This document shows, piece by piece, positions 1 to 64,000 of a stretch of 64,000 bases of DNA (positions within the stretch are counted from its first letter, which is position 1; every line of letters starts with the position of its first letter). The notes beneath the pieces were generated by a model, which ran no database searches, was not told the origin of the DNA, and saw nothing but the letters and a program-made list of their open reading frames with translations. The stretch is from Blepharisma japonicum (lineage: Eukaryota > Ciliophora > Heterotrichea > Heterotrichida > Blepharismidae): positions 124,001 through 188,000 of the forward strand of contig CATKHK010000016.1 in the NCBI GenBank assembly GCA_949751835.1, written 5' to 3'. The translations under genes were made by a program, and so were the position numbers.

Positions 1-1347
1 TATGTGTATCCAGCATCAAATTCAGATTGGCTAAAAGATCTTGCTAAGAGATATCCAAAACTTACTTACATGGCAATGGACTGCGTCCCAAGAATCACCA
101 AAGCACAAAAATTAGATTCATTAAGCTCAATGGGAAGCATTGCAGGCTACAGAGCAGTTGTTGAAGCTTTCCACTATTACAAGAAAACCCCAAAGCCAAT
201 GGTCACTGCAGCTGGCAAAATTCCACCCACTAAAGTTCTAGTTATTGGAGCCGGTGTTGCTGGCCTCGCTGCTATAGGCTATAGCCGAAGCTTAGGTTGC
301 ATTGTAAATGCTATGGACACAAGATCTGCTGCAAAATCTGATGCAGAGTCTATGGGTGCTCATTTTGTTGAGGTCCCTATCAAAGAAGAAGGCGCTGTTG
401 TCGGTGGCTACGCCAAAGTGATGTCTGAAACTTACCAAAAGGCTCAATATGATGTCACCAAAAAGACTGCTGCAAAATGTGATATTGTCATCACTACAGC
501 CCTTATCCCAGGCAGAAAGGCACCACTTTTGATGGACGCAGAAATCGTTAAAGCTATGAAATATGGAAGTGTCATTGTGGATCTCGCTGCTGAACAAGGA
601 GGCAATGTAGAAGGAACCAGAGCTGGAGAAGCTGTTTTCACTGATAACGGTGTAACAATTGTAGGCTTCACTGACTTAACAAGCAGGATGGCTCCTCAAT
701 CATCAGAACTCTATACAAACAATTTATACAACCTCCTTGATGACCTTAAAAACACACATAAGTTTGAAATCAATTTAGATGACGAAATCATTGGTCCAAT
801 GGTCGTGGTTCATAATGGGGAATACACTTATCAGCCACCAAAAGCAGTCCCAGCTCCTCCTAGGCCAAATGTAGAGGCCCCAGGAGCTCATCCAAGCAAG
901 AAAAAGCAAAAGCATCATTGGTCAAGAGATTTCAAAATGTTTATTGTCGCTGCAGTTGCCATTGGTCTTTTCATTGGGCTATCTTATGCGACATATGGAA
1001 CCTTTATGAGATTATTCATGACTTTCGTTCTCGCAATTTTTATTGGATATATGGTTATTTGGAATGTTACCCCAGCATTACATACACCGCTAATGAGTGT
1101 TACTAATGCCATTTCAGGAATCATTGTTATTGGATCTATGCTTCTTTTAGATCCAGCCGAAGGAACTATTGACGAAGGGTCAGGAATCGCTATCGCATCA
1201 GTATTTTTCGCAAGCATCAACATTTTTGGTGGCTTTACTGTAACACAAAGAATGCTCAGCATGTTTAAGACCGATAAGAAAAAGAAAAAGAATAAGCACC
1301 ACGATCATAACAAAAAAGACAAGAAAGATAAAAAGCGCAAGCATTAA
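1..1347 (+). CDS. NAD(P) transhydrogenase, PntA-like part (5' partial)
   Basis: Proton-translocating NAD(P)+ transhydrogenase couples hydride transfer between NADH and NADP+ to proton movement, normally in the inner mitochondrial membrane. The reading frame is open at the window edge, so the true start lies outside. Visible are the PntA substrate loop (VPRITKAQ), the Rossmann nucleotide-binding motif GAGVAG, and the diagnostic EQGGNVEGT loop. Four C-terminal membrane helices follow, matching domain IIa (roughly nt 930-1260), and then a tail made almost wholly of Lys, His and Asp. The protein stops after domain IIa. Several protists encode a fused enzyme in the order PntB-PntA, and this piece could be the end of such a fusion. 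The upstream half is not visible, so a split bacterial-type alpha subunit is equally possible. Confidence 0.9.
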   Translation, partial: YVYPASNSDWLKDLAKRYPKLTYMAMDCVPRITKAQKLDSLSSMGSIAGYRAVVEAFHYYKKTPKPMVTAAGKIPPTKVLVIGAGVAGLAAIGYSRSLGCIVNAMDTRSAAKSDAESMGAHFVEVPIKEEGAVVGGYAKVMSETYQKAQYDVTKKTAAKCDIVITTALIPGRKAPLLMDAEIVKAMKYGSVIVDLAAEQGGNVEGTRAGEAVFTDNGVTIVGFTDLTSRMAPQSSELYTNNLYNLLDDLKNTHKFEINLDDEIIGPMVVVHNGEYTYQPPKAVPAPPRPNVEAPGAHPSKKKQKHHWSRDFKMFIVAAVAIGLFIGLSYATYGTFMRLFMTFVLAIFIGYMVIWNVTPALHTPLMSVTNAISGIIVIGSMLLLDPAEGTIDEGSGIAIASVFFASINIFGGFTVTQRMLSMFKTDKKKKKNKHHDHNKKDKKDKKRKH

Positions 1348-1435
1348 GTTAAGTATTTTACGTAGTTAATTGGATTATTTAATAACTAGGCTCCCCAAAA
1401 AATAAAATCATGTAAAATTTTAAAGAAAATTGAAT

Positions 1436-2209
1436 ATGAAGTTTTATGCAGTTAGAAAAGGAAGGAAAACGGGGATCTTTACAGACTGGGAAGAGTGCGA
1501 AGCGAGTGTAAAAGGATTTTCGGGGGCTAGATATAAAAGTTTTGCTACAATAGAGGAGGCAAATAAATTTTTGAATGCTGGGCCAATTGTGATTACAGAT
1601 ACCAATTCTGAAAGAAGTTCTGGAGATAAAAATATTAAGATTTCAAAGAAGACTTATCAGTTGCCCTCAAACAAATTTCAAGAAACTGCTCAAAATAACC
1701 AAAATTACGGATCAACATACTGAACACAAAATTCTGTCAAAAATAGGCCAAAAAAGAAATTTACTGAAGAAAAAAGGCCTGCAAAGCCTAAAATAGATGC
1801 ATGCTATTCTTTATATTTTGATGGTGGCTCAAGAGGAAATCCAGGCCCTTCAGGGTCAGGGTTTGTAATAAAATCGCCAACCGATGACATTATTGACCAA
1901 GGCTGTGTCTACAATAACATAAAAACAAACAACGAAGCTGAATATATTGGCTTAAATCTAGGTTTGGAGAGAGCTCTTCAATTAGGAATTGAAAACATAA
2001 ACATTTATGGCGATTCAGAGCTCGTAATAAATCAAATAGATGGTAAATATCGATGCAAAAACCACACACTCCAATTACAGTACGATAAAGCAATAGATTT
2101 CCTTCGAAGTTTCAAATCATTTAACCCTTCTCATATTCCCCGTCATCTCAATACTGAAGCTGACACTTTAGCTAACTTAGCAATGGACACTCAGTCAGAT
2201 AATAATTAA
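1436..2209 (+). CDS. Ribonuclease H1
   Basis: Cleaves RNA in RNA/DNA hybrids; in eukaryotes it acts in the nucleus and mitochondria. At 257 aa it has the usual two-part layout: an N-terminal hybrid-binding domain (residues 1-50, with the FYAVRKGRKTGIF and FSGARYKSF motifs), then a linker, then the catalytic domain from about residue 125. The acidic catalytic residues are visible in DGGSRGNPGP, NNEAEY, YGDSELV and HLNTEADTLAN. An in-frame TGA near nt 1727 reads as Trp and joins the two halves. The ATG at 1436 begins MKFYAVRKG, right at the domain. There is no reverse transcriptase or other element part nearby, so this is a host gene. It lies on the same strand as the dynamin gene, 50 bp upstream of it. 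Confidence 0.92.
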
Positions 2210-2259
2210 ATTGAAATTTTAATTGTTTATACATCTGTTAATATCTAATCTATAATAAA

Positions 2260-4296
2260 ATGGAAAAGCTTATCCCACTCTTCAATAAGCTTCAGGAGGT
2301 GCTCATTTCTGCCAACATTTCCCATATCATCAGTTTACCTCAAATAGTAGTTGTAGGGTCTCAATCCTCAGGTAAAAGCAGCGTTTTAGAAAGCATCGTC
2401 GGTAAAGATTTCTTACCTAGAGGCTCTGGAATTGTCACAAAATGCCCATTACGTCTAAAGCTAGTAAAAACCCAAGAATCCCAAGAATACGGCATTTTCT
2501 CACACATCCCAGATTCATTTTTCGATAATTTTGACGATATTCGTGAAGAAATAAAGAATCGAACAACGGATCTTGTAGGTAATGGAAGATCTATATCTAC
2601 CCAGCCTATTGATTTGACTATTTATTCCCCTAATGTCCTTGATATCACTATGGTTGACTTGCCTGGGATTGTAAAAATTTCAGTGTCAGGACAAAGCCGT
2701 GATATTGAGACCAATATCCGTGATATGATTCTACAATATATTTCAAACCCAGATACTATTATTCTGGCTATATCAGCAGCCAATAATGATTTAGCAAACT
2801 CAGACGCTTTACAGTTAGCTCATATGGTAGATCCAAATGGCGAAAGAACTATTGGTGTACTTACAAAAATTGATATTATGGATAGAGGAACTGATGCTGT
2901 TGACATGTTGAATGGCACAGTTTTCCCACTTAGACTTGGATATGTAGGGGTGGTGTGCAGAAGCCAAGAAGATATCAATAAAAATGTCCCTATGAAAAAG
3001 CATCTTGCAAAGGAAGAAAAATATTTTAGAGAAAGCCCTGCTTATGCAAGATATGCAGATAGGCTAGGAATCAGGTATTTAACGATGAGATTGAATAAGA
3101 TTTTGCAAACTCACATAAATAATAGTATACCAACTATAAAGAAAAAGGTCAATGACGAGCTGGAAGTTAATATATCAAAACTAAGAGAATATGGAGATGC
3201 TTTATCAACCAGAGATTCTAAGACAGGCGTTCTGCTCAGTGTTATCCAAAAAGTAGCCAAAAGCTTCCAAGAGAACATAGAAGGAAAAAATGTCAGAAAT
3301 GTTACTGAAGAACTTATGGGTGGTGCCAGAATTAATTATATTTTCCATCAGATCTTTGTGAGTGGGATTGCAAAAATTGATCCTTTGCAAGAGTTAAGCG
3401 ATCAAAATATTCGAACTGCTGTTATGAATGCAACTGGGCTAGGAAGCTCTTTATTTATCCCGGAATCAGCGTTTGAGATATTAATTAAAAGCCAAATTCC
3501 AAAGCTTCATGAGCCAAGCTTAAATTGTATGAATTTGATATATGAAGAACTGAAGAATATTATTTATAAAATAGAAATCCCTGAGCTTGAAAGGTTCAAG
3601 AAATTAAAAGATGCAGTCTCAGATGTGATAAATCAGCTATTGGCATCTAGGCTAAAACCTACCAGAAAAATGATAGACCGACTAATAGATGTGGAAGGAG
3701 CTTACATTAACACACACCATCCTCAATTTATAGGCGGCTCCAAAGCTCTTATTGCAGCCCAGACTCAGCTAAAACCAGTTGCCCAAGAGCCAATTATTGA
3801 TAAAAGTATTCTACCTCCCCCTCTAATACAAAAGAAAAAAGAAGAAACTATTATGACTTCGTCTTCATGGTTTTCCTTCAGATCCCAAGAAGCCCCAAGA
3901 ATTGAGCAGGAAGAAGAAAAAATACCTGAAAAGCCAAAAATTAGCTTTGATTATATGAGTCCTCCATCAAGTCTGCAGCCAACTTCAAAAATGACAAATG
4001 ACGAAAAAGAGCAAATAGAAATGATTAAAATTTTGATAAAATCGTATTTTGATATTGTAAGGGTTAATATTGGAGATTTGGTACCAAAAACTATTATGGG
4101 ATTTCTGGTTAATAGGTCAAAAGATGAGCTGCAAAGGGAATTGGTTAAAAAATTATATAAAGAAGAGTGTGATGAGCTATTAGAAGAATCTGATGGAATT
4201 GCGCAGGAAAGAGAAATGGCTTCACAAGCTGTAGATGGGTTGAGGAGAGCTATTCATATTTTGAACGAAGTCAGAGAATATAAAATAAATGAATAG
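2260..4296 (+). CDS. Dynamin-family GTPase
   Basis: Membrane-remodelling GTPase of 678 aa, the size of a DRP1/Vps1-type dynamin without PH and proline-rich domains. The GTPase domain shows the P-loop GSQSSGKSS (about residue 33), the switch I threonine in GIVTKCPL, DLPGI and TKID. The middle/stalk region follows, then a low-conservation Ser/Pro insert (about residues 500-580) in the place of insert B, then a GTPase effector domain that includes SYFDIVRVNIGDLVPKTIM. By family it would act in mitochondrial or peroxisomal fission or in vesicle scission; the sequence does not decide which. Starts at an ATG directly after an AT-rich leader. No in-frame stop interrupts it. Confidence 0.95.
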   Translation: MEKLIPLFNKLQEVLISANISHIISLPQIVVVGSQSSGKSSVLESIVGKDFLPRGSGIVTKCPLRLKLVKTQESQEYGIFSHIPDSFFDNFDDIREEIKNRTTDLVGNGRSISTQPIDLTIYSPNVLDITMVDLPGIVKISVSGQSRDIETNIRDMILQYISNPDTIILAISAANNDLANSDALQLAHMVDPNGERTIGVLTKIDIMDRGTDAVDMLNGTVFPLRLGYVGVVCRSQEDINKNVPMKKHLAKEEKYFRESPAYARYADRLGIRYLTMRLNKILQTHINNSIPTIKKKVNDELEVNISKLREYGDALSTRDSKTGVLLSVIQKVAKSFQENIEGKNVRNVTEELMGGARINYIFHQIFVSGIAKIDPLQELSDQNIRTAVMNATGLGSSLFIPESAFEILIKSQIPKLHEPSLNCMNLIYEELKNIIYKIEIPELERFKKLKDAVSDVINQLLASRLKPTRKMIDRLIDVEGAYINTHHPQFIGGSKALIAAQTQLKPVAQEPIIDKSILPPPLIQKKKEETIMTSSSWFSFRSQEAPRIEQEEEKIPEKPKISFDYMSPPSSLQPTSKMTNDEKEQIEMIKILIKSYFDIVRVNIGDLVPKTIMGFLVNRSKDELQRELVKKLYKEECDELLEESDGIAQEREMASQAVDGLRRAIHILNEVREYKINE

Positions 4297-4515
4297 ATTG
4301 GATAATAAATTTTATAGAAAAAAGTATATTTTTTATCAAAATAGCCATTATTGTATTTAAATCAAGTCATTTATTTCCCTCTAGCTTTGAGTAATATAAT
4401 TTAAATTTCAATTAAAGATCATTTTTTAATGAAAAATATTTATTTATCTATCAATTTTGTTAATTTACCATCGAATTTAAATTTTCTTTCGCAGAAAATT
4501 GAAAAAAGATAAGTT

Positions 4516-7500
4516 TTATTCGATTTCTGATATTAGAGAATTTTCACCAGGAAAATCTTCATCTGACATTCTCGGAGTAATGCTGATCGATGCATTCGCT
4601 TTAGCTTTCTTTTTCCTTGTTCAATTATTTCATGCTCTCAAGACAGTTCTAGTGTAAATCATCGACAAAAACAAATTAGTTTTTCCTTTACTCTTCATCT
4701 CGCTTACCTAAATAAAAATTACTTTTTCAAAGGAATAGAAATCCATACTTGATTTATCTCTGATCGCTCTGAGTTTCTTGGTTGTTGACGATTCTTCTTT
4801 CCTTAAAAGTTTTTCAGAATTTTCATCAAGAATGTCATCTATACCTTTTTCATATTTTCTTTTCATGACAGAATAAAGCATATCATTATAATAAATATAG
4901 CCATCAGCATCTATATCAAGATTAAGAGTAGACAAAATCTTCAAAACCTGGCCATGTGTAAAATCAGATGGAGCTCCCAAGCCATCTCCAAGAGCAAGCA
5001 TAAAATCAACCAAAAATTTGTAATGGATTCTTTTCCCATGGTTTTCAGCAGAATATACAGCTCATGTATTTTTAAACTTTTTAACGTCTTTATTAAATAG
5101 AATAACTCCGCTTTCTGCATCATTAGCGAAGTCTTCGTAATCTTGAAGGATAACCATAACGAATAAATTGATCATAATAAATGTTGTAAAAGCAATAAAA
5201 GTTATCCAGTAAATATACGATACAGTTTTCCCAACATTATCGGCACAATCATACATAGCGTCAGGCCAATTTTCCCCAGTTGAATGCTTAAATAACTTTA
5301 CTAAGGCTTGATCAAAATTACTCATATTACTATAATCGTCAAATACAGCTCCTGAATTGATATTATGAAACAAATAAACTCCTAATACTGCATATATCAC
5401 ATATACTAATAATAAAATTGCAGACACATTTAAAATTGATGGAATAGAATAGGACACCAAAGTTATCAAATCTTGCAAAGTTTTGAATTTTTTAATAAGT
5501 CTCACCACCCTTGTAACCCTTAAAACTCTTATTGCTCTTATCAGTTGAGGTGCTTTGCTCCATACATGATCAATAGATACAGTCACATAGCTGAAAACTA
5601 AATCAACACAAGATGATATAACCACAAAAAAATCAAACCTATTCCACCCATCTTTAAAGTAGTTTTTCCCTAAACCTATTAGTTTTATTGCACCTTCCCC
5701 AATAAAAATATATGTAAAAATCATATTGCAGATTTCAAGAGAGTCTGTATAATGAGTAGAAGCTTGTTCATAGTAAAGGCACATTAGGAAAAAGTTTAAA
5801 ATGATGCAGAGAATGATAAAAGATTCAAAGATCCAGTGATTTTGAATGATAAAAAAGAGTGCTTGGAATTTGTTTTCTGGCTTGCTTGCTATGTCAAGCT
5901 CAGGTTTTGACTGAGTAATTAAGGACTGAATTTCAACCCATACCATCTGTTCTTTGGATAGTATTAATGACGCCAATGAGCTTTCGTTCTTTTTGGCTTC
6001 AATAAACTTTTCAAAAACAACACCAGAGAAGAGGTTCATAAAAAATACAGATGACATGCAGAGGTGGACCACAAAATAAATTGCTGCGTTAGGGTAGTAG
6101 TTAGAGATTGGTGCATATCCCTCTTTATATGCAGAACAAGCTGCATACATATAGTCAGGCCAGCTTTCTTGAGTAGTTAATATAAAAGAATTCACCATAG
6201 CTTCAATGACGTTATCAAAATTGAAATGATACGGATCTCAGTTATACCCATAATTTTCGCATTCATCTTGATTATTTATATTGCTATTAGAGCAGCTGTA
6301 AAGCTTCCCTGCAAAGAGTGAGACACCTAAGATAGAAAAAACAAGTCAGAGGATCAATATTGCTCCAAATACGTTAATAACTCCTATTAAAGATTCTATT
6401 AGTGCATTGAGCATGATTTTCATCTGGACATTATGACTGATTATTCTCAATGGTCTCAAAATTCTGAGAATCCTTAGGACTTTAATTTCAGGCCAGCTCA
6501 CGTCTGTCAAGGCCAAATCAACAATCGAAAAAATGACTATAATAAAGTCAAGCTGGCACCATCTGTCTCGAAGATAAGATCCTTTTGATAATATAAAACC
6601 CATAGATACAGATTTTAGAATCATTTCGAACGCAAAAATACAGGTAAAAGCTGTATCCAGATTGTTAGATATTTCAATTCGTATATCAGTAGAAGGAAAA
6701 TCGAGCAAGTATGTGTCCCATATCAATTTAAGAGTGCTTACCAGAATAATTGCAAGAATACACTTTTCCATTGTAGGATTTGATGATAAGAAATAGCATA
6801 TTTTTCGGATTTTATTTTCTTTCAAAAATATAAAAAAGCTTCTTCGACATTCAATTCCAGCAAAGTATGAGGTTTGCTTTTTCAGCATGCTTTGCCTCTT
6901 TATTTCTTCTAATGACATGTTTTCATCAAATTCAAAATCTCCATTTATTGCTTCTTCTAAAGCTTTGAGTCTTTTTTCTTTTTTCTTTCTACTTCTTGAC
7001 TCAAAAAGCCCATTTTTACTTGTCAGTCCTGATTTACCGTCTAAGCTTGAAGATTCAGAATTTTCATCTTCTACAGAAAATATGTCAAGAACTAAAGCCA
7101 AAAAGATATTAAGCAAGATTTCATTCCCAAGCATAAGTCATACAGCTGGAAATAGAGTTCCTGGGTACCCATAAGAAGATCTCATCGTCAAATATTCCTC
7201 ATTGTTTCAATTTTCATCTGTCAAAATTTGGAAGGTCGAAAGAAACGAAAAATATAAATTATTATAGTTGTATTGGTTATGAGCCTCAGCAAAATTCAAT
7301 TTATTTGAAAAAAGCTGCACACCTAAAATCGTGAAAATAATCACAAATAAGCTGAGGAATATAGTAAGATAGAAAAACATGTAAATATTTTTTGAAATTT
7401 TGTCGATAATATGTGTTGTTGTTTGCAAGTATCGGAAGAGCCTAGCGACTCTTATGACGCGAAAAATTCTAAATACACGAATTGCTCAGATTGCACTCAT

Positions 7501-10284
7501 GACTGATCCAGAACCTGTTATTAAAAGAAAATCAACAAGCCCAAGAATTGTAATAGAGGCATCAAATAAATTTATTTTTTCTCTGCAGTAATTTAGCAAT
7601 CCAAGTCCAAGCATTTTTGTCCCCATTTCAGCTACAAAAATTATTGTAAAAACAGTGTTGATTTGATTCAAGATGAGACTTGTATCAGAATCGATCCCAT
7701 AGTAATTTACAGATAAAACTGTAGTATTACCTATTATACAGAATATCATAAAATAACTAAAATATTTGCTATTTGCAATGAGAAATAAGGGAAAGGTTAG
7801 CTGCTTTCAAATCCCAAAAATTCCTTTTTGCCAGATTCGAAAATTCATATTTTCAACAATATCAATGCTTTTATTTGTTTTACTTTTAGGATTTACGTCG
7901 AATCCTGATCAGTCTCCAACAATATTTCGTGCTGAAAAATCATTGTCCTTGATTTTTTTAATAATTTTTGGGACCTTTATTGCAGTCTTATGAAAAGCTG
8001 CTTTCATTTTATACTTTTGGCAAAGATATTTAAAAACATCAAACCTATCTCCTCTTTCTCTATATCTCATTATAGTATCGGAAATTTTATTATCTCATGG
8101 TTGTGTTAAACTTTCAATAGCTGATGATATGTCTTTGTTATTTCTATAAGAAAATCTGTATTTATTAGAAGGTTTTGAGTATGATGATATATTTATGATT
8201 GGAATGACATCGATTAAAGAATTTGATTGGATTTCATAAGATTCTTCAATAAAAGCTTTTATTTTTGTCTTGTCATTGACGTCTCTTAATTTGCCCAATA
8301 AATCTTTTCTTAGCTTCAAATTTTTAATTCTTGCTGTGGCTCTAGGAGTCGCTCAAGAAATTAAGCTAGATTTATTGCCGGCTTCATTTTCTTTTTTATC
8401 ATATATATTTGTGGAAGGTATTTGATACCTAAAAGATGTGTGTCTATTTATTTTGTCGAAGTCTAATCAGCTGTTATCTGTGAACTTGCCAGAAATATCT
8501 TGCTTTAGTGCATCGATACTTTTATATTCATGATTTGTCTGGATGGAGGAAGTTTTTTGCTTATAATTTTCTCAATCGAAAATAGGGGTTGGCAAACTTT
8601 CATTTGGTGTAATATTGGCTTCTTGGCTCTGTTCAGCCATATTCTCTGAAGAATCAATTAACTCATATCGATCTGTAAAGTGAGAATTTCTCACAATAAT
8701 TTCTGCATTTTTAAAAATTTCATGCATTCTATATGGCGGCTTTATAATATCGGCTCTTAGAGAGGTTTTAAATGAATCTTTTATATGGCTATTATCTGTG
8801 TATTGTTGATATTTCTTTGAGTTTTCACTATTGTGATACTTAAATTCAAAACTTTCTCAATTTTCATCATCTTCCTCAGATATTTGTATTAAATTGTCTA
8901 GCACAGAGCTATCTGCAAGTTCTTCTTCAACAATATCAAGCTCTCTTTGTTTTGCGCGAGATTTATCCATTTCTTTTGACAAATTTGATATCAAAATGAC
9001 CTCCATGATGTTCAGCATCATAAAAGCTCCAATAAATATCAGCGTTATTGAAAAAAGAATAGATGCTGGCTTGTTCAATGTCTTTTCACCAATTTTCATA
9101 ATTGTACTTCAACCTTCTAAACTCACTGAAGTAAAGCATTGCAACACCCCAATCAAAACATTGTCATAGTTGATTTTCCCATAGACAGGGTTATCTAAGC
9201 TTGGCACACATACAAACCCATGAGGACACTCTAGAACTCCACAGACGCTATCACTTCCAGGAGCACTTGGAAATTTCCCTGTTTCCAAATCCATGCATTT
9301 ATAATTGAATAATCCTCCAAACAGCTGATTTCCTATTATTGCGTAGATTAAAAGCACAAAAAAAAGCATCATTAGAGCATTTGCAATGGGAACTATAGAT
9401 TGAAATAGCGCAGAAACTAAAATTCTTAAGTCCTTTAAAGAAGAAATACTTTTTAAAGGGCGGAGAATTCTTAAAGAACGTAAGGCGTTAAAATTGAAGC
9501 CTCTACTTGAGTAAATATTTGCAAGTCAAGCTGTAAGTAATATAATAAAATCAAAAACATTCCATGGGTCTCTAAAATATGAACCCTTCGAAATCACAAC
9601 ACCATAAGCTATGATTTTTAAACCAAATTCTGCTGTGTAAACATATAAGAAAAAATCATCAAGATTATTCAAAGCGCTGGACTCATTAGTCGTGTCAGGA
9701 TCTTCTATAGCTATAATAACAGTGTTTGCAATAATAAAACATAAAATAATTGCATCGAAAATTGAACTTTTTACAATTTTTCGGCAAAGCTCTATTAGAG
9801 CTCATTTTATTCGTAAAAATGCTTTTCTTGCATCTGAAAATGGAGATTTTGTGTTAATTGCTTCAATTACTTCAAACTTTGTTCATTCACGAATTCTCAT
9901 GTAACCTTGAAGCAATTCTGTGTCGTCAGTCTCTACTGTAGGTTTGAGCAAAATTAATGACTTCATACTTTTAAACTTTGTTTCAGAAAATTTTGCATGG
10001 TACAACTCATTGTCAATTCTCTCGTGAAAAGATGTATTTAAAGCCTCAGGATTTGCTTTTCGGATTTCAAATGATAAGGTAGATATCGAGTTGCTAGGGG
10101 TTTGTTCTGACATTAAATACTGAGACATTTCATTATGAAACTTCATGCTATCATTATCTGAATTAGAGTATTTTTCTGGGCTATAATACTTTAAGCGACT
10201 TTTGGGTTTTAGAGGAGGCAATTCTGCATTATGTTTTTTCTCCAAATACTGAACTTTAAAACTAGGATTAAACTGATCTTTCAT
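4516..10284 (-). CDS. Four-domain voltage-gated Ca2+ channel alpha subunit, copy A
   Basis: Predicted pore-forming subunit of 1917 aa with four homologous six-helix domains (24 membrane segments), probably in the cell or ciliary membrane. S4 helices carry Arg every third residue, for example LRSLRILRPLK in domain I and IRVLRVTRVVRLIKKF in domain IV. The four pore loops read LEGW, TDENW, TQESW and TGENW (about residues 392, 1026, 1371 and 1670), an EEEE filter as in Ca2+ rather than Na+ channels. A C-terminal EF-hand follows (DIDADGYIYYND). Many Trp codons are TGA, so a standard-code reading shows nine fragments, all in the same frame. A 15-nt intron (4708..4722) near the end removes a TAG. 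The gene starts at ATG 10284; an upstream TTG in frame is not needed. Copy B ends 105 bp upstream. Confidence 0.93.
4708..4722 (-). other. 15-nt intron, Ca2+ channel copy A
   Basis: On the coding strand this reads GTAATTTTTATTTAG. Retained, it places a TAG in frame. Removed, the frame continues into a tail (KGKTNLFLSMIY...) that aligns with copies B and C. Phase 0. Confidence 0.88.
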
Positions 10285-10389
10285 TATATTTATTCTAATC
10301 AAATATTTGTCTAATTACAATTTTAAAAATATTTAAAAAAATGTTTTAAAATTAAGTTTTGACCTAATTCGGTTAAATATTTAAAATTA

Positions 10390-13300
10390 CTATATAATCT
10401 CAGCTTCAGATGACAATAAAGAATTATCTCCTGGGAACTCGACGTCTGAGAACCTTGGTGTAATGCTAAGATCGCCTGATTTGCCAGCATCGTCTTTTTT
10501 CTTCTTAGTCCAATTTCTTCAGCTTCTAAATACAGTTTTCGCATAAATCATTGCAAAAAACAAATTAGTCTTGCCTTTAATCTTCACTTGACTACTTGCT
10601 CTCATTTCTGAGTAGAAATTTATTGATATTTTTTCCCTCATTTGTTGCAATCTTTTACTAGTCTGATGCTCTTCTTTTCTTATTATTTTTTGTGACTTCG
10701 CATCAAGATTCTTTGCTAAATCCCTTGCATGTTTCCTTTTCATGACAGAGAAAAGCATATCGTTATAGTAAATATATCCTTCATCGTCTATATGTAACTC
10801 CATTATTGATAGCAGCTTGATTACCTTTTCATGTGGTGTACCTGATGGTACTCCCAGTTCTGGTCCTAATTGAAACATTAATTCAACTAAAAATTTGTAA
10901 TGGACTCTCAATCCTTGACTTGAGGCTGAATATGTTGCCCAGGCATCTTTAAACTGCTTGACATCTCTATTAAAAATAATAACACCACTTTGGGCGTCAT
11001 TTGCGAAGTCTTCATAATCTTGCAAAATAACCATAACGAACACGTTTAAGAGGACAAAAGTGGTAGCTGATATAAAGGTACATCAATACAAATAAGCAAT
11101 GGCCCTACCACTTGAGGATTTAGCACAATCAAACATTGCATCTGGTCAGTTTTCTCCTGTTGAATGCTTAAACAGCTTTATGATCGCTTTTCCAAAATTA
11201 TTCATGTTATCATAAGAGCTAAAATTATTCCCAGAATCAATTGAATGATAAAGATAAACCCCAAGGACTGCATAAATCACATAAATTAGCAGCAAAATTG
11301 ACGTGACATTCAAAATTGAAGGAATTGAATAGGAAACCAAAGTGATCAATTCTTGCAAAGTCTTGAACTGTTTTACCAATCTTATCACCCTTGTCACCCT
11401 TAAAACTCTTACCGTTCTAATTAGCTGTGGTGCTGTTTTTAAAAGAGGGATCCCTGATGTAATTATATATGTAAAAATCAAGTCTATAATAGAAGCAATA
11501 ATTACGAAAAAATCAAATCGGTTCCATCCATCATAAAAATATAAATATCCCATACCTGTAATTTTAACAGCACCTTCAGCTATAAATATATAAGTAAAAG
11601 CTGAATTAAAATTTTCCAATACACTTGTGTATTCTGCAGAAGCCTGGTCATAATACATACACATCAAAATAAAATTGCATCCAATGCAAATACTAATAAA
11701 TATTTTAAATGACCAATGGTCTTGAATTGCATAGAAAAAATTTTGGAATTTATTTTCTGGCCTTTTAGTTTGGTCAATCTGAGGTCTTGATTGGGCAATT
11801 AAGGACTGGATTTCGACCCATACCATCTGTTCTTTAGATAAAACGAGCGCTGCTATTGAGCTTTCATTCTTTTTGGCTTCAGCGAATTTTTCGAACATAA
11901 CACCAATTAACAGATTGATGAAAAAAATAGAAGATAAGGACATGTGGATGATAAAATATATTGCTGCGCTTGGGTAATATCCAGAAATTGGGGCATGATC
12001 GATTTTATATGCTGCGCATGTTTGATACATTCAGTCAGGCCAGCCTTCTTGTGTAGTTAGGATAAAGGAATCAATCATCCCGTTAGGAACATCATCGAAG
12101 TTAAAATCCATTACATCTCAAGTGTAGCCTAATTTTTCGCAATCATCACGAGTGTTAATACTGGAATTAGAGCAAGTGTATAGCTTCCCTCCAAATAGTG
12201 ATACTCCTAAAATTGAAAAAATCAGCCAAAGGAGAAGAATGGCAGCAGAAACGTTAAAAACTGAGATCAAGGATTCTATTAGAGCGTTGATCATAATTTT
12301 CATTTGAAGATTGTGACTGATAATCCTTAATGGTCTTAGAATTCTTAGCAGCCTCAGTACTTTGATCACTGGGATGTTCACAGATGTCAATGCCTGATCG
12401 ATGACTGATAGAACTACGATAATAAAGTCAAGCTGGCATCAGCTGTCCCTGAGATATGATCCTTTAGAAATTAGAAAGCCCATTGATATTGATTTTATAA
12501 TCATTTCTACTCCAAAAATAACAGTAAATACAAAATCAAAATAGTTTGATATCACAATTTCAATGGAATCTGAAGGCAAGTCTAACAGATAAGTATCCCA
12601 TATCAACTTAAGTGTGCTTACAATAATAACGACCAAAACTAAAGCTTCATATTTCGGGCTACTCGTCAAATCATAGCACAGCTTCCTTATTTTATTTTGC
12701 TTGGACAATATAAAAAAGCTTCTGTCACAATCAATTCCTACAAACATGGTCTTCACCTTCTTCATTTCACTTTGGCGCTTTAGCTCATCAAGGCTCCTCT
12801 TCCTTTCTTCTTCATTTAAATTGCTATTTTCATTTTCATTTTCGCTTTCACTCTCACTATCAATTTCGCTTAAATCCTCCAAAATTTTAAGCTTCTGCTC
12901 CTTTTTCTTTTTAATCCTTGATGAAATTGAAAAAATGCTTTCTCTTCTGCTCTCATTTGTATATGATCCTGTAGTTTGTCAGCTGATATCCTCTTCTTCA
13001 GTTGAAAAAATATCGAGAACTAAGGCTAGAAAAATGTTCAGTAAAATATAGTTTCCAACCATAATCCATATCGCAGGGAATAAAACACCAGCATATCCAT
13101 ATGTGGACCTCATAGTGAGATAGACCTCGTTATTTCAGTTTTCTTCTGTCATGATTTGGAAAGTTGTGAGAAATGAATAATAAAAATTGTTCCAGTTATA
13201 TTTGTCTTTAGCTTCAGCGAAATTAAGCTTACCTGAGTATAGCTGTAGCCCAACGATGGTAAAAATTAGAACAAAAAGTGACAAAAAAATGATCAGGTAG

Positions 13301-16293
13301 AAAAAATTCATAATGTTTTTTTGAAGCTTTTTTATGATGTGTGTCATTGTTTGGAGATACCTGAATAGCCTTAAGACACGAACTACACGAAAAATTCTTA
13401 AAATTCTGATTGCTCTGAGTGCTTGGAATGAGTTTCCTGTGTCTGATAAAAATAAAAATTCAATTAATCCAAGGATTGTGATTGACCCATCAAATAGGTT
13501 CATGGCTTCTCTGCAGTAATTAATAATGCCAAGTGCTAGAATCTTTAAGCACATTTCTCCTACAAAAGTGAAAGTAAAAATCGAGTTTATTATTGTCAAT
13601 ATTGTGTCTGTTTCTGAATCAATTCCATAATGATTTATTGACAAAGTAATTGTGTTTGCTATCACGCATAGGATCATGACATAATTGAAACGTCTGTGTT
13701 TAACAATTCTTTTAAAAGGGTAGACCATTCGCTGCCAGTTCCCTACGAAACCATTGCTTCATAGCTTATAGGTCATAGTATCCATTTGTTCTTTGTATTC
13801 ATGTGTTTTTAATCCATCATTGGTATTTACATCATACCCTGACCAGTCCCCAATGACGTTTTTTGACACTTTATCCTGTTCTTTAATAGCCTTAATAATT
13901 TTTGGAACTTCAATTGTAGTCATATAGAATGCCACTCTGATTTTGAATTTGGTGCACAAATATCTGAAAATTTCATTTCTATCCCCCTTTTCGCTATACC
14001 TATCAAGAATATCAGATACTCTGTTGTCTCATACTTGGGTTAGTTTTTCCAAATTAGAAAGGATGTCTTTTCCTCCTCTATAAGTGAACCTATACTCATA
14101 TAGTGACTCAATATGAATTTTATCATTGGCAAGAAACTCTTCAGGGAATACATCACATGTAGAAGTTGACATAATTTCATGCTTTTCTTCAATGCAAAAT
14201 TTTATTTTGGTTGTATCCCTCACATCTTTTTTCAGCTTCTGTGCCAAGTCTTTTCGAATTTTTACCTTTTTTACTCTGGTCAATACAGGCGAAAGAGTTT
14301 TTTCTGAAACTTTAGAAGCAGTTTCTCTTTTGGTGGAATTTTTAAATAAAGAAGTCATTCTTGATAGAACTGAGTCCTTTTTGGTAAAACTTTCCTGTTT
14401 GGTTTCATAGGTTGCTGAAGGAGAGTTTCCAATGTTCGGCTTGGCATGCGGAGCAGCTTTTAAAAATATTTCTTCACCATGATTTACTGAAGTGTTTTGG
14501 TCTCCTGTACTTTCTTTCTTAAACTTATCCCACTTTGGAGACGGCAAGCTTTCGTCCAGATCTTTAACTTGTAAATCTTCATCATTAAGCCTAATGCTGC
14601 TGTCCATAGAGTTAAATGCTTCAAAAAACCCAGTAGCTTTATTTTTCAAGCTAAGCTTGGCCTGCTTATAAATTCCATGCATTTTTAGTCTTTTGTTGCT
14701 AGAAAATAAAATTTTATCATCTTCAAGCTGCGATCGATTAGTTTCTGGGTTTCTATCTTTGTAAGCTTCATCAGGATTTATACCTAGCCCAGATTCATAT
14801 TTTTCAGCATTTATGCAATTATTGCTTTCCTGATCAAATGAGTCGTGGTCAGAAACTAAGTTTTCTATTACAGAAGAACCTGCAGATTCTTCTTCATTAG
14901 CGTCACCTTTTTTTTGTTCCAGCCTCAAATTATCCATTTCCTTCGAAAAATTCGAATACAAGACGACTTCCATGATATTCAGCAGCAAAAAAGTGCCAAT
15001 AAAAATAAGTGAAATTGAAAACATGACAGCAATTGGCTGATTGAAAGCTTTTTCGCCCATAATCATAATTTGAGTCCACCCTTCTTCACTAATTGAAGTG
15101 TAGCACTGCAAAAGTCCTATCAAAGCGTTGTCAAAGTTTATTTTACCATATACAGGATTATTCAAGCTCTTAACACATTCATATCCTCAAGGGCAAGATC
15201 TGCTCCCGCAGACTTCGTCATCTCCTGGAGCCATTAGAAATTTCCCAGTCTCCATATCCATACACTGATACTTGAACAGCCCTCCAAAAAGCTGGTTCCC
15301 AATGATCCCAAATATAAGTAGGACAAAAAACAATATTAATATAATATTTGACAGAGGCAAAATAGACTTCAGTAAAGCTAAAACGAGGACTCTGAGCCCA
15401 GGGAGAGAAGAAATACTCTTTAAAGGCCTAAGAATTCTCAGTGAACGCAATGCGTTCAAATTAATTGATGTTGTTGCATATATTGATGCTCAAGCAGTGC
15501 TAATAATAATAGAGTCAAGTATGTTTCAGGGATCAGTAAAATAAGCTCCTTTGTTAAATATTAATCCATATGCTAAAATTTTCAACCCAGCTTCTGCTGT
15601 ATATACATATAAAAACATGCTATCTAGTGCAGCCAAAGAGGCTGGCTGAGTATCCACAGTTGGGTCTTCAATTGATAAAACAATGGTATTAGCAAAAATA
15701 AAGCACAGGATTATTATATCAAATGCAGGATTTGATACAATGTGTAAGCAAAATTGAGAAATCGCATGACATACACGCAGAAATGCTTTTCTGAGATCAA
15801 GTCATGGGAAATTGTCGTACATATCTTCAATAACTTCAAAAGGTGTGAGCTCACGAATCCTAATATATCCTTTTAATAGCTCAGGATCATGAACATTTGG
15901 ATCTGGCTGATTTATAGATAAAGTTTTAAAGCTTCGAAAAGTGTTCGAAGCTGAAAAAAGCTTTTTGTTTAATCCATTATCTTCCTCAATTCTGTCTAGA
16001 AAGGAACGATGTAGCGCACAAGGCTCAATACTCTGACGCTTTGGAGTATAAATTGTTTCATTAAAGCTGGAATCCAAAACAAGGGCTTGGAACGGAGTTG
16101 TGGAAGGTCTGCTTGAGTAGGCTGATGAAAAAGTATCGTTACGATAATCTCCGTCATTTGGAACTTTGCGAAGTTTATTTACATTTTTTGATTTTACGGA
16201 GGGTCTTTTCTCGTTTGCCTTATAATAGTCTCCAGAAATCTCCTCAGATTCGTGCTCAGACATATGGGAGTAAGGACTAATAGTTCTTTCCAT
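10390..16293 (-). CDS. Four-domain voltage-gated Ca2+ channel alpha subunit, copy B
   Basis: Second tandem paralogue, 1967 aa. The layout matches copy A: four six-helix domains with Arg-rich S4 helices and pore loops EEGW, TEENW, TQEGW and TGENW (about residues 404, 1053, 1416 and 1716), giving EEEE, then a C-terminal EF-hand-like loop (HIDDEGYIYYND). The domain I-II linker is long and Ser/Lys-rich and contains GDWSGYDV shortly before domain II. That octapeptide is also in copy C, with GDWSGFDV in copy A. Unlike A and C, no micro-intron is seen in the tail; the exon reads straight through there and carries a few extra residues. Domains and reading frame are intact, so it looks functional. Starts at ATG 16293 after AT-rich DNA. 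Confidence 0.94.
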
Positions 16294-16587
16294 TATAAGT
16301 GAAAGATGATATAATATTTAAATTAGGTAACTTATTAGCTTATTCGAATTATTTTTAAATTTTTCAGAGCATAATATTTTAGAGTGGCTTAATATAATTA
16401 TTGGAATTTTAAACAAAAGTTAATATAAATTAATATGACTGATTAGGATTTATACAATATATGGAATGGTATAACGCTTTTTGATGATTTTTATTAAGGA
16501 TACTTCTTATTAAAAAATAAAATTAAATAGATATTTATTATAATACATATTTTAATTACGATTTACATTTAATTCTAATTCTTCATT

Positions 16588-19500
16588 TTATTCTCCTATA
16601 TGGCCTATTTGATTATCCTCACTACTAAGCTCATTAATTGAACTTATAGAATTTTCTCCAGGATACACAACTTCTGAAAACAATGGTGTAATACTAACCG
16701 ATCCAGATATTTTATTTCTTTTTTTCATAGTATAATTTTTTCAGCTTTTAAACACACTTTTTGCATAAATCATGGCAAAAAACAGGTTTGTCTTTTTCAT
16801 TTTTTTTAATTTGTTTTTCTACATAATCCTTACATGAGCTTCGCTATAAAAATGTGACCTTGATTTATCTTTTATTTGACTTAATTTTTTTAATGTGGAA
16901 TTTTCTTCTTTTCTTATCAATTTTTTAGATCTTTCGTCTAAATTTTTAATTAATTCTCTTGCATGCTTTCTTTTCATTACAGCAAAAAGCATATCATTGT
17001 AATATACATATCCATCAGCATCTATATCTAAATCCATAATTGATAATAATTTAATGACTTTTTCATGTGGGTAATACATAGGAACTCCTAATTCTTCCCC
17101 CAACCTATACATAAACTCAACTAAAAATTTATAATGCATTCTTAACCCTAAATCTGTAACTGTCAATAAGGATCAAATTTTCTTAAAAATTTTTACATCA
17201 TTATTAAATATCGCAACTACACTTTTAGCATCAGTTTTAAAGTCATTATAGTTTTGGATAATAACCATCACAAAAACATTCAAAAGAATGAATGTTGTTA
17301 AAGAAATAAAGGAAATCCAATATAAATATGATACGATTTTGCCTGAAGAGTGAGAACAATCAAACATTGCTAATGGTCAATCTTCTCCAGTAGAGTGTCT
17401 AAATAGCTTAACCAAGGCTTTATCAAAATTGTGCATATTATTATAAGAATCGAAATTTTGGCCACTGTCAATAGAATGAAACAGATAAACACCTAAAATT
17501 GCATAAATTATATAAATAAGCAGCAATATTGCTGTTACATTCATAATAGAAGGGATCGAATAAGACAAAAGTGTAATTAAATCCTGAAGAGATTGGAATC
17601 TTTTGACAAGCCTAATAACACGTGTAACCCTTATAACTCTTAATGACCTTATTAATTGAGGAGCAATTTTCATATATTTATTTCCATTATTCACAATGTA
17701 TTCCATTATTAAATCTACAATAGAAACACAAGCGACCAAAAAATCAAATTTATTTCACCTATCTTGAAAATAATTGATCCCTGAGCCTGATATTTTAATT
17801 GCTGCTTCTACTATGAAAATTGACGTAAATATAAAATTAAATATTTCTAGGATATAGTTATAGGTGTCTGAGGCTTCATCGTAATATAATGACATCTGTA
17901 TGAAGTTTAGTATAATGCAACCCAGAATGAATGATTCAAAAACTCAATGCGTTGAAATCACAAAAAAAAATATTTGAAATTTATTTTTTGGCTTTTGTGG
18001 GGTGTCTAATTGAGGCTTTGATTGAGCTATTAAAGACTGAATTTCCACTCAGAGCATTTGATCCTTTGTTAAAATAAGCGCAGCTAAAGAGCTTTCATTT
18101 CTTTTGGCCTCGTTGAATTTTTCGAAAATAACACCAGATAATAAATTAACAAAAAATATTGAAGAAATAAACATATGGACCACAAAATAATAAGCAAGAC
18201 CCGGATTATAGTTTACTATAGGAGCATGGCCTGGCTCATAAGCTGAGCAGCCAGCATACATATAATCTGTTCAACTTTCTTGGGAAGTTAATACAAATAA
18301 AGCAACCATGGCTTCTAAGACATTATCAAAGTTAAAGTCAAAGACAGTCCAGTTATATCCGTTTTTTTCGCAATCAACTTGGTTTTTGATATTAGGATTA
18401 TCACAGCTGTACAGTGTTCCAGCAAATAAAGAAACACCGAGGATAGCAAAAATCAGTCAGCCAACCAACATAACAATAGCTACATTAAATACAGAAACTA
18501 AAGATTCTATAAGTGCATTTATCATTATTTTCATTGAAACGTTATGGCTGATAATTCTTAATGGCCTTAAAGTTCTCAAAAGTCTTAGGACACGTATAAA
18601 TGAAATATTTACAGTTGATAGGCATTGGTCAGTGATTGATAATAATAAAATGCAAAGATCTAATTGGCATCAAGAGTTTCTTAAGTAGGAACCTTTATCG
18701 AAAAGAAGACCCATTGAGACCTGTTTAATTATCATTTCTATTCCAAATACAGTTATAAAAATTATATCTAAAAATCCTGAAACTTCAACTTTTGGGTCAT
18801 TTTCTGGAAGATCAATTAAATAAGTATCTCAAATCAAAGAAATTGTGCTCAAAGATATCATAACTAATATAAAATTCTCAAAGCTTTGACTACTTGATAG
18901 CCTGTGGCAAAATAGCCTGAATCGATTTGTTTTTGAAAAAAGATACAAGCTTTTTTCACACTCAATTCCAACATAAAAAATTCTTTCCTTTCTCCTCACA
19001 CTTGCTCTCCTCAAATCTTCCAAAGTTTTGCTTCACTCTCCACTCTCGCTTAAGTTTAATGCCTCAATCATTTTCAATTTTTGTTCTTTCCTTTTTTTTT
19101 TCCTTGAAGACATCGAAGACAAAAAACTTTTGGTCTTTGTATCAGCAGATGATAAGTGTATTGTCGATAAATAATCGTCTGATTCTTCATTTGCAAACAT
19201 TTCAAGCACAAGGGCCAAAAACAGATTAAGTAGGATATAATTTCCTAAAACTAGTCATATGCAAGGAAATATTACTGAGATATATCCTTGTTGAGAACGC
19301 ATTACGGCTATTTCAATTATATTTCAATTTTCTTCTGTCATTATTTGAAAAATCGATAAAAAAGAAAAATGAAAATTGTCAAAATTATATTTGTAGTAGT
19401 TTTCTTTAAAATTGAGCTTTCCTGAAAAAATTTGAATCCCAATGATAGTAAAAATTAATAAGAAAAGCATAACAAAAAGCAGCAAATAAAATAGATTTCC

Positions 19501-22500
19501 GATATTCTTTGAGAGTTTATTAATTATGTGTGACATTGATTGCAAATATCTAAACATTCTAACCACTCTTATTACTCGAAAATTCCTCAACACTTTTATG
19601 GCCCTTAATACACTAACTGTTGACCCAGAGCTTGAAAATATTATTTCAAGTAACCCAAAAATGCTTACAATTGCATCAAAATAGTTCATTTTATCTCTGC
19701 AGTACTCTTTTAGGCCAAGTCCAACAACTTTTAAGAACATTTCAGTTATAAAAACATATGCAAACGCAGAATTAAATTTTGTCAAAATAGCATCAGTCCC
19801 TTCATCAATTCCATAATAATTACTTGATAAAACGGCTGCATTAGCAATAACACAAAGAACCATAAGGAAATTAAAAAGCTTGCTCTTCATTAGAACAAAT
19901 AAGGGATATTTTATTTTCTGGATTTTTCCTCATATCCCTGGACTTCAAATTCTGTAATTCATCTTATCAAGCTCATCTTTATATTCTTGAGATTTAGCTG
20001 GGCCTTCTTTATATACATCATATCCTGATCAATCCCCTTTCACATCTTGAGTCATTCTATCATGCTCACGAATTTTTTTCACGATTTTTTCTACATGCAA
20101 AGAAACCATATAGAAAGATTCTTTAATTTTGTATTTTTTACACAAAAATCGAAATATTTCTGTTTTATCGCCTTTATTCTTGTATTTATCTAAAACATCA
20201 CAAATCTTGTTATCTCAGCGCTGAGTTATTTTTTCTAAGTCAATTAAAACATTTTTTCCCCCTCTATATGAAAATTTATATATAGAGAAAGGGTTCTGAT
20301 GAGTCAATTTTTTCGGTTCTTTTGGAATTACGTCATCAAATGATGTCATCTCCACTTCATAATGCTCATCGACTGAAATTTTTACTTTGGCTTGATGCTC
20401 GCCATGCTTCATTCTTCTTAGCAGGTCCTTTCTTATTTTGATATTTTTTACTCTATTAATCATTGGAAAAACTGTGCTGTCAACTGAAGTCCTACGTTGC
20501 TCTCTAATATTATTTGTTGCCAAAGAACTAATTTTGGTAGTAATTGATCTCCTTTTATCATAATCTATTTTATTGTCACTGATTATTGTTTTATCTTTTG
20601 AATCTGTGACTAAAACAGTGTTTTCAATGCTTTGATTTAATAATGGGATTTTGCCTAGGCTCACAGAGCTTTCGTAGTCTTCAATTGAAGAGCTTTGCCT
20701 TAAAAAATTAACGCTCTCTCTTCGAGTAGGAATTAATCTTAGCTGAATAAATCCTTTTACATTTCTTTCTTCGTATTCATGAGAACTTCGAGGAGATGCA
20801 TCAATACTTTCATGTCTTGATAAAGGTAGTAATTCATTTTCATTAGGCTCCTCATTACCTCCTTGGGAGAATTCTTCGTTACTTAAATCTTCCACCAAGT
20901 TAAGATTTATTTTTAAGCTTTTTGACATAGGATCATGATGGACTGCTGTTGGTCCAAATGTTTCGTTTTTATTTTGATCATCTACAAGTCCCTGATATTC
21001 TTCATTCTTCACAATATTTACATTTTCTTCTATATTTCCTGGATTTTTATAAAATAAGCTGTCTCCAGGATCATTTACGATGTGCTCAGGAAACCCATTT
21101 TCCTCATCAATCATAAGAGGTGAATCTTGCCCAATCCCTAAATTTTCTATCACAGAAGAGTCAGCAGATTCTTCTTCAATAATCTCTTTTGCTGACTGTT
21201 TAACCCTAACCTTTTCCATTTCATGAGAAAAATTCGAATATAGAATGACTTCTATTAAGCTGAGCATTAAAAAACTGCCTAGAGAAACTAAAGAAACAAA
21301 AAAAATAATTGATATCGGCTGTGATAGTGATTTTTCTCCAATAATCATCATGTGAGCTCAACTTTCTTCTGTTATCGCAGTAAAGCATTGCAATCAAGAA
21401 AATATCACGTTATCAAAATTTAACATACCATAAAGTGGGTTGTTCAAACTATTTACACAATAATAACCTAAAGGACATGTCAGGTCCCCACATACTTGTT
21501 CGGTGCTTTTTGGATATAGGTACTCCCCTGTTTCTGAATTTATACATGAATATTTAAATAATCCCATAAATAGCTGCACTCCACCAATCGCAAATATCAA
21601 GAGAAAAAAGAATAAAATAGCCAGAATATTCATAAGAGGGAGTAAAGATCCAAAGAAAGCTAAAAATAAAACTCGTAAACCCTGGATTGAAGAAATTGTC
21701 TTCAATGGACGCAAAATTCTAAGAGATCTCAAAGCACTCAAATTAACCCCTTGATTTGCATAATATGATGCCCAAGCCGTAGCAACAATAACGAAATCAA
21801 GGATGTTCCATGGGTCTTTAAAATAAGCCTCTTTTGTAAATATAATTCCTTTTCCAATTAATTTCATAGCACATTCAGATGTATAGATATATAGGAATAA
21901 AGAATCCATCGTAATCAGGATTTGAGAATTGTTATTCGAAATGGGATTTTCGATCGCTAAAACCACTGCATTTGATAATATTACGAGCACTATTAAGACT
22001 TCGAAAATTGGATTTGAAACGATTATATTGCAAAGCTGAGCAATTGAAGCTTTAATACGTAGTAGTGCTTTTCTTAATAGAATTAATGGAAACTTATCAC
22101 GTATGTTTTCAATGTATTCAAACGGATTCTGTTCACGTATTTTTATATATCCCTTTAATAATGCTTGATCATCAAAGTTCATGTTGTCCGGATTCATTGC
22201 TAATGACTTTAAAGTCCTAAGTGTTTCCATCGATGTGAATAGATTTTGTGTAAACTCTTTATGAAATTGCTTATGAAAGGATTGCTCTAGTGCAGTTACA
22301 TGATCATGAAAGTCCTCTCTTGAATTCTCAACAAAAGAAGCTTGCTGACTTGAGTCATGAATTACTTGCAAAAAATTTCCAGAGGACCGCCTGCTATCAT
22401 TTCGAGATGCATTTTCTATATCAATTATATCTAAATTCGAGATTGATGAATTTGCCCTTGATCTTTGTTTTCTTTGGAAAAATTGACTCATTAGATTGTC

Positions 22501-22575
22501 TGTTCTACACTTATGAAAGACATTTAAAGTAGATTCTTGGACTTCATAGTATTTTAACTCTGAATTCTTCCTCAT
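16588..22575 (-). CDS. Four-domain voltage-gated Ca2+ channel alpha subunit, copy C
   Basis: Third tandem paralogue, 1990 aa. Pore loops read EESW, TEENW, TQESW and TGEDW (about residues 400, 1084, 1433 and 1733), again EEEE. The S4 helices, the GDWSGYDV motif in the domain I-II linker and the C-terminal EF-hand (DIDADGYVYYND) are shared with A and B. The domain I-II linker is the most diverged part and is rich in acidic residues and Ser. A 15-nt intron (16819..16833) sits in the tail, close to that of copy A but with a different sequence. The protein ends in an acidic stretch where copies A and B also share an SITP..S....PG.NS motif, which could be a conserved docking or regulatory tail. The ATG at 22575 is the first in frame. 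Confidence 0.93.
16819..16833 (-). other. 15-nt intron, Ca2+ channel copy C
   Basis: Coding strand GTAAGGATTATGTAG. Removal eliminates an in-frame TAG and restores the conserved tail (KKTNLFFAMIYAKS...). Confidence 0.85.
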
Positions 22576-23806
22576 TTTATTAATTTAGTAATTAGGCTTA
22601 GATTTTGTTAATATCAAATATTAAACCAAAACTGCATATTAAAACTTAGCGTAAAAAATAATTAAAAGGATGATAGTTAATATGAAAATGAGCCTATTGT
22701 TTTTTTTTATTAAACTAAAGCTCTTAAATGGCTCTTGGACTGGAAATTTCTGAATATTTGCCGAATATTTAATATTTTTGCTGTTTTAACAAAATTGAAT
22801 ATTTATGCGCCGACTTAAATTTAAAGGCAAAACAAATAATTGTTTCTTCCTTTTAAAATTTTTAATCTCAAGCTTTTAATTAAATATTAAAACTAATAGA
22901 CAAATGCGATGCACTACAATAAGAATTTAAAATTTTTTATGATTATATTTGACTAATATGAATTTCTATTGATGTATTGGTAATAATTATTTTGGTCATC
23001 TATTTGGAAGAATTCTTTTAAGAAATTTTATAATAAAAGCTAAAGTTTTATGCATGTTTTACTTATGCTCATTGTGGAATTATATAAAAATATAATTTAA
23101 TATTTAATTTAGAATCCTCTAAGGGACGTAGAGATCTGTGCTTGAATATATATATGAAAAGGATAGAAAAATTAAAATTTATCTAGCATGATAGTCATCA
23201 TCTTTAAAATCATTAATAAACAGATTTAGTTTAATGGAATTTTATCAAATTCTGTTGTTAAATATTTATTTATATTATTGTGCAATGATTTTGGCACGAT
23301 TAGTCTTATATCATATTTTCTGGCAAACAAATTAGTTTGGCTATTTAATGCAGGAACTTATTCAGAATTATCTTTAATTTTTTATTATTTGTTCTCATAA
23401 AGTTTATATTTCCCAATTACTGAATTTTTCATTACTCTAACAACCAATTTTTTGTTCCGTCTCAATGAAATTTTCTCAATTTTAAGGACTAATTAACTCA
23501 AAATTCAGCTTAATCATTTAAATAAAAATTTGATATTACTCAGTATAAAAGCCTGAATTTTATGATTCAAATTGTTTGGCTGCTGCTCTTTATAAAAGTA
23601 AAATCTTTGCAGAAAAATTATTTCTGTTGGAAAATATTTCATATCAGCCAGCATTAATTCCATTTATTATATATTTTAAAGTTAATCTAAATAAGCTTTC
23701 TTAAATTCTGGAAAATTCGAATTTACTTTAAATTCGCAAATTCTGATTTTAATTTATTTTTATAATAATAAAACATTTATAATTTAAGTAATAACCATTA
23801 ATAAAT
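22576..23806. other. AT-rich intergenic region, 1.2 kb
   Basis: Lies between two divergently transcribed genes (channel copy C and the EF-hand/PH kinase), so it should hold both promoters. I see only AT-rich sequence with frequent TAA/TAG in all frames, and no RNA gene, repeat or further coding segment. Confidence 0.6.
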
Positions 23807-25543
23807 ATGTGTCGTACGGCTTCCGCATTATTAACAAAATGTGCTATTCAAAAGTTATCTGCAAAGGAAGGCAATAAAAGAGAGCGCAGGAGGCTCAAAA
23901 AAATTTTCAAAGAGCTTTCTAGCAGATGTGCGCTTTCTGATCCTGGTATAGATAGAGACGGGTTCTTGCGATTTACTGAACTCCCTGGGCTGTTAGGTGA
24001 GCAACTTTTCAGTGCTCTGGATGGGAATGGAGATGGCCGAATTGATATAAAAGAATTTTTAAGAGGCATGCTGACTCTTTATAAAGGGACAATAGAGAGC
24101 AAAGCTGAGCTATTATTCAAAATATTCGATTTTAGTAAAAATGGTGAAATCACGTCAGAAGAAATCCTCTTTATAATTTCCTACCTTCCGACGACTTGTT
24201 CAAAGTGTCAAAAAAAGCTGGTAGTTCATTGAGATTTAAAAGAAAAAATAAAAGAGCTTTTTGATGGAAAAGAGTTTATTCATTTGGAAGAGTTTAAAGA
24301 ATTAATTTTGACCCATAGTGAAATCGGAGAGCTCGTTCTTCAATGCATCTTCAACGCGCTTCCAATAATCGTTGATGAATGCTTACTTCCAAATCGGCTT
24401 GTTTGTGAATCCCATTTAGAAATCACTGAAGGGATGCTAGGTTTCAAAGGCAGGACTTATTATTTTCAGCTGAAAAACCAAAGCTTGTATTACTCAACCC
24501 TCAAAGAAGACATTTCAAACCCAACCGGAATTATCCTCATTAAAGATCTCTTTGTTGAAGAGAACGGCCCTCTGGGCTTTGTACTTCGGAACTCAAAATT
24601 CCGCTATGAAATCAACACAAGCTCACTTGAGCAGCGAGATCAGTGGATTCATAAAATTCAGCAAGCAAATTGTTTCAAAAATTTTTATAATGACTATGAA
24701 ATCCTTGATCAAATTGGAAAGGGAGCTCATGGTGACGTAAGACGTGCCATTTCTAAACATGATGGGAAAATCTTCGCAGTCAAAATTATTTCCAAAGCTC
24801 CTCTTGATGATCTTGCTGAAACTCGTCTCCGTCGTGAGCTTGGGATTTTGAAGCTTTGCAAGCATGAAGGTCTTTTAGAACTTAAAGATACTTATGAGAC
24901 TGCTGATAGGCTTTATATTGTCACTGATTATATTCCTGGCGGCACTCTATTCAATTGGATGAAGAAAAGAAATTTTAGGATAGAGGAAACAGTAGCTAAG
25001 CAAATAGTAAAAGATATAGCAAGTGCTCTTCAATATTTACATTCTCATGGAATAATTCATAGAGATATCAAGCTTGAAAATGTCCTTGTGCAAAGAGCGC
25101 CGAATGGCGGTGGTGGAGGGATTCAAATAAAAATCATTGATTTTGGCTTAAGCTGCATGTTAGGACCAGGCCAAAATTCCATTGAATCAGTTGGAACCTT
25201 AAAATACGCCTCTCCAGAAGTCCTTTCAACAATTCCTTATAGACATTCTCCTGATATATGGAGTTTAGGAGTAACTGCTTTTATTCTGCTTGCAGGGAAA
25301 ATGCCATTCTATGGGAAAAGTGATCAGGAAATAGCATCAAAAATAATAAACAAAGAAATCGAAATGGTTGGGGAACATTGGGAAGGTACCAGCCCAGAGG
25401 CAAAAGAAATCATCAGATCGCTGCTTGATAAAAATCCTCAAGGAAGAATGACAATTGAAGATTTACTAAGAAGCGACTGGCTTGAAGAAGGAGAACTTGA
25501 TATCAGCAAAGATGTAGGCGAATTATCTTGGGAGATGATATAG
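23807..25543 (+). CDS. EF-hand / PH-domain / Ser-Thr kinase (CDPK7-like)
   Basis: Calcium-regulated protein kinase of 578 aa with an unusual order. N-terminal EF hands come first (the best loop is DGNGDGRIDIKE near residue 74; a second, DFSKNGEITSEE, follows; others are degenerate). A PH-like domain sits at about residues 200-285 (LEITEGMLGFKGRTYYF ... EQRDQWIHKIQQA), and the catalytic domain starts at about residue 297. Kinase motifs are IGKGAHGDV, AVKII, HRDIKLENV, DFGLS and SPEVL, all intact. Classical CDPKs have the EF hands after the kinase. EF-PH-kinase order is known from apicomplexan CDPK7, where the PH domain binds phosphoinositides. One in-frame TGA (nt 24230) reads as Trp. It sits next to the Ca2+ channel cluster. 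Confidence 0.92.
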
Positions 25544-25833
25544 CTAAAATCTTCTAAAGAACAATTTCATAAAGCACTTAATGTGTGATCATATAATTTT
25601 TCATTACAAATATAGCTAGTGCTATGAGAATAACTAAGTAAATTCTTATTACTTTATGGAAAAACACTTATATTTACTCTCGCAAAAGTGTATTAAAAAT
25701 TCCATGTAAAAATGATTCCTGATATATTTATTTATTACAGTGAATTTCAGGAGGAATAGATATACGAATAACAAATTTAGTTCAGTATCAGCAAGTGTAG
25801 CTTAATAGTCTATTTATATTATGTTCATTAAAT

Positions 25834-26592
25834 TTAAATCTCATCCTCCGAGTGTTTTGGAATCTTTCGAGGATTTCCTTCAGTCATCACCTTTCTCGCT
25901 TTGATCACAACATTTCCAATAATCAAAGGTTGAATATAGCTTGCATCTATAGGTGCAACAACCAAGAAAACGCACCCATGTCTAAAGTGTGATGTGACTT
26001 CTTTGATAACAACATTATTAAAAGTGATCAGAGAGTCTGCTTCTACCTCAGTTGTTCCTCTCATCACTTTATCCCCTGAAGTGTTGTTTATCAAGAGTTT
26101 TGCTGGCCTTTCTGTAGTAAATAGCATAATCTTGAAACGTACTGGCGTTTGCAGCGAAACTTCGTTTCCTTGTAAATCCACTAATTTTGACACAAGACAA
26201 AATGCTCGCTCTTTATATACAGGGCGTGGAATAGTGCTGAGTAGGGAAATTCTATACCTAAAATTTGTGGTATTTCCGCTGATAACAGATAGTAATTCTT
26301 CATTAGTTGTGGAGTTTTCATCTGGAATAATTACAGACGCATTGCTATTTGGACGTTTTAAATCTTTTAATTCATTAGAAATTTCGTTTAATTTTTCATT
26401 TGTGATCTTTGTCTGGTTTGACAAGAGAACTATGATTTCTGCCTGCTGGCACATTGCTTGAGTGAATAAAGACAAAATTTGAGTCGAAAATGGGGTTTCT
26501 GTTGAACAGCTTTTTATTTTTGATATTTGAGTAAGGTAAGGACAAACGCATTGCCCGTCAGCAGCTCTGCAACTTTGATTCAATCTGCACAT
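25834..26592 (-). CDS. Unidentified 252-aa protein
   Basis: No family recognised. The N-terminus is cysteine-rich (MCRLNQSCRAADGQCVCPY). A stretch with coiled-coil character follows (about residues 50-80), then a longer C-terminal half with alternating hydrophobic residues typical of a beta-sandwich, including LITFNNVVIKEVTSHFRHGC and VFLVVAP. There is no signal peptide or membrane helix. Composition and an ORF without any stop support a real gene. The ATG at 26592 is the first plausible start. The C-terminal half vaguely recalls Ig-like folds of DNA- or calmodulin-binding factors; that is a guess only. Confidence 0.7.
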   Translation of the reverse strand: MCRLNQSCRAADGQCVCPYLTQISKIKSCSTETPFSTQILSLFTQAMCQQAEIIVLLSNQTKITNEKLNEISNELKDLKRPNSNASVIIPDENSTTNEELLSVISGNTTNFRYRISLLSTIPRPVYKERAFCLVSKLVDLQGNEVSLQTPVRFKIMLFTTERPAKLLINNTSGDKVMRGTTEVEADSLITFNNVVIKEVTSHFRHGCVFLVVAPIDASYIQPLIIGNVVIKARKVMTEGNPRKIPKHSEDEI

Positions 26593-27456
26593 TAAATAAT
26601 GTCAGTAATGTCGATTTAAGCTTTCCGAATAAATGGCTTACTTCTAGAGCTTCTAAGATAAAAAGAAAGCAAAACTTAAAAATTTATTCTCTTAAAAGCA
26701 TGGCAATAGAGAGATGAAGTCTAGAAGAGAAGAAAAGTAAAAGTGCTTTATTTTTGATTTTTTTCAATTGCAGTTACACTATATGCATTTTCAGAGAAGA
26801 GCTGGCAATTTCTTATATTTTTATCGATGAAGATAAAATTCTTGATGATAAAAGATAAATTACTTTTAATAAAAGGGTAAAGTTAAAAGATTAATAATTC
26901 AAAAAATAACTTTAAATAAAGAGCTTAAGTAGAGGTGGAAAATTATATACCGTCTCAGCTCTCTAAAGTAGACTTTCTAACTCTAATTTCAAGAGCTGAG
27001 ATTATGATAATTGATTACCATATTTTATTTTGTTTCCACGGCTTTAGAAATAATTATCTAAATTTATGCAAATGGAAAATCTCGAAAATAGAAATGGCTT
27101 CTAAACATAAATTTTTTAAGCGATTTAACAGAAAAAATCAATGCAATTTGAAAATCTTTTTAATAATAAATTTAAAAATTGTGAAAAATATTATTAGATT
27201 AATATTGATCGAAAGTAAAAATAATAAATAAAAATTCTAATATTTTTACAAAAATATGATTTTTATGCTTTCAAGGATTCTTAAAAAATACAATCAAATT
27301 ATTATAGATTAAAGTCGCTGGAATACTTCTAAAATAAAATATTTTATAAGTTGACTTATTAAACTCCTCAAGAAAATGAGTATTTAAAAGCTAAACCTCT
27401 ATGAAAAGCATACTTCTTAATAGAGATTAATTAATTGGCTTAATGACTCATTTAAT
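26593..27456. other. Intergenic region without recognisable features
   Basis: About 860 bp of very AT-rich DNA. A 98-codon plus-strand ORF (26935..27231) has no conserved look and is mostly Lys, Asn, Ile and Phe, as expected from composition. Nothing else is supported. Confidence 0.5.
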
Positions 27457-27813
27457 TTATTTTGACTTCGAATAATTAAGTCTGATTTTTCTTGACATCT
27501 GGTAAATTGCTGAGCATGTCATGAAAAAGTTGCAGGCCATCAAATTAGCGTTGAAAGGAGTGACTTGAGTGCATCATTTGGTCCATGTTGCACCAGAAAG
27601 AATTAATACAAATTGCTGATTTGCTGAAATATTCTCAGCTGGAACCTTTAAGTCAGCAATGTTCGCAACTACAATTCCCCATTTGATCCATGCGCACCAG
27701 AAGTGTATTGTAAAAGGTCCAGCAGGATGTTTTAATATATTTCTGATTGTTGGCGGCCAATTGAAGCGAGCTAAAACGTAAGCTTGAAGTTTTGGGACAA
27801 GTCCTCCAACCAT
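27457..27813 (-). CDS. Mitochondrial pyruvate carrier subunit (MPC2-like), copy 1
   Basis: Small inner-membrane protein of 118 aa. MPC subunits pair up to carry pyruvate into the mitochondrial matrix. The family signature is plain: HPAGPFTIHFWCAWIKWG at about residues 29-46, then ANIADLKVPAENIS, an SGATWTKW helix, and NLMACNFFMTCSAIYQMSR at the end. Two of the Trp codons are TGA. The gene is a tandem paralogue of the one 0.6 kb upstream, same strand. The HFW motif and the asparagine-rich last helix fit MPC2 better than MPC1. The protein is complete from ATG to TAA. Confidence 0.93.
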
Positions 27814-28399
27814 TTAATGATATATTATTACCTCATCTAAGCGAAATGTGGCTCAAAAAATTGTTCAAACTGAATAAAATTTGGGTATATATTTATTTAA
27901 GCATCACTAGACTGCTTTAAAATTCAAAAAAATATTTTTGATACTCTTTTTTAATTTCATAAATTTGGCCTTGTCTTAATTACTGTGAGATTTTAAACCT
28001 ATTTTTTGTATAATATAATTTTGGATTTTCAATTTAGGGCTTCAAAAGTTTAAAGGAATAATATATTAATTTATTTTAAATCTTGAAAGTTAAATTAAAA
28101 TTTTATCCTATTTTGAGTTCTAAATGCTCTAACTATAGTGAAACTAAGATAATGCTAATAATTTTTTAAATCATAATCTAATTTGAGTGAAGAATTTTTG
28201 TTAATTTTTAAGAATTTTAATTTTAAGGTGACAAAATCTAAAATTATAACTTATTTATTATTATGCAATTTCTCAAAAGGCATTAAAAAATTTAATATGA
28301 TGCCTTAAAAATTGGACAATTAGACAGCAAATATATAAAAAGATATAAGCCAATCTTGATCAAATAAGCTAACTTTTATAATCTAAATAATTTATTCGA
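27814..28399. other. Spacer between the two MPC genes
   Basis: About 590 bp, AT-rich, with stops in every frame. No coding, RNA or repeat signal seen. It should hold the promoter of MPC copy 1. Confidence 0.5.
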
Positions 28400-28762
28400 C
28401 TAAGCCGAGCTTGGCTTTGAGTAATTCAGCCTAAGTTTTCTGCTGATTTGATACATTGCTGAGCAACCCATGAAAAAATTGACCAACATCAAATTGACAT
28501 TGAATGGTTTAACTTGAGTCGAGTATCTGGTTCATATAAAGCCTGTAAGCATAATTACGCATTGTTGAGGTGTCGAAATGTTCTCTGCCGGAATTTTCAA
28601 ATCAGCAATATTCGCAACAACTATTGCCCATTTAGCCCATGGACACCAAAAGTGTATTGTAAACGGTCCTGCGGGATGGGTTAAAAGTTTTTTCATCATG
28701 GGTGGCCAACTATAGCTGTTTAAAACATAACCCTGAAATTTTGGAACTAGACCTCCTACCAT
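28400..28762 (-). CDS. Mitochondrial pyruvate carrier subunit (MPC2-like), copy 2
   Basis: Tandem paralogue of the preceding gene, 120 aa, with the same MVGGLVPK start, HPAGPFTIHFWCPWAKW core and NLMLVNFFMGCSAMYQISR end. An in-frame TGA supplies the conserved Trp after TGFI. The two copies have diverged mainly in the N-terminal 25 residues and at scattered positions, so the duplication is not recent. MPC2-type subunits usually need an MPC1 partner; none is visible in this window. Confidence 0.93.
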
Positions 28763-29010
28763 TTATTGGGACATTAACAATTGGTTTGTGATTTATTCTC
28801 GAGCCTTGCCGCAGCATCATAGCCGATTTTAAATATTTATAAGTGCGTAAAACATAAAATTGAGCTTAAAGAGTAAGATTTGACAATTTAGAAAAAACTT
28901 AAATATATTTAAAAAATAATTAAAAGGAAAATAAATTGTCAGATAACTAAAAATGGATTTTTATATAATTTTTTATTTATGATTTAACAGTAATAAATAT
29001 ATGAATATAT

Positions 29011-31605
29011 TTAAAAATCATTATCCCATCCAATATGAAGACTAGGTTCCCTATCATAGAGTTTTAATTTATAAGGATCATTCGATTCTTCTGTTTCGAA
29101 GCACTCATACATAATTTTTGGGTTCATCAATGCTTCTTCAATATCATTATCTCAATCTTTAAATTTTGGAATGTGAGGCATTTTTAAAGATTTTGTTCTT
29201 AATCGATCTCAATTTAAATTTTCGAATCATCTGTGAGACTTAAGTGCTTTAATTCCACCCCCAGTTCTTGCAGCAGGATTATTATTAAGTAACTGCTGAA
29301 TTATAGGCTTAGCAGAATGGGTTTTTAGTGCTGAGTGTGAGTATGAAATTCTATGTTCAATTATTTTTTCATATATAGCATGTGTATCAGTTTCATCTTC
29401 TCCAAAAGGAACTTTTCCGTATAAGAGTTCGTATAAAATAATTCCTAAGCTTCACCAATCGGCATTAAAACTATATCCTGCTCCTAAAATAATCTCTGGA
29501 GCCATGTAATGAGGAGACCCTAATCTTGTATAAGTCCGGCCTTTAATGATCTTAGCAGTCCCAAAATCAATCAAAATAGGGTAGCCTTCTTCATCAATGA
29601 TGATATTTTCTGGCTTCAAATCTCTATATACAATTTCTCTCTCGTGAAGATATTCCAGCATCAGTACAATTGAAGCTGACAAGTATCTTGCATGCAGCTC
29701 GCTAACAATCTGAATTTCTCTTAGAACCATAAAAAGATCTTTTCCTTTTATAAATTCTGTCATAATATATACTCTTTTATCATCTTTGAAAGTTTTTAGA
29801 ATATTCATCATCATTCAGTGATTAACTTGTAGCCCGATTTCTCTTTCTGCTTTCAAATTTACCTGAATTCCTAAATTTTCAATTTTTTCTTTGAGTATGG
29901 CTTTTACAGTGTATAACCTAGATTTGTTTCCATGAGCCATGAGAAAAACATTTCCAAACATGGATTTGCCTAACGGTTTTATATATGTCAGGTCTGTAAG
30001 AGAAATTGAAATATCTTGCATCTCTATTCTATGATATATTCTTGCTCTAATTTCGTCACTAATTAAATTCAAAAAATCGTTTTTTATGATAGTTCAGCAT
30101 ATCAATGGTCCATCAGCTTCTACAGAAGCACTTCTTGGAATATCAAATATTAGAGCTCTTTCTCCAAAATAATCATGCTTAGTTATATATCTGATAATTT
30201 TATTTTCCTTTTTGCAAATCGCTTTCCCAGATTTTATTATGTATAAATATTCACCAGGATGTCCTTCGGCAGCAATTAAATCTTTATCATTGAAGAATAC
30301 AGTATTTAGCGAATTTTTCAATGCTTTATGATTTGAAATATCCAGCCCTACAAACAAATAAACATTTTGTAAAATTTCTTGTAGATCATTTGATGTTGTA
30401 ATTTCTCTGAGATTTCCACCAACACAGTTTTCTATCATTTCTTTTGATATTTCAGCAACATCAGTTTCTGATTCAGCTATAATATTATCACTAAACTCAG
30501 ATCCAGGAGTTGTCAATAAATCTTTATCTCCAATACATGTTAAATTTCCATATTTCGAGCCTGAGTTAGTTGTTGCTGATCCTTTCAATACTATTCAAAG
30601 CTTTAGCCCTTTCAGTGTCCCTTTAGGTATAATAATTTCACCAGGGTAATATTTGGTAGTTTCCATATAATCAAGCAATTTATCAATTTGGTCAGGTTTC
30701 AGCGCTGATAAGGCATAACTGTTTTCTATTGCAATTCTTTGAGAATTTTTATAAATAATTTGCTGCAAGTTTTCTTCCAAAATTTCGAATAAATTTTGGC
30801 AGCTTATGGAAACAACTTTTACGTCGCCAATTGCTGTTACAGTTGCGGATCGAGACTGGTCATAGAGCTCTGATAGCTCCCCGAAATATTCTCCTCTTCC
30901 TAAATGCCTTACATCTATATCATTTTTTGAACATACAACTATTCCTTCTTTTATTATATAAAACAAAGTCCCAACATCTCCTTCTTTGATGATTTTTTGC
31001 CCATTCCCTCACCTTTGAGTGTTGAGTGAAGCCAAAATGCGGCTTTTTTGGGATTGAGTAAGGGATTTAAAAAGTGAGATGTTATCAATAAATGCTTTAT
31101 TTTCTTCGTGGCCTTGGATATTCACTCTTCGAACTGCTTCTTTAAAAGTCTCACGATCAACTCCTCAAAGGGTACATCTTTCTATTGTAATTATTGAAGC
31201 AGTTCTCGGTCTATCATCTAATAAAGCTAGCTCCCCAAACCCAAAGCCTGGGAAAATTAAGTTTTTCTTTAGCCCGTTTATGACCACCTCAAGCCTTCCG
31301 CTTGCCAAGATGTAAAAGGACGAGCCAGGCTTTCCTTCTTCAAATATGCACTCTCTAGAGCCTATTGTATAGTGCTTCATTTCACGAGCAATTTCAAGTC
31401 TAGAATCTTCATCGAGGCTTTTGAGTATGAAATGATTTGCCAAGGCATTCATGATCATCTTGAAATCATCTTGTGTTTTAGGCCTGTCCTCAATTTTTGC
31501 AGCTGCTGCTTCATTGATTTTGTCTCCGACAGAAGTTCTTTGATTTCTTTTGGCTAATAAAGAACTGTATTTTTTATATTCAACACTACTACACCCTGTT
31601 CCCAT
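29011..31605 (-). CDS. cGMP-dependent protein kinase, four CNB modules
   Basis: Predicted 864-aa PKG. The N-terminus MGTGCSS is a good N-myristoylation site with an adjacent palmitoylatable Cys, so it is probably membrane-bound. Four cyclic-nucleotide-binding modules follow. Modules A (FGELALLDDRPRTAS), B (FGELSELYDQSRSATV) and D (FGERALIFDIPRSASV) keep phosphate-binding cassettes; module C is degenerate. The catalytic domain starts near residue 530: VKAILK, YRDLKPENI, DFGTAK, GSPHYMAPE. A C-terminal AGC tail follows. The glycine loop is weak (LGKSMFGNVF rather than GxGxFG). Four modules with the third degenerate is the arrangement described for apicomplexan PKG. It opens with ATG 31605; in-frame codons upstream of it are low-complexity. 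Confidence 0.93.
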
Positions 31606-31963
31606 GTGGAGGATTAAATAAATGAAATGTTTTACCGACAGATATTTTAATAAAGATTTTAATACATAATATTGTCTTAATAATATAAATTTATCATATC
31701 CGTAAAATATTAAGAGTAAATACACAATTTTTTGATATCTTAAGAGTAAGTAGATTTATCGCTAATCTCAAATGGAATTATATTTTAACAGTTCAAGATG
31801 TTAATACGTTGTCATTTTCAAGAATAAAAAATAGGAAAAATTATAAAATTGTTAAAGCTTTAAACTTTTCACTTACATCTCTAAATAAATTTGGTTTTAT
31901 TTTTAATCTTATCTTTATAAAATTATAATTTTATTTTATGTTTATTCTTATTTATATATGCAA
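31606..31963. other. Short intergenic spacer
   Basis: About 360 bp of AT-rich DNA between the PKG start and the stop of the kelch membrane protein. It must contain the PKG promoter. No motif could be singled out. Confidence 0.5.
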
Positions 31964-34900
31964 TTATTGCTTGGAAACTTTTCCATTGGCAAGCGATTGC
32001 CTCCTAAAATTGCATAAGTCTAATTCACATAAATCATCATCATTGACGCCTTTATTGGAATAAGGATCCTCATCTAATGTCTTCCTTAAAGGAGAATGGA
32101 TACCGATATTACTATCAATCGTATCAGATCCATTAACTATATTTTCCTTATATCTGATTCCATCTTTACGGGCCTTCATCTTTTTTAATTGTCCTTCTGT
32201 AAAACCCATTGCTCCTCCAATTGATCCCATAAGTCCAAAAACTGACCCAAGTAGCCCACTTATTAAAAGTAAAACAGTTTGTTTACTACTTCTAGTAGTA
32301 ATCAAGCAATTTGAGTTTCTGTTAAATAAAATTTTCAAATATAAATTATAAGACATCGCAAGTCTAAATAAATTTTACTCGCTAGTTAAATATTCAGAAC
32401 CTTTTTCAGAATCTTTAGATTTAGAGATATGATACCCAGTGAGATCAAGCCCTGAATCCATATTTTGATAATACTAAATAAAAATTACTGAGGGAGTCAA
32501 ATCAAAATACATTGAGGAATATTGTTCGCCTCTGAACACTTTTTGACTTGAAGGTAGCAGACTTGTTTTGTAGCTGCTTGCAGAGCCAGGAACAGAGCTG
32601 TTTGAAGTTACATTAGTAGTGAAACCTGAAGCAAAGCTTGACCTGTTTGTGAACTGATAAAGTAGATAAGCTCCTGGATCTATCACACAATCCAGACATG
32701 AAAGGAAGACTTCGCAGTCTCTGCCGCTGCTTTTACATTTTGGCTCATCTCACGATCCTGAAAAATATTCATATTTAAATCCTATTGTATCAGCACACTT
32801 CTCTTCTTCGTCACAAGGACCTCCATAATTTATGATTGTTAATGTGACATTTAAATCTGTTTTATAAATTGACACCTTTTCATCCATAACTACTAGCGGC
32901 ACCAATGTTTTTGTTTCAACTATATTGTTTTCAAAATAACTAATCAAAGTGGAAGCTATGACGATTATGGCTAAAATCATAAAAATGATTGAGAAGAACC
33001 CTCCCACTTTTGTTTTTGTTAGGATCATTGGTACATCCAATGTGTCATTGTGTTTTGAAGAAAAGAGATCAATTTTTACTAGAATGTCTTTGTTTCGAGC
33101 GATGATTATTAGGATAATTAAAATAAGTGCTCCAAAAATTCCTATTGCTATGGACACATATGAAGAATGGTTGCTTGCAGTAGAATCTCCTTCTTTAAAT
33201 AAATTTGGCTGAACTGAAGAATCAGTAAACTTAGGGACTATATATGCGTAGTTGGTACTTCCTGCTGGGCAATATGTATTTGTTGGGCAGTCTATGCAAT
33301 AATCCGTTCCATACTCTGAGGCATAAGTTCCCTCACTACAGGGGTAGCATTGAATTATTGTTACAGCAGCAGTGCCCGAATAATAAGTTCCTGGAGGGCA
33401 TTTATTACATTCTGTAGTTTCAAAATAAGGCTGATAAGTTCCAGCCGGACAAGAAACACACGAATTTCCTGATAAATAAGACCCGGGGCTGCATTTTCAT
33501 CCGCAATCAGAAGAATTCTCACAAGTTGAAAGTAAATTTATTTTTAACGAAACTCCTGTAGGAATAGTTCGCCTCAGATTATTTCCTATTGTTTTTCCTC
33601 CCCCATGAGTATAATATGAATCCCCAAAATGAGTTTGGGCAGCCGCATAAATATACTCAGGAAGTTGCTCGAAATTTACAAATTCTTTTGAAGTTGTATT
33701 AAAATAAGTAAGGGAGTAACTTGGAGTATTGTAAATATCACCTCCAATATATATATATCTACTTCTAACTTTAAAAGTCTTGATATCTGCTCTATCATAT
33801 AATGAATTTGTAGCGCCTTGGTAAGTTTTTGCCCACTTAGATTTGGTGAGGTTAAAAGTGTAAAAGCCATTTGATGGAACTTCGGTTGAAGTAATCCCAT
33901 TCATTACATAAAATATATGAGGATGATCAGATGAAAATCTACATGAAGACAGATAAAGAGGGCCTGGACCATTTGAGTTATCGCTGTCTACTAAGGTGAA
34001 AAGCTGAGTGCCTAAATCCAAAATCCATAACTCATCTGACAGCCCAGATCGTGTTTTACCTCCATATATAGCAATTTCAGAGTCTTTTATATCTAAGCAT
34101 GCACCAGATCTGATACTTGGAATTACTTGAGAAGCTGACTCAATTTGATACCATACATTTGTCAAAGAATTATACAAGAAAACATCATTTAAGTATCCAA
34201 ATTCGCCAATTCCTCCAAAAACTGCCATCACATCTCCATATGAGGAGCATGCATGATGTGACCGAGGGTCAGGTATTGTCCCGCCAGGAGTAACTTCTTC
34301 CCATTGCTTTTGATCTATATGCCATCTTCACAGGTCATTTAACTTTGTCCCTTCACGATCTCCTCCGAACAAATATAAATATCCACCTACTAATGTAAAA
34401 GAATGATATTGTCTTTGAGATGGTGAAAGAAAAGTTGGAAAATACGAAAAATTCAATGGACTTGATGATAAATCAAATTTCAAAAAATCGTTTCTTACTA
34501 CTCCATCCATATCTCCTCCGAACATGAAAAGATCGCTCCCTACTCTAGTGATTCCATAAGAATTTCTTGATAAATAGCCATTTTTATCGTCTACTACTTG
34601 AACCTCATACCACGCAAAATCTGGGTCTAGTAGCGACACGGCTCATATGCTTACTTCATTTCCCGATCGATCTGAATTTTCTCCGGGAAATAGATATAAT
34701 ATGTTATTGTAAACTCTTGCTTGATAATAATTTCTAAACTTGTATATTTTAGTCGGGTGTGTTTTATTTTCCCATTTTTGATCAGCTATATTATACCTAA
34801 AAAATTTGGGAGCGTAGGGATTTGCATCATAAGTAGAAACCCCACCTACCAAATAAATATATCCATTTGAATAAAAAATGTTCGCACCCTCTTGAGCTCC

Positions 34901-35500
34901 TGGGAGGTCTCCTTGATAAGCTTGTTTAGTAGACACATAAGAAGTTGTATTTATTCTATATAGAAACTACATATAAAGGTCATAACTTGTATGCTCAATC
35001 GTAATACCACCGAAAACAGCAAACATGACAGTGCTGGTATCATTTCAATTTGTATAGCCAATTCTATACCGAGGCTTAATTAAATTACCTGAGACTTGGA
35101 CGTCCCTCCATAAAAAATTTGTTAGGTGGAAGCACCATAAATCGTTGAGTTGGCCTCTTATCGACATTCCACCCCATATGCAGTATTCATCAGTCAGATA
35201 ATTTCAGAAGCCTCCGCCGTTATATCTTGCGACTAAATAGTTTTTACTAGGGTTGTTTCCGTCTGAAGAAAATGCTTGAGATCATTTTCTGGTGCTCAGG
35301 TCAAAATTTCATATGTCACTGTAAAGGTCGTCACGACTATTGTACCCACCGAAGAAAATAAAGTAGTTGTGTGAAAAGACACCATTCATAATAATGAATT
35401 TTCTTGGACCTGGCTGAGGGTCTGTTGGAGGATAGCGAAGGATCTCAATTTCGCTTGAAACTGAGTAGGTCAAAAAAATCAAAGCAAGAAGAAATTTCAT
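31964..35500 (-). CDS. Kelch-repeat, cysteine-rich transmembrane protein
   Basis: Predicted cell-surface protein of 1163 aa after removing three 15-nt introns. It starts with a clear signal peptide (MKFLLALIFLTYSVSS). About six kelch-type blades follow, for example FFGGYNSRDDLYSDIW, LFGGDREGTKLNDLW and AVFGGIGEFGYLNDVF. Then comes a Cys-rich segment of GCC2/GCC3 type (CPAGTYQP, CPPGTYYSG, CSEGTYAS, CPAGS). Two membrane helices lie at about nt 33100 and 32960, with a Cys-containing region of about 200 residues after them. A third hydrophobic helix (about nt 32270) precedes a charged cytosolic tail. Large proteins of this style are common in ciliates but functionally unassigned. A receptor or adhesion role is inference. 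Confidence 0.88.
32364..32378 (-). other. 15-nt intron 3 of the kelch membrane protein
   Basis: Coding strand GTAAAATTTATTTAG, identical to the intron at 55674..55688. Removal turns a TAA into the join SELAMSYNLY and connects the last membrane helix to the protein. Confidence 0.83.
32474..32488 (-). other. 15-nt intron 2 of the kelch membrane protein
   Basis: Coding strand GTAATTTTTATTTAG, identical to the intron of Ca2+ channel copy A. It carries an in-frame TAG; removal gives LTPSYYQNMDSG. Confidence 0.83.
34956..34970 (-). other. 15-nt intron 1 of the kelch membrane protein
   Basis: Coding strand GTAGTTTCTATATAG. Removal joins DLYI to INTTSYV between kelch blades and eliminates a TAG. 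Confidence 0.82.
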
Positions 35501-35680
35501 TTATTGGTTTTAAGCTCTTTTCTATTGAGAAATGTAATTAGATTTTATTAAAATATTTATATCTCAATTATACAGTGGGCTGGAGTTAAATTATTAATTT
35601 ATTAAAGAAAAGAGGTTGCAAACTCATCATAGAAAAAACTGAACTTTTCCTAAATATACTGAAGAATGGCTCTAGGGTAA

Positions 35681-36170
35681 AGACGGAAATTCAAATTAAA
35701 GCCTTTCTTCTATTTTCAAAATTAATTCATAGACTTACAGGTATTACCCTTTTTCTGATAAAAACTACTTTTATAACATTTGATCAAATTTATTTTTAAA
35801 ATTTTTAAATAAATGGGAAGTTTATAATTTCCACTATTGTTATTTGGTAAGAATCAGAATTTATGAAAGGTGCTCAACCAGAGATTAATTGAATTTTAGT
35901 TTGTAGACTAATTGCATTTTCTTAGCAAGTTTATCAAAAGAGAAATAAGAATTATTTTTTAATATGATAAAAAGGGTATTGAGACAAAACGGATAAAATT
36001 TAAACCTTTAATCCGTTTTCAAAGGCAATTCTTAAAATTGCAGGTATAGCCCTAACTGATCAAAACTGCATTTATTAAATTATAGCGAAATTATTACCAG
36101 CATTTTTAGAATGTTAAGAATATGCATTTTCCACTATTTTCTAATTGGCAAGCATCAGAATTATTATTAA
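35681..36170. repeat. Diverged tandem duplication of a roughly 180-bp unit
   Basis: Two related segments about 300 bp apart, near 35681-35860 and 35981-36170. Shared landmarks in the same order are AGAC(GG/AA), an ACAGGTAT / GCAGGTAT block, TGATAAAAACT / TGATCAAAACT, TTTCCACTATT, and AATCAGAATT / CATCAGAATT. Identity is patchy, so this is an old duplication. No coding sense seen in either copy. Confidence 0.5.
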
Positions 36171-36239
36171 TTGTTACAGACTTCTAAGATATATCCTAAT
36201 GTCATTTCTCTTTATAGAAAAAAAGCGAATTAATTAAAG

Positions 36240-36565
36240 AGTCACTGATACAGGGGTATAGCAAGCAAATGACTATGATGTAAGATTCGAAAATGGCTTC
36301 ATCAAAATTTTTGATACAGTTAAAATGCTGATTAATATTTGTAGCTATGATGCAAACCCATGTGTAGATTCAATTGCAATTCATTGAAGGAGTTTTAAAA
36401 ACGATCTCATATTCTAAGATTGCAATGTGATATTCTGAAGATAAAATATATGGGTGGCTGTATATCAAAATTTACAAGGCATGATTTGGTTATGCATTAG
36501 AATCCACAGTTGTGGATGTAGATATGAAGAAAGATTTTAGCAATGCTTTTTTGATATAATTATAA
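36240..36565 (+). pseudogene. Decayed WD-repeat-like gene fragment
   Basis: Two adjacent plus-strand frames give protein-like text broken by in-frame stops and at least one frame change. The first contains VRFENGFIKIFDTVKM and YDANPCVDSIAIH; the second contains YSEDKIYGW and ALESTVVDVDMKKDF. Alternating hydrophobic strands with IKIFD- and KIYGW-like turns recall WD40 blades. No micro-intron was found that would explain the breaks, so it is treated as the remnant of a host gene. The family assignment is tentative. Confidence 0.4.
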
Positions 36566-38454
36566 TATTACACGCAAAAAAATTGGTATCTCGTTCAATG
36601 CAGAGATAATCTAAAGTTATACAAAAATTAAATCATTGAAAAAATTTATGCATACAAAATTAAATACTGATCTGAATTTCAAATTCATTTTCCACATGAT
36701 ATAAATTTCATAACATATTTAGTGAAACAAATTTCTTATGAGCATTGCACTTTACAGGAAATTGATTCTTAATTTTTCACATGAAACTTTTTTCTTGAAT
36801 TTTCAACTAACAGTTCATCGTACAGATTAAAATCGCATTCAATGTAATCACGAAAAATATAACGCAGCTTTTGGCACCGGTTTCAGCAGAAATTACTATT
36901 CATTAACCTATCACTACTTTAGTAATCACTTTCCAGATCACTCGGGTTATAAATTCTATGGGAGCATTGGGAGCAGCATAGATTAATCATTATCGCCACA
37001 TCAGTGAGTCATATATGTGATAGCCCATCGCATTGTAGATGCAGTATGCTACAGGCGCAGTATGCTATAGCTACAGTATGCGCAGATACTGTATAAGAAA
37101 CTGAAGCCTAAACTACAAATTATTATAATAATTAAAATTGTATTAAATGCAATTGTCTATGGTATCCAGAGAGATACTGACTTTAATCGATGTTTTCAAA
37201 GTAATTAGTCAAGAATTACATAAAAAGATAATAAAAAAATATAATTGAAGGTAGCTACTCTTTTTCAGATATAGAAAAGTGATATTGGCTATATCCTTCT
37301 ATTTGGGAACCAATTAAAATCTTTAAATATTCCAAACTTAGCTGAAGTTCACAAAAAGTTTTCCTCAGTGTTCATTATTTAAGGATTCAAGGCCTCTATG
37401 CGGAAATTTGAAATTTATCCGGTTTATTTGCTATAACGTTGTTTTAGTAAGCATCATAATTTTGTAGTCAAGTACAGCCCAATCTAATTGGAATTGGAAT
37501 ATATGTCAAATTAGATGAAATATCTTTTATATCCCATAAATATCGCATGCCTTTGCTTGACTATTGATTATTAGAAAGCGAAAAAAGAAATTCATTTAGT
37601 TTAAGGAAGGTGTAAAAAATACAGGACTGTTTCTTGAATATTCTTTTCAATGATATAAGATGAAGAAGGAGACAGTGAAGAGTTTGATGCAGTTTATAAG
37701 TGAATTCAGCCATTTCAAGATATATAGATTAGATCATCATTTGCATTAATTATCTTGATTAAAATTGAAAAAATATAATTCGTTTTTGAGCATTAAATAA
37801 TATAATAAACTTTAATTTTCTAGATGTTTTAAATTTTTAGTAGAAAATCTCTCTATTTTTTAGATATTAAATTTTAATAGTAATTTGTCAAGAAGTCAGT
37901 CAAAATAAAAAAAAAAAATTGAGGAATTTTTTTGACAGGCTTGAAGTAGTATAAGCTTATCTTTTGAAATTATATTCCTTATAAATCCAGAACCGCAAAC
38001 AAGAAACAATTTTGGCATGCCATTATTATTCTAGAAATAGCCTAATTATGAAACTGGTGTTAAAATTTTTAACTTTGATATAACTTTTTTAGGTTATTTA
38101 GCAAGCAGAGATAGAATTGAAGTTTATAATAATATATATACTTGGTCAGAGGAGTTATTGAGAAAATAATTAAGTTCTATTTGTATCCTTGTTTAATAAT
38201 GAAATAATTTTCTTCGTTAAGCGATTTTTAAATTTATGATAGATTGATATCTCTAGCACCCACTGTTAGCACACGCATTAGCTCTAATTTACCCGCAGCA
38301 CTTTATTATGCAATACTCAGATTCATGCATTGGCTCTTCTTATGCTGCCATCTATAGGCTTAACTAATTTAAAAAGCTTAGGTTTTCTTAAACTCCTACT
38401 TTTATTAGTTAAAGTTACATTCAATCTTCTACTTATAATTGTGTGATTATCAAG

Positions 38455-38628
38455 TTAAAAAGGCACTTTTTTGTTGTGCTGGTTTAAAATTGTGCTTAAG
38501 CTTGACATATAATTAATAAAGCTCTCAGATGCTACTGTCTGTACTTCATCATGTGCTCTGTGATGCTTCGTCTTTATAATAAAACCTGGAAATCTTGAAA
38601 GTTTCGAACTGCTTGGATAGCAACCCAT
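38455..38628 (-). CDS. Candidate small protein with acylation-type N-terminus
   Basis: An ATG-initiated frame of 57 codons starts MGCYPSSSKLSRF, a typical dual myristoylation/palmitoylation signal, and ends at TAA. The same frame stays open for another 56 codons beyond the TAA (to a TAG at 38284). That extension looks like protein and includes KPIDGSIRRANAWIW, with two TGA-coded Trp. No 15-17-nt intron removes the TAA. It may be a short gene, a recently broken gene, or chance in a gene-poor region. Confidence 0.3.
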   Translation of the reverse strand: MGCYPSSSKLSRFPGFIIKTKHHRAHDEVQTVASESFINYMSSLSTILNQHNKKVPF

Positions 38629-38912
38629 TTATTGATATATAATGTTTATAAATTACTTAATAGTGGCCATTTTTATATAAGGATTTTTTAATTGTTCTAG
38701 AAAAACTGACAAGATATTTCAGGAAACAAAATACAATAATTCGATCAAAATTAGTAACTCTGATAAAAAATAATAAATTCGGAAAATAACTTTTCACCAT
38801 TAAAATATCCATTAGTTTCAATTTTAGATTTTACTTTTAAAACATTTATGAAGATTTATAAAGTTATTCAAATAGATAGTTAACCTGCATAAGTTTATAT
38901 TATATAATTCTA

Positions 38913-41900
38913 TTAGTTATTGAAATTTTCATAATCCTCCTCTTCTTCCTGCCCAGATTTGAAAACTTCATCTTCTTCTAAATCTTGTATACTTGTCTCA
39001 GACGAACTCTCATTTGATCCCAGCATTTTTCCACTTGAAATTGTAATTTTTGTCCCATGCCCTCCAATTTCAATTCCACCTTCTGACTCAGATGATGATT
39101 TAGCCCTTTTATTAATTTCATCTTCTATTGGTGAGCCAACCCTCTTCATCCCCAAGTAAGAATTTTCTAATTCAATTTCTTCTCTATAATAAAGCTCTTT
39201 ATGCCTCCTCATTCCTCTGCCATACATGAACTGATCCAAATTGATTTCTTCTTCATGAGTTTCAAGCCAAAAAGGCATCTTATCACCTTGAATTAGCCTT
39301 TCTTTATAGTTTTCATTTTTCATCATTTCTGCGTCCATTTGTTCATAAATTTGATACTCTTCGTCAGTGCGTGATATAATTTCATTTAGCTGCTGGTTTG
39401 TGAGAAATTCAGTCTCGTCTTCGCTTTCTTCATTTTCTTCAGCTTTTAATAGATTTCTTAATTTTTCGTTTCTTTCGAGCTCTGTAGACTTTGTATTGAA
39501 TAGGCCGGCCTGTATTACTTTGGCATCAACGTCTTTTTTGTATGCAGCTTTTGTTAGAATTGCTTCTTCAATTTTGGTGGTTGTTACAAGCCGATAAACT
39601 CTTACCTCTTTCATCTGTCCAAGCCTATGTGCACGGTCTTGAGCTTGTAAATCCATTTGTGGGTTCCAGTCTGAGTCATAAATGATAACTGTATCAGCGG
39701 TTTGCAAATTTAATCCTAGTCCTCCTGCTCTGGTTGATAGTAAGAAAATATAATATTCTGAGTTTTCACTATTGAAAAGCATCATTCTTAGGTCTCTGTC
39801 TTCTGGTTTTGTAGTTCCATCCAGCCTCAAATATTTGAAGCCTCTGTATTCGAAATACATTGACATAATATCCATTAAATGAGTCATTTGGGTAAAAATC
39901 AAGACTTTGTGGTTCATTCTAATAAACTTTGGCAGCATTCTGTCTAAAGTTTCAAATTTCCCTGAGCATCTTCATATTTCGTCAGTTACCATTGGAAGCT
40001 GTTCATAATGCAAGAATAAATAAGGATGATTACACACTTTTCGAAGCTGCATAACTGAGTTATTAAGGCTTTTACACCTCCACGGCCCTCCATCTCTATT
40101 AAAAAATGCTTTTTCTTGTATATCTTTATAAAGCTTTTTCTGCCATGATGATAGCTCAACTTTTAATACAAATTCCACTTTATCTGGGAGCTCTTTTTCC
40201 ACATCTTTTTTGACCCTTCTTAATAAAAACGGGCGTAGTACTTGATGGAGACGGTTAATTAAAAGCAAACTTTCTTCTTCGGTTAATTCTACTTGTTCGC
40301 CAGGGATTTTGGAAAAAGGGATATTGAACCATTTCTCGAAGTCGTCCAATGTATGGAATATTTTAGGAAGCAAGAAATTTAGAAGAGACCAGAGTTCATT
40401 TAAATTATTCTGAAGTGGAGTTCCGGTAAGCAAAATTCTATGATCAGAGGAGTATTGAAGACCTAAAATTTGAGCAAATTTTGATTTGGAGTTTTTCATC
40501 CTATGCCCTTCATCTACAACTATGTAAGACCATGCAATCTTGCTGAGTTGCTGCTTGTCTTTAATTATGTATTCATAAGTTGTTATCAAAACATTGAACT
40601 TTTTTAATGCTAATACATTAGAAACCAATTTTTTTCTATGAATTGGAGGGCCTTTATATACGATGAATTTTATTTTTGGTGCCCATTTTTTGAATTCCAT
40701 AACCCAGTTGGAGAGGACTGATAGAGGAACGACGACTAAAAATGGTCCTTCATTATTTTTATTGTCAATTAAATACTGAAAAAGTGCTATAGTCTGTATA
40801 GTCTTCCCAAGCCCCATTTCATCTGCTAGAATTCCATGCAAATTGTTATTATATAAAGAAACAAGTCATTGCAATCCTATAAGTTGGTAGCTTTTAAGCA
40901 TCCCTCCTTCTATATTTTCTGGCTGAGTTTTTATTTCTTCAACCACAGCATGAGTGATTTCGTAATACATTTTTGACGATTTCTTTAAGCTGTCTGCTAT
41001 TACTTCGCCTGCACTTAGGGCTTCTGGAGCTTGCTCCACAACTTCTCCTTCATTATCACCCTTCTGAAGTAAAACTTTTGCCCCGATTTCTCTTAAAAAG
41101 CTATCAGTTTGCTGTAAGATTTTTAGCAGTCTCTCATTTTTCGTTTTGGCCAACAAATCAACGTATATATCCATGTTGTTGTCCTTTAACGCTTTAAGCC
41201 TCTCTTTCTCATCCTTATCTCTTTTAGCTTTTTCTTGTCGGTCTAAATAGTCTAAATATCCTTTTCCGCCGTATATATTTTTGCGGAGATTTGCCTATAT
41301 TAAAATTACATGATTTCTCCTATGAAAATCAAAGAAATCTTGTTGATGATTAAGAAGCTCTGACAAGAAAATCATTTGTTGGTTTTTTCTTTTGGTGTCT
41401 TGGCCATTTCTCATTTCATAGTCATACCTTCCGAGCATTCTGTTTTCTTGTTTTGCTCTAAAATCGAACATTGGGAAATTTCTTTTGAAAAAATCCCTAT
41501 CAAGGAGAGTGATTTCTAAAAGTCTATGGCTTTGATCATAGTTGTTATCAGGCTGCTCTTTCCATTCTTTTATTACTTCATTTCTAGTCTGATTTTGAAA
41601 ATCCCTTAAATCAATCAGAAACTTTTCAGTCAAAATCTTGTTTTTTGTTGCTTCATCTAAATCAGATTGTAAGAATTTTTCAAGTAATTTCGAGCGGTTC
41701 TCATAAAAGCAAGTTATTGATTTCGGCTCCTGCTCATATTGGAGAGTGCTATTGGATTGTTCTTTAATATCTTGCGAATGATTATATTTTGTTTTCATTT
41801 TAGTATTGTAGCCAGTTGTCTGGTATGAGTCAAAAGCTTGAGGTTTTATACCTTGGATTGCTTGAATTTGAACTTGGGAAAGCTCTTGGCCCCTATTCAG

Positions 41901-42008
41901 AATGGTATAGCTTTGAATTTGGTTCTTTAGTTGCTCAAATTGCTGTGGAGTGAATTTCAAGCTTGGAGACAAAGTGCTGAATTGATATTTAGGCACAGAA
42001 AAACTCAT
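38913..42008 (-). CDS. SNF2/BRG1-type chromatin-remodelling ATPase
   Basis: Catalytic subunit of a SWI/SNF- or RSC-like complex, 1026 aa, nuclear. An N-terminal QLQ motif ([16 protein letters not shown], residues 19-34) is followed by an HSA-like actin-related-protein-binding region (up to about residue 235). The DEXD ATPase starts near residue 390 ([24 protein letters not shown]) and the helicase C lobe holds [11 protein letters not shown] and AHRLGQ. A SnAC-like segment follows ([15 protein letters not shown] ... [15 protein letters not shown]). The tail is Glu/Ser-rich. QLQ, HSA and SnAC together point to the Snf2/Sth1/BRG1 branch rather than ISWI or CHD. No bromodomain is present at the C-terminus, unlike animal and yeast relatives. 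One 15-nt intron (41295..41309). Confidence 0.94.
41295..41309 (-). other. 15-nt intron of the SNF2 gene
   Basis: Coding strand GTAATTTTAATATAG. Removal deletes an in-frame TAG and joins the HSA segment (FHRRNH) to [10 protein letters not shown]. Confidence 0.87.
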
Positions 42009-42633
42009 TATATATAAAAGCTATTTATTTTTAATTTAAATTTAAGCGTGTTATGCATTAACAACTTGATTAATAGAAGAGATTATTCTTTGGTATTAAA
42101 AATGGAAAAATATCAAATGTAATTCATACTTTAGTTCAAGAAAATAATAAATAGCAAGAAAGTATAGAATAATTATTAAATATTTGAGTATCAATTGAAA
42201 TCAGTTTTAACTAAATTGATTCTAAGATTAATCGCTCTCTAATATATAGCTTCAAAACAAGTATCATGATTTGAAATTTTCACCTTAGAAGAATATGATG
42301 ATTATTCTTACCACATAAATCTGCTAAATCAATACTTCATCAATATTAATGAGAATAAATTTTATTATATTATTATTAATTTAAGGTTATTGCTTGCTTA
42401 CTGGACCAATTTTTCTCAAAAATTCCCCTAATCTTAATAATTTCTCCAATTTATTTCCTAATATTTTCGTTTAATTCCCTCGTTCTTAGATCTCCTCAGA
42501 TCCCAACTACAAATTATTATTTTCTAAGTTCTACAAATAAAAATCGCCTTCCAGCTTTAAATTAGAGTAAATAATGAAATTTTATAATTATCCATTACTT
42601 ATCTATTCACAAATAAAGGTGATTTAATACAAA
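42009..42633. other. Bidirectional intergenic region
   Basis: About 620 bp between the divergent SNF2 and TRPML-like genes, AT-rich, presumably holding both promoters. No further feature seen. Confidence 0.5.
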
Positions 42634-44527
42634 ATGGCTTCTCATAGAGCGAGCATGGTGAATATGAGTATAAGAGATAGCTTATACATGCACCCATTAG
42701 AGAAATATGAGAGGTTCGGTATCTATCCTTGAAAAATCGTTATCCAGATCTTGCTTCTCATCACAACCACTTGCCAAGTCCTTATAATTGTTTTTAATTC
42801 TGCTTCATACTCATATACTCAATATACTTTATGAAATAAATTATTCTTGAACCCAGATGTCCAAGGCTCTGATACAACAATTACAAACTCTTATAACGTT
42901 TTCAGCATCAGAGATTTAACTCACTTTTTGCAAAAAACAGTTGATAGATATTATCATGTAAATTCCCATACATTAGATAATTATTCCTACGAATATGAAG
43001 ATGATGGGAGTATACAAAAGCCAAGGCTATTAGTGGATTATTTAGATTATGATGATGCAAAAAGTAAAGGGTATGAAATGGAGTATAAGCTGAGTCCTGA
43101 AGACCTTGGACCTTTTTCACATCTAAATCCAAAAAATTATTTGGAACTTGTAAGCAGATTTGAGCTTAAAATGTTTTTTAACCAGCATTTAGATGACGAG
43201 CTAGATCTTTTTTCAACGTGCTATCATTGAGAGTTAAATCAGAAATATGATTATTCTGTCCATGGGCCGATTAATGTGGTATTGGATATTGATAGAAGCA
43301 GCTGTGGAGATGAAATCTGTAAGAAATATATGTAGATGACCCGATGAAAAAATTCGTGTGGCTTGGGGTTGCAATTTTAATTTTGTCAATATGCTCGCTG
43401 TGCTCTATTTTCTTGTATTTCATGAAAAGGGCGCTTTTAATTGCAAAAATGAGAGGAGGGCCTAGAGGTTATAGATCAGCTTGGGATTATTTAGGAACTC
43501 GAGAGAAGCTTAAATTTTTGAATTTATGGGTAATCTTTAATATTATTGGAAATATTTGCCAAATGTTTTCGGGAATTTTAACAATAATTGACCAAGGCCG
43601 ATCTATGAATCTCCATGAAACCCTTATTGGTTTTGGCTGCTTTACAGCATGGGTTGGCATAATTCAATATCTTGAGCATACTTCACAGACCTACACAATA
43701 GCCAATACTTTAAAGCGAAGCTTTTCGACCTTGCTCCCCTATATGGTTGGAATTCTCCCAATTTTTATGGCTTTCACCTTCCTTGCAATGTGCTTATTTT
43801 GGAACTGCGGTTTCTACCCTAACACAACCTCTTCTATGATGGCTCTATTTGCACTGCTTTGTGGTGACTCTGTCTACTTTTTCTTTGATGGGGTTGTTTT
43901 AGAAGACATAGTGATTGGACAGATTTATATGTTTGCCTTCATCATATTTTTTATCAAGTAATTTCTATGATAGTTGTGTACACAATTTATTTGTTGCCAT
44001 TATTCAAGAAGGATTTAATTCCCTTAGCGAAAAGCCAGTGAAAAAAATAGATGATTCAGAGTCAGAAAGTGAAGAAGATGAAGATGAAAAGGAAGAAATA
44101 TCCACTATAGAAGAACAAAAACAACAAACTGAACAAGAAGAGTCAATAGATAAAAGCTTTAAACGCATGCAAACTGCGCCTGTAGAATCATCTCCGAAGT
44201 TTGGAAAGAGAATATCAGGGAAAGTAGAAGAACGTAATAAGTTATATAGAACAAAAAATTTCAAAAATAGCATTCAAACAAATTTTGGAAGGTAGAATTC
44301 GCAGTCAAGATTTAGAGCCAATTGAAAAAAATACAAAGAAAAGAATAGATAAGATGAATAAAATTGCAAAAGAGATTGCAGAGCTGAAAAAAGGGATTTT
44401 GTTTTTATCAAAGCCATCAATAAATGAAAGAGGAATTGATAGGAAGAAATTGCAGAATCATGCTAAGGATCTCCTTGAAATACAGCTACCAGGATCTGCT
44501 GCTATGCTTTTGATAGGTGAAGATTAA
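42634..44527 (+). CDS. Mucolipin-like (TRPML) cation channel
   Basis: Predicted endolysosomal TRP channel of 614 aa. Exons: 42634..43318, 43336..43957, 43974..44233, 44250..44527. The first membrane helix (about residues 29-55) is followed by a large luminal loop with DLTHFLQKTVDRYY and Cys residues, as in mucolipin/polycystin proteins. Five further helices follow. The pore region reads LFALLCGDSVYFFFD where animal TRPMLs have a Gly-Asp-Asp filter. The cytosolic tail is strongly acidic (SESESEEDEDEKEE), then basic and helical. In-frame TGA supplies Trp in the first exon and loop. Introns of 17, 16 and 16 nt are needed; each removes a stop or frame shift and gives a sensible join. The TRPML assignment rests on topology and these motifs. 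Confidence 0.85.
43319..43335 (+). other. 17-nt intron 1 of the TRPML-like gene
   Basis: GTAAGAAATATATGTAG. Removal joins CGDEI to YDPMKKFVW and gives the frame needed for membrane helix 2. It is longer than the 15-16 nt usual in heterotrichs. Confidence 0.75.
43958..43973 (+). other. 16-nt intron 2 of the TRPML-like gene
   Basis: GTAATTTCTATGATAG. Removal completes the last membrane helix (IIFFINCVHNLFVAIIQ). Confidence 0.85.
44234..44249 (+). other. 16-nt intron 3 of the TRPML-like gene
   Basis: GTAATAAGTTATATAG. Removal shifts the frame into the open reading frame ending at 44527, avoiding the TAG at 44293. Confidence 0.8.
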
Positions 44528-44718
44528 GAAATTTTTTAATTTATTAAAAATAAATGCAAGCTAATAGAAAATTTCTTTTTCTTTTAAAACAAAATCTTTC
44601 ATTCTTTAAATCTTTTATAATCAAGAAATCAATAAAAAATTTAATTCCAAAAACTTGTTGATAAATCACTAATTCTTATTGCAAGCATTTCGCTCACTAA
44701 CTTCATCAGAAAAAAGAA

Positions 44719-45507
44719 ATGGACAATTCTGAAGAAAACAGCTGGAAAGGAGAAGACCGAAGAGCAAGTACGACGTCTTCTGTCTACGCAACTTCCACAA
44801 TTTATCAGCCAAATGTTTCTACAATGATACAATCTGTCTCCACCATAATTCATTCACAAATGATCGAAGATGTCAGCCTTGGGCGAGAAATTCAGTCATC
44901 TTCAGATCTGTTTTATTTCAGCGAGGAAAAATACATCAGAGAAAACCCTGAAGCATTCGATGAGGCTCGTTTGGCTTTGCTCAGAAAGACGCCTACAGTT
45001 GACGACATTTATGAATTCATGCGAGCTTTATATGATTGTGCACAGTTTAGCCCTGAGTGTTGCATAATCTGTTTGGTTTATATAAACAGACTGATTGCTT
45101 TTACAGGACTTCCATTACACCCAACCAATTGGAGGCCAATTATTTTGTGCTCTCTTCTAATTGCTCAAAAAGTGTGGGATGACAGATATCTTAGCAATGC
45201 TGATTTCGCGTATATTTATCCGTTTTTCACCACTGAAGAAATAAACACTCTTGAGAAGAGATTCTTAGAGCTTATTAATTATTCAGTCACAGTAAAAGCT
45301 GCTCTTTACGCCAAGTATTATTTCGAGCTGAGAGGACTTTTTGCCGACAACTTGGCTGATTTTCCAATAAGACCATTGGATAATACGAAAGCAAGAGAAA
45401 TTGAAGGAAGATCAGAGTGGATTGGAAAGGTTGAAAAGGAAAAATCGATAAGCCAAACTTCAAAAGATCCAAAGCCTGGTCCAAGCTCTTATTACGTAAT
45501 CAATTAA
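44719..45507 (+). CDS. Cyclin Y-like cyclin
   Basis: Regulatory cyclin of 262 aa. The cyclin box (about residues 95-205) has the CCNY-type opening RKTPTVDDIYEFMRALYD, then CCIICLVYINRL, LHPTNWRPIILCSLLIAQKVWDD (broken by residues typical of the family) and LEKRFLELINYSV, and finally AKYYFELRGL. Cyclin Y binds CDK14/CDK16-type kinases at membranes in animals; the partner here is unknown. The N-terminal 60 residues are Ser/Thr-rich and probably disordered. No intron and no TGA were needed. The ATG at 44719 follows a short AT-rich spacer after the channel gene. Confidence 0.92.
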   Translation: MDNSEENSWKGEDRRASTTSSVYATSTIYQPNVSTMIQSVSTIIHSQMIEDVSLGREIQSSSDLFYFSEEKYIRENPEAFDEARLALLRKTPTVDDIYEFMRALYDCAQFSPECCIICLVYINRLIAFTGLPLHPTNWRPIILCSLLIAQKVWDDRYLSNADFAYIYPFFTTEEINTLEKRFLELINYSVTVKAALYAKYYFELRGLFADNLADFPIRPLDNTKAREIEGRSEWIGKVEKEKSISQTSKDPKPGPSSYYVIN

Positions 45508-46039
45508 TCAAAACTAAAAATTTTATTAATTCTTTATTTCTAGGCAATCTTACGAGAAATTAATTATTATCAAATAAAGAATAAAAAAAGAGAAATTAAT
45601 GATGGATTTGTAAATATTTGAAAATTAACTGGTTTAAATCAATAAATGCATTTTTTTTGAATGATTTGAGATTAGTATCTGATGCAAGCACTAGCATTTG
45701 GCTGAGATGGATTTAATATCTTTAAAGTATTGCAAAGATTAATAACAGTCCTATCCTTAGAAATTGATAACAAAAAATAAATTTGAGATATTATAATATC
45801 GAATTTTTTCAGGATATGTTGTGTTTTAGCCAGAAATTCATATATTGGCTCTTATAATTGCGTATCCCAGATTTAACCCTGCTATATTCCAATTTCTTTA
45901 TCAATGCTTCCCTTTAATAATAAGCTTTTTATCTTATGAAATTATTACACTTTCTTGTAATTAAAGGGTCAACTAGACTTCACTATACTCTTTCAAAATT
46001 TAATTAATTAAATGTCTATTCTTTTTCTTATAAATAACT
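45508..46039. other. Intergenic region
   Basis: About 530 bp, AT-rich, between two plus-strand genes. No coding or RNA signal recognised. Confidence 0.5.
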
Positions 46040-48172
46040 ATGGAAAAATTACTTGACAGATGGTGAATTCAAGAAATTGAGAGCTCATTCAATGGCTTGA
46101 AAATTATAATAACAACAATTATTTCAGTCTCTGCTATTATAAGACTCATTTATATGATTACCACATGAACTTTCTTCAATGAGATAATGTGTATTTCCTA
46201 CATTTTCTGGGTGATTATTCTTTTTATTACCTGGAAAACCCAGCTTTCCCACAAGTCAAAAATTATTATCGCACTGATAACTACAGAAGCTCTTGATATT
46301 GATTTAATGTTCTGAGCACATTATACTCAAGCTGATTCCCCTTTTATTATTTTATCGACGTATATGATTTTAGTTATTCAAACACAGTATATACGATCAT
46401 CTTTGCTGGTATTTTTCATCGGTGTAAAACATATAATTCAATGATATTATTTACCAATTTTTTTGGGTTTAATCAAAGATACGTATGATCTAAAGCCATA
46501 TATTGTAATATTAGGTATTTTATTGGTTAATTATAAAAATCGATTTCACGAAAGAGACCTTGAATATGAGAGATTCGCTTATAAAACACAGCTTGAAGAG
46601 ACTAAACAAAAATTTTTTGTAGTCTTGCAAACCTTTCCAGATGGGTTAATAGTGATGCTAAATGACTCAAAAATAGAGCTAACGAATGAAAAGATTCCAG
46701 AACTTTTAAATTGTCAACAGGACAAAGTTCTAGAAACCATTTCGTCGCTTTTATATTATGAGCCTGAAAATGACTCTCTTGGGAACCACTTTTTAATTGA
46801 TGACATTGAGAATAGTTTTGATTTAGATATTGACCAAGAAATTTCGCTAGGAATTGTAATAATATGCAGCATTTGCTATGAGTGAAAGGCAAAAAAGATT
46901 TTATGGGGATCCCAAGAAGCTTTGATTTTAACTGTGCATTCTATTGATCATATCATAAATTCACAGCAAAGTTTGACTGAAAAAAGGTTTAAGAATGCCG
47001 TTTTTCATTCATTGTCTCATGAATTGAGAACCCCAACAAATGCGATAATTTCAATTTTAGAACAGAATTTAGGAAAATTTGATGAAAAAAGCAAAGAAAG
47101 GCTTGCCCTTGCAAATGTGTCATCTAAGCTTTTGCTTTCATCGATTAACGACATGCTTGATTTTTCAAGAATTATTAATGGTACATTTAAGCCTCTCTCA
47201 GTTAATTTTTCAGTTAGAAAGGTAATTAACGAGCTTCATCTTATCATAAAGACTTTAGCAATGCAAAAAAATATTGAAATCTGCTGTAGGGTAGATCCTT
47301 GCATCCCAAATATAATTAGCTCAGACTCAAATAGGCTGTCCCAGATTTTGCTAAATTTATTAAGCAATGCTTTAAAGTGATTTTTATATAGATTTACAAA
47401 GAGAGGCTACATAGAAGTATGCGCAGTTTTGACCCATGAACACAAATTAAAATTTATTATAAAAGACACAGGAATTGGATTTTCAAAAAATAAATTAAAA
47501 TGGATTCGCGAAATGCTCATCAATATGAAAGTAAATGATATAGGAAAAGAAGGCTTAGGGCTAGGCTTATATATTTCAAACATGATAGTAAAGCAATTGT
47601 CTGGGAGTCACATACATATTCATTCTGAGCAAGGTGTATGCACTTCTTTTAGCTTTACGATCGATATAGGCTTACCAGTCCCTCATATCAATACAGAAGA
47701 AGCAACCCTAAAAATTCCATCAGAAAAAGCTTGCCCAAATATTAATAGATATCTTCGATGCCGAAAAAGATCAGCAAAAGTAGCTAAAAAAGTTCTGCTA
47801 GTAGATGATAATGAACTGAATAGAGATGTCGTAGCAGCCATTTTTGAATCAGCAAATATTTCATTTCTTGAAGCTTGTGATGGAAAAGAAGCAGTTAATA
47901 GAGTAACTGAATATGATAAACTAGGAGGATTCAAAGTGATTCTGATGGATTGCAACATGCCAGAGATGGATGGCTGAGAAGCTACTAGTAAAATCATCCA
48001 AATGCATAATGAATATGAAATAAATAATTTGCCTGTAATAATTGGGTATACAGCATTTACTGCTGATGAGGATATTCAACTTTGCTATAGAAGTGGGATG
48101 ACAGAGTATATTGCAAAGCCTGCTTCAAAAGATCTGCTCCTGAAAACTATTCGCCGATATTTAGATGAGTAA
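46040..48172 (+). CDS. Membrane-bound hybrid histidine kinase
   Basis: Two-component sensor of 710 aa. The N-terminal third holds about six hydrophobic segments (residues 20-170). A short PAS-like or linker region follows. The HisKA box is FHSLSHELRTP (phospho-acceptor His at about residue 330). The ATPase domain shows an N box (LLNLLSNALK), a G1 box (DTGIGF) and a G2 box (GLGLGLYIS). A C-terminal receiver starts at VLLVDDNELN, with the phospho-acceptor Asp in VILMDCNMPEMDG and the conserved Lys in YIAKPAS. Six or more Trp codons are TGA, several in the membrane part, so the gene looks fragmented under the standard code. All catalytic residues are present. Signal and output are unknown. Confidence 0.93.
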
Positions 48173-48310
48173 ATAAAATGAAATAAAGGGTTTCCTTATG
48201 GCATTTTAATATAAAGAATAAGACTGCTTGAATAATTATTTTATTTACTTAGCCAATCTTTAACTATTTTATGATAAATGTATTAAATATTTTTAAATTG
48301 CTATATAAAA

Positions 48311-49156
48311 ATGGGAAATCTCTTTACAAAAAAAAATCAAGAAAATGATAGTGAAAAGAGCATCAAGTTTAAACCAGACAGAGAGACAGGAGCAAAATCT
48401 ATTATATCAGAAAAGCCTGCTTATAATATTTTGATTCTTATTTTCAGAAGAACTTCTGATTTTTTAGACGCTAATGATTCCTTAAAATTACTCTGTTTGA
48501 GTCGTTTCTTCTATCAGCATTTGCCAAATAATGAGTTTTATCATAATGTTTCAAAGTCCCTTACTAGCTGAATTGCTAACTTTGATAGGAGTGATCCCGA
48601 TATACTAGACCACTTTGCAGCCTTTTTAGGACGCAGCCCATTTCACTCTTATGAAGATTTATACAATTGTATCAAATCTTCGCAAAATATGATTAAAAAC
48701 CCATGTGGTGAGCAAGGCTTTGAGTATTGAAGAAGATTGAATGGTGGTAATGGGTGGGATATTGAAGATTGGGGATGCTACAAGCACAAAAAGACTATAT
48801 TTTGTAGTTCTTATGAATGGTGCTCTTTAACGCAAACAATTAAACTTCCAATAACCAGAAAAAAGAAATTGCTTATTATAGGGTCACATGTATCTCGAAG
48901 AGACGATTGTGGAGGATTGGCAAAACTTGATGCAGTGGTATACAATAAAAATCATAAAAGAGCAGACTCATATAAAATTGATGAAGTCCAAATTCCTTTA
49001 GGTGAAATATACCATCTAAAATTAAAGATTGAGATTCAGCCTTATAATAAGGAAGTTACAATAACTTATCATGGCAAAGATACAAATTGGTGGGCTGGAA
49101 ATTACGGCGCGAGATTTGGATATTGCTATGCACGGCTATTCAATGATATTGACTAG
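48311..49156 (+). CDS. F-box-associated (FBA) domain protein
   Basis: Predicted 281 aa. The C-terminal half (from about residue 118) is an F-box-associated domain: KNPCGEQGFEYWRRLNGGNG, then a WDIEDW element, and DTNWWAGNYGARFG near the end, as in FBXO2/6-type proteins that recognise N-glycans for ubiquitin ligation. The N-terminal half contains an F-box-like helical segment (NDSLKLLCLSRFFYQHL). The protein opens MGNLFTKK, a plausible myristoylation site. Three TGA codons read as Trp, two of them inside the conserved FBA core. In animals such proteins work in SCF complexes against glycoproteins; that role is inferred here. Confidence 0.85.
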
Positions 49157-49264
49157 AATTTATATTAATTATTAAATTCAAAACTCTTTTTTATAGATCG
49201 TTTTATAAGAAATTTGCTACTTAGATGTTTCTTTCAAAATACTGCATAAAAATAATAATTTTTA

Positions 49265-50644
49265 TTAATAATTTATATTAAGCAAATATGAATTATTGGA
49301 TTCTGAGCTAATAATTTTTGCTTTAGCGACTAAAGCTTCTCATATATTTTCGGCTTCTTTTCTTTCATATAAATGATGTGAAATTCTAACACACCTATTT
49401 CTGTCAATATATGTTTGGTAATTTTGAAGAGCCAAATCAAAAGCAGAAGCGTCTATTTCAGTGAGAATTGCTTTAATAGACTCAGAAGAAGATTTTATAG
49501 TTTTATGCCAGTGAGTATCGGTAAGTTCAGCTACAATTGGCACAAATATAGGAAAAGCCATTTCTTTGGATTCTCTAAGAATTTGTAAAAAAATTTCTGA
49601 TTCAAAGAAGCACATTGCTCTATCTACAACTAGCAGACTCTGGGATAAAAGGCATCTTGATATCTTTTTGAATATTCTTAAATTCATAGCTTCCGATTCC
49701 ATGCTCTTATAAATGCTTAAGATTTCCTGCAGCTCTATCAAAAATAAAACTTCATTTTGAGAATTTCTACAAGGCCAATATCTCAGCAACCCTTCTATCA
49801 ACGGGATTACTAATGAATTGTCTTTGCTTAAAAACATCATGCTGCATCTTGATAATTGTGAATGGAAAGATTCTAAATTTTCAACTTTATACAGTTTAAT
49901 GATTACTCTTTCAAAATAAATTGCATGTTCTTTTCTTAATGGAACTGAAAATCCACTTATTATTGATGCTAAAATTTCGATCAACTCATTAGCTCCCTCA
50001 AACTCTCGGTTTTCATGAATAATTTGTAAAAGAATGTTTTGAATAACAAGTCTTATCAATTTTCTCCTAGGCACTATTTTTGCATACAGCCTATACAGAA
50101 TTATTTGTGCATATTTTTTTTCTTCAAAATTTTCAGTGTTAAACAACTCTATAAGGTCTTGAATAAAAGAATAAGTAAGATATATTTTTCATAACCTACA
50201 ATTTATTTCTTCAAGTATAACTAATTGAAGAAAGATTTCATATACATTTTTAAGATGAGGCCATTCTGGGTCTATTAAAACCCCTATTTCTTCAATATTT
50301 TCTATATCACGATCAGCTTTTGAATATTTTTGTCTCTTAAGAGGAGGTGGTCGGAATATATTCAATTTAATCATATCAAATAAACAATCAAAATGAAGGA
50401 TGAGATATTTTGCAGAGATTTTATGATCATTAATAAAATCCAATAGTTTGTTTAAAGCTGCATTACGTAGAGCCTTAGGTTTGATATCTTTATACTCGTC
50501 TGAGTAGTCATACTTTAAACCGCATATCTGAATTAATTTTATTAACACTTGATCAAAACTGCTTTTTTTATCTTCAGGACATGCGCTATTTTTAGCTGGA
50601 CCTTTACCTGTGTCTCTGCAATTGCTTTTTTGTCTGGATAGCAT
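49265..50644 (-). CDS. PP2A regulatory subunit B56 (B')
   Basis: Targeting subunit of protein phosphatase 2A, 459 aa, built of HEAT-like helical repeats. Family landmarks are FRPPP, DPEWPHLKNVYEIFLQL (about residues 125-141), GANELIEILASIISGFSVPLRKEH, LLRYWPCRNSQNEVLFLIELQEIL and DTHWHKTI. The N-terminal 30 residues are short, polar and unconserved. Two TGA codons give Trp; one lies at the junction WKIYLTYSF. The end (EALVAKAKIISSESNNSYLLNINY) is reached only by reading TGA as Trp. The neighbouring B-box/kelch gene ends 28 bp upstream on the same strand, so it is very tightly packed. Confidence 0.93.
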
Positions 50645-50671
50645 TTATTATATTTATAAAATAATTAATTA

Positions 50672-52195
50672 TTACCCTAAAACATGAAGTTCATTTAATT
50701 GGTAATTTTCTAGGTCTAGTGAATATAAAGTTTCATATCCCCAAGAAAGCATTTTGACCACTGGTGGGCTAACAGAAAAGAAATAAATCTTTGAGGAATT
50801 TTCTATAGGTTTTGATGGAAATCATAAAATGATATCTATATCAAACACATGAATTAAAGTAAGCTCACTCAAAAGTAAATCTATTTTGTAAAGAGAACTC
50901 CTTATAATCAGAAATATTTCGCCTTTAATCGAAAACATATTCATTCGGCATGTGCTTTCAGGAAGATAAAGAGTTTCTTCATATGATAATAATTCAGTAT
51001 CAAAAATTTCAATAAATCTTGAATATCCAGCAATTAAAATTTTATTACCAAGAACCAAAGTAGATACATGACAATGAGGATAGAGCGAATTTGGAAGCAT
51101 TTCTCACCTTTGTTTTATAAGAGAAAACCGTTCTGATGATTTTAATTTTCCCTCAAATTTCCCTCCAAATACATAAATATAGTCGTTGTGATAGCAAACT
51201 CCATGATATTTGCGTGGCGATATCATTCTTTCTACTGGAGTTGAAATTTTTGATTCTGAATCAAGAATATAAGCAGAAGGTATTTCGCCTTCACTACTTT
51301 GGCCACCACAAAGAAAAATTATATCATTAGGCAATACGCACCAGGCACTTCGATAATTAAAAGGATCCCCTGCAATTTCAGAAATGCTCATACAGTCATT
51401 TTCTATATCATATTTAGCCAAATTATGTGAGGCTCCTTGTAAAAAGACTGGCTCTGTTTGAATTTCTTCATACCTTTCATAGAAGATTTGTGACGTATAC
51501 CCTATGTGTTTTGTTAAATTTTCAGCATCAATTTTGTAATATATATCTCTTAATTTCTCATATACCTTTTCTAAAATTTCAAGGCTAATTTCATAAGCTG
51601 GCTGATATGTTCAATTTCCGTTTTTCTTGGTTTTTATTTGTCCTGCAGTAGTATTTTTTCTCATTTCAATTAATTCATTTTCTATTTTATCAGCCTCCAT
51701 AAATTTTTGGCCGAAAATATTCTCAATAAGCTTCAAGATTTTAATTTTTTCTGTTTCTAGCTGATCTTTATAATCAGAGACTTTTTTGATATTTTTATTC
51801 AATTTAAATTGGATATTCTCAAGCACTTTTTTCTTTTTCAGATATTGATCAATATCATCTCTGCAATGAATGAATTCTTGACTGTCGATTTTTTCAAAAT
51901 AATGGGAAGCTGTAGGCTCATGATCTATATGAACAATTCTGCATGCTCGGCAGAGATATTTTGAGTTGCCTTTACAGAGACATACAAATTCAGGCTCTCC
52001 ATTACAAATTTCACAGAGAGAATTCCCTTGCAAGGTCGAGGAAGAAATTGGAGTTTGGACGTGAATTGATTTGGGGTTATTCGAATAATGAATTGAGAGG
52101 CAAATCATACAAAGAGAAGTAGACTTTGAGTCACAATGGCATATTAGAACTGCTGAGTTTCCACACATCATATCACACATCCAAGATGATTCCAT
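50672..52195 (-). CDS. B-box zinc-finger / kelch-repeat protein
   Basis: 507 aa. Two B-box-like Cys/His modules fill the first 95 residues (CDMMCGN...CHCDSKSTSLCMIC and CEICNGEPEFVCLCKGNSKYLC). A coiled coil follows (about residues 110-195), then kelch-type blades (FLCGGQSSEGEIPSAYIL, YVFGGKFEGKLKSSERF). The layout resembles TRIM-like proteins without a RING finger; this architecture is frequent in ciliates. A ubiquitin-ligase role cannot be claimed without a RING. One TGA (KKNGNW) links the coiled coil and the beta-propeller. Complete from ATG to TAA. Confidence 0.88.
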
Positions 52196-52575
52196 TTTAG
52201 TATTAAATAGCAGTTAATAAATTCTATTTGTTACTTTAAAATTGATTATTTAGCAGCTCAAAGTCTAAAGAATGGAAACTTGCTAAATTTTTCTGGAAAA
52301 TTGCTTTTGAATTAGAAATAAATATTATAGTTAATTTATTATTCATTTTTTCGATATTACCAATTTTTTGCTTTTCAACCCATTAAAGTAACGTCTAAAT
52401 ATCTTTGAAATAGAACTGAGCTAGATTTCTTAATTTCGACTTTTTTCAGCCAATGTAATTTTCCATCCAAATTAATTGATTGCAATGCAAATAAATCGCC
52501 TAAGCATCTTTTTCAGCATCGACAAATTATTCAAACATATTTAAATTAAATTTCACTATATAAATATATTACTAT
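52196..52575. other. Bidirectional intergenic region
   Basis: About 380 bp between divergent genes; AT-rich, no motif recognised beyond presumed promoters. Confidence 0.5.
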
Positions 52576-53406
52576 ATGGTAGACAGTAATTCGGCTTTGA
52601 TTGTAGATAAGCAACTACTAGAATCTTGTTTGCAGTGTCCAATTTGCTTTGAATATTTCACAATCCCCATATATCAATGCGACAGCGGACACTCAATTTG
52701 TGATCGCTGTTCTCAAAGAACCCAAAAATGTCCTTCCTGTCGAGAGCCAATAGGCCGAAAACTCCGAAATTATCATTTAGAGCAGCAGCTTTATCAATGT
52801 GAATATACCTGCCAGTTCAGTGGCTGCAATGACAGAGTAAAGCTTTCAGGAAGACTTGAGCACGAAGAAGAATGCCGACACAACCCTAATTTTCAATGTT
52901 TATTGACTAACTGTAAATGAAAAGGACAGCTAGACTCCCTATTGACTCATTTAAATAGCAAGCACAAAATCCCTCATTATGATATCACAGGAAACACAGC
53001 AGAATATTCATCAAGATTAAGATCCAGCTCCCTCCCTCCAACTGCTGGATGTGTGAAGCTTTTGCATACATTTTATTTAGCTGAGGATCAAACTTGTACA
53101 ATTTTGACTTATATATTTATGGACTCTATGAAAAATTTATTCTATCCTCAGTTTAGAACACTAGGAAAAAGCCCTGCAAAATTTACTTTGAAAATTTGAA
53201 ATACTGATTCTGATGAAAATGATGAAATTATAATTGCAGGGATGGCGAAAACGGCCAAAAACAGCTTAGATGAAGAAAGAGAGAAAAAACAATGTGTAGC
53301 ATTAGATCTGGAAAGCCTTATAAATCGATTCGCCTTTCAAGATAAAGTTGAAAGAGGGCATAAATTACTGCACTATAGACTTACAATAGAACAAAAAGAA
53401 GTTTAA
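52576..53406 (+). CDS. SIAH-like RING E3 ubiquitin ligase
   Basis: 276 aa. A RING finger lies at about residues 20-55 (CPICFEYFTIPIYQC, GHSICDRC, CPSC), followed by a SIAH-type zinc finger (C-x-x-x-C ... LSGRLEHEEECRH) and a beta-rich substrate-binding half. In-frame TGA codons read as Trp at KWKGQL and KIWNTD. SIAH proteins ubiquitinate client proteins for proteasomal decay. The substrate-binding half is shorter and more diverged than in animals, and the last 60 residues are acidic. Confidence 0.88.
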
Positions 53407-53522
53407 ATTTGTAAATTTTAACCTTCGTTTGAAATATAATTTATATGGGTGTCCATTAATATTAAAATGGAAGCTTATTACTGAAAAATTATTTTTCCAA
53501 ATGATTTAATTAAGTTTTATTG

Positions 53523-54374
53523 CTATTGAGGAGAGCTCGCTGAACGTTGCTGCTCAGTGGTTTCGAAAGTTTTACCTTGAAATTCTCCTTTACCTTCCTT
53601 TTTTTCTCCAAAACTCCCTGGCTGAGTTGTTTCTGAGATTTTAGCATAGCCAACTTCAGTATATCCTGGTTCTGATACTCCTGAAAGAACTTCTGTGGTG
53701 CTTCCAACAGTTTTCGTTGACACAAATTCTGAATATCCTTGCTGTTTTTCTTCTAGACCGCCAAATGTTCCTGTTGTGGTTCCTGGTTGCTGTAACGATG
53801 TCCCTGTTGTGGTTCCTGGTTGCTGCAACGATGTCCCTGCTGTGAGTCCTGATTGCTGGAACGATGTACCTGATGTGAAACCTGGCTGCTGCAATGACGT
53901 CCCTGTAAATTCTCCTCCTTGGTACCCAGTTTGATAACCAGTTTGTGCAGTTTGCCCTGATGCCATTCCAGCTAATCCAGTCTGTCCAGTCGATGCGGTA
54001 GGTCTAAATTCCATATGAAGTCTCAAAACTCCAGCTCTTTGGCCATTGTGGAGAAGCTCAATCCAGTCTTCATAGTGTCTGTTTTCAAATAATTTCAATA
54101 GAGGGAAGACAAGGCTCCCAACTTCTTGGTCTGATCTAAGACTTCTTCTATCCCACACGCCGATATAAGCTGTGTCTTCTCCACTTATGATAAAATTCAA
54201 TTGATCATCCCAGTGAGGTGCTCTTCCTCCATCTACACAAATGCAAGATTTTATCTCTTGGTTTCCAATTTTGATTACAACATAAGGATCCATTGTTGTT
54301 AGTGCTTCAAGATCTCTTTCAAGCTTAGCACTGATAGGGCGAATGATGAGGCTGCCAGAACATTGATATGCCAT
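53523..54374 (-). CDS. C2-domain protein with 11-residue repeats
   Basis: 283 aa. An N-terminal C2 domain (residues 5-125) shows LIIRPISAKLERDL, MDPYVVIKIGNQE, WDDQLNF and YIGVWDRRSLRSDQEVGS, with several of the Asp residues used for Ca2+ binding, so Ca2+-dependent membrane binding is likely. The second half is low-complexity, rich in Gly, Thr, Gln and Ser, with four tandem GTSLQQPGTTT-like units, and is probably disordered. The ATG at 54374 starts MAYQCSGSL; an upstream in-frame TTG is not a likely start. Similar small C2 proteins with Gln/Gly tails occur in ciliates and plants. Confidence 0.85.
   Translation of the reverse strand: MAYQCSGSLIIRPISAKLERDLEALTTMDPYVVIKIGNQEIKSCICVDGGRAPHWDDQLNFIISGEDTAYIGVWDRRSLRSDQEVGSLVFPLLKLFENRHYEDWIELLHNGQRAGVLRLHMEFRPTASTGQTGLAGMASGQTAQTGYQTGYQGGEFTGTSLQQPGFTSGTSFQQSGLTAGTSLQQPGTTTGTSLQQPGTTTGTFGGLEEKQQGYSEFVSTKTVGSTTEVLSGVSEPGYTEVGYAKISETTQPGSFGEKKEGKGEFQGKTFETTEQQRSASSPQ
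53772..53903 (-). repeat. Four 33-bp coding tandem repeats
   Basis: Four back-to-back units encode GTSLQQPGFTS, GTSFQQSGLTA, GTSLQQPGTTT and GTSLQQPGTTT, followed by a truncated GTF. The last two units are identical in protein and nearly so in DNA, which suggests recent slippage or unequal exchange. Confidence 0.88.
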
Positions 54375-54799
54375 TTTTAAATTTATCAATTAATGGCCAA
54401 TCATGGTGTGTATCTGACAGGAAATTTCAAAAAGAAGCAGAAAACTGATCAGAAGTGGCTGATCTAATTTTGGGCATTAGAAGATGTATTTTTATTGATA
54501 TGGTTATAGAAATAACCAGAGTTTAATGATTTGGCCTAATTTTGGAATATTTAATTATTTAATTTCGAAAATAGCGATAAATAATATCTAATTCCTTTCT
54601 TTTAATTAAAAATTGATCTTCTAGCAAATTTTAAATTTAAATAAAATTTTATCATTACTTTGAACGAAAATATTAAAATTATAGAATGCTTATCTACTTA
54701 TTATTGCTCTCTATTAAAAAATTTAAATTATTTAAATATTTTAATAGGATTAAATTGACACTATTTTGTTGATAATTAAAATCCTCTATTCAATTAAAT
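54375..54799. other. Bidirectional intergenic region
   Basis: About 425 bp of AT-rich DNA between divergent genes, with no recognisable feature. Confidence 0.5.
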
Positions 54800-55294
54800 A
54801 TGAGTCACCTCATTCCCTTAGAAATCACTCAGTTCCTCAAAACCCAAACAATTTCAACTGATATTGCAAGAAAAGTTCTACGCCAAGCAATAAAAGGCGA
54901 AAATATTGATGGAGATTTAGAAAGCAGCTTGTACTTGGTATTCCAAGCTTTATTAGTCAATAATCCATCGAAATTAAAGGTCTCTGAAATATTGACTTCC
55001 ATAAAACTTGGCGAGGAATTTGTATCAGAAATATTGCAAAGCTGGGATGATATTCCAAAGCCACGCTATGGGGTTGTTTTCCCACAGCTTGTGGATGTGA
55101 ATTGGAAATCTTCACATGTAATTTCTACATCTGAGGAAAAAAGAGTTCATTTGCCTTCTTTATCAGTCAATCTGAACATCCAAGAAGCCTCTGGGGAATT
55201 TTCAAATTTATCTTTTACTTGCAATCGTGAACAATTAGCTGATTTAACTTATAAATTGAAGTCTGCACTATTGCAGGTAGAGAGGTTTAAATAA
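54800..55294 (+). CDS. COMM-domain protein
   Basis: 164 aa, a usual COMMD size. The N-terminal helical domain (residues 1-85) is followed by the COMM domain (about 90-164): FPQLVDVNWKSSHVIS, the Leu-rich strand LPSLSVNLNI, and a closing helix DLTYKLKSALLQVERF. COMMD proteins form heteromeric rings in the Commander complex for endosomal recycling of membrane proteins. Which of the ten COMMD types it represents cannot be told by eye. No TGA or intron needed. Confidence 0.88.
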   Translation: MSHLIPLEITQFLKTQTISTDIARKVLRQAIKGENIDGDLESSLYLVFQALLVNNPSKLKVSEILTSIKLGEEFVSEILQSWDDIPKPRYGVVFPQLVDVNWKSSHVISTSEEKRVHLPSLSVNLNIQEASGEFSNLSFTCNREQLADLTYKLKSALLQVERFK

Positions 55295-55454
55295 ATAGAG
55301 GACTTAATATTTTATTATTCAATTGCTCTTTTTGATGGGAAATTAGCTAAAATTCCAAAAATATAAATTTTTTAGTATAAATTTAACTATTTAGCTGAAA
55401 GTATATAATATGCATGCTAATCTCCAATCTAAAAGTTAAATAAGATTTGCCAGT

Positions 55455-56900
55455 TTAATTATCAGTTAATTTAGCGATGATTTCATTTATTAATAGATTG
55501 ATTGAGATATCATTTTTCGTACCTAACAATTCTTTTGTATGCTGAATATATCTTACACTTAAAAAGTTTTTCATTTCATAAACAAAGATATAAACTTCTT
55601 CAATGTTTTCTATGTCGTTTTCAGTTTCTCCAAATAATTTTCTGAAATGTTTAATAGCCAGGGTTTTATCAACCTAAATAAATTTTACAATAACCTCATC
55701 TGCAGCATCTGATGCTAAGTCCAAATTTTCGCATAAAATTTGTCTAAATGTTTTCGCAGATTCTAGAGAATTTTTCATAGATTTGATACTTGGGATGATT
55801 TGCTCCATATAAAATCCAATGTCATGAGTATTCGAGGATGATGTAAGCAGTTCATTATATACCAGACTTACAAATTTTTCAATATTAGGGATGACTTTGA
55901 TAACATTTTGCATTTTTTCAATTGAATGAAGTGCTTCTTGTGTATTTGATACTGAGAGAATTTCAAAAATCGATTTCAATGAATTGCTCAAAAAATCTGG
56001 AGAATTCGTGCTGCTTCGAGTAGCATTTCAATCATATTGAACACTACTCCTACTTGAATAGGCTTCTTGAGAACGGTAGCTTAAAATTTGGCTTTTTAAA
56101 TCAATTAACTCCTTTTCAAAATCAAGCTTATTTTTCTCATACATGTTAATTAGTGACATAATTTTTCTATCTGTGTAATGATTTGGGTCAAAGCTTCTGT
56201 GTATAAACGTCTTGAAGATTTCACCTTCATTTCTTGAAATCATTTCTGTGTTACTTTTTAATTTTATGTTTTCTTCTAAAAGAGAGGCTTTTTCTGATTT
56301 TATTTTTCTCAGGTCGTGCCTAAGCGATTTATTTTCTTTTTTAAGTTTCGAGATATCTTCCCTAAGCTCAGAAATTATTGAATTGTTGTATTTAAGAGAA
56401 TCTTGCATATAAGGTGATTGAGAAACTAATGTAGTTAGGCTTACTACAGTGCTTGCAAGAGACGAGTATTCAGGAACTGGAGGATCACTATCTGGCACCA
56501 TTGATAAAGGCTGCATTGAATTTTGTACCAGAATTTTATCAATTTCTTCTCATACGATTTCTTCATTTTCTTTTAGATTTTTGGTCTTATTTGATTTCAG
56601 AGGAGAAATCTGCTTGAAGAGCTCAGCAATTTGTTTTATTTCTTCACCAATTTCTGTTGTTTGTCTCATGAAATCTTGCATAGTTGGCGGATTTTGAACA
56701 GTATGTTTAGCGGTTTCAGGCATTGAGTATATTTCCATTGTATTGAAATAATTATCACTTTTTGCACTTTCACGATCTATCAATAATAAATCAGGAGTAA
56801 GCCTATATGTGTGTTTGGATTTTTGTTGTAAGGAGCTTGGAGGCAAAGGAACTGAAAACTGTGGAACTTTTCTATTTACCTCAGTCTTTTTAGCTGACAT
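55455..56900 (-). CDS. Coiled-coil protein of unknown function
   Basis: 476 aa; no family recognised. The N-terminal 150 residues are Pro/Ser-rich. A strong coiled coil (about residues 175-235: SELREDISKLKKENKSLRHD...) and helical segments follow. The last 80 residues lie after a 15-nt intron (55674..55688) and continue the helical character (VDKTLAIKHFRKLFGETEND). Two TGA codons read as Trp. The context (centrosomal or axonemal-type coiled coils are common in ciliates) suggests a cytoskeletal role, but nothing in the sequence proves it. It is transcribed away from the ZNHIT3-like gene. Confidence 0.8.
55674..55688 (-). other. 15-nt intron of the coiled-coil gene
   Basis: Coding strand GTAAAATTTATTTAG. 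It contains an in-frame TAG; removal joins DEVI to VDKTLAIKH. Same sequence as intron 3 of the kelch membrane protein. Confidence 0.83.
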
Positions 56901-57107
56901 AGTTTCAGTTTTTTATATACATAAAAAGTTTAATAATAATATAGCCTTGAGCAAATTATGAAAATAAAATAAATTTTTATAGCCTACTTTATAATCTTTA
57001 TCTCTTTATAAGTCTATTCTTACAATATAATCTTTATGAACCAGTTATTATACTTTTAAAATATAATAAAATATTTTTTCCATTTCCCATTTTATTTAGT
57101 TTATAAA

Positions 57108-57542
57108 ATGGATTGCAGCTGTGGCAATCCTGGAAAATACAAGTGTCCCAGATGTCTTGCAAGATATTGCTCCAAAGATTGCTACTCCGTCCATAAAAAT
57201 TCTGGTTGTGAACGCAAACGAGAACAAAAATTTACTCCAATAGTCCGACATCCTTATCGCAACTTTTTACTTGAAGATGAAGATGAGACAATATTAACGG
57301 ATGAAGAATTATCACAAATGAGTAATTTCTAATCAGAGTTTAATCAAACGTTGAAAACTATGCTAAAAAATGAGGAAGTAAGGAAGCTTTTAAACGAAAT
57401 TGACTCATCAGAAAATAGATTGGGAGCTCTGAGGTCTGTACTCTTACAAGATAAAGATGGGAATTCTGCATTTCAGCAGTGTATGGATGAGATGCTCAAA
57501 AGTTTAGGGTATCTTAATGAAGAAGGCCAAAGCACGATTTAG
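57108..57542 (+). CDS. ZNHIT3-like HIT zinc-finger protein
   Basis: 139 aa after removal of a 15-nt intron. The zf-HIT domain occupies residues 2-35: C-G-N-P ... YKCPRC, YCSKDC, HKNSGC, with all Zn ligands present. The C-terminal helices (LKTMLKNEEVRKLLNEID ... FQQCMDEMLKSLG) match the ZNHIT3/Hit1 layout. In yeast and animals this protein helps assemble box C/D snoRNPs with NUFIP. The intron (57322..57336) carries a TAA between the two halves. The gene is short and probably complete. Confidence 0.88.
57322..57336 (+). other. 15-nt intron of the ZNHIT3-like gene
   Basis: GTAATTTCTAATCAG. Removal joins LSQM to KFNQTLKTM. It ends in CAG, unlike the TAG of the other introns here. Confidence 0.85.
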
Positions 57543-57857
57543 ACATCTGAATGAATCTAAATCATCTATGCTAGGAAATATAATTGGATCTAATATGATT
57601 ATAATTATATTAAATTTGTAGTTCTCATATAATTATTTTTACAAGCCCAATAAATTAATTTTACCAAAATAATCCCTTTTAATACTCCTTGACTTATTTT
57701 CAAATAATAATATCAAAATATGCCCAAAATTATAATAAAGCTTCTATCAATTTCTTTATTTTTTGATTAACTTAATAATAATATACAAACATATTTACCA
57801 ATTTTGTCAACTACTAATAAGTGCAATGCATTAATTAATTAATTATGAGTACACACA
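57543..57857. other. Convergent intergenic region
   Basis: About 315 bp, very AT-rich, between the ends of two convergent genes. It should hold both 3' ends; no structured terminator is recognisable. Confidence 0.5.
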
Positions 57858-58292
57858 TTAAAAAATCTCACAAGATATTCGCTTTCTTTTCTTAGCGACA
57901 GTCTTGAAATGATTTCTTTTTAACCTTTCATACTCTGCTGGATTATTTATTTTTAGCTCCCGAATCTGAATACTTGATAATACGTCTTTCGGGTAAGCCA
58001 TCTTAATTTCTCCTTGTCTCAAACTGATCCCCGCTTGCTCAAGGACAAGGTTTTCATAGTCGTTCGACACGAAATTTCTATAAGTTTTAGTTGGGGGCGG
58101 TTTAAAATTATTACTTCTAATCTCATAAGCGACGGTCTTGCCAACGTTCATAAGACGTTTAAGCCCTTTTTTAGACATGTCTTGCGAAACCTGCCTTGAA
58201 TGAGCAGCTGTTGTCGGAAGTGATGCAGAATTATCTCCATCCAGTGAATTTAAAGGTACTTGGTTTTCACGAAAAGTAAATTCATCAATCAT
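57858..58292 (-). CDS. Small basic protein, unidentified
   Basis: 144 aa, no family recognised. The N-terminus is acidic and Ser-rich; the middle carries LKRLMNVGKTVAYEIRSNNF and FKPPPTKTYRNFV, and the end is strongly basic (VAKKRKRISCEIF) with a nuclear-localisation-like KKRKR. Uninterrupted ORF with good codon variety and an ATG at 58292. A chance ORF of this composition in this AT-rich DNA is unlikely. Confidence 0.65.
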   Translation of the reverse strand: MIDEFTFRENQVPLNSLDGDNSASLPTTAAHSRQVSQDMSKKGLKRLMNVGKTVAYEIRSNNFKPPPTKTYRNFVSNDYENLVLEQAGISLRQGEIKMAYPKDVLSSIQIRELKINNPAEYERLKRNHFKTVAKKRKRISCEIF

Positions 58293-58736
58293 TGGTAATA
58301 AATATTAGATAGATACTGTATCTTGAGATAAATTATCAAGATATATAATCTCTTTGCATCCAAAATCGTAGATATGAAAGGATTTAAAGCAGTTTATGCA
58401 AATAAAATTAAATTAATGACAGATTAAATAAATATCATCAAATTGCACCTGAATTATTTAGTAATAATTAGAAAAGTTAAATTTATATTGGTGAATATCG
58501 TTACTAAAATTTCTTGAAATAAGTTAAATAGGATATCTCAAAAAATCTAATTTTATTATGCTTTAAAAATATTCTTTCTTTTCCCAATAGAGGAGTCTCC
58601 AATTAATTTAAAAAACTTTTTTGCCTCATATTTATAATTTATGTATTTTTAATATGGTAGTAACTTATCTCATGGATTTTTTTCAAAATAAGACTGCAAC
58701 TGCCATAATAACATATATACTTTAATACTCGATTAT
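58293..58736. other. Intergenic region
   Basis: About 440 bp of AT-rich DNA with no feature seen. Confidence 0.5.
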
Positions 58737-60257
58737 TTAGCTCTGCCCTAATTTTGCCTTTAATATTAAAATTTCAGAGTTCAAAACATCAATTTTCTCT
58801 ATCTGAGATTTAAGCTGAGACTGCAAGTCTGAGTTTTGCTTATCTTTGACTGTAAGTTGCTGCTTTAAATTTGATTCTTTCTGGGAAAATTCAGTTCTCA
58901 TTTCTGAAGCATCATTTTGGAGTTCTTCTTCTCGCTTCATCAGCAGATCATTTCTTTCTTGAAGGACATTAATTCTCTCTTCAAGATATTTTTTATCCAA
59001 TGAGTATTGCTGCGTTATCTCGTCACGAATTTGTATTTCGCACTCTTTAAGTGAAGTTTCATGTGATATCCTCATATCAAGCATATTTGTTTTCAGCTGT
59101 TTAAGCTCCTTGTGAGCATTTTCGTATTCTCTTTTAGCCTTTGTAAAAGATTCTTGAAGCGAGTTTAAGTTTTGTTCATATGCTGCTGCATTTCTTTCCA
59201 ACTCTAGTTTGTGAGCCTGCTTAAGTGTTTCAACTTCTCTGAAAGCTTCATTATCAATCTCCTGTCTGTTATTTTTAGCTTGGCTAAACCTTTCTTCGTA
59301 TTTTGCTATTTTGTCTTCATATGAAGCTACAAGCTGATCATGTAGCTCTCTACTTTTTAGAAGCTCAGACTTCAGTATATTTTTTTCATCATTTACAGCT
59401 TGGAGCCTAAATTCAAGTTCCTCAATTCTTCTGCGATCTTTATTTTCCCTTTCAGCTATTTCATCTCTCAGATCATTCATTTTCTTCTCTGCGAATTCTC
59501 TCATAGTTTTATGCTCTTCTAATTCTTTTTCAATCAAAATTTTAGTTTCGTTTGCTTTTCTTTTTTCTATTTCAATTAGACTATCAATTCTTGGGATTTT
59601 TTCGGATCTTCTGCTTTCTGGACATGGACTGTGAGTTCGCGATGTTCTTATTGAGCGTATTTCAGGTGTTTTTATGATAGAAACTCCTTCACTACGCCGA
59701 GCCCGTAGTTTTGTGTCTATTTCTCCAAGAATATCTAATGGAATATGATTTCCTGACAGCTCTATACATTGGATAGTGCTTTGTGCATCAATTGAAGAAA
59801 GAAGCTCTTCTCCTCCTTGCCTATCAATGTCATTTCACCTTAGATCAATCCCTATAAGTATGCTGTTTTTTCTAATCATTGTAGCTATTTCAGATGCACC
59901 TTCACAAGTAATTTTATTGTTTCTCAAATCTAAAAATTTCAGCGAATTATTCGTTGATAGTGAAATGCATAAATGTTTCAAAGAATCATCTGTACCTAAA
60001 TTATTCCATTGAAAGGAAGCACTCTCAATTTCATTTGGGAACTGGAATACAGCTGAAATTTGCTTTATTCCTTCAGAGCCAATATTATTTCCTTTTAACT
60101 CCAGCTTCTTGATCTTTGGATTTTCTTTAATGAATTTTGCAATAACTTCGCAAGCATTATCTCCAAGGAAAAGATCTGGCAGTAGTAGCTCAGAGTTTCC
60201 TTTTTGGCTTTCAAGATCCCTTAGGAGCTTACTGCTTGCAATTTCCATCATATTCAT
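58737..60257 (-). CDS. LRR / coiled-coil protein (LRRC45-like)
   Basis: 506 aa. RNI-type leucine-rich repeats occupy residues 1-165 (LELKGNNIGSEGIKQI, LDLRNNKITCEGASEI, IDLRWNDIDRQGGEEL, IELSGNHIPLDIL). A Ser/Arg-rich hinge follows, then about 290 residues of continuous coiled coil (from residue 225). LRRC45 has this layout and links centrosome/basal bodies in animals. In a ciliate a basal-body role is likely but inferred. Three Met codons follow within four positions (60257, 60251, 60248); the first is chosen. TGA supplies Trp in LRWNDI. Confidence 0.85.
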
Positions 60258-60341
60258 ATTCCTCAAAAATCACTTTATTTTACTATTAAAATTATCAAAT
60301 TAAAAACTGGAGAAATAAAGCCTATTAAATTTTTTGCTAGA

Positions 60342-61073
60342 ATGGCGATTACTCCTGAGAGATTGCAACTATTTGTTCATTATTTATGTCCATATGCTCA
60401 GCGAGCTTTATATACACTTGCTTATAAAGGTATTCAATGTGAAATTATAGAAGTAGATCTTACGAAAAAGCCATCATGGTTCCTTGAGGTTAATCCTTTA
60501 GGACAAGTGCCAGCTGCAAGAGTTATCCAATTTGGAAAAGAGTATCATATATGTGAGTCAATAAATGTTTCAGAGTATTTCGATTCATTTCCTGGCCCAC
60601 CTCTATATCCAAGACTTTCCAATGGTACAGTAAATCCAATAGAAAAAACATTAGTAGATCTAAACATTAGACAAGTTTCTGATGCAGCTACGCAAAATCT
60701 TGCTACTTATTATAAAGGATTTGGGACTCCAGAACAAATCTTAGCAACAAGAAAATTACTTAAAAATCTTGATAGAATCCTTGATAATAGAGGATTTCTA
60801 ATGACGAAGATTTTAGGGAAAAATGAATTGACTTTGTCAGATATCGTTTTATTGCCTATGGTCGAGAGACTTTATGCACTAAAAGATGGGGCTTGAAGAG
60901 ATCTTGTTGATGGAGAAGATTTATCAAACCTATGATTTTGGTTTGATAAGCTTATAGAGCAGCCTTGGGGTCAGGCTATGAGAGCAGACCCGAAAAGGAT
61001 CGCAAAATGGATCATCGGTAGAAGAAGCCCAGACTATAAGGGTCTCAGTCTTCCTTTAACTAACTATGATTAG
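60342..61073 (+). CDS. Omega-like glutathione transferase, copy 1
   Basis: 243 aa, a usual GST length. The thioredoxin-like domain has the Cys-type active site LCPYAQRALY (Cys at about residue 16), the cis-Pro motif GQVPA and CESINVSEYFD for glutathione binding. An all-helical C-terminal domain follows (TLSDIVLLPMVERL). Cys instead of Tyr/Ser at the active site places it nearer the omega class, which works as thiol transferase or dehydroascorbate reductase. Two TGA codons read as Trp (GAWRDL, NLWFWF). The 3' half of the gene is duplicated at 63221..63549. Confidence 0.93.
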
Positions 61074-61524
61074 TTCTTAACCAATCAATATCAAGAAAAA
61101 TTTTAATATTAAAATTAAATAGTCAACAAATTTATTACGATAAATGTTGGACGGCATTCGATTACAAATTTATAATAATAAAGATGACGTCTAATCCTGA
61201 AAGAATCCAGCTGATTGTCCACTATTTGTGCCCGTATGCTCAGAGAGCTTTATACGCACTAGCCTATAAAGGGATACAATGTGAGATAATTGAAGCGGAT
61301 TTAGTTGATAAGCCCTCATACCTTTTGGAAGTCAATCCATTAGGAAAAGTCCCAGCCCTCAAAGCTATTCAGGATGGAAGAGAATATCACCTTTATGAAT
61401 CAATTAATGTTGCTGAATATTTCGATTCCTTCCCAGGTCCTGCTCTTTACCCAAGAAGACCTGATGGCTCAATTAACCCTGTAGAAAAAGCCTTAATTGA
61501 CATTAACGTAAAACTTGTTGCTGA
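60745..61524 (+). repeat. Segmental duplication, source copy
   Basis: Spans the 3' half of GST copy 1, the 110-bp spacer and the 5' part of GST copy 2. The same segment recurs at 63221..64000 at a constant offset of 2476 bp, without indels and with only scattered substitutions, including in the spacer. The duplication therefore looks recent. Its far end lies beyond the window. Confidence 0.95.
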
Positions 61525-61915
61525 TGCGCTACCTGCCACTCTTTTCCCTCATTTCAAAGCAACTGGAACTCCTGAACAAATAGAAGCAGTTAAGAAAATA
61601 TTGAGAACTATTAATGGACTTGTTGAAGGAGGAGGATATTTAATGACCAAAGCTTTGGGGAGAAATGAATTTACTTTTGCTGATATTATATTGCTCCCGT
61701 TTGTTGAAAGAATTGTTGCTTGGAAAGATCAAGCCTGGAGCGAACTTGTACAAGGAGAGGATTTTTCTAATTTATGGGCTTGGTTTGAAAGAATCATGCA
61801 GGAACCTTGGGCTCAACGATTCAGAGTGGATCATAGGAGACTTCTAAACAATATGACTCTATTAAGAAGCCCTGGTTATAAGGGACTGACACTTCCCATA
61901 ACTAATTATGATTAG
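61184..61915 (+). CDS. Omega-like glutathione transferase, copy 2
   Basis: 243 aa, tandem paralogue of copy 1 with 110 bp between. Same motifs: LCPYAQRALY, GKVPALKAI, YESINVAEYFD and FTFADIILLPFVERI. Differences are spread along the whole length, so copies 1 and 2 are older than the segmental duplication. Here Trp is encoded by TGG at the positions where copy 1 uses TGA. A copy nearly identical to its 5' part begins at 63660. Confidence 0.93.
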   Translation: MTSNPERIQLIVHYLCPYAQRALYALAYKGIQCEIIEADLVDKPSYLLEVNPLGKVPALKAIQDGREYHLYESINVAEYFDSFPGPALYPRRPDGSINPVEKALIDINVKLVADALPATLFPHFKATGTPEQIEAVKKILRTINGLVEGGGYLMTKALGRNEFTFADIILLPFVERIVAWKDQAWSELVQGEDFSNLWAWFERIMQEPWAQRFRVDHRRLLNNMTLLRSPGYKGLTLPITNYD

Positions 61916-61974
61916 CTTTGCAAATCAAATAAAGAGTTTTATAAATTATTTCTATATACCAAAATAAATTAAAA

Positions 61975-62721
61975 TTACTTTCCATAATACACAGCAGGAA
62001 CATACACGAAATCCTCCCCAGAGTATGCATAATGATGTTGAGAAGATTTCATCGAAATTCGCGAAGCCTTAGTTGGCATTCTATAAGGACTTTCTTTTGT
62101 CAAAGACTTAACACTTGATTTCATTTGGATGCTTCTAAATAAACTTTACTTCAGTTGAGACTTTTCAGGCGATATTTCTCTTAAAGGATATACAGGAGTT
62201 CTAGATCTCACTGCTTCACTTTTAGTTCTTTCATGTACAGGTATTCGTTTCTGCGAAGCCTGCTTGATACCTATTTTTTTATAATTATTCGAATTATCAT
62301 AGATTGTTGCATAATTTCTTTTGTCTATCAAATTTGATTTTTTATAGCTTGAATTGTTCATTTTTGGTTTATTTGATGGATAAGGAGGTATTGTGTCATT
62401 CTGAGATTTTAGCCCTTTATTGATGATAGGAAGAGATTTCTCCAGTGTTAAACGTTGCTTGACTGGGCTTGCATTTGGTGATGATAAAAACCTGTTGATA
62501 GTTGTTGATGACCTTTGCCGAGTTTGCCTGGGAAATATATAATTAGAATTAACAGTTGATTTCTTGTACTTCGTTTCAATTTCTTGACGAATGGAATCGC
62601 CGATGTCTGAATCACGATCAATTTCTTTAAGAAATGTATTATCACATACAGAACTTAAGGAGCTTATAGTACTCAGGAAAATGTCAGTGTTTACTTGAAA
62701 ATGAGCTTCGGTTTGCTCCAT
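61975..62721 (-). CDS. Basic Ser/Thr-rich protein, unidentified
   Basis: 243 aa after removing a 15-nt intron. No domain recognised. The sequence is rich in Ser, Lys, Arg and Asn, with many S/TP sites (SPNASPVKQR, RSRTPVYPLR, ISPEKS), and looks disordered; it could be a phosphorylated cytoskeleton-associated protein. The last 50 residues come from a second exon (SIQMKSSVKSLTKESPYR ... VPAVYYGK). It lies convergent to GST copy 2. Confidence 0.7.
62135..62149 (-). other. 15-nt intron of the basic protein gene
   Basis: Coding strand GTAAAGTTTATTTAG. It carries a TAA in frame; removal joins SQLK to SIQMKSS. Confidence 0.8.
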
Positions 62722-63220
62722 TTTAAAGGGATTAAATGTAAGATCTATTTTCGGAATTCTTTTGAGGAATTTAATTATTTTTTCTGATGAAACCGAAATT
62801 TTTCTTTATTTAACTAGTAAAGATTTAAATATAATGCTTCAGCTACACACTATTTCTCATCATTGAATCAAAATCTGATTTTACTAATTCCTCTGAGCTC
62901 ATATAATACCTCACATGTTCAATTTCTTCACTCATCCTTTTCCTCATTGTATTGGGACACTTTGTGGATTTTCATCTGATTCTCGCAAAGGGGAAATAGA
63001 TTCTTTATTAGTCTTAAATTCACTTGCAGATTTCTGGAGCTCAAGTTTAACGATTAGGTGCTTATAGTGTCTAATGCCCAAGCCCATAAAAGGGTTTGAG
63101 CCAAGATAGTGATGCTACGGGCTTTTCTATCACTTAAAATGGCGCACAATATGGATAGACATTCCTTAACAGGTTTAGTAGCGAGAATTTGGGAGTTTCG
63201 CTCCAGGCTCCAGCTTTTAA
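62722..63220. other. Spacer up to the duplication breakpoint
   Basis: About 500 bp that is not part of the repeated segment. A plus-strand frame from ATG 63112 runs into the truncated GST copy, but its first 36 codons look like non-coding sequence. No other feature. Confidence 0.5.
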
Positions 63221-63549
63221 CAACAAGAAAATTACTTAAAATTCTCGATAGAATCCTTGAAAATAGAGAATTTCTAATGACGAAGATTTTAGGGAAAAAT
63301 GAATTGACTTTGTCAGATATCGTTTTATTGCCTATGGTCGAGAGACTTTATGCACTAAAAGATGGGGCTTGAAGAGATCTTGTTGATGGAGAAGATTTAT
63401 CAAACCTATGATTTTGGTTTGATAAGCTTATAGAGCAGCCTTGGGGTCAGGCTATGAGAGCAGACCCGAAAAGGATCGCAAAATGGATCATCGGTAGAAG
63501 AAGCCCAGACTATAAGGGTCTCATTCTCCCTTTAACTAACTATGATTAG
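63221..63549 (+). pseudogene. Headless glutathione transferase copy
   Basis: Matches the C-terminal helical domain of GST copy 1 (from RKLLKILDRIL to LPLTNYD) including its stop and the two TGA-coded Trp. The thioredoxin-like domain with the catalytic Cys and glutathione site is absent, because the duplication began inside the gene. A fused ORF from ATG 63112 would add unrelated residues; a working enzyme is not expected. Confidence 0.85.
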
Positions 63550-63659
63550 TTCTTAACCAATCAATATCAAGAAAAATTTTAATATTAAAATTAAATAGTC
63601 AACAAATTTATTACGATAAATGTTGGACGACATTTGATTACAAATTTATAATAATAAAG

Positions 63660-64000
63660 ATGACATCTAATCCTGAAAGAATCCAGCTGATTGTCCACTA
63701 TTTGTGCCCGTGTGCTCAAAGAGCTTTATACGCACTAGCCTATAAAGGGATACAATGTGAGATAATAGAAGTGGATTTAGTTGATAAGCCCCCATTCCTT
63801 TTGGAAGTCAATCCATTAGGAAAAGTCCCATCCGTCAAAGTTATTCAGGATGGAAGAGAATATCACCTTTATGAATCAATTACTGTTGCAGAATATTTCG
63901 ATTCCTTCCCAGGTCCTGCTCTTTACCCAAGAAGACCTGATGGCTCAATTAATCCTGTAGAAAAAGCTTTAATTGACATTAACGTAAAACTTGTTGCTGA
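63660..64000 (+). CDS. Omega-like glutathione transferase, copy 4 (3' partial)
   Basis: First 113 codons of a further GST, nearly identical to copy 2 in DNA. It has the same ATG context and 5' spacer. Amino-acid changes include CPYAQRA to CPCAQRA next to the active-site Cys, PSYL to PPFL, PALKAI to PSVKVI, and SINV to SITV. The frame is open to the window end. Several non-synonymous changes in a recent copy suggest relaxed or changed selection. Confidence 0.9.
   Translation, partial: MTSNPERIQLIVHYLCPCAQRALYALAYKGIQCEIIEVDLVDKPPFLLEVNPLGKVPSVKVIQDGREYHLYESITVAEYFDSFPGPALYPRRPDGSINPVEKALIDINVKLVA

Follow-up and report, generated by a model that had tools for sequence, protein, structure and literature searches.

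Ca2+ action potentials belong to the classic physiology of ciliates. Our searches of the open-licence literature turned up no study of the heterotrich genes that underlie them, and none of the titles and abstract openings listed there describes the locus studied here, where three genes for four-domain channels stand side by side. The question that this locus raises is whether the neighbours are copies of one ordinary Ca2+ channel or channels that differ in what they conduct. The window, that is, the whole stretch of DNA analysed, is 64,000 nucleotides long (bases 124001-188000 of contig C16), and the genome searched comprises 45.2 Mb in 224 contigs.

Three intact channel genes in tandem

When TGA is read as tryptophan, the minus strand of the window contains three intact four-domain channel genes arranged head to tail. 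Only with this reading are there minus-strand frames of more than 1800 codons in the array region: under translation table 4 (TGA=W) they have 1868, 1975 and 1921 codons for genes 1, 2 and 3. The gaps between the genes are 105 and 294 bases. In each of the three proteins four stretches match Ion_trans (PF00520), with E-values of 7.5e-188, 2.2e-199 and 1.6e-195, and the whole-protein scores are far above the Pfam cut-off. The genes and their introns are given below, where n+1 is the residue after the filter glutamate in domains I to IV.

4516..10284, minus strand: gene 1 (C16_1), 1917 aa after splicing, filter EEEE, n+1 G/N/S/N
10390..16293, minus strand: gene 2 (C16_2), 1967 aa, no intron seen, filter EEEE, n+1 G/N/G/N
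16588..22575, minus strand: gene 3 (C16_3), 1990 aa after splicing, filter EEEE, n+1 S/N/S/D
4708..4722, minus strand: predicted intron of gene 1, GTAATTTTTATTTAG, 15 nt
16819..16833, minus strand: predicted intron of gene 3, GTAAGGATTATGTAG, 15 nt, at the same place as in gene 1

The two 15-nt introns are predicted from the reading frame, the GT-AG ends and the homology of the tail downstream. Both end in three bases that form an in-frame TAG, so that an unspliced intron in gene 1 would cut off the C-terminal tail. Once they are removed, the frames run on to 4516 and 16588 and regain a tail that is encoded unbroken in gene 2 and in three other genes of the genome (C71_2, C95 and C26). Because the frame ends move in this way, the limits of the array in the preliminary description, 4516 and 22575, agree exactly with the spliced models. 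Its account of three intact head-to-tail paralogues with an EEEE filter is confirmed by the open frames, the four Ion_trans matches in each protein and the filters.

In addition, the genome is of the heterotrich type, as had been supposed. TGA is read as tryptophan, introns measure 15, 15, 15 and 16 nt in the four cases found, and CCCTAACA repeats are present, exact 24-mer matches numbering 77 in forward and 91 in reverse orientation, against none for the reversed control. Passages of PMC9942806 describe the same three features in Blepharisma stoltei. Elsewhere in the window (46034-48169, plus strand) there is a hybrid histidine kinase that includes a receiver domain of the response-regulator type, here in a ciliate genome.

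Divergence between the copies

The tandem layout and the shared orientation, and these only, speak for three assembly or haplotype duplicates of a single gene. However, the three pairs of proteins are 48, 51 and 55% identical in amino acids, aligned DNA pieces are 63-70% identical, and synonymous differences are saturated or nearly so (their proportion, pS, is 0.73-0.77). Further, the intron states differ among the copies, and in a tree of the family members of this array pair with genes of another array. The measured divergence is decisively against such duplicates, whose probability we put at practically nil; assembly duplication, which the preliminary description had named as a refutation, is rejected and the copies are real paralogues. 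The ratio dN/dS (NG86) is 0.05-0.15 in six of seven pairs and saturated in the seventh, C16_2 with C16_3; these values are rough, since in most pairs dS is close to saturation or has reached it.

The differences are unevenly distributed along the proteins. Two regions are variable, the N-terminus and the proximal stretch of the I-II linker: in residues 501-650 of gene 2 the fraction of positions identical in all three genes is 0.02-0.10 per 50-residue block. In the distal 190 or so residues of the linker this fraction is 0.22-0.36 per block, and in the C-terminal tail (residues 1851-1967 of gene 2) it is 0.29-0.40. Diversity had been placed in the I-II linker and the tails; this is right for the proximal linker, to which the N-terminus should be added, but not for the distal linker or the C-terminal tail, which are kept. 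Pores and voltage sensors are kept, as was also claimed: all three genes have EEEE filters, and each of the 12 aligned S4 strings is charged, with 5-8 lysines or arginines.

A channel family with two arrays

The genome contains at least 11 four-domain channel genes: three each on contigs C16 and C71, and one each on C95, C26, C51, C159 and C6. This is a lower bound, as 150 of 247 candidates from Pfam Ion_trans clusters were scored. Six further regions (L017-L022) were scanned for open frames only. A second search, with 347 residues of gene 2 as query, gave 28 matches at E <=1e-10, all of them inside family genes.

Eight of the genes, namely the two three-gene arrays and the single genes on C95 and C26, form one clade, and C51, C159 and C6 form a second. 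The tree is midpoint-rooted, seven of its eight inner branches are starred, and C6 has an unusual residue make-up. Two pairs of sisters, C16_2 with C71_3 and C16_1 with C71_2, join the arrays, both at 100/100. The locus had been put forward as a good candidate for Ca2+ excitability and ciliary reversal: its three genes are real channel genes, but it is not unique, as the genome has another array of three genes and, besides the arrays, five more genes with four domains.

The second array is found at C71:205758-226382 (L009-L011), and its middle gene, C71_2, has the filter EADE. Between C71_2 and C71_3 the opposite strand has an open frame of 642 aa, the first 506 of which were scanned and match the FAM135/DUF676 families of serine esterases, and just downstream of the array (C71:203587-205626, L009) lies a single-domain channel frame with a cyclic-nucleotide-binding domain. 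The C159 gene (C159:38305-41745, L015) is 79% identical to C51 in amino acids and is cut by the contig end, which is probably an assembly break because the last 120 bases of C159 contain no telomere repeat. C16_1, C16_3, C71_1 and C71_3 each have an intron of 15-16 nt at a common position ahead of the tail; none is seen in C16_2, C71_2, C95 or C26, and the closest relative of C16_2 is the intron-bearing C71_3.

In the direction of transcription the order is C16_3, C16_2, C16_1 on one contig and C71_3, C71_2, C71_1 on the other, and the two sister pairs therefore follow each other in the same order on both. A further open frame lies beyond the 5' end of the C16 array.

25837..26637, minus strand: flanking open reading frame, 267 aa

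This frame has no Pfam match at E 0.001. A genome search with it gave 32 matches, itself included; the closest relative, at 65% identity against 48% for the runner-up, is the frame that follows beyond the C71 array on its 5' side. The two arrays appear to be block duplicates of an array that already existed: because they share gene order and the flanking frame, the array would have come first, and block duplication would then have given the second array on C71. The duplication would be old, because synonymous change between C16_2 and C71_3 is close to saturation (pS 0.74). Neither C16_3 nor C71_1 has a counterpart across the arrays, and this history must therefore also include gains or losses on either side. 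The array is thus real and old, and one of two such arrays found in the genome. Adjoining it on the plus strand (window 23795-25540) is a protein kinase with a pair of EF-hands and a PH-domain match; the corresponding place on C71 has no open frame of 200 aa or more.

The selectivity filter and its flanking residues

By alignment the filter is E/E/E/E, and in that respect Cav-like, in all three array genes. The residues that follow the domain IV glutamate differ between neighbours.

5272..5274, minus strand: domain IV filter glutamate of gene 1, E1671 (TGENW), n+1 asparagine
11152..11154, minus strand: domain IV filter glutamate of gene 2, E1714 (TGENW), n+1 asparagine
17383..17385, minus strand: domain IV filter glutamate of gene 3, E1731 (TGEDW), n+1 aspartate

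Within the array an acidic n+1 in domain IV is found in gene 3 only, and genes 1 and 2 lack an acidic n+1 in every domain. Among the 11 genes of the genome seven have EEEE (C16_1, C16_2, C16_3, C71_1, C71_3, C95 and C51), while the filters of C71_2 and C26 are EADE and QEEE; two are incomplete, C159 (EEE, domain IV missing) and C6 (a gap at domain II). The domain IV n+1 is acidic in three of the eight clade genes (aspartate in C16_3 and C95, glutamate in C26) and neutral in five, with asparagine in C16_1, C16_2, C71_1 and C71_3 and glycine in C71_2, which has an aspartate at the domain III n+1. These five genes make up exactly one subclade (100/100 support), spread across both arrays. In the second clade the residue is aspartate in C51 and asparagine in C6, C159 being without that domain; a neutral domain IV n+1 is therefore not unique to the lineage of the array.

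Two single genes are unusual in other ways. C26 (C26:436526-442177, L013), besides its QEEE filter, has an arginine at the domain II n+1, a replaced tryptophan in the domain II loop and a three-residue gap in the S4 of domain I, and its product is possibly not Ca2+-selective. In C6, of the second clade (C6:161803-165993, L016), the domain II filter shows a gap of one residue, and the aligned S4 strings of domains I and III contain just 3 lysines or arginines.

According to passages of PMC10120453, the residue after the filter glutamate, the beacon, is proposed to decide between Ca2+ and Na+ permeability. An aspartate beacon, which sits in domain II in animals and in domain IV in many non-animal channels, would mark Ca2+ selectivity, and neutral non-glycine beacons are proposed to accompany Na+ permeability. 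This rule predicts weaker Ca2+ selectivity for genes 1 and 2 than for gene 3, and the members of the array may thus differ in how strictly they select Ca2+. The split may mean little, because in an earlier and broader survey of 277 channels the presence of acidic n+1 residues did not correlate with that of EEEE (PMC5824947). Further, most protist EEEE channels displayed in a review lack the domain II aspartate (PMC6259924).

The EEEE motif alone does not fix Ca2+ selectivity. The earlier statement that the filters are of the Ca2+ type consequently stands for the motif but not for the selectivity, which EEEE leaves unsettled and for which two of the three genes lack an acidic n+1. Could at least one member, then, be something other than a Ca2+ channel: Na+-permeable, non-selective, or a regulatory subunit with little conductance? 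The n+1 residues of genes 1 and 2 are in line with this, as are the EADE and QEEE filters of the related C71_2 and C26 and the Na+ permeability proposed for neutral non-glycine beacons (PMC10120453, in part). However, the evidence for the beacon rule comes largely from bacterial channels and animal Cav3, and the survey in PMC5824947 runs against it; we hold this explanation to be very unlikely.

The opposite explanation is that all three genes encode ordinary Ca2+-selective channels, that the copies serve dosage and regulation (promoters, life stages or membranes, such as cilia versus soma) and that the n+1 changes are neutral. It agrees with the EEEE ring in every copy and, from PMC5824947, both with the missing correlation and with the EEEE filters of the Paramecium ciliary channels characterised so far; the variable N-termini and proximal I-II linkers could hold targeting signals. 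Yet the domain IV change is common to one five-gene subclade that spans both arrays, and C51, C159 and C6 could equally be the ciliary channels. On the whole we find this explanation unlikely.

The III-IV linker and the C-terminus

The III-IV inactivation gate is defined in PMC5824947 as three hydrophobic residues and a T or S. Such a motif of the Nav type is found in each array gene.

5956..5967, minus strand: III-IV linker gate motif LILS, gene 1
11836..11847, minus strand: III-IV linker gate motif LVLS, gene 2, aligned by phmmer to IFMT of Nav
18067..18078, minus strand: III-IV linker gate motif LILT, gene 3

With the III-IV linker of gene 2 as a phmmer query against solved structures, Nav1.8, Nav1.5 and Nav1.4 are best (34.6-35.0 bits). 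Matches to Cav1.1 and Cav1.2 that span the linker have 22.7-27.0 bits, and Cav3.2 reaches 33.2 bits over residues 3-38 alone, on the S6 side. By alignment, the linker of gene 2 is thus closer to the Nav gate than to Cav.

At its C-terminus gene 2 aligns with Cav1.2 through the EF-hand into the pre-IQ region (query residues 2-147 of 201, E 9.8e-10), and two cockroach Nav entries align there up to residue 158 (E 8e-4). The Pfam family GPHH scores 16.5 bits against a fragment of gene 2, with a cut-off of 26.8, and 26.9 bits, just over the cut-off, against C51. By eye the tail looks similar to the Cav IQ sequence. However, neither Pfam nor phmmer with 34 residues found an IQ motif in the gene 2 tail, which is IQ-like at most; most protist EEEE channels displayed in PMC6259924 also lack a C-terminal IQ motif. 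An AlphaFold model of domains III and IV with the C-terminal tail has low confidence (pLDDT 54.5, pTM 0.43); the 50 Foldseek matches listed for it are Nav and Cav structures, and the model is too poor for them to add evidence.

A conserved module in the I-II linker

The last 190 or so residues before domain II form a conserved module.

7768..8331, minus strand: distal I-II linker module, gene 1, conserved
13696..14277, minus strand: distal I-II linker module, gene 2, conserved
19882..20454, minus strand: distal I-II linker module, gene 3, conserved

The other seven genes of the clade are 34-67% identical to gene 2 in this module, and across all eight there are 22 invariant columns, GDWS among them. 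A genome search with the gene 2 module, at E up to 1, found eight places, one in each gene of the eight-gene clade. There is no convincing Pfam family for it: at E up to 10 we obtained 11 families, each in one of the eight members, which we take to be chance matches (best E 0.0067). The whole I-II linker of gene 2 gave one match among solved structures by phmmer, with E 0.16. A folded domain in the linker was considered and dropped, as the AlphaFold model has a pLDDT of 57.0 and a pTM of 0.35 and the fold is not well predicted.

In animal Cav1 and Cav2 channels of the high-voltage-activated type this linker carries the AID for Cav-beta, with the motif GY..W. No such motif is present in residues 401-900 of the three array genes and the five other clade genes; in C51, C159 and C6 this span misses most of the shorter I-II linker. 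Cav-beta (PF12052) has no match in the genome, against a weak control (2 of 14 control organisms matched, none over the cut-off), and alpha2-delta (PF08473) has none against a silent one (0 of 14). Because the controls are weak or silent, these subunits may nonetheless be present.

What the copies may do

We consider it fairly probable that the paralogues are non-redundant components of the current, differing in selectivity and kinetics, for the Ca2+-based excitability behind ciliary reversal. Depolarisation would move the charged S4s, and the pore would then pass Ca2+, with strict selection in gene 3, which has the domain IV n+1 aspartate, and looser selection in genes 1 and 2, which have asparagine there. 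The III-IV lid would end the current, possibly together with Ca2+/calmodulin at the C-terminal tail. The preliminary description had suggested subunits for different membranes or life stages; read from the sequence, a split in selectivity is the more specific hypothesis, though one of modest probability.

A bolder version is a graded set, in which gene 3 is Ca2+-selective and a neutral n+1 founded a five-gene lineage of Na+-permeable or mixed Na+/Ca2+ channels that inactivate fast, with an EEEE ring and a Nav-like lid. We rate it as quite unlikely. If it were true, heterotrich ciliates would have an independent route to a Nav-like current, and the I-II linker module would control the channels in place of a Cav-beta subunit.

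Whichever applies, the locus gives full gene models and a series of paralogues in which a residue flanking the filter differs between neighbours, and the role of this residue in an EEEE four-domain pore is therefore testable on natural variants. It also warns that an EEEE motif, taken by itself, does not prove Ca2+ selectivity.

Comparison with known channels

The array genes combine features of animal Cav and Nav channels. The best match of gene 1 among solved structures is Cav1.2 (522 bits, E 2.5e-155), ahead of Nav and NALCN, and gene 2 can be aligned to animal Cav1 over the EF-hand and the pre-IQ region. In contrast to Cav1, the array genes have no AID-like motif, the genome gave no Cav-beta match (under the weak control), the III-IV gate motif is Nav-like and no IQ motif was detected in gene 2. 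They differ from animal Cav1 and Cav2 at the domain II beacon too, which is asparagine instead of aspartate in all three. The likeness to animal Nav lies in the III-IV linker of gene 2, where LVLS stands opposite IFMT; however, the filters are EEEE and not DEKA or DEEA, and gene 1 scores lower overall to Nav than to Cav.

Among ciliates, Lodh et al. reportedly described CaV1-like channels in the cilia of Paramecium tetraurelia in 2016. In agreement with the array genes, the Paramecium tetraurelia ciliary channels are four-domain and EEEE, and they carry a calmodulin-regulated Ca2+ current in a ciliate (PMC8208649 and PMC5824947, both in part). The second clade is also a candidate for their counterpart: C51 best matches animal Cav2.3 and just reaches the GPHH cut-off.

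Pozdnyakov et al. 2018 (PMC5824947) name ciliate channels in clades I, XXV and XXVI, and Blepharisma does not occur in their main text. In that survey the ciliate channels share with the array genes the four Ion_trans domains, the common EEEE filter, the lack of an AID and, in subclades Ia and Ib, an S4 rich in arginine and lysine; there are several types per species, some with odd filters. Because ciliates are already known to have several types of this family in each species, the array genes belong to a known kind: they are new members of an established family of ciliate channels.
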